DNA from: Chloroflexota bacterium
Lineage (GTDB): Bacteria; Chloroflexota; UBA6077; CF-72
Direction of reading: 5' to 3'
DNA length: 33,334 bases
Assembly: GCA_019239775.1 (NCBI GenBank)
Contig: JAFAZN010000266.1
Span: 1-33,334, forward strand
Shown here: positions 1 through 33,334 of the stretch, piece after piece
How positions within the stretch are numbered: the stretch's first letter is position 1
Layout of the letters: every line of letters begins with the position of its first letter
Program-made: the position numbers and the translations under genes
The notes under the pieces: model-generated
What the model was told of the DNA's origin: nothing
Seen by the model: the letters and a program-made list of their open reading frames with translations, nothing else
The model's database searches: none

Positions 1-1
1 C

Positions 2-136
2 GGCGTGAGCATTGATGAGGACAAGCTCGCCGCGGCCCACGAAGCCTATCAGCAGCATGCGGGACTCGCCCGCGACGACGTCAGTGCCATGCGCGAGCGC
101 CGCCCCGACTGGCTGCCCCATATGCCTAAGTGGTGA
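2..136 (+). CDS. C-terminal fragment of a probable MR/MLE (enolase superfamily) enzyme, 5' end outside window
   Basis: An open frame runs in from the left edge and stops at TGA 134-136, giving 44 residues that begin GVSIDEDKLAAAHEAY and end RPDWLPHMPKW. A Gly-(Leu/Val)-x-(Ile/Val)-Asp-Glu/Asp-Asp segment followed by a helix and a Trp-Pro tail is how many mandelate racemase/muconate lactonizing enzyme proteins end (the residues after the barrel, packed on the capping domain). A complete MR/MLE gene lies in the neighbouring operon at 7343, so a sugar-acid dehydratase or related lactonizing enzyme is plausible. No catalytic residue is in view, so the family call is an inference from the tail alone. 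A strong terminator hairpin follows six bases downstream, which supports this as a genuine gene end. Confidence 0.55.
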   Translation, partial: GVSIDEDKLAAAHEAYQQHAGLARDDVSAMRERRPDWLPHMPKW

Positions 137-141
137 ATAAG

Positions 142-177
142 GTCCCACCCGCCCTCCCACTTTTGGGCGGGTGGGAC
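142..177. terminator. Perfect 13-bp hairpin, bidirectional terminator between convergent genes
   Basis: GTCCCACCCGCCC (142-154) pairs perfectly with GGGCGGGTGGGAC (165-177) around a 10-nt loop that ends in TTTT. It lies between the TGA of the leftmost plus-strand gene (136) and the TAA of the minus-strand regulator (179). The stem is very GC-rich and has no long U-tract on either side, so it is an I-shaped terminator. The symmetry means it can serve both transcripts. Confidence 0.85.
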
Positions 178-178
178 A

Positions 179-1039
179 TTATCTTTCGGCGTAGGTCGCG
201 AAGTCGTGCCAGAGACGCTCGGCTAGCTGCAGGTCGGGTTTCACATCGCGGGCGCGCAGCGCAACGACGGTGGTGAGCGCATTCACGAGGCTCGCGCCCG
301 CGGCATAGGAGGGCATCAGCCGCAACGCGCCCAGGCGTGCCACCAACCGATGGTCCGCCACCCTGGCAACAGGGCTGGACAGCGAATCCACCAGGCCCAC
401 CGTCGTGGCACCTGAAGAGTTGGCGTGCTTCAAAACGCCAACCGCCGTGCGATCCACGCGCCGAAAGCTGATCGCCACCACCGTATCCCGCGGTCCCACT
501 CCGAGCAGTTGATCCGGGAGGTCGCCAACTCCCAGCGTGAGCAAGCACACGTCGCGCAGCAGCAGCCGCAGGCCGATTGAGAGCATCAGCGCCAGCCCAT
601 GCGAGCCGCGCGCACCAAAGACGTACACCCGCCTAGCGCCGATCAACTCATCGACGATCGCCGCAAAGGCAAGCAGATCGAGATCCTCCGCCGACGCCCG
701 CACGCTTTCAGCATCTTCGAGCATGACGCGCACCGCCGCCGCGGCTTCGCCGCTACCGAGCCCGGCAGCGCTCGCCTGGATGCGCTCCGGCACCCCTCCC
801 ACCAGCCGATCCCGCAAGTGCGAACGCAGCTCCGGATAGCCGGCATAGCCAAGCGACTGTGCCGCGCGGGTGACCGTTGACTCGCTGACACCAACGTCGG
901 CGGCCAGCTCCGGCGCCGAGGTCATGGCCGCATAGCGGGTGTCCATGAGCAGGCGATCGATGACGCGCCGCTGGCTAGGACTGAGCCGCTCATAGCGGGC
1001 GGCAACGGCGGTCTCGATGCTCTGGACGCCGGACTGCAC
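179..1039 (-). CDS. RpiR/MurR-family transcriptional regulator (HTH + SIS domain)
   Basis: The protein has the two-domain RpiR layout. An N-terminal winged HTH_6 domain (about residues 10-80) contains a helix-turn-helix around SAPELAADVGVSESTVTR. A C-terminal SIS phosphosugar-binding domain (about 115-250) carries the core VYVFGARGSHGLA and the strand-loop VVAISFRRVDRTAV. RpiR proteins sense sugar phosphates or related acids and usually control adjacent transport and catabolic genes. The frame is open to an ATG at 1093, but I prefer GTG at 1037-1039: the extra residues upstream are not family-like, and a good minus-strand promoter (TTGCAC, 17 bp, AATATT) ends 12 bases before that GTG. Initiation would then be nearly leaderless. 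It is divergent from the importer operon at 1128 and shares an operator dyad with it, so autoregulation plus control of that operon is the natural reading. The family call is firm; the ligand is unknown. Confidence 0.9.
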   Translation of the reverse strand: MQSGVQSIETAVAARYERLSPSQRRVIDRLLMDTRYAAMTSAPELAADVGVSESTVTRAAQSLGYAGYPELRSHLRDRLVGGVPERIQASAAGLGSGEAAAAVRVMLEDAESVRASAEDLDLLAFAAIVDELIGARRVYVFGARGSHGLALMLSIGLRLLLRDVCLLTLGVGDLPDQLLGVGPRDTVVAISFRRVDRTAVGVLKHANSSGATTVGLVDSLSSPVARVADHRLVARLGALRLMPSYAAGASLVNALTTVVALRARDVKPDLQLAERLWHDFATYAER

Positions 1040-1067
1040 TTGACTGCAAGCAATATTGCAGTATCCT
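1040..1067 (+). promoter_or_regulatory. Sigma70-like promoter for the importer operon
   Basis: TTGACT at 1040-1045 (5 of 6 to the -35 consensus) and TATCCT at 1062-1067 (4 of 6 to the -10) are separated by 16 bp. Transcription would start near 1074-1075, leaving a leader of about 53 nt before ATG 1128. That ATG is preceded by a strong AGGGAGGG Shine-Dalgarno sequence at 1111-1118. The operator dyad lies exactly in the spacer. Confidence 0.5.
1044..1061. promoter_or_regulatory. Probable RpiR operator dyad in the divergent promoter region
   Basis: CTGCAA (1044-1049) and TTGCAG (1056-1061) form an inverted repeat with a 6-bp spacer. The centre also contains the perfect 10-bp palindrome GCAATATTGC (1050-1059). 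The dyad fills the spacer of the plus-strand promoter and covers the -10 of the minus-strand promoter, so one bound regulator would block both. A second dyad, TGCAC-N3-GTGCA, follows at 1067-1079. The assignment to the adjacent RpiR gene is an inference from position. Confidence 0.6.
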
Positions 1068-1080
1068 GCACAACGTGCAA
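1052..1080 (-). promoter_or_regulatory. Sigma70-like promoter for the RpiR gene
   Basis: Read on the minus strand, TTGCAC (1080-1075) and AATATT (1057-1052) are separated by 17 bp. The -10 overlaps the operator dyad. The -10 ends 12 bases upstream of GTG 1039, so the transcript would be almost leaderless. Confidence 0.4.
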
Positions 1081-1127
1081 GCCCACTTCCCATACGGGTA
1101 TGGGCGTATCAGGGAGGGCATGGAAGC

Positions 1128-3176
1128 ATGGCCGCGCTCGACGGTCAGGGTCGCCTGAATCGACGTTCGTTCGTCCGCCTGGTGGGCTTCGCAACTGGCG
1201 CCGGCGTGCTCGCCGCCTGTTCGCCATCCGCGCCAGCAGCCCCGACACAGTCGGCCGCCGTGCCAAAGCCGACGACGCCTCCGGCCGCCCCGGCGGCCAC
1301 CACCGCGCCGGCCGGCGCGGCAACCAGCGCACCAGCAGCCGCGGCTGCTCCAACGGCGGCGGCGGCGGCGCCGACGAAGTTCACCGAGGCGCCACAGCTG
1401 GCCGATCTGGTCAAGCAAGGCAAGCTGCCGCCGGTTGAGCAGCGCCTGCCGGCGAATCCGTTGGTGGTCCAGCCGATCGAGGAGGTTGGCCAGTACGGCG
1501 GCACCTGGCGCGGCGCTTTCACGGGTGTTGCCGATTTTCACGCGTACGGCCGCAACGTGTACGAGGCGATTTTGCGCTGGCCGCGCGATCCGCACCAGCC
1601 GATCCAGCCCGGGCTGGCAGAGAAGTGGGAGTTCAGTCCCGACAACAAACAATTGACGTTGACGTTGCGCAAGGGCCTGAAATGGTCGGACGGCGAACCG
1701 TTCACTACCGACGACATTCTGTTCTGGTGGAACGACATTGCCCTCGACAAGAGCCTCACCCCATCACCACCCTCGGAGTGGGTCATCAACGACGAGCCGA
1801 TGAAAGTCGAGGCGCTCAGTCCCGAGCAAGTACGACTCACCTTCCCTGCGCCAAATGGCATGGCGCTGCGCATGCTCGCGTTCCATGGCAACCAGTGGCC
1901 GCTGAACTTCGAGCGATTCGGCTTCTTTGCGCCGGCGCATTACCTCAAGCAGTTCCACCCTAAGTACAACTCGGCGCTGACGGATTACAAGACGTTCAAC
2001 GAAAAGGCGGACGACCTGGATCCGGGGCGTCCCTCGATGACATCGTGGCGCGTGACCTCGTGGCAGCCGGGCGACCGGGCAATCGTTGCCAGCCGGAATC
2101 CCTATTACTGGAAGGTAGATCCCGCCGGCAACCAGCTGCCGTATATCGACGAGCTACGCGTGGAGCTGGTGGAGGATAGCGAAGCCCTGAATCTGAAGGC
2201 GGTCAACGGCGAAATCGACATGCAGTTCCGCCGCATCGATATTGCCAAGTACACGCTGCTCCAGGAGTCGAAGCAGCGCGGCGACTACCGCGTCTTGCGC
2301 TGGCCGGACGCCAACGGTTCGCAGGTCGCGCTGTTCATCAATCAGACTTTCGATGATGCCGACCTGCGGCCGATCTTCCGCGACCTCCGATTCCGCCAGG
2401 CGCTTTCATATGCGATCAATCGCAAGCGGATCAACGACGTGTGCTTCTTCAGCCTCGGTCGCGAAACGAATGCCGTGCTCATTCCAGATTCGCCATATTA
2501 CGTGTCGGAGACTGGCGACGAATACGCCCAGTTCGACCCGGATAAAGCCGCGTCGCTGCTGCAGCAAGCTGGACTCTCCAAGGGTCCCGACGGGGTCTGG
2601 ATGATGTCGAACGGGCAACCACTGGAGCTCACCATCGAGACATACCAGACGAAGGGCGCCGTCTTTGATGCGACGGAGCTGGTGCGTAAAGACTGGGAGA
2701 ACATCGGACTCAAGGCAGTGCTCAAGTCCTCGCAGCGCGAGTCGTTCTGGCCCCGGGCGCTGGATAACCAGGTTGGTATCGCGGTGTGGGGCACCGACCG
2801 CGCGCTGGAGCCCTTCGTCGATCCGATCTACCTGTTGCCGTACGACAACCGATCGTGGTTCGCGCCGAAGGTTGGCGATTGGTATTCGTCGCGCGGGGCG
2901 AAAGGCGAAAAGCCGGAAGCCGACATGGCCAAAGCGCTGGACCTCTTCGACCAGTTGAAAGGATCCACGGATGACGCCAAGCAGGTTGACCTTGGAAAAC
3001 AGATTGTGAAGCTCAACGCGGACAACCTGTGGACCATGGGCACCGTTGGCGCAGTGCCTTCGATCACCGTGGTGAAAAACAACTTCCGCAACGTGCCCGA
3101 GAATGCGGTGACCGACTGGATTTACATGAGTCCAGGGAATCTGGACCCGAGCCAGTTCTTCTACAAAAAGGCCTGA
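1128..3176 (+). CDS. ABC transporter solute-binding lipoprotein, family 5 (SBP_bac_5), large sugar/peptide type
   Basis: This 682-residue protein starts with a Tat-type lipoprotein signal: NRRSFVRLVGF, then a hydrophobic stretch and the lipobox LAAC. An Ala/Pro/Thr-rich linker of about 55 residues follows, which tethers the domain outside the membrane. The mature part has family-5 landmarks: [21 protein letters not shown], the [21 protein letters not shown] segment and FRQALSYAINRKRI. It is longer than ordinary dipeptide-binding proteins (500-550 aa) and matches the long subgroup known from Chloroflexota and Thermotoga, where several members bind oligosaccharides. The start is ATG 1128, chosen for its AGGGAGGG ribosome-binding site and the signal peptide directly behind it. 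It is the first gene of the importer operon, with its permease 21 bp downstream. The ligand is not determinable from sequence. Confidence 0.93.
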   Translation: MAALDGQGRLNRRSFVRLVGFATGAGVLAACSPSAPAAPTQSAAVPKPTTPPAAPAATTAPAGAATSAPAAAAAPTAAAAAPTKFTEAPQLADLVKQGKLPPVEQRLPANPLVVQPIEEVGQYGGTWRGAFTGVADFHAYGRNVYEAILRWPRDPHQPIQPGLAEKWEFSPDNKQLTLTLRKGLKWSDGEPFTTDDILFWWNDIALDKSLTPSPPSEWVINDEPMKVEALSPEQVRLTFPAPNGMALRMLAFHGNQWPLNFERFGFFAPAHYLKQFHPKYNSALTDYKTFNEKADDLDPGRPSMTSWRVTSWQPGDRAIVASRNPYYWKVDPAGNQLPYIDELRVELVEDSEALNLKAVNGEIDMQFRRIDIAKYTLLQESKQRGDYRVLRWPDANGSQVALFINQTFDDADLRPIFRDLRFRQALSYAINRKRINDVCFFSLGRETNAVLIPDSPYYVSETGDEYAQFDPDKAASLLQQAGLSKGPDGVWMMSNGQPLELTIETYQTKGAVFDATELVRKDWENIGLKAVLKSSQRESFWPRALDNQVGIAVWGTDRALEPFVDPIYLLPYDNRSWFAPKVGDWYSSRGAKGEKPEADMAKALDLFDQLKGSTDDAKQVDLGKQIVKLNADNLWTMGTVGAVPSITVVKNNFRNVPENAVTDWIYMSPGNLDPSQFFYKKA

Positions 3177-3182
3177 CGGTCG

Positions 3183-3199
3183 ATTGGGCGCTAGCCAAT
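3183..3199 (+). promoter_or_regulatory. Small hairpin covering the start codon of the first permease gene
   Basis: ATTGG (3183-3187) pairs with CCAAT (3195-3199) around a 7-nt loop. The right arm includes the A and T of the ATG at 3198. No good Shine-Dalgarno sequence precedes that ATG. A weak start-codon hairpin after the binding-protein gene would fit the usual excess of binding protein over permease. The stem is short, so this is tentative. Confidence 0.25.
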
Positions 3200-4181
3200 G
3201 CTGACCTACATCGTTCGTCGCGTGTTGGCGATGATACCAACGTTGTTTCTGGTGTCGGTGCTGACGTTCATCATCATCCAACTGCCACCGGGTGACTTTC
3301 TCACCAGCCTACAGGCGAACGCGGCGGACAGTGGAGGCTCGATTGACCAGGCCGCGCTGGATGCGCTCCGCATCCAGTACGGCCTCGACCAACCGATGTG
3401 GGTGCAATACGTCAATTGGGTCAAAGGCTTTCCCAGTGGAGACTTTGGCTACTCCTTCGAGTGGAAAAAACCTGTGAGTGACCTCATTGGGAGTAGGTTG
3501 GGTTTTACACTCGTACTCTCGGGTTTAGCGCTTCTGTTTACGTGGCTGGTCGCCATTCCGATTGGTATTTACTCGGCAACGCACCAGTATTCCTGGCAAG
3601 ACCTCGGTCTCACCACGCTCGGCTTTCTCGGCCTCAGCATCCCCGATTTCATGCTCGGGCTGATTTACCTGTTCGTTGGCGTGTTTGTGTTCAACGCACC
3701 AGTCGGTGGCCTCAACTCGCCTGATCTCGAAAGTGCGCCGTGGAGTATTCCAAAGGTCCTGGATCTCGCCAATCACCTACTGTGGCCGACGATCATTCTC
3801 GGCGCCGCCGGCACCGCGCAGTTGATCCGCATCATGCGCGGCAATCTGCTTGAAACGCTGAACGAACAGTTCGTCACCACCGCTCGCGCCAAAGGGCTGC
3901 CAGAACGAACGGTTGTCAATAAATATGCCGTGCGAGTGGCCATCAATCCATTGATCAGCGTGATGGGCATGCACCTGCCCAATCTGATTTCGGGCGCCAC
4001 AATCCTGGGCATCGTGCTGTCGCTGCCGACGACTGGTCCACTGTTCCTGCACGCGCTGATCAACCAGGATATTTATCTGGCGGGCACGTTTCTCCTGATG
4101 TTGAGTGCGCTGCTGATGCTCGGCAATCTGTTCGCGGATGTGCTCCTGGCATGGGCTGACCCGCGGATCCGCTACACATGA
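3198..4181 (+). CDS. ABC transporter permease, DppB/OppB type
   Basis: The 327-residue polytopic membrane protein begins MLTYIVRRVLAMIPTLFLVSVLTFIIIQLPPGDF. This is the typical start of the BPD_transp_1 DppB family, with a first membrane helix at about 9-30 and a periplasmic loop carrying the GLDQPMWVQYVNWVKG segment. About five more helices follow. The cytoplasmic EAA-type coupling loop that docks on the ATPases is at about residues 220-245 (VTTARAKGLPERTVVNKYAVR). It forms the channel together with the permease at 4178, whose ATG overlaps this stop as ATGA. The closest relative in the window is the minus-strand permease at 12877. Confidence 0.94.
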   Translation: MLTYIVRRVLAMIPTLFLVSVLTFIIIQLPPGDFLTSLQANAADSGGSIDQAALDALRIQYGLDQPMWVQYVNWVKGFPSGDFGYSFEWKKPVSDLIGSRLGFTLVLSGLALLFTWLVAIPIGIYSATHQYSWQDLGLTTLGFLGLSIPDFMLGLIYLFVGVFVFNAPVGGLNSPDLESAPWSIPKVLDLANHLLWPTIILGAAGTAQLIRIMRGNLLETLNEQFVTTARAKGLPERTVVNKYAVRVAINPLISVMGMHLPNLISGATILGIVLSLPTTGPLFLHALINQDIYLAGTFLLMLSALLMLGNLFADVLLAWADPRIRYT

Positions 4182-5353
4182 GCACCGAGCTCGAATCCCA
4201 TACGACTACCACATGGGCCTACCCGGAGCACGTTAGCGAGGAACCCGAACGCGTAACCGAAGAAGCAGAAAGACGGTATGCCACCACGCAGTGGAAACTC
4301 GTTCGGCGAAGGTTTCTGCGCAATCGGATTGCGGTGGTGGGTGGCATCGTCCTGGTGGCGTTTTATCTGACGGCAGCATTTGCGAACTTTCTTGCGCCAT
4401 ACGATGCCGACCAGCGTTTCGACGCCGCGGTATACGTCCCGCCGCAACCCGTGTATCTCGTCGACGACGGCAGGGTCTATCCGCACATTCTTGCCCAGAT
4501 GTCGTCAGTTGACCCCGAGACCCTGCGGCGTACCTATGCGCCCGATCCGACCAGAAAAATACCCATCCAGTTCCTCGTCCACGGTGAGCCATACCATCTG
4601 TTGGGCTTGATCCCGATGGACTTACACCTCTACGGTGTGAGTGACAAGAATTTCGGGGTGTTTTTGTTCGGGACCGATCGCCAGGGTCGCGACCAGCTCT
4701 CGCGCTTGCTGATCGGCAGTCAGATTTCGCTGACGATCGGCCTGGTCGGCGTTCTTCTCAGCTTGCTGATTGGCTCGGTGCTGGGCGTCTCCAGCGGCTA
4801 TTTCGGTGGTTGGGTGGACGACGTCATTCAACGCATTATTGAAGTGGTCCGCTCGTTTCCCGCAATTCCGTTGTGGATGGCCCTGGCGGCCGCCTTCCCG
4901 CCACACTGGCCTGCCTTGCAGGTGTACTTCGCCATTAGCGTGGTGCTGTCGTTCATTGGCTGGACCTGGCTGGCACGCCAACTGCGCGGCAAGGTGCTGG
5001 CGCTGCGCGACGCGGAGTTTGTACTGGCTACCCAGCTCGCGGGCGGCAGCGACATGCGCGTGATCTTCCGCCACCTGCTGCCGGAGGTTTCTGGCCACAT
5101 CATCGTCGTCTCCACCCTGGCGGTGCCTGGGATGATTCTGGCCGAGACTGCGCTGACGTTCCTTGGCATTGGTATTCGTCCACCATTGGTGAGCTGGGGC
5201 ACGCTGCTGCAGGATGCGCAGAATATTCAGACCTTGGCGTATTTTCCGTGGCTCTTGATGCCTGTGGTGTTCATCGCCCTCGCGGTGCTCGCCTTCAATT
5301 TCCTGGGAGACGGACTGCGCGACGCGACTGATCCGCACTCGGCCATCCTGTGA
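4178..5353 (+). CDS. ABC transporter permease, DppC/OppC type, with enlarged first periplasmic loop
   Basis: This 391-residue permease has an N-terminal OppC_N segment (membrane helix at about 50-70, after [18 protein letters not shown]). A BPD_transp_1 core follows, with the EAA loop at about 270-300 ([20 protein letters not shown]). Between helix 1 and the core lies an insert of about 80 residues (about 85-155, [13 protein letters not shown] to [10 protein letters not shown]). The insert explains why the protein is about 100 residues longer than classical DppC. The second importer (11725) has the same insert, so it is a subfamily trait. The start codon overlaps the upstream stop (ATGA). The stop overlaps the GTG of the next gene, indicating translational coupling through the operon. 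Confidence 0.93.
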
Positions 5354-6342
5354 CCGCGCTGCTGCGCATCGACAACTTAGCAACGTACTTCGAAACACCA
5401 GACGGCACAGTCCGCGCCGTTGATGGAGTTTCATTCGAAATTGCACCGGGAGAGACCCTGGGCCTGGTTGGTGAATCCGGCTGTGGCAAAAGCGTGACCG
5501 CGCATTCGATCCTGCGACTACTACCACCGCACGCTCGCCTGATGAACGGTGGCGTGGAGTTCCAACGCCGCGACGGCAGCCTGGTGGACCTCGCAGGCGT
5601 TGACCCACGTGGACCATTGGTCCGCTCGATACGCGGAAACGAGATTGCGATGGTCTTCCAGGAACCGATGACGTCACTTTCACCAGTGCACACGGTCGGC
5701 TCGCAGATTTCCGAGGCAGTTATGCTCCATCAACGTGTGGGAAGGCGCCAGGCGTTTGAGCGGTCAGTCGATATGCTTGCGCAAGTAGGCATCGGAAATC
5801 CGCGACAACGCTACGACGAGTATCCACACCAGCTCAGCGGCGGGATGCGCCAGCGGGCGATGATCGCGATGGCCCTGTCCTGCAATCCGCGGCTGCTCAT
5901 TGCTGATGAGCCGACGACCGCGCTCGACGTCACCATCCAGGCTCAAATTCTGGAGCTGCTGAAGTCGCTCCAGGAGCAGTTCCACATGGCGATTCTCATG
6001 ATTACGCACAACCTGGGTGTCATCGCGGAGCTGGCGGACCGCGTGGCCGTCATGTACACCGGTCGCATCGTTGAGATGGCGCAAACGGCCGCAATCTTCG
6101 ACGAGCCGCTGCATCCATACACAGTCGGACTCTTACGCAGCTTGCCCCGGGTTGGCGGCGACGTCAAGCGCCGACTCGCCGCGATTCCGGGCAGCGTGCC
6201 GGATCCGTTCAACCTCCGCGAGGGTTGTACGTTCGCTCCGCGCTGCCCCGCACCCAAGCGCGATGCGTGCTACGGCCCAAGGAACGTGCCCCTCCGCGAA
6301 GTGAAGCCTAGCCACTGGGTCCGCTGCACGCTCTACCCATGA
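5350..6342 (+). CDS. ABC transporter ATP-binding protein, DppD/OppD type
   Basis: This 330-residue cytoplasmic ATPase has all nucleotide-binding motifs: Walker A GESGCGKS (about 38-45), Q-loop in [11 protein letters not shown], signature [15 protein letters not shown], Walker [14 protein letters not shown] and the switch His in ITHNLGV. The C-terminal oligo_HPY domain carries the Cys-containing motif [18 protein letters not shown]; in relatives such cysteines can hold an Fe-S cluster. It starts at GTG 5350, which overlaps the upstream TGA. With the OppF-type subunit at 6339 it forms the heterodimeric motor of the first importer. Confidence 0.95.
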
Positions 6343-7346
6343 ACGACGGTGCACTGCTCGAGGTCCGAGACCTCAGGAAGTATTTCCCCATTCAGCGTGG
6401 GTTGTTGCGCCGCACCGTGGGCGAAGTCAAAGCAGTCGACGGGGTGAGCTTCGATTTGCGCGCCGGCGAAACGCTCGGTCTCGTGGGTGAATCAGGTTGC
6501 GGCAAAACCACCACCGGCCGCCTGGTGTTGCGTGCACTGCAGCCCACCGCGGGCGAGATCCACCTGCGCCATGCGGACCAGATGGTGGATCTCACCGGTC
6601 TAACGCGCCGGCAGTTGAAGCCGTATCGCAGGGACATGCAGGTCATCTTCCAGGACCCGTTTTCGTCGCTGAGCCCGCGTATGACGGTATTCGAGATCGT
6701 GAGCGAGCCGCTGGCCATTCACGGCATTGGCGACGCAGCCGCGCGGCGCGCGCGAGTCCGCGAGCTGATGGAGTGCGTCGGCCTGCGCGTCGAGCATATG
6801 AGTCGGTACCCGCACGCGTTTTCGGGTGGACAGCGGCAACGCATTGGGATCGCTCGCGCGCTCGCACTCCAGCCAAGGCTGATTGTGTGCGACGAGCCGG
6901 TCTCAGCACTGGACGTTTCGATCCAGGCCCAGGTGATCAACTTGCTCAAAGACCTGCAGTCCAGCTTCGGCCTGTCGTACCTCTTTATCGCGCACGATCT
7001 GTCGGTGGTGGAGCATCTGAGCGATCGGGTGGCAGTGATGTACCTGGGCCGCATCGTAGAGCTGGCGCCGGCCGACGAACTGTATCGCCGACCGGGGCAT
7101 CCCTATACCGAGGCGCTGCTTTCGGCCATTCCGGCATCGCATCCGAAGCAAAAGCGCGAGCGCATCGTTCTTTCTGGCGACGTGCCGAATCCGGCTGATC
7201 CGCCAACGGGTTGCCATTTTCATCCGCGGTGCCGCTACGCGCGCGAGATCTGTCGGACCGACGCGCCGCCCCTACGTGAGCTGGCGCCCGGCCACGTCGC
7301 GGCGTGTCATTTTGCGGACGAGCTCAATCTGATAGGTGCAGTGTGA
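6339..7346 (+). CDS. ABC transporter ATP-binding protein, DppF/OppF type
   Basis: This is the 335-residue partner ATPase of the first importer. Walker A is GESGCGKT, the Q-loop is in [14 protein letters not shown], the signature is [15 protein letters not shown], Walker B is [13 protein letters not shown] and the switch His is in IAHDLSV. The start [22 protein letters not shown] is the usual OppF opening, with its hydrophobic FPI...LLRRTVG loop. The C-terminal domain holds [18 protein letters not shown] 6339 overlaps the previous stop (ATGA), and its own stop overlaps the GTG of the following enzyme gene. Confidence 0.95.
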
Positions 7347-8485
7347 AAATCACCGAAGTACGCGTTCAAACGTTCCGATACCGCTCCCGCATGGTGCGTG
7401 ATGCCCACGGCCACGGCCACCCGGGTGATGAACACGACGCCACGCAATCGCTTCTGACCCTCACCACCGACGATGGCGCCACTGGCAACGCGCTCGGCTC
7501 GCTAACGCCGGCTGCACTTCGGACCGTGAACGAAGTTGTCCTCGGCGAGGACCCCTTCTTCCATGAGCGGGTCTGGAATCACCTGAAAGAGCGGCAGCGC
7601 CTCAACCTCGGTTCGCTGCCGGACCGCGTGTTGACGGTGGTGGACCTCGCGTTGTGGGACCTCGTCGGCAGAGTTCTCGGCCAGCCAATCCACCGGTTGC
7701 TCGGTGCAACCCGGGAAAGCGTGCCCGCGTATGCCAGCACAATGGTTGGCGATGACCTGCCCGGCGGGCTCGACACACCAGAGTCCTATGCGCGTTACGC
7801 GGATTGGTGCGTGCGTGAACGGGGCTATCCGGCGTTCAAGCTCCACACCTGGCAACCGCCGTTGCCAGGTGCTCCTTCGGTGAGACATGATCTGCAAGCG
7901 TGTTCGGCAGTGCGCGAAGCGCTCGGACCCGACGTGCCCTTGATGTTGGATCCGTTCCATTACTACTCGCGTCTGGAAGCTCTGGAATTGGCCAAAGGGC
8001 TGGAAGAATTGAAGTTTTTGTGGATGGAAGAGCCCATGGACGAGCACAGCATGTCCAGCTACGTGTGGCTGTGCGAACAGACTGCGCTACCCATCTGCGG
8101 CCCGGAGACGGTGGAGGGCAAGATGTTCTCGCGTGCGGAGTGGATTCGCGCCGGTGCGTGCGATATGCTTCGCGCGGGAGTCGGCGACGTGGGCGGGATT
8201 ACGCCACTGATAAAGATTGCGCACCTGGCGGAGGCCTTCGGCATGAACATGGAGGTGCACGGTGGTGGCGTGGGTAACCTGCATGTGCTGTGCGCCATGG
8301 GCACGCCCGGCCTGTACTATGAACGCGGGCTGCTGCATCCGTTCATCGACTATGACGCCACGCCGGCCTGGCTGAACTCGCCCGTGGATCCGATGGACTC
8401 CAATGGAATGGTCCACGTCTCGGCCGCCCCGGGTCTCGGCCTTGATCTGAACTACGATTATATTCGCGACAACTCCGTGGACTGA
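7343..8485 (+). CDS. Mandelate racemase/muconate lactonizing enzyme family protein (probable acid-sugar dehydratase)
   Basis: The protein is 380 residues from GTG 7343, which overlaps the stop of the ATPase gene. The two MR/MLE domains are present: an N-terminal capping domain (1-125) and an (alpha/beta)7-barrel. Visible active-site positions are K166 in FKLHTW (a K-x-H in place of the common K-x-K), metal ligands D203 (MLDPFH), E229 (WMEEP) and E255 (GPETV), and a D274...H306 dyad (H in MEVHGGG). An Asp-His dyad as base is typical of sugar-acid dehydratases such as the rhamnonate/mandelate-type groups. The capping domain has a His-rich stretch, [13 protein letters not shown] (20-32), that may line the substrate pocket. 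Its place behind the importer suggests it acts on the imported compound. The exact substrate is unknown. Confidence 0.88.
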
Positions 8486-8489
8486 GGCC

Positions 8490-9692
8490 ATGCTGGGGGT
8501 GGCTGATTGCCAGGCGCGCCTGGTCTACCGATCCGACTACCAGACATACGACTTCGGTCCTCAGCATCCGCTCCGCCCGGAGCGCATGGGCACCTCACTC
8601 GAGCTGATCGCCGCTCTGGGTCTTGGCCCGCGTTCAGACCAACGACTGGAGCTGCCCGCCGCAAGCATCGACGAGCTCCAGTTCGTGCATCGGCCCCAGT
8701 ACGTGGATGCCGTGCAGCGCCTCGATCATTTCTCTAGTGATCTGCTGATGGCGGCGGAAGCCCGAAGGTGGGGGCTTGGGCCCGGTGACTCACCCGCGTT
8801 CGCGGGCATGCACACGGCGTCGGCCCTGATCGCGGGCGGCACGCTCAACGCGCTGCGAGGCGTGCTGGACCACCAGTACGACCACGCGTTCAATCCGGCC
8901 GGTGGTCTGCACCACGCAATGCCGGAGCGCGCCTCTGGTTTCTGTGTGTACAACGACGCCGCGATCGCTATCGCCGCGGCGCTGCGCGAACGCGAGACGC
9001 GCGTGCTGTACCTGGATTTCGATGCCCACCACGGCGACGGAGTGCAGACCGCTTTCTACGATGACCCACGTGTCCTGACATTCTCGATCCACGAGACGGG
9101 GCGACACTTGTTCCCGGGCACCGGATTCTCTGAGGAATTAGGCGAAGGCATGGGTCGCGGATACAGTTTGAACCTCCCGGTTGAGCCGTTCACTGAAGAC
9201 CAGTCGTGGCTCGAGTGCCTAACGTCGCTGGTGCCGGCTGTGGCCGAAGCGTTCGCGCCGGACGTGATCGTTTCTCAGCACGGCTGTGACTCGCACCGCT
9301 GGGATCCGATTACCCATCTGGGGCTGTCAACGCGCGCGTTTGCGGTCCAAACAAAGCTGGTACACGATCTGGCGCATCGCCTGACCGGTGGGCGTTGGGT
9401 CGCACTCGGTGGCGGCGGCTACGACTGGGTGCGCGTGGTGCCGCGCAGCTGGGCGTTGGTGTGGGCCGAAATGAACCGCTCCGCGTTGCTTGCAAGTGTT
9501 CCTGAAGACTGGAGCGCGCGGTGGACTGAAATCGCTCGCCGTCACGACTTCTGGCCCATGCCAGCATCAATGCTGGACGATACCGATTCCTGGGATGCGA
9601 TCCCACGTCGGGAGGAGATCGAACGCACCAACCGCGCGCGTGCAGAATCGCTGCGCAGGCAAGTGCTGCCGGGGCGGGTTCGGCACGAGTAA
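8490..9692 (+). CDS. Histone-deacetylase-fold amidohydrolase, AcuC-like
   Basis: This 400-residue arginase/deacetylase-fold protein has the full HDAC active site: tandem His H141-H142 (GGLHHAMPERASGFC), zinc ligands D178 and H180 (LDFDAHHGDGVQ) and D267 (QHGCDSHRWDPITHL), and the transition-state Tyr Y311 in LGGGGYDW. The GCDSHxxDP motif matches the AcuC branch better than the acetylpolyamine branch. AcuC deacetylates acetyl-CoA synthetase in Bacillus, but related proteins remove acyl groups from small amines. As the last gene of an importer operon, four bases after the MR/MLE gene, it may instead deacylate an imported substrate. That functional link is inference; the fold and catalytic competence are clear. 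It ends 12 bp from the convergent operon, with no terminator hairpin that I can see between them. Confidence 0.92.
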   Translation: MLGVADCQARLVYRSDYQTYDFGPQHPLRPERMGTSLELIAALGLGPRSDQRLELPAASIDELQFVHRPQYVDAVQRLDHFSSDLLMAAEARRWGLGPGDSPAFAGMHTASALIAGGTLNALRGVLDHQYDHAFNPAGGLHHAMPERASGFCVYNDAAIAIAAALRERETRVLYLDFDAHHGDGVQTAFYDDPRVLTFSIHETGRHLFPGTGFSEELGEGMGRGYSLNLPVEPFTEDQSWLECLTSLVPAVAEAFAPDVIVSQHGCDSHRWDPITHLGLSTRAFAVQTKLVHDLAHRLTGGRWVALGGGGYDWVRVVPRSWALVWAEMNRSALLASVPEDWSARWTEIARRHDFWPMPASMLDDTDSWDAIPRREEIERTNRARAESLRRQVLPGRVRHE

Positions 9693-9704
9693 GAGTTGAC
9701 GATC

Positions 9705-10721
9705 CTACCGTTCGCCGGCGCCGCGGAGGCTCAGCTGTTCGGCAAAGTGACACGCCGCCAGCCGTCCAGGGGCGACTTCGCGCAACTCGGGCGGATCTGT
9801 TTTGCAACGTGCTTGCGCATACGGGCAGCGCGGATGGAAGTGGCAGCCGCTCGGCGGGTTCGCCGGGTCTGGAATTTCGCCTGAGAGCACCACGCGTTTC
9901 GAGCGTTGCGTCGGATCCGGATTCGGCACAGCCGACATCAGCGCCTCCGTGTACGGGTGCATCGGCCGGTGGTACAGCGCTTCGGTGCCGGCCAGCTCCA
10001 CAACTTTGCCGACGTACATCACCGCAACGCGGTCGGCGATGTATTCCACCACGCTCAGATCGTGCGAGATGAACAGGTACGTCAGGTTCATCTGGCGCTT
10101 GAGGCTCTGCAACAACTTCAAGATCTGCGCGCGGACCGAGACGTCGAGCGCCGAAACCGCCTCGTCGGCAACCACCAGGCGTGAATCGAGCACGATGGCT
10201 CGCGCGATGCCAATCCGCTGCCGCTGGCCGCCGCTGAAGGCGTGCGGGTAGCGGCGCATCACCTCCGGCCGCAGTCCGACACGCTCCAGCGTGTGCGCTA
10301 CGCGCTCCTCCAGCACTCGCCCGCTCGCCAATCCATGGATGCGGAGTGGTTCGCCGACGATATCCATCACCGTCATGCGCGGATTCAGCGACGAGAACGG
10401 GTCCTGAAAAATCATTCGCAGCTCGCGGCGGTACGGACGGAGCTCCTTGCGACTGAGCTTGGCCAGGTCCACGCTGGTGTCGTCCGCTCGTCGGTACAGA
10501 ATCTGCCCGTCAGTCGGGGCGTGCGCGCGCACGATGGAGCGTCCCAGCGTGGTCTTGCCTGAACCGCTCTCACCAACGAGGCCCAGGGTTTCACCGGCGT
10601 GCACGCTAAGGTTCACGTCGTCGACCGCCCGCACATGGCCGCGGACTCGCCCGAGCATACCCTGCCGGATGGGAAAGTATTTGCGCAGGTTCTTGAGCTG
10701 AAGGATGCTCTCAGCCGTCAT
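9705..10721 (-). CDS. ABC transporter ATP-binding protein, DppF/OppF type (second importer)
   Basis: The protein is 338 residues from ATG 10721; the frame continues upstream, but this ATG overlaps the preceding stop (ATGA) and gives the family-typical start [20 protein letters not shown]. It has Walker A GESGSGKT, the Q-loop in [13 protein letters not shown], the signature [15 protein letters not shown] and the switch His in ISHDLSV. Walker B reads [12 protein letters not shown]: the catalytic Asp-Glu is intact, but the usual Pro after it is Ala, an uncommon change. The C-terminus has [15 protein letters not shown]. It is the last gene of the minus-strand oligosaccharide operon. Confidence 0.94.
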
Positions 10722-11728
10722 AGCGAATACAGGTGACAGCGAACCGCGCGACCGTCGCCGACTTCGACCAGCTCGGGCCGGAGCGTGTCGCATTTGCCTG
10801 GGATAAACGCGGGGCAGCGCGGATGAAACGGACAGCCCGTCGGACGGTTGTACGGGCTCGGGACCATGCCCTCGATGGGTTCGAGCTCCCATTCCTTGCC
10901 GTGGCCGAGGCGTGGGATCGATCGCAGCAGGGCGCGGGTATAGGGATGGAGCGGGTCGGCAAACAAGTGCTGTACTCCAGCGCGCTCCATCACCTCCCCC
11001 AGGTACATAACGATGACCTCGTCGCAATTCTCGGCAATCACGCCAAGATCGTGCGTGATCAGCAAAACCGACATGCCGAGCTCGCGCTGCAGCTCGCGGA
11101 TCAACTCCATGATCTGCGCCTGCAGGGTCACATCGAGCGCGGTGGTCGGCTCATCGGCGATGAGCAACCGTGGATGTGTGACCAACGCCATCGCGATCAT
11201 TGCTCGCTGGCGCATGCCTCCGGAAAGCTCGAAGGCATAGGCGTCCACGCGTTCCTCCGGTCGCGCGATGCCGACTCTTCGCAACATGTCGATTGCGATG
11301 GAGCGGGCCTCGTGGTTGCCGATGTTCTGGTGAAGTCGGATCGCCTCGACGATCTGAAACCCAATGGTGTGCATCATGCTGAATGACGTCATTGGTTCCT
11401 GAAAGATCATCGAGATATCTTTGCCGCGGATCGCGCGGATAGCTTTGCCGCGCGGGTTGAGACTGGCGATATCGACGGCATTGCCTGATTCCTGACGCAG
11501 CAGGACGCGTCCACCGCTGATCTTGCCGGGCTGGCTGACGACCTGGAGGATGGCGAGCGCCGTCACGGTCTTGCCGGAGCCGCTTTCCCCAACCACGCCA
11601 ACAGTCTGGTTGTGCTTGATGCTGAAGTCGACGCCGTCGACGGCCTTGACGACCCCATCGCGCGTTGGGAACTCCACGTGAAGATCCTGGACCTCGAGCA
11701 AGCAGTCGGACCCGATTGATGTCGTCAT
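10718..11728 (-). CDS. ABC transporter ATP-binding protein, DppD/OppD type (second importer)
   Basis: The protein is 336 residues from ATG 11728, which overlaps the permease stop as ATGA. It has Walker A GESGSGKT, the Q-loop in [12 protein letters not shown], the signature [15 protein letters not shown], Walker [14 protein letters not shown] and the switch His in ITHDLGV. The C-terminal oligo_HPY region carries [16 protein letters not shown]. Pairs with the OppF-type subunit at 9705. The two importers have the same gene types in the same order (permease B, permease C, D-type ATPase, F-type ATPase) but are clearly diverged, so they are old paralogues and not a recent duplication. Confidence 0.95.
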
Positions 11729-12873
11729 GCGTAGGGGTCGGCGGCGTCGCGCAGACCGTCGCCGAGGAAATTGAGCGCCAGGACGGCAACCACGACCGCG
11801 GCGGCAGGCCACAATTGCCATGGCGCCTGAAGGATGCTGCGCACACTCTGCGCTTCTTTGAGCAACGTCCCCCAGCTTACGAGCGGCGGCTGAAGTCCGA
11901 GGCCAAGGAAGGAAAGCGATGTTTCCGAGATGATCATCGCCGGAATGGCCAGGGTGGTCGCCGCGATAATGTGGCTCGCGAACGACGGAGCCATATAGCG
12001 GAGGATGATGCGCATATCGCTGGCGCCGTCAAGCTCGGCAGCGGTGACGAACTCCTCGGTGCGCATCGCCAGAAATCTGCCGCGCACCACGCGAGCGAGC
12101 CCCGTCCATCCGATCAATGAAAGAATGATGGTGATGCCAAAATAGATCCGCAGAGGTGGCCAGTTGGTTGGCAACGCCGCGGCGAGGCCCATCCACAACG
12201 GGATCGTTGGAATCGAGCGGAGAAACTCAATGACGCGCTGAATGACGGTGTCAATCGCACCGCCGTAGTAGCCCGAGATGCCGCCCAATAGAACGCCCAA
12301 TATCAAACTGAGCGTGACCCCTACCAGGCCGATGGACATTGAGATGCGCGTGCCGTAGACGGTCTTGCTAAACATGTCGCCGCCGAGACGATCGGCGCCC
12401 AGGAGATACATCGGTTGGTCGGATTGAACTGGTCCAATCAGATGGCGGTCCCAGGGGATGAAGCCGAGAAGCTGATAACTGGACCCCTGAACGAACAGAC
12501 CTACTGGGACTACCTGCGTTTCATCGACTGTGAAGTTGCGACGGCCCGCCGCCGCATCCACGACGGATTTGTAGCCAAACACGTGCGGCGCAAAGTGGAA
12601 GCCACCTTCGGTACTGAACAGGTGGAGCGGCTGGGGTGGCGCGTACAGATAACGAGCGTTCACGACGTCCGGCGCGTAGGGAGCGATGAATTCGGCAAAT
12701 ATCGCTACCAGATAGATACCAATGACCACGACACCGCTGGCCAGGGCCAGCTTGTGCCGGCTGAAGCGCCACCACATGAGTTGCCACTGCGAGGCGACGT
12801 ACAGCTGCGATTCGCGCTCGACTGGAGGAGACGGCGCAAGCGTTGGCGTCTGGCCTGCGAGAGTGACATCCAT
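11725..12873 (-). CDS. ABC transporter permease, DppC/OppC type, with enlarged periplasmic loop (second importer)
   Basis: This 382-residue permease has its first membrane helix at about 38-60 (LALASGVVVIGIYLVAIFAE). A long periplasmic insert follows (YAPPQPLHLFSTEG to YQLLGFIPWDRHL) that corresponds to the one in the plus-strand permease at 4178. The BPD_transp_1 core has its EAA loop at about 265-290 (MRTEEFVTAAELDGASDMRI). It starts three bases after the stop of the partner permease. The insert is characteristic of the long Opp subfamily that works with about 680-residue binding proteins, and both importers here follow that pairing. Confidence 0.93.
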   Translation of the reverse strand: MDVTLAGQTPTLAPSPPVERESQLYVASQWQLMWWRFSRHKLALASGVVVIGIYLVAIFAEFIAPYAPDVVNARYLYAPPQPLHLFSTEGGFHFAPHVFGYKSVVDAAAGRRNFTVDETQVVPVGLFVQGSSYQLLGFIPWDRHLIGPVQSDQPMYLLGADRLGGDMFSKTVYGTRISMSIGLVGVTLSLILGVLLGGISGYYGGAIDTVIQRVIEFLRSIPTIPLWMGLAAALPTNWPPLRIYFGITIILSLIGWTGLARVVRGRFLAMRTEEFVTAAELDGASDMRIILRYMAPSFASHIIAATTLAIPAMIISETSLSFLGLGLQPPLVSWGTLLKEAQSVRSILQAPWQLWPAAAVVVAVLALNFLGDGLRDAADPYA

Positions 12874-12876
12874 GGG

Positions 12877-13869
12877 TTAATTTGCGCGGCGCATGCGGAT
12901 GCGCGGGTCCAACCACGCGAGGAAGATGTCGGAAAGCAAGGTCCCCACGACCGTCATGACACTGAGAATCAGGATGAAGGAGCCGGCCAGGTACATATCC
13001 TGCGAGAGCAGCGCCGCCAGCAGCATCGGCCCAACCATTGGAAAACTAAGCACGACTGCGACGATCGTCGAATGGGAGACGAGCTCCGGCAGGGTCCAGC
13101 CAAGCGTGCTGACGAACGGGTTGAGCGCGGCGCGCACCGGATAGCGCACCAGTAAGGTCAGCTCCGACTGGCCCTTCACCCGCGCCGTCGTCACATACGG
13201 TTTGTGCAGCTCATCCATCAGGTTGGCGCGCATAACACGAATCAAACTCGCCGTGCCGTAGAGACCGAGTACGACGATCGGCATCCAGACGTGCTGGAGC
13301 AGGTCCGAGACCCGTGCGAGACTCCATGGTGCCGTCTCGAAGGCCGGCGAGAACAGGCCGCCAACACTCATCCCGAAGCGATCGAACGCAATGACCAGCA
13401 GGACCAGCGCCAACAGGAAGCCTGGCACCGCCAGTCCGATGAACCCCACCAGAGTAAACACATAGTCCAGGAGCGAATAGGGGCGGACGGCTGAGTAAAT
13501 GCCAATGGGAAAGGCGATCACCCAGGTGAAGATCAGCGTGATCAATGAGATCGCGACGGTCAACCACACGCGGTCCCATATCAGCGAGGATACCCCCACG
13601 CGATATTCGAATGATTGTCCGAAGTCGCCATGCAGCACGCCAGTGATCCACTTGAAGTACTGGACGTGCCACGGTTCACCGAGACCGTAGGCATTGCGCA
13701 GCGCCTGGATCGTTGCGTCGTCGATCGACTCGCCGCGCGCGGTGATGCTGGCAACGTAACTGGTCAGGAAATCGCCTGGTGGCAGATGGATGATGACGAA
13801 GCTGACGATCGAGATAACAAAGATCGTCGGGATCATCAGCAGCACGCGATAGGCGATGTAGCGCGCCAT
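12877..13869 (-). CDS. ABC transporter permease, DppB/OppB type (second importer)
   Basis: This 330-residue polytopic protein starts MARYIAYRVLLMIPTIFVISIVSFVIIHLPPGDF, almost the same opening as the permease at 3198. It has about six membrane helices and an EAA-type loop at about 218-245 (HKPYVTTARVKGQSELTLLV). It follows the glycosidase gene at 13879 by nine bases and is followed by its partner permease three bases after its TAA. Placing permeases after the hydrolases, rather than directly after the binding protein, is unusual for such operons. Confidence 0.94.
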   Translation of the reverse strand: MARYIAYRVLLMIPTIFVISIVSFVIIHLPPGDFLTSYVASITARGESIDDATIQALRNAYGLGEPWHVQYFKWITGVLHGDFGQSFEYRVGVSSLIWDRVWLTVAISLITLIFTWVIAFPIGIYSAVRPYSLLDYVFTLVGFIGLAVPGFLLALVLLVIAFDRFGMSVGGLFSPAFETAPWSLARVSDLLQHVWMPIVVLGLYGTASLIRVMRANLMDELHKPYVTTARVKGQSELTLLVRYPVRAALNPFVSTLGWTLPELVSHSTIVAVVLSFPMVGPMLLAALLSQDMYLAGSFILILSVMTVVGTLLSDIFLAWLDPRIRMRRAN

Positions 13870-13878
13870 GGCTTCAGG

Positions 13879-15966
13879 TTAGTCCGCGAGGTCGATCGCG
13901 ACCACCTCGTGATCGAGGATGCTGGGAACACGTACCTCCAGCGCGTCGCCGAAATGGCGCACATCAGGCTGGATGCCCGCGCGCAGCAATTGTACTCCCT
14001 CCACCATGCGCTGATCAGGAAGGCGCACACGGACTAACTGCTCGCCGACAGGTATCAACTCGCGCACAGGGCCTTTCATCATCATCGGATTAGTGAGGTT
14101 CACGAGATGAACCGTCAACGACGACTCCTGCTCCCAGACCGTGACATCCAGGACACCGGGGCCGGTGACTGTCGCCGGCTGCTCTTCGTTGGTCGTCCAG
14201 CGGACGGCATTGGAGATCAACCGCCCGTGATCCACACACAACACCTCCCAGAACGTGCGATCGATATCCCACGGGAAATACACGACTCGCCCCTTGCCAT
14301 ATGTGCGCGCGTAGACCTGTGGAATGTCGGAGTCGGGCACGCGCGGCCACACCATTTCCATTGGCAGATCCGGATAAGATTCGATGAGGGTAAGCGGCGG
14401 CGCGGCGTGAGGCCCGTTGTCTTGCACCTCGAGCCGGTGGACCCCGTTGATGATTCGGCCAGCGGACTCCAGGCCCGCAACCAGCGGGTGGAACGTGCGG
14501 GTCGTCGGATCCGGGCGGATAGCCAGATACGAGTTGTGCATTGGACCTTCGGCATCACGAGTGAACGAGGCCCCGAAAACGTCGCCGAGTCCAAAGTCTG
14601 GACGGCGCGTTCCGTCTTCGCGATAAAGCGATGCCTCGAAGGTCGCGACCAGCCCACCGCCGCTCCGCACGAATGCGCGCAGTTGCTCGCACTGCGCGTC
14701 GGACAAGGCGGCGACGTTTGGCAAGATCAGCGTCTTGAACTGACACGTATGCTCGGCGTCGAGCAATCCATCGTGGACCATCTCGAACGGAATTCGCGCC
14801 TCGACCAGGGCGTGATACATGCCCTGCGCGTGGTCTTCGACCGTCTTCTTTGCGTGCGCGCCACCGTAGTTGAACCACGTCTGCTGGGAGTACACCATGC
14901 CGACCCGCGCCAATGGTCGCTTGTTGCGCAGGTACTTTTCCCACGCGTGGTACATCCGATACATGTCTGCCACCGGCTCGAGCCAGCGCGGATCGTAGAT
15001 CATGCCGTTGAACTTGGTGAACCACGGGCGAAGACCGTTCGCCACACCATCCGCGACGAACAGTCTGGTCTCAGCCGGGTTCTGTACTGAGTCCTTCCAG
15101 CGATAGGGCTCTTCGACGCCTACGCTGAAAATGCCGCCGATTGGTTTGCGACCCATCGTCGCACGAAACTCCTTGCCGTTGCGCCCATTCGACCACGCCG
15201 GCATCAGGCCGCGGCGTGCCTGGCGGTCGGCGAACAGAATCTGCGACTTCGCGCCGATGCGCTTCATGTCGAGGAGGCCTTGTGCGCCGCCCGAGTTCGG
15301 GATAAATCGCGCATGCGGAACGATCTCCTGTATGGCGCCATCCCAAACGTCCCAGAGCTGAAAGAGTCTGTCTGCGCGCCACGCATCGTACACTCGTGCG
15401 ATTCCATCGTCGTGGAGTGATCGGCCAGTTGCGTCGCGGAAGTTGCGCTGGCAGTGTGCGCAATAACACATGCCATGCCCACTCCAGCGGTTTGAGAAGA
15501 CTCCGTCCACGGCGTACATGGTCACGATTTCGCGGGTTACGTCCGTCATGAACTCGAAGTTGTAGGGACCGAGTGCGCACGTCACCCACAGCTCGGGATC
15601 AGCCCAATGCCGTACTGGGTGGCCGTCCTTTCCGACCATGATCCAGTCTGGATGCGCCTGAAAGACGTCCTCGTGGACGGCATGCGGATCCGTTCGCGCG
15701 ACCACGTGCATGCCGAGCTCGCGACAACCCTGGTACAGGTCACCGAAGGCGTCCCCATCGCACAGATACTTGCTGCGGTAATGCAGCGGAATCTGCGTTG
15801 GGTAGTACGCAACGCAGCCACCGGCGCTCAGGCAAGCGGCGTCGCAATGCGCCCGTTTGAAGTAGTCCAGCCAGAAGGCGACGTCGTATTGTTGCGGATC
15901 GTTCTCGACGAGCGTGAGCTGAGCCCAGCGCATCGGCTGGTCGAACCATGGCTCAGCGGTCGTCAT
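13879..15966 (-). CDS. Putative glycoside hydrolase, GHL6/beta-galactosidase-like TIM barrel with GH42-type middle domain
   Basis: This 695-residue protein has no signal peptide, so it is cytoplasmic. Residues 1-350 look like the TIM barrel of the hypothetical glycosyl hydrolase 6 group (FWLDYFKRAHCDAACLSAGG at the start, then DGVFSNRW at about 154-161, where related enzymes carry a catalytic or substrate-binding Asp). A Cys cluster, C167-x-C169-x-x-C172 (CYCAHCQRNF), could bind zinc as in GH42. Residues of about 385-600 (RVGMVYSQQTWF..., then KTLILPNVAALSDAQCEQLRAFVRSGG) match the class-I-glutaminase-like trimerisation domain of GH42 enzymes. It lies directly after the GH42 gene and overlaps it as ATGA, so the two probably act on the same imported oligosaccharide. 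Linkage specificity is unknown. Confidence 0.72.
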   Translation of the reverse strand: MTTAEPWFDQPMRWAQLTLVENDPQQYDVAFWLDYFKRAHCDAACLSAGGCVAYYPTQIPLHYRSKYLCDGDAFGDLYQGCRELGMHVVARTDPHAVHEDVFQAHPDWIMVGKDGHPVRHWADPELWVTCALGPYNFEFMTDVTREIVTMYAVDGVFSNRWSGHGMCYCAHCQRNFRDATGRSLHDDGIARVYDAWRADRLFQLWDVWDGAIQEIVPHARFIPNSGGAQGLLDMKRIGAKSQILFADRQARRGLMPAWSNGRNGKEFRATMGRKPIGGIFSVGVEEPYRWKDSVQNPAETRLFVADGVANGLRPWFTKFNGMIYDPRWLEPVADMYRMYHAWEKYLRNKRPLARVGMVYSQQTWFNYGGAHAKKTVEDHAQGMYHALVEARIPFEMVHDGLLDAEHTCQFKTLILPNVAALSDAQCEQLRAFVRSGGGLVATFEASLYREDGTRRPDFGLGDVFGASFTRDAEGPMHNSYLAIRPDPTTRTFHPLVAGLESAGRIINGVHRLEVQDNGPHAAPPLTLIESYPDLPMEMVWPRVPDSDIPQVYARTYGKGRVVYFPWDIDRTFWEVLCVDHGRLISNAVRWTTNEEQPATVTGPGVLDVTVWEQESSLTVHLVNLTNPMMMKGPVRELIPVGEQLVRVRLPDQRMVEGVQLLRAGIQPDVRHFGDALEVRVPSILDHEVVAIDLAD

Positions 15967-18068
15967 TTGACCAATTCCAGGACAGTGACATCACGCGCAG
16001 GTGCGGTAAGCGTAACGCTCCGGTCGACGCATTCTGCCTCCGCACCCCATAACGTGCGCGCCGAGGTGAACTCACCAACGCATTCGCGCACCTCCAATCG
16101 CACAGGAACCGGCTGGCGTGTGGGATTGGCAACCCACAGATACAAGCCACCTGCGCCTGAATGCAGACGCGCTTTGATGCGAGCATCATTGGAGGAAACG
16201 GCTGGTTTGCCGTCGAGCAAACTTGCGAAAAAGCTCGCAGTTTCGTTGTCGGCGTGTGCGGCGTAGCCAGCTCCGGGCATGGTGCCGATCAGCAGCGTGC
16301 GCCCTTGTCCAGCTTGATGAGCGACCGCTGCGATGCGACCATCCTGGTACGTACCCACGGCGGTGCCGGTTGTCGGCGTGTACGCCTGGAGAAATACTCC
16401 ACCAGAAACCGTCTGTTGGTTGACCGTGAAGCGAAGATCGCTCAGCAAGTCGGGTGTGAATTCGACGTATTCTTCCGCCGCGCCGAACAGCTCATCCAGA
16501 CCATTCGCCGGCTGTCGGACACCCACACGGCCGAGATCACCGAAGTAGGCGGGACACCCCTCCGAGATGAGTGTGCCGCCGGCGGTAACCCAATTGCGGA
16601 GCTTCTCTACGCTGCGACTCGTCAGCATGATGGGCATCGCAAGGTACAGCAGTTTGTACCGATCGATGTCGTCGATATGCACCCAGTCGGCCTGGATGTT
16701 GTTGGCCCAGAACGCCCGATACGCGCCTTGCATCGAGTTCGTGTACGCCGTTGGCGACGTCCAGACACCGGAGGGCGCCGGCTGTTGGAGGAACGTCAAT
16801 CGCTCGGCCTCGGGGACGTACACGATGCCAATATCACCCTGCACCGGACGCGATGACCAGAGTCGGGCCTGCTCCGGGGCGGTGGCCCATTTGCCGATTT
16901 TCGAGACGATTTCGGATCGAGGCGTGCGCGAGCCATCCAGCGCGTATGGCCCGAAGGCTCCAAAAAGTGATCCGTTGAGGAGCGGTCGCCAGCGCAAATA
17001 GAGCATGCCGCTTGCTCCACCCATGAAGCTCACCAGGCTCCAGTAGCGGATGTCTTCGGGCGAGGCGATACGTCCTTCGTCCCGCGGTTTGCCGGTTACC
17101 TGCGGAGCCAGCCACAACGGCCCACCGTAGGCTTCCGCGTGCCAGAACGGCTTGCCGCGGCTAGCTGCGCGGATCAGATCGAATGCCTGCATCTGCTTCC
17201 AGGGCTCGTCGCCATGCCGCGACGAACCCCAGGTCACACCGTAACTCTCCACTTCGGCCGCGGCGCGCCAATCGTCCGCGGAATTCGCGGGCATCGAGCT
17301 CAATGTCGTGGCCAGTCCATGCGCGGTGATGACGCAGTCCGGATCCATACTCCGGATGGTGTTGACCCGCCAGCGCATCAATTCGTGTGCGCGATCCGCG
17401 CGGAATTCCAGCCAGTCCAGTGAATCCGCGTAGGGGCCGTGCGTGTGTGGTGGCGTCACGTTATCCCACGTGCCGAAACTGTGGCGACCCCAGGCGCGGC
17501 CGAGCGCCTTCAGATCGCCATATTTGGTTTGCAACCACGCCCGGAACGTGCTGATGGATGCTGGGCAATAGCAGAAGTTCGGATTTGCGTTGGACTCATT
17601 CCACACGTCGTAGCCGGCCAACGCCGCATGGCCCTTGTAGCGGCGTGCAAGGACGCGCAGGAAGTTTTCAGCACAGGCGCGCCAGTCGCCGTTGTCCAGA
17701 CACAGACCTGGAAAGCCACCGGTCACCGAGGATCCGCTCATATGGCTGTGCCGCGGATTGCCATGCTCATCCTGGAATCTTGCATGGCGATATTCAGTGA
17801 AGCCCCATTCGGGCGCGGCCGTAATGAACTCGGCGACGATCGTTTTCATCCCGTTTTTGGCTGCCATCTCCAGCTGGGCGTCGTAGTCCGCCCAGTCGAA
17901 CTCGCCTGGTGCGACCTCGATAGCCGACCACAGAAACCAGTGGCGGAAGACGTTCATGCCGTCTTCACTGGCGGTCTGGTAGTCGCGCGCCCAGTCCTCG
18001 GGCGGGGGGTTGGATTTCCGGAAATACACGGCGCCGTACGGAAACGACGGCAAGTTGTCAGCTGGCAA
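15963..18068 (-). CDS. Beta-galactosidase-like glycoside hydrolase, GH42
   Basis: This 701-residue protein without signal peptide has the GH42 order: TIM barrel (about 10-390), a trimerisation domain (about 410-610, with YLAMPIMLTSRSVEKLRNWVTAGGTL) and a small C-terminal beta domain. Catalytic candidates are E158 (acid/base, in YDVWNESN) and E312 (nucleophile, in FWHAEAYGG). The metal-site cysteines are partly present: C165 and C167 in NFCYCPAS, with Ser where a third Cys is common. GH42 enzymes release terminal beta-galactose (some alpha-L-arabinose) from oligosaccharides. The start is TTG 18068, with AGAGGAA about 12 bases upstream; no ATG is suitable. It lies 42 bp behind the binding-protein gene. 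Confidence 0.88.
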   Translation of the reverse strand: MPADNLPSFPYGAVYFRKSNPPPEDWARDYQTASEDGMNVFRHWFLWSAIEVAPGEFDWADYDAQLEMAAKNGMKTIVAEFITAAPEWGFTEYRHARFQDEHGNPRHSHMSGSSVTGGFPGLCLDNGDWRACAENFLRVLARRYKGHAALAGYDVWNESNANPNFCYCPASISTFRAWLQTKYGDLKALGRAWGRHSFGTWDNVTPPHTHGPYADSLDWLEFRADRAHELMRWRVNTIRSMDPDCVITAHGLATTLSSMPANSADDWRAAAEVESYGVTWGSSRHGDEPWKQMQAFDLIRAASRGKPFWHAEAYGGPLWLAPQVTGKPRDEGRIASPEDIRYWSLVSFMGGASGMLYLRWRPLLNGSLFGAFGPYALDGSRTPRSEIVSKIGKWATAPEQARLWSSRPVQGDIGIVYVPEAERLTFLQQPAPSGVWTSPTAYTNSMQGAYRAFWANNIQADWVHIDDIDRYKLLYLAMPIMLTSRSVEKLRNWVTAGGTLISEGCPAYFGDLGRVGVRQPANGLDELFGAAEEYVEFTPDLLSDLRFTVNQQTVSGGVFLQAYTPTTGTAVGTYQDGRIAAVAHQAGQGRTLLIGTMPGAGYAAHADNETASFFASLLDGKPAVSSNDARIKARLHSGAGGLYLWVANPTRQPVPVRLEVRECVGEFTSARTLWGAEAECVDRSVTLTAPARDVTVLELVK

Positions 18069-18090
18069 GCGAACTTCAGTTCCTCTCGAT

Positions 18091-18106
18091 GAGATGGGCG
18101 GATCTC
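18091..18106 (-). promoter_or_regulatory. Short hairpin in the gap between binding-protein and GH42 genes
   Basis: GAGAT (18091-18095) pairs with ATCTC (18102-18106) around a 6-nt loop, and TCG/CGA just outside can extend the stem past a bulge. It occupies most of the 42-bp gap. Such intergenic stems often protect the 3' end of a binding-protein message and reduce readthrough. The pairing is visible; the role is inference. Confidence 0.25.
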
Positions 18107-18110
18107 GCGA

Positions 18111-20156
18111 TCAGGCGAAGTACCACGTCGCGGGATTCATCGGTGCGGGCGTGGGATAGTCAAACGAGCTCGGCAGCGCCGCGGGGGTGTTCTTCAGCCG
18201 ATCCACACTGATGCCGAAGAAGTTGCCGTCATACGCGGTCCCGATCGTCGGAAACAAATCTGCTTGTATATCGAGAATCTGTCGAAGCAAATCTTGCTGC
18301 TTCTGATCGTCAGCCGTTCCGCGGATCTGGTCATACAGCGCCATCTGCTGCTTCACTTCCGGCGGCGGCTCCTCTGCAAGCGGGCTACTCGGGCTCACGT
18401 ACCACCAGGCCCACGCCTTGGCCCAGAACGAGTTCCCCGTATTCTGCGGGAACCAGTACCGGGGATCGAGAATCACCGCGTCACCTGCACCGCCCCCGAA
18501 AATGTGGCAGCTCGCATGAAAGTCGAACTGTGTCATGCGCACGCGTTGTTCCCACAACGCACGGTCCATCTGCTTGACCGTGATCTCGACACCAACTTTT
18601 GCCCACTGCTTCTTGATCAGCTCGAGACTGTCGATATACGTCGTGCGTCCGCTGTCGATCTCGAACACAATCGAGATACGGTTTCCATCCGGTCCCAGAC
18701 GAAAGCCTTCGCTGTCTTTGTTGGGATACGCCTTGTCCAGGGACTCGTTGGCTTTTTGCGGACTGTACTCCAGGTACTGGGTTGCAAGTCGATCGTGGTA
18801 GTACTTCGAGTCGGGCCGAGGCGCGGTCTGCGCGGCTTTCCCCTGCTGGAGGAACACCACGTCGATCACTTCAGATCGGTCATATGCGTACGACAAGCCG
18901 ATGCGAAAGTCGCGGTTGCGCGCGATCTCGCGAATGACGGGATCCGTGCAATTCATGTTGAACAGGATGTTCATCGAATTGACGGTGGTTGGCGTCAGGT
19001 CGAACAGGTGGAATTTGCCCTTCTGCTGGTTGTCGAAGAACACCGACTTGTTCTTCGGGGCATTGATCCACTGCTCCTGCCAATCCAGCTCGCCGTTCAG
19101 CGCTTTGAGAACGAGCACTTCGGGATCGGTCGCCAGAAACTGGGTGTAGCGATCAATGTAGGGCAGCTGATTGCCGTCTGGATCGACCTTGAAGTAGTAG
19201 GGATTGCGCTCTGCCGAAACGGACGCCGCGCCGGTCCCGAAGCTCTGCTGCAGCTTCCACGGCCAGAGAGTCGGAAGGTCCGGGTTGTTGTAGACCTCGC
19301 GTTTGAAATTGAAGAGATCAGCCCACGTGTTCTGGGAGTTCTCCTGGACCAGCTGGTCGAGGTTCGTCGTGTTGTAGCGCTTGTGAAACTGGGAAAGCGC
19401 CTTTTTGGGATGGGAAGTCGCGCGCTCGATACTTGTGCGCGCAATGTCTTTCAAGAACAGTCCGTTCGGCTCGTCGAAGGTCCACGTAAAGGTGACGTCG
19501 TCAACCTTTGCCACCTTGAATGATGGCTTCGGTGGAGCCGGCGTAATTTCGCTGTTCATCAGCACGTCTTCGTACCAGAAAACGACGTCGTCACTGGTGA
19601 ACGGCGAACCGTCAGACCATTTCAGGCCCTTGCGCAAGGTGAACGTGTACTGCTTACCATCGTCGCTGGCCTTGACCGACTCCGCGACATTGGGAATCAC
19701 CGCGTCGTAGTTCGGTGTGTAGCGCATAAGCTGCTCGTATCCGATGTTGCGAATCAGGTCGTTGCCGTTGCGTTCAATGGTGCCGGTGTGCCACTCGCCA
19801 CCATAGTTGCCGGTGGATTCGAGCGGTTTGACGACGAACGGGTTCGCGGGTAGCCGCTGGTCGACCGGTGGCAACGTGCCGCCCTTGACAAGATCGGCCA
19901 GCATCGGCGCTTCGTTGAACTTCGTCGGTGGGCTCGAAGCAACCGTTGGGCCGGCAACTGCTGGCGCGGCAAGGGTTGGCTTCGCAGCGGGCGTGGGTGG
20001 TGGGTTCGACGCGCCGCTGCTGGTCGGCTCCGCCGGCGCTGAGTTCGGTGCCGAGGGTGCTGGTGGCGCGGCCGGGCCGCACGCGCTCAGGAACGCGGCC
20101 GCGCCGGTCAGCGTCCCGAAACGAAGCATCGTTCGGCGAGAGAAAGTTCGGCCCAT
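18111..20156 (-). CDS. ABC transporter solute-binding lipoprotein, family 5, probable oligosaccharide binder
   Basis: This 681-residue protein starts with a Tat lipoprotein signal: [22 protein letters not shown], whose lipobox is LSAC. A Pro/Ala/Ser/Thr linker follows, then a large SBP_bac_5 domain ([55 protein letters not shown]). ATG 20156 is chosen because GGGGGTGG lies 6-7 bases before it; a GTG four codons upstream is possible but sits on that sequence. Length and domain structure parallel the protein at 1128. Following genes are two glycosidases and a full set of membrane components, so a beta-galactoside or mixed plant or algal oligosaccharide is the likely ligand. A LacI-type operator lies just upstream. 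Confidence 0.92.
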
Positions 20157-20181
20157 CGCCTGCGCCACCCCCAGTCGTGCT

Positions 20182-20199
20182 GCTGGAAACGTTTCCAGC
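20182..20199. promoter_or_regulatory. LacI-family operator, perfect 18-bp palindrome
   Basis: GCTGGAAACGTTTCCAGC is perfectly palindromic with a central CG, the classic shape of LacI/GalR-family sites. It lies one base after the -10 of the binding-protein operon promoter, over the predicted transcription start. A 16-of-18 copy lies upstream of the lacI gene (21276-21293). Confidence 0.85.
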
Positions 20200-20200
20200 C

Positions 20201-20229
20201 AGGATGACAGACTACGCCGAGCGTGTCAA
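20201..20229 (-). promoter_or_regulatory. Promoter of the oligosaccharide import/hydrolysis operon
   Basis: On the minus strand, a perfect TTGACA (20229-20224) and CATCCT (20206-20201, 3 of 6) are 17 bp apart. The -35 lies within the last codons of the lacI gene, which ends at 20212. The -10 is weak, and the operator starts immediately behind it, which fits a tightly repressed promoter. Confidence 0.55.
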
Positions 20230-21246
20230 GAGCGCGGCCGTGCCTGACGATTGGCGCACGACCAGGCGCGGCTGGTAGCTGACGTTACGCGGAGTCCACG
20301 CTTCCTGCTGGGCTGGCCAGGCTATTTTTTCGAACAGCAGCTCCGTTGCCTGGCGAGCCATGTCGCGAACGGCGTGGGCGACAGACGTCAACGGCGGATC
20401 GAGATACTGCGCAATGGCCAGGTTGTTGTGACCGACGACCGCCACGTCTTCCGGGACACGCAGGTCCAGCTCGCGGAGCGCCAGCAGGATGGGTAAGGCG
20501 TTCTCGTCGTTGTACGCCATGACCGCCGTCGGTCGCGGCGTGCGTTCGAATGCTTCACGCACGTGCTGGTGGACCTCCGCCATTGTGTCGCAAAAGAGGA
20601 CCAGGCCTGGATCGAACGGCACGTCGAACTCGTGTAAGGCGTCCCGATACCCGGGAAACCGATCCTGCGACGGCGGATGATCGCGCGACCCGAGCTGGTG
20701 CAGAATGCGGCGGTGGCCGCGCTCGAGCAGATGTCGCGCCGCCAGGTACGTGCCACGCCGGTAGTCGAGCGCGATCGAATCGCACTCAGGCTCGTCGATG
20801 TGTCGATTGAGAAGAACGAAGGGAATGCCCGCTGCTTGAAGCGCCAGCAACGGGCCGGGGCCGTCACGCACGGAGTTCAACAGCAGTCCGTCGACCCGCT
20901 TTTCGACGAACATGTCATGCGCATCGCGCACCGCGGTTGGGCTGGCGCTGGCGTTGCATACGATCACCGCGTAACCCCGTGGTGTTGCCGCGTCGTAGAT
21001 GCCGCTCAGCAACGGCGCGTTGAATGAAAAAGCGCTCGTGTCTGCTACCAGCACGCCAATGGTCCGGGCCGTCGCGCCCTTGAGCGCACGCGCGTGTAGA
21101 TTCGCTGTGTACTTGAGCGCACCCGCCGCCTCGAGCACGCGCTGACGCACCTCGGGGCTCACGTCGTCGCGTCCATTGAGCGCACGGGACGTCGTGCTGA
21201 CCGAGACATTGGCAAGGCGCGCGACGTCTCGTATTGTGGCGACCAC
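20212..21246 (-). CDS. LacI/GalR-family transcriptional repressor
   Basis: The protein has 344 residues. The N-terminal LacI HTH is at residues 4-50 ([22 protein letters not shown]), then the hinge helix ([10 protein letters not shown]). The periplasmic-binding-protein-like sensor domain (about 63-335) follows, with [14 protein letters not shown] at the start and [27 protein letters not shown] near the end. This is the Peripla_BP_3 pattern. The start is GTG 21246, supported by GAGAGG with 7-bp spacing. It sits between the unknown 817-aa gene and the transport/hydrolase operon, with matching palindromes before its own gene and before that operon. It should therefore repress both and be released by a sugar derived from the imported oligosaccharide. 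Confidence 0.94.
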
Positions 21247-21275
21247 AGCTCAGCCTCTCTCGCCAGCACCCTGCT

Positions 21276-21293
21276 GCCGAAAACGTTTCCAGC
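21276..21293. promoter_or_regulatory. Second LacI-family operator, upstream of the lacI gene
   Basis: GCCGAAAACGTTTCCAGC matches the perfect palindrome at 20182 in 16 of 18 positions; the two differences are in the left half. It directly abuts the lacI -10, so autoregulation with lower affinity than at the operon promoter is expected. Confidence 0.75.
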
Positions 21294-21322
21294 AAGCTAG
21301 CACGTTGGACGCGCTCCATCAA
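21294..21322 (-). promoter_or_regulatory. Promoter of the lacI gene
   Basis: On the minus strand, TTGATG (21322-21317, 4 of 6) and TAGCTT (21299-21294, 3 of 6) are 17 bp apart. The -35 overlaps the stop codon region of the upstream 817-aa gene. The architecture, with the palindrome directly after a weak -10, repeats that of the promoter at 20201-20229. Confidence 0.4.
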
Positions 21323-23748
21323 CCATCGGAGAAGTCCAGCCGAAGGTACTCGCCGCGGTGGCGAATATCGATGGCTTCGCTCGGCAGCTCGGCCGACGCA
21401 TATGGAGTGTCGAAATGCTTCGTCGTGTGGCTCGGGCGCGGCGTGCCGTCCACCAACAGCGGGCCGCCCCACTCGAAGGCAAAAGCGTGACCTCGGATGC
21501 CCCAGTACGTGAGCCTGCCCGTGGAGCGTTCGATGCGCGTGGCGCGCACGGCTGCCTGGAAGTCAGCAAAGCTCCCGTCCAGCGCGGCGCGGCCCATCTG
21601 CACGATCCAGGTTTGCTCGGAACCGAAGGCGCGCAGCTCGCGCAGCGCGTTGCGTCCCTCACGGATGAGCATCATGCCAGCGGTGTTGGTCAGCGCAATA
21701 AAGGCCTCGCCAACGCATCCGAATATCCATTGCTCCTCGCGGAGGAATTCATCGAAGGTCGCCAACGGAAAATATGCGTGTGTGAAGCCGAGGACGTCCT
21801 GGTTGGAGAGGCGGTGCATGGCGAAGACCACGTCCTGCCACTGGAGAACGTGTGGCAGGCGGAGGTTGCCAGTCCAGTAGCCGGGCATGCGGGCGTCGTT
21901 TTCGCTTGACGAGGCAGGTTGATTCACGAAGACCATCGCCTCGGGACCGAGTGTAGCGCGCCACATGAGCTCGCTCCGGCCGGGGCGCCCCGGCGTGACT
22001 CCACGCAGCGACGACAGGATGTAGTCCGGCGTCCGGTACGCCACAATCTCCGTCGGCTCATCGTCCGGTGGCGCGTGGCGTTCCTCGCTCCAGGTTGCCG
22101 TGACATCATCGTGTGCAATGGACTCCAGGACTGGCGGTGGCTCGTAAACCGCATTGCACGCAAGACAGAGTGGCGCGAGCGCGTGGTCGTTATCGATCCC
22201 GCTCCCCCACAACAGTCGGCTCACGCCCGCGGTGGGTTGAAGATAGCCGCTCTTGACGAAACTGGCTGGGCAGTGGCGGCTGGCGGCACCGAAAGCGCCA
22301 TGTCGCGAGTGCAGCGCGAGCATGAACAGGACCTTGTCCGCGGAGACGGCGGCAAGCTCGTAGACTTGCCCTTCCGCTGCGAGCTCGGCGAGATCGCTGA
22401 ATGCCGCGATCGCGTCATGTAGGTCCAGCATGGATCCCGGCCGAGCGGAGCCAAACTGTCCGAAGGTGTGCATCCACCGCAGCAGCTGCGCTTCCGCTTC
22501 GGCGCGATGCGAGGCTCCGGTGCGACCATCAGCCCACGAGCGCTCCGGCCATTGCTGCCCAGCCAGCAATTCGGCCGCTGCCGAGACCAGCGTGTTGTCC
22601 CACTCGGAGAACGTCAGGACCGCATGCTCAAGTGCGAGACGGACCTCAGTCGGAAACGGTGCGGCGGTGCCATAGCGGGACAACATGCCAATGTGTGCCA
22701 GGAGGAGATGGCTGGTCGGGTCTTGGAGCGAGTCGATCAACCTCGTGCTATCAACATCGCTCCAGGCCGCGAGGGCCATCCGCGCAATCTGGGCAAGTGT
22801 CGATTCGCTCATCTGAGCGATTGCCAGCAGCGCTTCGCGCCGTCGCTCCGTGAGGTCACCTCGTGCATTTGCGACGTATCGCCGCGAACCCATCGAGTAG
22901 AACGGAAGTCGGTGAGCAATGCGCAGGTGTTGGACGTACACCTCGTCCGGGCTGGGCATCAGCGTCACGTGCATCGGTCCGGTCGGGAACTGCAGCGCGT
23001 AGCCGAGCTCCACGCTGTCGCCTGGTTGACCAGCTTTGTCGGAAATTGCGTAGATCGATTCGTCGGGTCCATGGAGGCGGATGTGCGCTGGGCAGAACGC
23101 CCGCTCACCGTCCGGCCAGCGCAGGATGATCGGAGTATCCCCGGCGTAGACGTCGCGATCCAGATACACGCGGGCTGAGAGCGTTTCGAAGGCGTTGCGG
23201 CGACCGAGATCGGCGATCAGCGTTGGCAACTGCACGCGGAGTCCGTGTGGCGGCTCGATTGCAACGGTTGTCGCATGCGGCGTCGCGCCCATTGCGACCT
23301 GCTCGGTCCGGATCATCAAACGGCTCACTCCAGCCGGCAGCTCAAGGTGACAGCGGCTACTGCCCGCCTCGTCCTGGAGGACCGGCGCGTCATTGACCCA
23401 GACGCCGAATCGTGCGTCGGAGGTGATCGTTAGTGTGACCAACCGTGTCGCATCGCTCGCGATCTCCGCGTAGGCCCACGCGCGCACCAACGCTTTCTTC
23501 GCATAGGTGGCTGAATGATCGATGGCGTGATCCTCGGGGCAGGCGAGGTACGTCCAGGCGCCAGTGTGGTTGCCTGCCAGGAACTGACCACAGTCGAGCG
23601 GCCCGCGTTCGACCGGTCGTCCTTCGATGCCGATTCTCTGGTCCCAGGTCGTGGGCGACCCCGGCGCTAGCTCGACAACGGGGCCCGCTGTCAGCCAGTT
23701 GCCGATGAAGCCATCTGCCAGGTCATACGTGAGGTGAGCGCCAGCCAT
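21319..23748 (-). CDS. Large protein of unknown function, possibly heparinase/lyase-like alpha-toroid type
   Basis: I do not recognise a named family. From ATG 23748 it has 809 residues and no signal peptide. The N-terminal 240 residues look like a beta-sandwich (ITSDARFGVWVNDAPVLQDE), as in carbohydrate-binding or jelly-roll domains that open many bacterial glycan enzymes. The middle (about 300-520) is mainly helical with repeated Ala/Leu helices. The last 250 residues are beta-rich (GYWTGNLRLPHVLQWQDVVF, WIFGCVGEAFIALTNTAGMM), which resembles the C-terminal sandwich of heparinase II/III-like proteins. ATG 23772 is the other possible start; I prefer 23748 because AGGTGG lies just before it and the protein then starts at the domain. 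Its position upstream of lacI suggests a role with the glycosidases. Function not determined. Confidence 0.7.
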   Translation of the reverse strand: MAGAHLTYDLADGFIGNWLTAGPVVELAPGSPTTWDQRIGIEGRPVERGPLDCGQFLAGNHTGAWTYLACPEDHAIDHSATYAKKALVRAWAYAEIASDATRLVTLTITSDARFGVWVNDAPVLQDEAGSSRCHLELPAGVSRLMIRTEQVAMGATPHATTVAIEPPHGLRVQLPTLIADLGRRNAFETLSARVYLDRDVYAGDTPIILRWPDGERAFCPAHIRLHGPDESIYAISDKAGQPGDSVELGYALQFPTGPMHVTLMPSPDEVYVQHLRIAHRLPFYSMGSRRYVANARGDLTERRREALLAIAQMSESTLAQIARMALAAWSDVDSTRLIDSLQDPTSHLLLAHIGMLSRYGTAAPFPTEVRLALEHAVLTFSEWDNTLVSAAAELLAGQQWPERSWADGRTGASHRAEAEAQLLRWMHTFGQFGSARPGSMLDLHDAIAAFSDLAELAAEGQVYELAAVSADKVLFMLALHSRHGAFGAASRHCPASFVKSGYLQPTAGVSRLLWGSGIDNDHALAPLCLACNAVYEPPPVLESIAHDDVTATWSEERHAPPDDEPTEIVAYRTPDYILSSLRGVTPGRPGRSELMWRATLGPEAMVFVNQPASSSENDARMPGYWTGNLRLPHVLQWQDVVFAMHRLSNQDVLGFTHAYFPLATFDEFLREEQWIFGCVGEAFIALTNTAGMMLIREGRNALRELRAFGSEQTWIVQMGRAALDGSFADFQAAVRATRIERSTGRLTYWGIRGHAFAFEWGGPLLVDGTPRPSHTTKHFDTPYASAELPSEAIDIRHRGEYLRLDFSDG

Positions 23749-23806
23749 CGAGCCACCTATTTTGGCAGGCATTCGCGATTGCTATGGTGGTATAAGCAAA
23801 CGCAAT

Positions 23807-23835
23807 TCGACGCGGCTGCTTTAGTCGCCTAGCCT
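23807..23835 (+). promoter_or_regulatory. Promoter of the MBL-hydrolase operon, architecture shared with 31917
   Basis: TCGACG (23807-23812, 4 of 6 to TTGACA) and TAGCCT (23830-23835) are 17 bp apart. The same two hexamers with the same spacing occur at 31917-31945, in front of the other plus-strand catabolic operon, and both continue into a similar CTA(G/C)CCAG stretch and a GGGAG Shine-Dalgarno sequence. Predicted transcription start is near 23842. Confidence 0.5.
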
Positions 23836-23853
23836 AGCCAGCGGGAGCGCACT

Positions 23854-23880
23854 GTGCCATCACGTGTGATTCAGGCATGA
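23854..23880 (+). CDS. Possible 8-codon leader peptide coupled to the MBL-hydrolase gene
   Basis: GTG at 23854 follows GGGAG (23843-23847) by six bases and opens an eight-codon frame (VPSRVIQA). Its TGA overlaps the ATG of the hydrolase gene as ATGA. The hydrolase ATG has no Shine-Dalgarno sequence of its own, so translation could be delivered through this leader. The near-palindrome ATCAC-GT-GTGAT (23859-23870) lies inside it. This is tentative; the same pattern of SD, short frame and coupled gene is seen at 31966. Confidence 0.3.
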   Translation: MPSRVIQA

Positions 23881-24815
23881 GCACGTCGCATGCCGAGCAC
23901 GTCGAGGTGGGACCGCCTCGCGTTGAGGAGGTCTCTTCGGGCATCTATGCCTATCTCCAGCCCGATGGCAGCTGGTTTCTCAACAACACTGGTTTTCTCG
24001 TGGGGCGCAGGGGCATCGTTTCGATCGACACCACGTCCACCGAACGACGTACGCGCGCTTACCTGGAGGCGATGGGCAAGATCAGCAGGCAGCCGATCCG
24101 CACGCTCATCAACACGCATCACCATGGAGATCACACCCACGGCAACTGCCTGCTGCCGCTAGCGACGATCATCGGCCACCCGCGCTGCCGCGAGGAAATT
24201 CTCAACACGCCGTTTCCACCACCACCTGGCATATGGTCTGCTGTCGATTGGGGCGATCTCCACGTTGAGCCACCTTTCGTCACGTTTGAGGATCGGCTCA
24301 GCGTGTGGGTTGATGCTTTGCGAGTGGAGCTGCACGTCGTCCCGACGCCGGCGCACACGACCAACGACGTGGTGGTATGGATTCCAGATCGCTCAGTCCT
24401 GTTCACGGGCGACCTGCTGTTTGTCGGTGGCACGCCTTTCGTGCCGATGGGTTCCGTCAGTGGCTCGCTTCGTGCGCTGGAGTGGCTGCGCGGCTTCGGC
24501 GCAACAGTGTTGGTCCCAGGTCACGGACCTGTCAGTGGACCCAACGCGATCGACGACGTCGAAGCGTACTTGCGTTTCGTCCAGGACAGCGCACAGAGTG
24601 GCAAAGCGGCTGGACTGACTCCGCTGGAGCTTGCACGTCAGACGGACCTTGGGCGATTTACGGACTGGGCTGACAGGGAACGCATTGTCGGCAATTTGCA
24701 TCGTGCCTATGCGGAGCTGGATGGCGCCGAACCTGGCGCGTCCATCGACACACGCGCCGCGCTGATGGATATGGTCGCGTACAATGACGGTCGGCCACTA
24801 ACATGCCTGGCTTGA
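23877..24815 (+). CDS. MBL-fold metallo-hydrolase
   Basis: This 312-residue protein has the complete metallo-beta-lactamase-fold site: H81-x-H83-x-D85-H86 (INTHHHGDHTHGN), H160 (PTPAHTTND), D179 (LFTGDLLF) and H216 (VPGHGPVSG). It has no signal peptide, so it is cytoplasmic. The layout, with a long GIYAYLQPDGSWFLNNTGFLVG start, resembles MBL proteins from catabolic clusters (cyclase- or lactonase-like hydrolases), not class B lactamases. It heads a plus-strand operon and overlaps the next gene by 13 bp. The fold and a dinuclear metal site are clear; the substrate is unknown, but hydrolysis of an ester, lactone or thioester in the pathway of the neighbouring enzymes is plausible. Confidence 0.9.
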   Translation: MSTSHAEHVEVGPPRVEEVSSGIYAYLQPDGSWFLNNTGFLVGRRGIVSIDTTSTERRTRAYLEAMGKISRQPIRTLINTHHHGDHTHGNCLLPLATIIGHPRCREEILNTPFPPPPGIWSAVDWGDLHVEPPFVTFEDRLSVWVDALRVELHVVPTPAHTTNDVVVWIPDRSVLFTGDLLFVGGTPFVPMGSVSGSLRALEWLRGFGATVLVPGHGPVSGPNAIDDVEAYLRFVQDSAQSGKAAGLTPLELARQTDLGRFTDWADRERIVGNLHRAYAELDGAEPGASIDTRAALMDMVAYNDGRPLTCLA

Positions 24816-26419
24816 CGGCCTGGAGTAGACGCGAGGCGCTCAAGCTGCTGAGCTCCGCGGCTGGCCTGGTCGTACTGGATGCCTGCCAGGCACCCGCGGT
24901 ACCCGCCGCGTCCACGGCAGCTTCCGGTGCGCTGACCGCATCAACAACAACGACGACACCAGCGGCAACAGATCAGCCTCGCTCCGGCGGCATCCTGCGT
25001 CAGGGCAACCTCGGCGACCTGCCCACTCTGGACGGCAATTTCCTCAACGGCCAGAGCACGATTTACCCGGTCTGGAATCGATTGGTCGAGCTAGACGCGC
25101 AGCTCGACCCTGTTGGCATCCTGGCTGAGAGCTGGGACGTCGATGACAAGTACACGCGTATCGCGCTGCATCTCCACAAAGGTGTTCAGTGGCACACGGG
25201 CCGCGAGTTGTCTGCCGACGACGTCGTGTGGAATATCAAACGCGTCAGTAGCGATCCGAAAGTCGCGGGCGGCGGGTTTTTCAACTGGATGTCCCAAACC
25301 CTCACCGGCATCGAGACCACGGATAAGTACACCGTGGTGCTGCACGCAGAGCGCTCCTGGCCGGCAGTGTTCGATACGCTGTCGCTGCTCAGCATTATCG
25401 ATCCGGCGACGTTCGAGGCTTCAGGTCCAAGCAAGCCAACCGGTACTGGCCCATTCATCTTCAGTGAGTATGTGCAGGGCGACCATTTCACGTTGAAGAA
25501 GAATCCCAGCTATTGGCAATCGGGCAAGCCATACCTGGACGGGATCGAGATCAAGATCTTCTCGGACCCGCAGTCGATGGTGACGCAACTCGAGGCTGGC
25601 GCAATCGACCTGGTTCTTGCGCCACCAATTCGAGACGTGGCGCGCCTTTCGAACAACCCCAACTTTGGCGTGACGTTTCACCAGTACAGTGGCGGCGCAA
25701 ACCTCATCTTCGTGCAGGCCAAAGACGGTGCGGGGCCGACGACGAACAAATTGTTCCGCCAGGCGCTCAGCGCGTCGATCGATCGCAAACGCTGGACGGA
25801 CGCAGTGCTGCTCGGATACGGCGCGCCAAAGACGCTGCCGCTGGCTCCGCCAAATCCGGGCTACGATGCCACTCGCGATCAGGCTATTTCGTTCGATCTC
25901 GACAAGGCGAAGTCGCTACTCCAGCAATCCGGTTTAGGTACGCCACCGCTGGAGGTGATCTGGAACGCGACCGTCGCGGACTACGCCACCGTCGCGCAGA
26001 TTTACCAGCAGGACCTGGCCAAGATTGGCCTGAACCTCACCCTCAAGCCTACGGAGCCGGTGGCGTACGTGGACCAGACCTACAATTCGAAATTCCCGAG
26101 CCTGGCGTGTGGCGCGACGCTGTACGGCAACATGCGCCCGGGCTTCTTCGCGGGGAACGTGTACTACAGTCCGTATAACAACTGGAGCAGCTTCCGCAGT
26201 GATCAACTCCTCCAGTTGACTGACGGCCTGCTGCACGAAACGGACGCAACGAAGCAGAAGCAAATCTACGCTGATTGGCTCAACTACATCCAGGACGAGA
26301 GTTGGGCCATGCCCTGGTCCAACACGGCACCGCGCTTCGCCTTTGCGTCGAAGGTCCATGGTGTGCGTTGGAACCTCGCTGACTACATGATGACCGATGA
26401 CGCCTGGCTCTCGGCCTGA
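24803..26419 (+). CDS. ABC transporter solute-binding lipoprotein, family 5 (first of a tandem pair)
   Basis: The protein has 538 residues, the standard length for family 5. A Tat lipoprotein signal opens it: SRREALKLLSSAAGLVVLDAC, lipobox LDAC. A Thr/Ala linker and an SBP_bac_5 domain follow, with LHLHKGVQWHTGRELSADDVVW, GTGPFIFSEYVQGDHFTLKKN and FRQALSASIDRKRW. It starts inside the MBL gene (13-bp overlap) and is itself overlapped by the next gene by 23 bp. The following gene is a clear paralogue. No permease or ATPase gene accompanies the pair in this window, so membrane partners must be shared or encoded elsewhere. Ligand unknown; the enzyme neighbours suggest an aromatic or cyclic acid, not a sugar. 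Confidence 0.92.
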   Translation: MPGLTAWSRREALKLLSSAAGLVVLDACQAPAVPAASTAASGALTASTTTTTPAATDQPRSGGILRQGNLGDLPTLDGNFLNGQSTIYPVWNRLVELDAQLDPVGILAESWDVDDKYTRIALHLHKGVQWHTGRELSADDVVWNIKRVSSDPKVAGGGFFNWMSQTLTGIETTDKYTVVLHAERSWPAVFDTLSLLSIIDPATFEASGPSKPTGTGPFIFSEYVQGDHFTLKKNPSYWQSGKPYLDGIEIKIFSDPQSMVTQLEAGAIDLVLAPPIRDVARLSNNPNFGVTFHQYSGGANLIFVQAKDGAGPTTNKLFRQALSASIDRKRWTDAVLLGYGAPKTLPLAPPNPGYDATRDQAISFDLDKAKSLLQQSGLGTPPLEVIWNATVADYATVAQIYQQDLAKIGLNLTLKPTEPVAYVDQTYNSKFPSLACGATLYGNMRPGFFAGNVYYSPYNNWSSFRSDQLLQLTDGLLHETDATKQKQIYADWLNYIQDESWAMPWSNTAPRFAFASKVHGVRWNLADYMMTDDAWLSA

Positions 26420-27971
26420 ACTCACGCGGCGCTCGGTCCTGAAGCTCTGCGTGCTGGCTGGCGGCGCTGCGCTGCTTTCGGCGTGCAGTGGTCTGATGCC
26501 GTCCGCGGCGACCTCTCAGCCGACGGCCGCTCCGAACAATCAACCTCGCAATGGCGGCAGCCTGCGCGTAGGCGTGCTGGGCGACCTGCAGGGCCTGGAT
26601 GGCCACCTGACGACTGGGCTGGACTCACTACGTCGCGTTTGGGACGTCACCAGCCAGCTCGACGACAAGCTCAACACCGTGCCGGTGCTGGCGGAGACGG
26701 TGGACCTCACGCCGGATGCGCTGCAGATGACGGTGAAGGTGCGCGGCGGAGTCCAGTTCCACACCGGGCGGGAAGTGACCAGCGATGATCTGGCCTGGAA
26801 CTTCAATCGGCTGAAAGATCCGAAGGTCAATCCGATCTATGCCAACCTGGTCAAGCCATTCGCGACCATTGAGACTCCAGACAAGAGCACTTTACAGGTC
26901 CAGTTCGACGCGCCAGACCCGTTCGTGGTCGATGCGCTGCCCAATCTCTCGATTCTGGATCCGGTTTCGTTCCAGCAGGACGGCCCCACCAAGCCCGTCG
27001 GTACGGGTCCGTACAAGTTCGTCGAGTTCGTCCAGGGCGACCACCTGACCCTCGAAAAGAACTCCAATTACTGGGCCCCCACGCGACCACATCTGGATCG
27101 CCTGGAGTTTCGGATCTTCACCGATCCACAAGCGATGATGACCGAGGTCGAAGCCGGAACGCTGGACGTCGCGATTCAACCATCGCTCGTGGACTGGGTT
27201 CGCGCCCGTAACGAACGCAAGCTGCAGACGCTGATTAATCAGAATTCTGGAAACTACATAGGCGCCGCCTTCAATACCACACAGGCTCCAACAGACAACA
27301 AACTGGTGAGGCAGGCGCTTCAGTTCGCGCTGAATCGGCAGCAAATCTCTGACACGGTTTTTCAAGCGGTCGAGAAGCCGCTCACACTGCTCTGGTTTCC
27401 GACCTCGCCAGCGTACGACGCGGCCAAGAATGCTACCTATAGCTTCGACCCAGAGAAGGCCCGCGCGCTGCTTGCGCAATCGGGTGCCGCCAACGTGGCG
27501 GTCGATTTCAATTATCCATCGGTCTCGCCGGAGTTTGCGCGCGTTGGCGAAATCTGGCAGGCGGACCTCGACAAGGTCGGCGTGAAGATGACGCTGAAAC
27601 CGACCGAGCCTGTTGCCCTCACGGCAAGCATGCAGCGCCAACAGTACAATGGCGTTGCCATTGGCACCGGCTTTTACGGACAACTCCATGGCGGAGTCGT
27701 GTGGACGTCGCCGTATTATGGTCCCATCAACAACTACGCTGGATACAAAGACGACAAGTACACTCAGCTTACGCTCGCGGTGTACTCAGAGGCAGACGCG
27801 GCCAAACGCAGACCAATCTACGACGCCTGGAATGACTACGTCCTGGACCAGACGCCCGTCACTGCCATCTCGACGCAACTCCCCCGGGCGGTGGCGCAAC
27901 CCAATGTGCGCGATGCGGTGTTCAGCATCGGCGGCAATTACCTGGACCTGTCCGTCGCATGGCTCGCATGA
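26397..27971 (+). CDS. ABC transporter solute-binding lipoprotein, family 5 (second of a tandem pair)
   Basis: The protein has 524 residues. The Tat lipoprotein signal is LTRRSVLKLCVLAGGAALLSAC, lipobox LSAC. The SBP_bac_5 domain includes VKVRGGVQFHTGREVTSDDLAW, GTGPYKFVEFVQGDHLTLEKN and VRQALQFALNRQQI. Alignment by eye with the preceding protein is easy along the whole domain (for example PSKPTGTGPF versus PTKPVGTGPY and LEAGAIDLV versus VEAGTLDVA), so the pair arose by tandem duplication, but they are well diverged. ATG 26397 lies within the upstream gene. The stop at 27969 overlaps the amidohydrolase ATG as ATGA. The two might bind different intermediates or different substrate forms. Confidence 0.92.
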   Translation: MTPGSRPELTRRSVLKLCVLAGGAALLSACSGLMPSAATSQPTAAPNNQPRNGGSLRVGVLGDLQGLDGHLTTGLDSLRRVWDVTSQLDDKLNTVPVLAETVDLTPDALQMTVKVRGGVQFHTGREVTSDDLAWNFNRLKDPKVNPIYANLVKPFATIETPDKSTLQVQFDAPDPFVVDALPNLSILDPVSFQQDGPTKPVGTGPYKFVEFVQGDHLTLEKNSNYWAPTRPHLDRLEFRIFTDPQAMMTEVEAGTLDVAIQPSLVDWVRARNERKLQTLINQNSGNYIGAAFNTTQAPTDNKLVRQALQFALNRQQISDTVFQAVEKPLTLLWFPTSPAYDAAKNATYSFDPEKARALLAQSGAANVAVDFNYPSVSPEFARVGEIWQADLDKVGVKMTLKPTEPVALTASMQRQQYNGVAIGTGFYGQLHGGVVWTSPYYGPINNYAGYKDDKYTQLTLAVYSEADAAKRRPIYDAWNDYVLDQTPVTAISTQLPRAVAQPNVRDAVFSIGGNYLDLSVAWLA

Positions 27972-28975
27972 TTGTCGACGCATTTACGCATGTTATTCCA
28001 CAGCGATGCCTGGACCGCTTCAATGCCGTTGCGGCGCGTCCGTCAGTGGACTTCCTCCGCGGACTGCAGGGCCGGCCGTACCTCGCGCCGATGTGGAACA
28101 TGGACGCGCGCTTTCGGGCCATGGACGCCGTGGACGGCTACGCTCAGATCCTGACGTTGTGCGTGCCGCCAATCGAGCAAATGGCCAGTGGAGCGGTCGC
28201 CGTGGACCTTGCTCGGTTCGCCAACGATTGCATGGCGGAAATGGTCGCACAGCACCCGGACCGCTTTGTCGGTTTCGCGGCATCGCTCCCAATGGAAGAC
28301 CCGGACGCCAGCCTCGCAGAGGTGGATCGTGCGGTCCAGCAACTGGGCGCGCGCGGAGCGCAGGTCTTCACCAACGTCAACGGGCGGCCTCTAGATGAAC
28401 CGCGTTATGAAGGCCTTTGGGCGCGGTTGCAGCAAATGAATCGGAGCCTCTGGGTGCACGGCGCGCGCCGGTACGTGACACCGGACTACGACGGTGAAAC
28501 GTGGTCGCGTTTCGGCCTCTGGGCGGCTTTGGGATGGCCGTATGAAATGGCCCTGTTTGCCGCGCGCATGGTAGCCTCCGGTGTCCTCGACCGCTATCCG
28601 CGCCTGCCCATGTATCTGCACCACAGCGCTGGAATGGTTGCCACCTTCAGCCGACGCGTAAACGGCTCCTGGCTGGAGCTGCAGGCTGAGGCACCGGCTG
28701 ACCAGGAGGCATACCAGCGCTTGCAGCGCCCGCCTGCGACCTATTTCAAAGACTTCTTCGCCGACACCTCTGGCCAGACTCCAGAAGCAATTCGGGCCGC
28801 GCTGGAGTTCTTCGGCGCGGACCACGTCCTGCTCGGCAGCGACAGTCCATTCATCTCGCCCGCGGACCATCTCAGGACCGTCCAGAACCTTCAGCTATCG
28901 CCCGCCGATTTCGAGCAGGTGGTGAGCGGAAATGCTCGGCGCATTCTTCATCTCGACCAGGTGGCGGCTGGCTGA
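27968..28975 (+). CDS. Amidohydrolase-family (ACMSD-like, PF04909-type) protein with FxH in place of HxH
   Basis: From ATG 27968, which overlaps the upstream stop as ATGA, the protein has 335 residues; an ATG three codons earlier is also possible. It is an amidohydrolase_2 TIM barrel, the group of 2-amino-3-carboxymuconate-semialdehyde decarboxylase, resorcylate decarboxylases and LigJ/LigI-type hydrolases. Metal-site landmarks are THV at the first strand (the usual HxH reads F-T-H in DAFTHVIP), H in LWVHGARR, H-H in MYLHHSAGM and D in LLGSDSPFI. Loss of the first His of HxH distinguishes it from the next gene and suggests a single-metal or altered mechanism. It probably decarboxylates or hydrates a ring-cleavage acid; this is inference from family and context. 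Confidence 0.88.
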   Translation: MIVDAFTHVIPQRCLDRFNAVAARPSVDFLRGLQGRPYLAPMWNMDARFRAMDAVDGYAQILTLCVPPIEQMASGAVAVDLARFANDCMAEMVAQHPDRFVGFAASLPMEDPDASLAEVDRAVQQLGARGAQVFTNVNGRPLDEPRYEGLWARLQQMNRSLWVHGARRYVTPDYDGETWSRFGLWAALGWPYEMALFAARMVASGVLDRYPRLPMYLHHSAGMVATFSRRVNGSWLELQAEAPADQEAYQRLQRPPATYFKDFFADTSGQTPEAIRAALEFFGADHVLLGSDSPFISPADHLRTVQNLQLSPADFEQVVSGNARRILHLDQVAAG

Positions 28976-28978
28976 TCA

Positions 28979-29938
28979 ATGCGCGTCGATGTTCATGCGC
29001 ACTATTACCCCGCTGCTCTGTACGACCTGCTGGAGCGACTGACAGGGAAGCCTCGTCCGCGCATGACAGGGTCCGTTCCCGGGTTTGCGCACCACATCGG
29101 CATCGAAGGCCAACTGGAGCTGATGGACCAGGCTGGTATCGGACGGATGGTGATGTCGCTTGGCAATACCCCACCGTATTATCCCGAGAGGCAGACGGCC
29201 ATCGCGGCAGCGCGCGGGTCCAACGACCTGTATGTGGACCTCCACAGCCGCTACCCGCTCCGCTTCAATGTGTTCGCGGGTGTACCGCTGCCACACGTCG
29301 ATGCCGCCCTGGAAGAGCTGGATCGGGCGCTGGCGCTCCCGGGCGTGGTCGGCGTTGGGCTCGGTTGCTCGGTGCTCGGCCAACCGCTTGACGACCCGAG
29401 TTTCGATGCGTTTTTCGCGGAACTGAATCGCCGCGCGAGCGCGACCTTCGTGCATCCGGTTGGCGCCGGTGGTGGGCTAAACAGTCAGGACTTTAGTCTG
29501 ACCTGGATGATCGCCTCGCGCTTCGAAGATACGATTGCCATGGCGCGCCTGATCCTGTCCGGACTGACCCTGCGCTACCCCAACATCCGATTCATCATCC
29601 CGCACCTCGGCGGCACCCTCGCCCTGTTTCTGCAGCGCATGGACAATGTCGCGGAGCGCGATGGGTGGCGCGAGAAGCATAGTGCAGAGCTGATGCCCAG
29701 TGACCTGGCCCGTCGCTTCTGGTTTGACACGGTCAACGAACAGGAATCCGCGCTGCGGTGCGCGTGCGAGACATTCGGGTCCGAACGCATCATGCTGGGA
29801 ACGGACTGGCCGATGCTTCCGCCGGAGAAGCTGAAGCGCTTCGTCGATTATGTTTCAGAAGCGCTTCCGGATGATGAGGCGCACCGAATCCTCGACGTGA
29901 ACGCTGTCCAGTTGCTGGGCCTGCACCCCGCCGACTGA
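28979..29938 (+). CDS. Amidohydrolase-family (ACMSD-like) protein, probable decarboxylase/hydrolase
   Basis: This 319-residue amidohydrolase_2 barrel keeps the full metal-site set: HAH in VDVHAHYYP at the first strand, H in TFVHPVG, H in FIIPHLGG and D in LGTDWPM. This is the ACMSD pattern more exactly than in the preceding gene. It follows that gene with a three-base gap, so it is the last gene of the plus-strand operon. Two consecutive ACMSD-type enzymes in one operon suggest two consecutive steps on related acids, or one active and one specialised copy. Its stop at 29938 directly abuts the stop of the convergent alpha/beta hydrolase, with no room for a terminator between them. Confidence 0.92.
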   Translation: MRVDVHAHYYPAALYDLLERLTGKPRPRMTGSVPGFAHHIGIEGQLELMDQAGIGRMVMSLGNTPPYYPERQTAIAAARGSNDLYVDLHSRYPLRFNVFAGVPLPHVDAALEELDRALALPGVVGVGLGCSVLGQPLDDPSFDAFFAELNRRASATFVHPVGAGGGLNSQDFSLTWMIASRFEDTIAMARLILSGLTLRYPNIRFIIPHLGGTLALFLQRMDNVAERDGWREKHSAELMPSDLARRFWFDTVNEQESALRCACETFGSERIMLGTDWPMLPPEKLKRFVDYVSEALPDDEAHRILDVNAVQLLGLHPAD

Positions 29939-30721
29939 TTACGAGCCTGGCTCCGCGACGACGAATCGATCACCGCGTTCGATGAAGTCGGTCACCAGCG
30001 CGACAAATTGGCGGCATGCCGCCACTGGGAGTGAATGCGCAGCACCGTAGATGAGCATTCGGTAGCTGTTCGGGATGGCACGAACAAAGACTTGCCCCGA
30101 CTCGGGTGGAATAACCTCATCCGCGGTGCCCCACAGGACCAGCGTGGGTGCGCTGATCTCGCCGAGACGTTCCCGTAGGTTGGCGTTGCCGTGCGCCGGG
30201 CGGAGCTTTGCGGCATTAGCGCTGGCATTTCGCTGACGGGTAGCCCGATCGGTGTCGGTGGGCGGCTCACTCCAGGCCGGCTTGGAGCCAAACAGGCGCA
30301 GCTCCATACCTTCCGGAGAAGCTGGCGGCGGCGCATGCGAGGCTCCAGCGAAGGCAGCGGGTGCCACCAGAATTAGCGATTGCACCAGCGACGGTTCCAG
30401 AATTGCCAGCCAGCAGCCGGCCGCGCCACCAGCAGACTCCGCGATCAGACTCACCGGCGCGCCGACCACTATGCGAATGAACTCCGCCATCACCTCGGCT
30501 TCCTCGCGCGCAGATGCGCACGCTCCCGTGGAGCCATCAAAGCCAGGTCGTGATGGCGCTAGCACACGAAAGCGCTCGCCGAGAGCGGGCATGAACGCCG
30601 CATTGCGGAAGACGCCGCCTGCGCCGTGGAAGTACACCACCGGAGCGCCGTCGCCCACTTCGAGGTATTCGATGCGTGCGCAGCCGGGCAGGTCGACGGT
30701 GCGCGGCTCCAGGCGGCTCAC
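29939..30721 (-). CDS. Alpha/beta hydrolase
   Basis: This 260-residue protein has the alpha/beta-hydrolase catalytic triad: Ser96 in LIAESAGG (Gly of the classical G-x-S-x-G replaced by Ala), Asp201 in LVLWGTADEVIP and His229 in YGAAHSLPV. The oxyanion HG is in VVYFHGAGG at about 29-36. It has no signal peptide. The size and C-C-bond-hydrolase-like look (MhpC/BphD group) would fit cleavage of a meta-cleavage product, but an esterase is equally possible. It begins at GTG 30721, which overlaps the stop of the flavin monooxygenase gene as GTGA, so the two are translationally coupled. Confidence 0.9.
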   Translation of the reverse strand: MSRLEPRTVDLPGCARIEYLEVGDGAPVVYFHGAGGVFRNAAFMPALGERFRVLAPSRPGFDGSTGACASAREEAEVMAEFIRIVVGAPVSLIAESAGGAAGCWLAILEPSLVQSLILVAPAAFAGASHAPPPASPEGMELRLFGSKPAWSEPPTDTDRATRQRNASANAAKLRPAHGNANLRERLGEISAPTLVLWGTADEVIPPESGQVFVRAIPNSYRMLIYGAAHSLPVAACRQFVALVTDFIERGDRFVVAEPGS

Positions 30722-31833
30722 AGCTCGTGCATCGCGGGCAATACGTCCCGCGCGAAGCGACGCATGGTGGCCTGAGTTGTTTCGTCGTCGTCGCCGATCT
30801 CGAAGTTGAGGCTGATGACCCCGGCTCCCAATTCCTTACGGATGTGCGTAAGTTGCTTCAAGACCGTGGCGGCTCCGCCACATAAAACGGTACCGAGCTC
30901 GACTTGCTGTTCCAGTGACAGTGGTCCGCCGCTGCCCATCGTCTGAAAGCGGCGCAAGAGCTCCGGATTGCGCGGTCCGAAGAATCCGGACTCCGCGACC
31001 AACCGATTGGCCTTGAGCATCCCAGGCGCGAGATGAGTGGCCTCAACCCTGGGTCGCGCGATCGCAAACGCTTCCTCGTCTGTATCAGCCAGGTACACCG
31101 GTAAGTGGCCGTAGATCACCTGATCAGCACTGGGTGTCCAGCCGTGTTCGGTGGCCTGGAGAAAATAATGCTGCGCGGCCGGTTTGGCGGCGGCGAGGTT
31201 GGTAAATGCAAGGCCCAGACCAATTCGCTTGCGGGCCGCAAACTCGGCTGATTCCTTGCGTGAGCCGGAGATGAAGATCGGTGGTAGTGGTTGCTGGATG
31301 GGACGCGGCCAGATTGAAACATTCCGGAAGTGGTAGTGATCACCCTCCCAGCCGAAGGGTTCGGTGTCACTCCAAGCGCGCACGACCAATTCCCAGGCCT
31401 CCTCGAAGCGTGCTCGCGATTCGGCCGGTGGCACGTTGTACACGAGGTATTCGTAGGGCGCACCTCGCAGCAGACCAGCAACCAGCCGACCGCCTGAGAG
31501 AGTGTCGACGAGCGCGTATTCCTCCGCGACGCGCACCGGATTATTCAACGGGAGCAGCGCGCCCATGATGCACACGCGCGCGCGTTTGGTGCGCTGCGTA
31601 ATCGCCGCCGCAACCGCGCTGACATTCGAGGCAAGACTTCCAGGTGAGTAGTGGTGCTCGGCACAACCAACCCAATCGAAGCCCAGCTCGTCGGCCAGGG
31701 CAACATGCTCCATTCGACTGGCTGCTACGCGCACCGCCCGATCGGGGTCGAATAACCGGTTCGGCACCGGCCAGCGGCTGACCGGCTCACTCACACGACC
31801 GTAGGGAAGGCTCGCAAAATATGACGCCTTCAT
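30718..31833 (-). CDS. LLM class flavin-dependent oxidoreductase (bacterial-luciferase-like monooxygenase)
   Basis: This 371-residue TIM-barrel protein has the luciferase-like monooxygenase pattern: MEHVALADELGFDWVGCAEHHYSPG, then MGALLPLNNPVRVAEEYALVDTLSGGRL, and IFISGSRKESAEFAA in the flavin-binding part. LLM enzymes use reduced FMN (or F420 in some branches) to oxygenate or oxidise small molecules such as alkanesulfonates, nitrilotriacetate, terpenoid ketones and aromatic compounds. No dedicated flavin reductase is visible in the window. It is the first gene of a two-gene minus-strand unit with the alpha/beta hydrolase. It diverges from the hydroxylase operon at 31966 with a dyad-containing gap of 132 bp between the starts. 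Confidence 0.92.
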   Translation of the reverse strand: MKASYFASLPYGRVSEPVSRWPVPNRLFDPDRAVRVAASRMEHVALADELGFDWVGCAEHHYSPGSLASNVSAVAAAITQRTKRARVCIMGALLPLNNPVRVAEEYALVDTLSGGRLVAGLLRGAPYEYLVYNVPPAESRARFEEAWELVVRAWSDTEPFGWEGDHYHFRNVSIWPRPIQQPLPPIFISGSRKESAEFAARKRIGLGLAFTNLAAAKPAAQHYFLQATEHGWTPSADQVIYGHLPVYLADTDEEAFAIARPRVEATHLAPGMLKANRLVAESGFFGPRNPELLRRFQTMGSGGPLSLEQQVELGTVLCGGAATVLKQLTHIRKELGAGVISLNFEIGDDDETTQATMRRFARDVLPAMHEL

Positions 31834-31888
31834 TGCCGCGAGGGTACGTCAGGCGCGCCTCGAAGTGGAATTCGTTTTGGTTATACCC

Positions 31889-31907
31889 CCATTGCAACCG
31901 GCAATGG
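31889..31907. promoter_or_regulatory. Inverted repeat in the divergent flavin-monooxygenase/hydroxylase region, possible operator
   Basis: CCATTGC (31889-31895) and GCAATGG (31901-31907) pair perfectly with a 5-bp spacer. An overlapping second dyad is CAACC-N6-GGTTG (31895-31910). The pair lies centrally between the divergent starts at 31833 and 31966, where a regulator could control both units. No regulator gene is visible nearby in this window. Confidence 0.45.
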
Positions 31908-31916
31908 TTGGAGGTC

Positions 31917-31945
31917 TCGACGCCACCCGCTGCCTGACCTAGCCT
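31917..31945 (+). promoter_or_regulatory. Promoter of the hydroxylase operon, architecture shared with 23807
   Basis: TCGACG (31917-31922) and TAGCCT (31940-31945) are 17 bp apart, exactly as at 23807-23835. A predicted start near 31952 falls within the AGGGAGG Shine-Dalgarno sequence (31950-31956), so the untranslated leader would be about 14 nt. Confidence 0.5.
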
Positions 31946-31965
31946 ACCCAGGGAGGTCCAGATCC

Positions 31966-32046
31966 ATGACTGCAGTATCCCAAGTTGTTATCGCTGGCGC
32001 GGGTATCGCTGGCCTGTCCGCCGGCATCGGCCACCACTTCGCGTGA
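31966..32046 (+). pseudogene. 26-codon remnant of an FAD-dependent monooxygenase gene
   Basis: ATG 31966 follows a strong Shine-Dalgarno sequence (AGGGAGG, 31950-31956) by nine bases. The frame encodes MTAVSQVVIAGAGIAGLSAG, then ends after IGHHFA at TGA 32044. The first 20 residues are the textbook N-terminus of FAD monooxygenases of the salicylate/p-hydroxybenzoate hydroxylase type: short strand, then the dinucleotide-binding G-x-G-x-x-G (GAGIAG). The remaining ~350 residues of such a protein are missing. The next gene starts at GTG 32048, one base after the TGA, so the original gene order and coupling seem kept while the middle of the gene was lost. It might now serve only as a translated leader for the downstream hydroxylase. 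An assembly collapse is the alternative. Confidence 0.7.
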
Positions 32047-32047
32047 C

Positions 32048-33199
32048 GTGACGCTTGCTGATCTGATTTCGCGTGCCGAGGCGCTCGTGCCGCGCCTGCG
32101 CGAACGCGCCTCGCACGCTGAAGCCCTGCGTCACCTGCCGGACGAGACGGTGCAGGACTTCCTCGACGCGGGGCTGTTTCGGGTGCTCCAACCCAGGCGG
32201 TGGGGCGGGCTCGAGCTGGATTACGGTCGAACCCAGACGGAGTTGTGCAACGTGCTCGGACGCGGCTGTGGATCCAGCGCCTGGGTGCAGTGTGTAATTG
32301 CCTGCCATGCGTGGTGTCTTGCGATGTTCCCACCCGAAGCTCAAGACGCGGTGTGGGGACGCGAGCGCGACACGCTGATCGCTTCGGCGTTCGCGTTCAC
32401 GACGGGACGGGGTCGGCCGGTCGACGGGGGCTACGCCATTGAAGGCAACTGGCAGTTCTCGAGCGGCAGCAACGCCTGTCAGTGGATCATCCTCGGCACG
32501 CCCATCTTCGATGGTGACGGGCCGCCGGTGAAGAACTTGTGGTGTCTGGTGGAGCGCCCGAATTGGGAGGTGGTGGACACGTGGTACGCGGCCGGTCTGA
32601 AAGGCTCCGCGAGCAATGACATCCACGTTTCGGGCGCCTTTGTTCCGGAGGCATTCACCTTGAACACGATAGAGTGCGATGGGCGGCCGACGCCTGGTAG
32701 CGCGCTAAACCCAAGCTACAACTACCGCCTGCCGCTCTGGAGTGTGTTTCCGTACAACGTGTCGACGCCAGCGCTCGGCATCGCGCGTGGAGCCATTGAG
32801 GCGTATGTTGCGTATATGGCTGCACGTCCGGAGCGCGCGAACATGGCGCAGCGGCACTTGCGGATTTCCGAATCGGCAGCGGAGGTGGACGCCGCCCAGG
32901 CGCTCTGGCTGTCAAATGCGTCGGCGCTGGAGCGGCTGGGACCGACCGGAGGTCCATGGTCGCCAGCATTCCAGGCGAAATTGCGGCGCGACCTGGCGTA
33001 CTCGACGATGCTATGCACTCGCGCGGTGGATCGTCTTGCGACCGCGCTCGGTGCGCACGGAATGCTGGAAGATACGCCGGTCCAGCGCGCTTTTCGCGAC
33101 GTGCACGCCGTCGCGAACCATGGCGCCAACAACTGGGACCTGCAAGCGGTCCCGTACGCCCGCGAAGTGCTACGCCTGCCGCCGCTCCAGGGACGGTAG
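32048..33199 (+). CDS. Acyl-CoA-dehydrogenase-fold flavin-dependent monooxygenase, HsaA/HpaH-like oxygenase
   Basis: From GTG 32048 the protein has 383 residues, the usual size. It follows the pattern of two-component flavin hydroxylases with the acyl-CoA dehydrogenase fold (HsaA of steroid-ring degradation, the Acinetobacter-type C2 of 4-hydroxyphenylacetate hydroxylase). Visible landmarks are LPDETVQDFLDAGLFRVLQPRRWGG at the N-terminus, VDGGYAIEGNWQFSSGSNACQW in the middle beta domain, then YAAGLKGSASNDIHVSGAFVPE. The helical C-terminal domain (about 225-375) completes it. Such enzymes hydroxylate phenols with reduced flavin from a separate reductase. The start is taken at GTG 32048 because the longer frame from 31985 runs across the upstream remnant; reinitiation after its TGA is likely. 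Confidence 0.88.
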   Translation: MTLADLISRAEALVPRLRERASHAEALRHLPDETVQDFLDAGLFRVLQPRRWGGLELDYGRTQTELCNVLGRGCGSSAWVQCVIACHAWCLAMFPPEAQDAVWGRERDTLIASAFAFTTGRGRPVDGGYAIEGNWQFSSGSNACQWIILGTPIFDGDGPPVKNLWCLVERPNWEVVDTWYAAGLKGSASNDIHVSGAFVPEAFTLNTIECDGRPTPGSALNPSYNYRLPLWSVFPYNVSTPALGIARGAIEAYVAYMAARPERANMAQRHLRISESAAEVDAAQALWLSNASALERLGPTGGPWSPAFQAKLRRDLAYSTMLCTRAVDRLATALGAHGMLEDTPVQRAFRDVHAVANHGANNWDLQAVPYAREVLRLPPLQGR

Positions 33200-33334
33200 C
33201 CGCCGGGCGCCTCGATCAGACTGGTGGCAACCTATGGCTCCGGATCCAGAGATCCGAATGGACTGCTGCAACGCGAGCTGATTGGGGTCGCACGTGTAGG
33301 TGGCGCGGATGCGGTTAAAGCGGCGATGATGCCG
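33200..33334 (+). other. Gene-edge stretch, possibly the start of another plus-strand gene
   Basis: After the TAG at 33197-33199, the same frame is open to the window edge. A GTG at 33224 would begin VATYGSGSRDPNG followed by LLQRELIGVARVGGADAVKA, which has helical amphipathic character. No Shine-Dalgarno sequence precedes it. A 6-bp hairpin, CGGATC-N4-GATCCG, lies at 33241-33256 without a T-tract. I do not recognise the product, and the stretch could equally be intergenic. Confidence 0.3.

Follow-up and report, generated by a model that had tools for sequence, protein, structure and literature searches.

We suggest that the eight genes at positions 23877 to 33199 of the window, by which we mean the whole 33,334-nucleotide stretch of DNA from a soil-type Chloroflexota bacterium analysed here, together make up a composite, incomplete set for the catabolism of an aromatic (phenolic) compound, a reading that sequence comparison makes fairly probable. 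The MBL, SBP1, AH1, AH2 and HsaA-like genes would form a module A that works with enzymes encoded on a second contig of the same genome (C322), and the locus probably represents half of a meta-cleavage gene set that is split over separate contigs, since the orthologs of a single island in a genome of the same genus (G002) are divided between the window's contig (C374) and C322. SBP2, LLM and ABH look like a second ancestral module, module B, interleaved with module A in the window.

Layout of the locus

The window is an entire contig (G000:C374) of a 7.2 Mb source genome in 507 contigs, and our view therefore stops 135 bp past the HsaA-like gene, with nothing visible beyond position 33334. An ORF check of the window found all eight ORFs, and a Pfam profile search gave a family match above the gathering score for each of the eight genes. 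The features are as follows.

MBL, 23877..24815, plus strand: MBL-fold metallo-hydrolase, first gene of the operon (PF00753, 1.8e-22)
SBP1, 24803..26419, plus strand: family-5 extracellular solute-binding protein, SBP_bac_5 (PF00496, 8.2e-73)
SBP2, 26397..27971, plus strand: family-5 solute-binding protein, SBP_bac_5 (PF00496, 1.6e-73)
AH1, 27959..28975, plus strand: Amidohydro_2 protein, decarboxylase type (PF04909, 1.3e-34)
AH2, 28979..29938, plus strand: Amidohydro_2 protein with ACMSD-type residues (PF04909, 1.5e-34)
ABH, 29939..30721, minus strand: alpha/beta hydrolase (PF00561, 9.7e-19)
LLM, 30718..31833, minus strand: luciferase-like flavin monooxygenase (PF00296, 6.5e-46)
Relic of an FAD monooxygenase gene, 31957..32029, plus strand: 93% identity over 73 bp to G000:C493:627-699
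HsaA-like, 31985..33199, plus strand: acyl-CoA-dehydrogenase fold, oxygenase component of a two-component flavin hydroxylase (NCBIfam HsaA, 2.4e-90, below cut-off)

The plus-strand operon runs in the order MBL-SBP1-SBP2-AH1-AH2, with junctions of -13 bp (MBL/SBP1), -23 bp (SBP1/SBP2), -13 bp (SBP2/AH1) and +3 bp (AH1/AH2). On the minus strand LLM and ABH overlap (-4 bp), and ABH and AH2 abut with their 3' ends facing each other; the HsaA-like gene forms a plus-strand unit of its own. The overlapping and abutting gene ends support three transcription units, and with the ORFs and Pfam matches they confirm what an earlier note on this DNA had read from the letters, namely eight genes of these families in three units.

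The Pfam search of the eight genes detected no ABC permease or ATPase; the locus supplies binding proteins only, and its operon does not encode the own permeases and ATPases that would complete an importer. The two OppBCDF sets of the window are parts of other operons. At 1056-9692 an SBP-OppBCDF operon, with a divergent RpiR-type regulator in front, is followed by enolase-superfamily (MR_MLE) and histone-deacetylase-family genes; at 9705-23772 the second OppBCDF set is accompanied by an SBP gene, a LacI regulator and genes for GHL6 and GH42-type glycosidases, and no Pfam family matches the 817-aa product of a further gene in this region (21319-23772). By eye, the SBP1 N-terminus has an RR and a lipobox-like stretch. 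SBP1 and SBP2 are only 38.8% identical, which rules out a recent tandem duplication. That they serve uptake at low concentration is something we can only infer.

The conserved core, its second contig and a second module

Judged from gene order in relatives, the grouping of MBL, SBP1, AH1 and AH2 goes beyond chance, its linkage having been kept. Their orthologs lie together in the G002 island (SBP1 79%, AH1 68%, AH2 78%, MBL 82%), which also holds genes for a two-domain VOC protein, an HsaA, an FAH-family hydrolase, OppC, OppB, an SBP and a LysR regulator. G002 is apparently the MAG Chloroflexota bacterium CP_BM_ER_18, 2 kb of its contig C521 being identical to JAFAOS010000016.1. In a genome of another family of the same order (G022), about 11 kb hold an AH2-like gene (43%), FAH_a (64%), an SBP, a LysR gene, VOC (62%), MBL (75%), HsaA (50%), an SBP, a second amidohydrolase and FAH_b (60%). 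The synteny in these two genomes rules out an island unique to the source genome. Upstream of the G002 island (L018, G002:C456, 2098-9161) we note, by eye, a Rieske oxygenase, an NMT1-type binding protein and xanthine-dehydrogenase-like genes.

Across 400 Chloroflexota genomes the HsaA group was found in three (E <= 1e-75), MBL in ten (E <= 1e-90) and VOC in five (E <= 1e-60), and all three HsaA-group genomes also carry MBL and VOC. The computed probability of this co-occurrence, 1e-5, overstates independence because two of the three HsaA genomes come from one genus, and we regard the physical linkage in G022 as the stronger evidence. Seven other Chloroflexota have MBL homologs (49-56%) without the cluster, two of them near LLM or FAH genes. 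The earlier proposal of a catabolic set that combines oxidation with hydrolysis and has binding proteins of its own is thus upheld, in that MBL, amidohydrolase and HsaA genes are found together, and in linkage, in other genomes of the order.

For every G002 island gene the best counterpart is found on one of two contigs, C374 or C322; on the latter, VOC1 (87%), HsaA (82%), FAH_a (80%), OppC (81%), OppB (72%), LysR (72%) and an SBP (67%) correspond to island genes. C322 also carries VOC2, FAH_b, two more FAH genes, a hydantoinase B gene and a different type of MBL (29% identical to the window MBL), and its OppB and OppC come without an ATPase. Its tetranucleotide and GC values match those of the window; the source genome is a MAG with 5% contamination, and the possibility of strain mixing bears against pairing C374 with C322. 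We infer that the genes of the two contigs are used jointly.

The earlier note had taken the lack of an extradiol dioxygenase as its central argument. This is true of C374, but not of the genome, where the VOC1 ortholog lies on C322 beside HsaA, FAH, permease and LysR genes; the absence is a limit of the window. PF00903 matches VOC1 in two stretches, giving a two-domain VOC fold, and its His, His and Glu iron ligands align with those of homoprotocatechuate and catechol 2,3-dioxygenases (1f1x, 3hpv), so that it has both the domains and the ligand set of a type I (VOC) extradiol dioxygenase.

Since C374 itself has no extradiol gene, one might read the cluster as self-contained, much as the earlier note did, with LLM and the HsaA-like enzyme oxygenating a cyclic ketone or a heterocycle, which ABH and MBL would then open as an ester or lactone, and the amidohydrolases hydrolysing or decarboxylating the product without any extradiol step. 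Such a scheme is favoured by the recurrence of LLM-ABH pairs, which in Alphaproteobacteria (L049, L050) neighbour AH1-like genes and in the source genome neighbour Rieske or LigB-like genes. We nevertheless think it unlikely, because MBL, SBP1, AH1 and AH2 have their orthologs beside VOC and FAH genes in G002, because MBL and the AH2-like gene are similarly placed in G022, and because the G002 counterparts of SBP2, LLM and ABH are elsewhere and partly decayed.

It is this last observation that leads us to see SBP2-LLM-ABH as a second module within the composite, split set that we prefer. The SBP2 counterpart (60%) is on G002 contig C346, and immediately after it comes an LLM-ABH remnant (L172, 11920-12659) in which LLM residues 13-100 (84%) are joined to ABH residues 93-258 (70%) in different frames. 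The remnant corresponds to LLM-ABH in window order with an internal deletion, unless it is an assembly error, and its flanks hold two further LLM genes and a gene of the AH2-like kind. Membership of LLM and ABH in the conserved core is ruled out by these displaced and decayed counterparts. The neighbourhood that the earlier note proposed to look for across Chloroflexota is accordingly conserved in part: MBL, SBP1, AH1 and AH2 are linked with HsaA in G002, and the core is present in G022, but LLM, ABH and SBP2 do not travel with it.

LLM-ABH pairs recur at G000:C407, G002:C399 and G019:C78, and an LLM relative (75%) stands at G002:C259 without ABH. On G000:C191 Rieske and LigB-like genes lie between LLM and ABH; there (L153, 4109-8446) LLM, a LigB-like extradiol dioxygenase recognised by eye, a Rieske oxygenase and ABH adjoin, likely as another aromatic catabolic cluster. 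ABH has a candidate Ser-Asp-His triad and a weak match to HsaD (1.1e-10). The SAR202 literature describes LLM paralog expansions in the phylum and no such cluster.

A first look gave 82 LLM candidates in 7.2 Mb, so that a 9.3 kb span would hold one in about 10% of cases, and the presence of an LLM gene alone is therefore weak evidence in so LLM-rich a genome. This frequency, the different positions of LLM and ABH in G002, and relics that show active reshuffling would all be expected if unrelated LLM, amidohydrolase, SBP, VOC and acyl-CoA-dehydrogenase-fold paralogs had been juxtaposed by chance in a paralog-rich genome. We consider such an origin quite improbable in view of the operon overlaps, the MBL-AH2-HsaA linkage kept between families, and the co-occurrence of HsaA with MBL across the 400 genomes.

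Active-site features of the predicted enzymes

The HsaA-like protein scores 303 bits against NCBIfam NF045629 (relatives 274-312), short of the cut-off of 450, and hence is not an HsaA equivalog by that model. It has the full-length fold and matches 3-HSA hydroxylase (3afe, 2rfq) and pHPA hydroxylase C2 (2jbr) at E 5e-48 or better, keeping the SSG and FRDxH regions that correspond to the active-site Ser and His regions of 2jbr, which we take to be the flavin-site Ser and C-terminal His regions. The neighbourhoods of the HsaA genes contain no flavin reductase; the genome's three PF01613 genes are all on other contigs, and so the dedicated nearby reductase of the HsaA or pHPA-hydroxylase C2 type is missing. 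The window protein is 60% identical to the HsaA of C322, 59% to that of G002 and 50% to that of G022.

Its start is uncertain (TTG 31985 or, more probably, GTG 32048) because the DNA in front is a relic of another gene. This relic retains the 5' end of a group-A type FAD monooxygenase gene, namely the start codon with the first 21 codons and the 9 bp upstream; the C493 gene that it matches belongs to Pfam FAD_binding_3. The relic start codon opens a 26-codon ORF (31966-32046) that ends 1 bp before the GTG in the HsaA frame, HsaA N-terminal similarity begins within a few codons after the relic, and the rest of the gene is intact. The 26-codon ORF and HsaA may be translationally coupled. It is also possible that the window HsaA, as a paralog of about 60% identity with a disturbed 5' end, has a different substrate or is weakly expressed.

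MBL has a complete dinuclear site (HHHGDH at 81, AHT at 159, TGD at 177, GHGP at 215); in the G002 ortholog, R replaces the last H of HHHGDH. The best PDB matches of its AlphaFold model (pLDDT 86), 8d2z and chlorothalonil dehalogenase 6uxu, are generic fold matches only. Alignment rows for fold prediction were taken from genome loci only, two plasmid-derived rows having been left out. Assignment to the quinoprotein-relay MBL families or to the B1/B2 beta-lactamases was not adopted, all scores being far under the cut-offs.

The nearest solved structures of both amidohydrolases are decarboxylases, and we suggest decarboxylation as their putative role. AH1 is nearest in sequence to 2,6-dihydroxybenzoate (gamma-resorcylate) decarboxylase, and its predicted fold is also similar (pLDDT 85.5). 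In AH1, Phe replaces the first ligand of the HxH metal motif and the other site residues are kept; the protein so departs from the gamma-resorcylate decarboxylase signature of both N-terminal ExH/HxH ligands plus His and Asp. The substitution is typical of its family, with Phe or Tyr in that position in 33 of 35 aligned homologs. AH1-family homologs occur in Rhizobiales, Rokubacteria, Actinomadura and others. Scanning the genome collection with AH1 recovered AH1-FAH-VOC and AH1-ABH-LLM neighbourhoods, with neither MBL nor HsaA in them. AH2 matches ACMSD at 2.3e-26, and its HAH, VHP, PHLGG, LQRMD and LGTD stretches align with 2hbv. The HxH, His, His and Asp that serve metal binding and catalysis in ACMSD are all kept, as is Arg239, which binds the substrate; these residue roles are those known for ACMSD, in part from the title of PDB 4ifk.

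Known systems and a proposed pathway

No characterised pathway matches the set exactly, as the earlier note had said of textbook pathways. The 4-hydroxyphenylacetate (homoprotocatechuate) pathway resembles it in combining an HsaA-fold hydroxylase (pHPA hydroxylase C2), a VOC extradiol dioxygenase and FAH-fold enzymes. Among NCBIfam models, VOC1 matches its HpaD best (122 of 321 bits), and FAH_a and FAH_b match its HpaG best (80 and 88 of 276 bits), every score falling far short of the curated cut-off. The hpa pathway, however, is not known to include amidohydrolases, MBL, SBPs or LLM. HsaA-HsaD steroid-ring catabolism, in which VOC cleavage is followed by an alpha/beta hydrolase, supplies the best family match of the hydroxylase, but that match is under cut-off, the ABH-HsaD likeness is weak, and other steroid-pathway genes are absent from the loci read. 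ACMSD and the gamma-resorcylate and 5-carboxyvanillate decarboxylases belong to the same Amidohydro_2 family as AH1 and AH2, at about 20-30% identity, with AH2 keeping the ACMSD residues and AH1 lying near 2,6-dihydroxybenzoate decarboxylase apart from its Phe.

A more specific form of our reading would have the set degrade the A-ring of flavonoids or isoflavones, with a plant polyphenol as substrate. In the fde (naringenin) and ifc (isoflavone) systems a flavin hydroxylase and then a glyoxalase-fold dioxygenase act on the phenolic ring (PMC11069340), and on a Croceibacterium plasmid a quercetin-dioxygenase-family gene neighbours FAH and a VOC homolog. The comparison with fde/ifc is by description only, and it sets a group-A FAD hydroxylase against the HsaA type found here; the ifc cupins are absent from the loci read, and we hold the flavonoid version to be distinctly unlikely.

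Outside the phylum, a plasmid of Paraburkholderia D15 has the order AH-HsaA-VOC-flavin reductase-MFS-FAH-AH-aldehyde dehydrogenase, and one of Novosphingobium EMRT-2 has VOC-FAD monooxygenase-FAH-MBL-FAH-AH-MFS. These clusters differ from ours in identity (28-36%) and in using MFS or TonB transport instead of ABC binding proteins. The dicamba/DsmD system may offer a further parallel, of a VOC enzyme with FAH enzymes. The Paraburkholderia and Novosphingobium sets indicate that the chemistry is not unique and that this kind of gene set is widespread, with hydroxylase and transporter exchanged. Literature searches gave no useful published match to the whole gene set, and the novelty is one of arrangement of known enzyme types, not of a new kind of chemistry.

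For the composite set, we envisage that C322 contributes two VOC extradiol dioxygenases, another HsaA, four FAH-family hydrolases, OppB/OppC, an SBP and LysR. After SBP-dependent uptake, an HsaA-type oxygenase would ortho-hydroxylate the phenol with reduced flavin from a reductase encoded elsewhere, a VOC dioxygenase would carry out meta-cleavage, FAH and/or MBL enzymes would hydrolyse the ring-cleavage product, and AH1 and AH2 would decarboxylate the carboxylated substrate or cleavage product. Module B would add a further round of flavin-dependent oxygenation and hydrolysis, probably acting on a related substrate. Both the order of steps and the substrate class are presumptive. More speculatively, and with some doubt on our part, the set may be a so far undescribed aerobic Chloroflexota meta-cleavage route in which family-5 SBPs import a carboxylated phenolic, AH1 (without the usual first metal ligand) and AH2 decarboxylate the substrate or ring-fission product, and MBL performs a hydrolytic step classically given to other enzymes.

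A single contig may display half of a gene set and mislead on what is missing. Uncultivated Chloroflexota carry many oxygenase and hydrolase paralogs without an assigned substrate, and a recurrent hydroxylase, extradiol dioxygenase, FAH, MBL and amidohydrolase set on two contigs of one genome provides a concrete, testable pathway.
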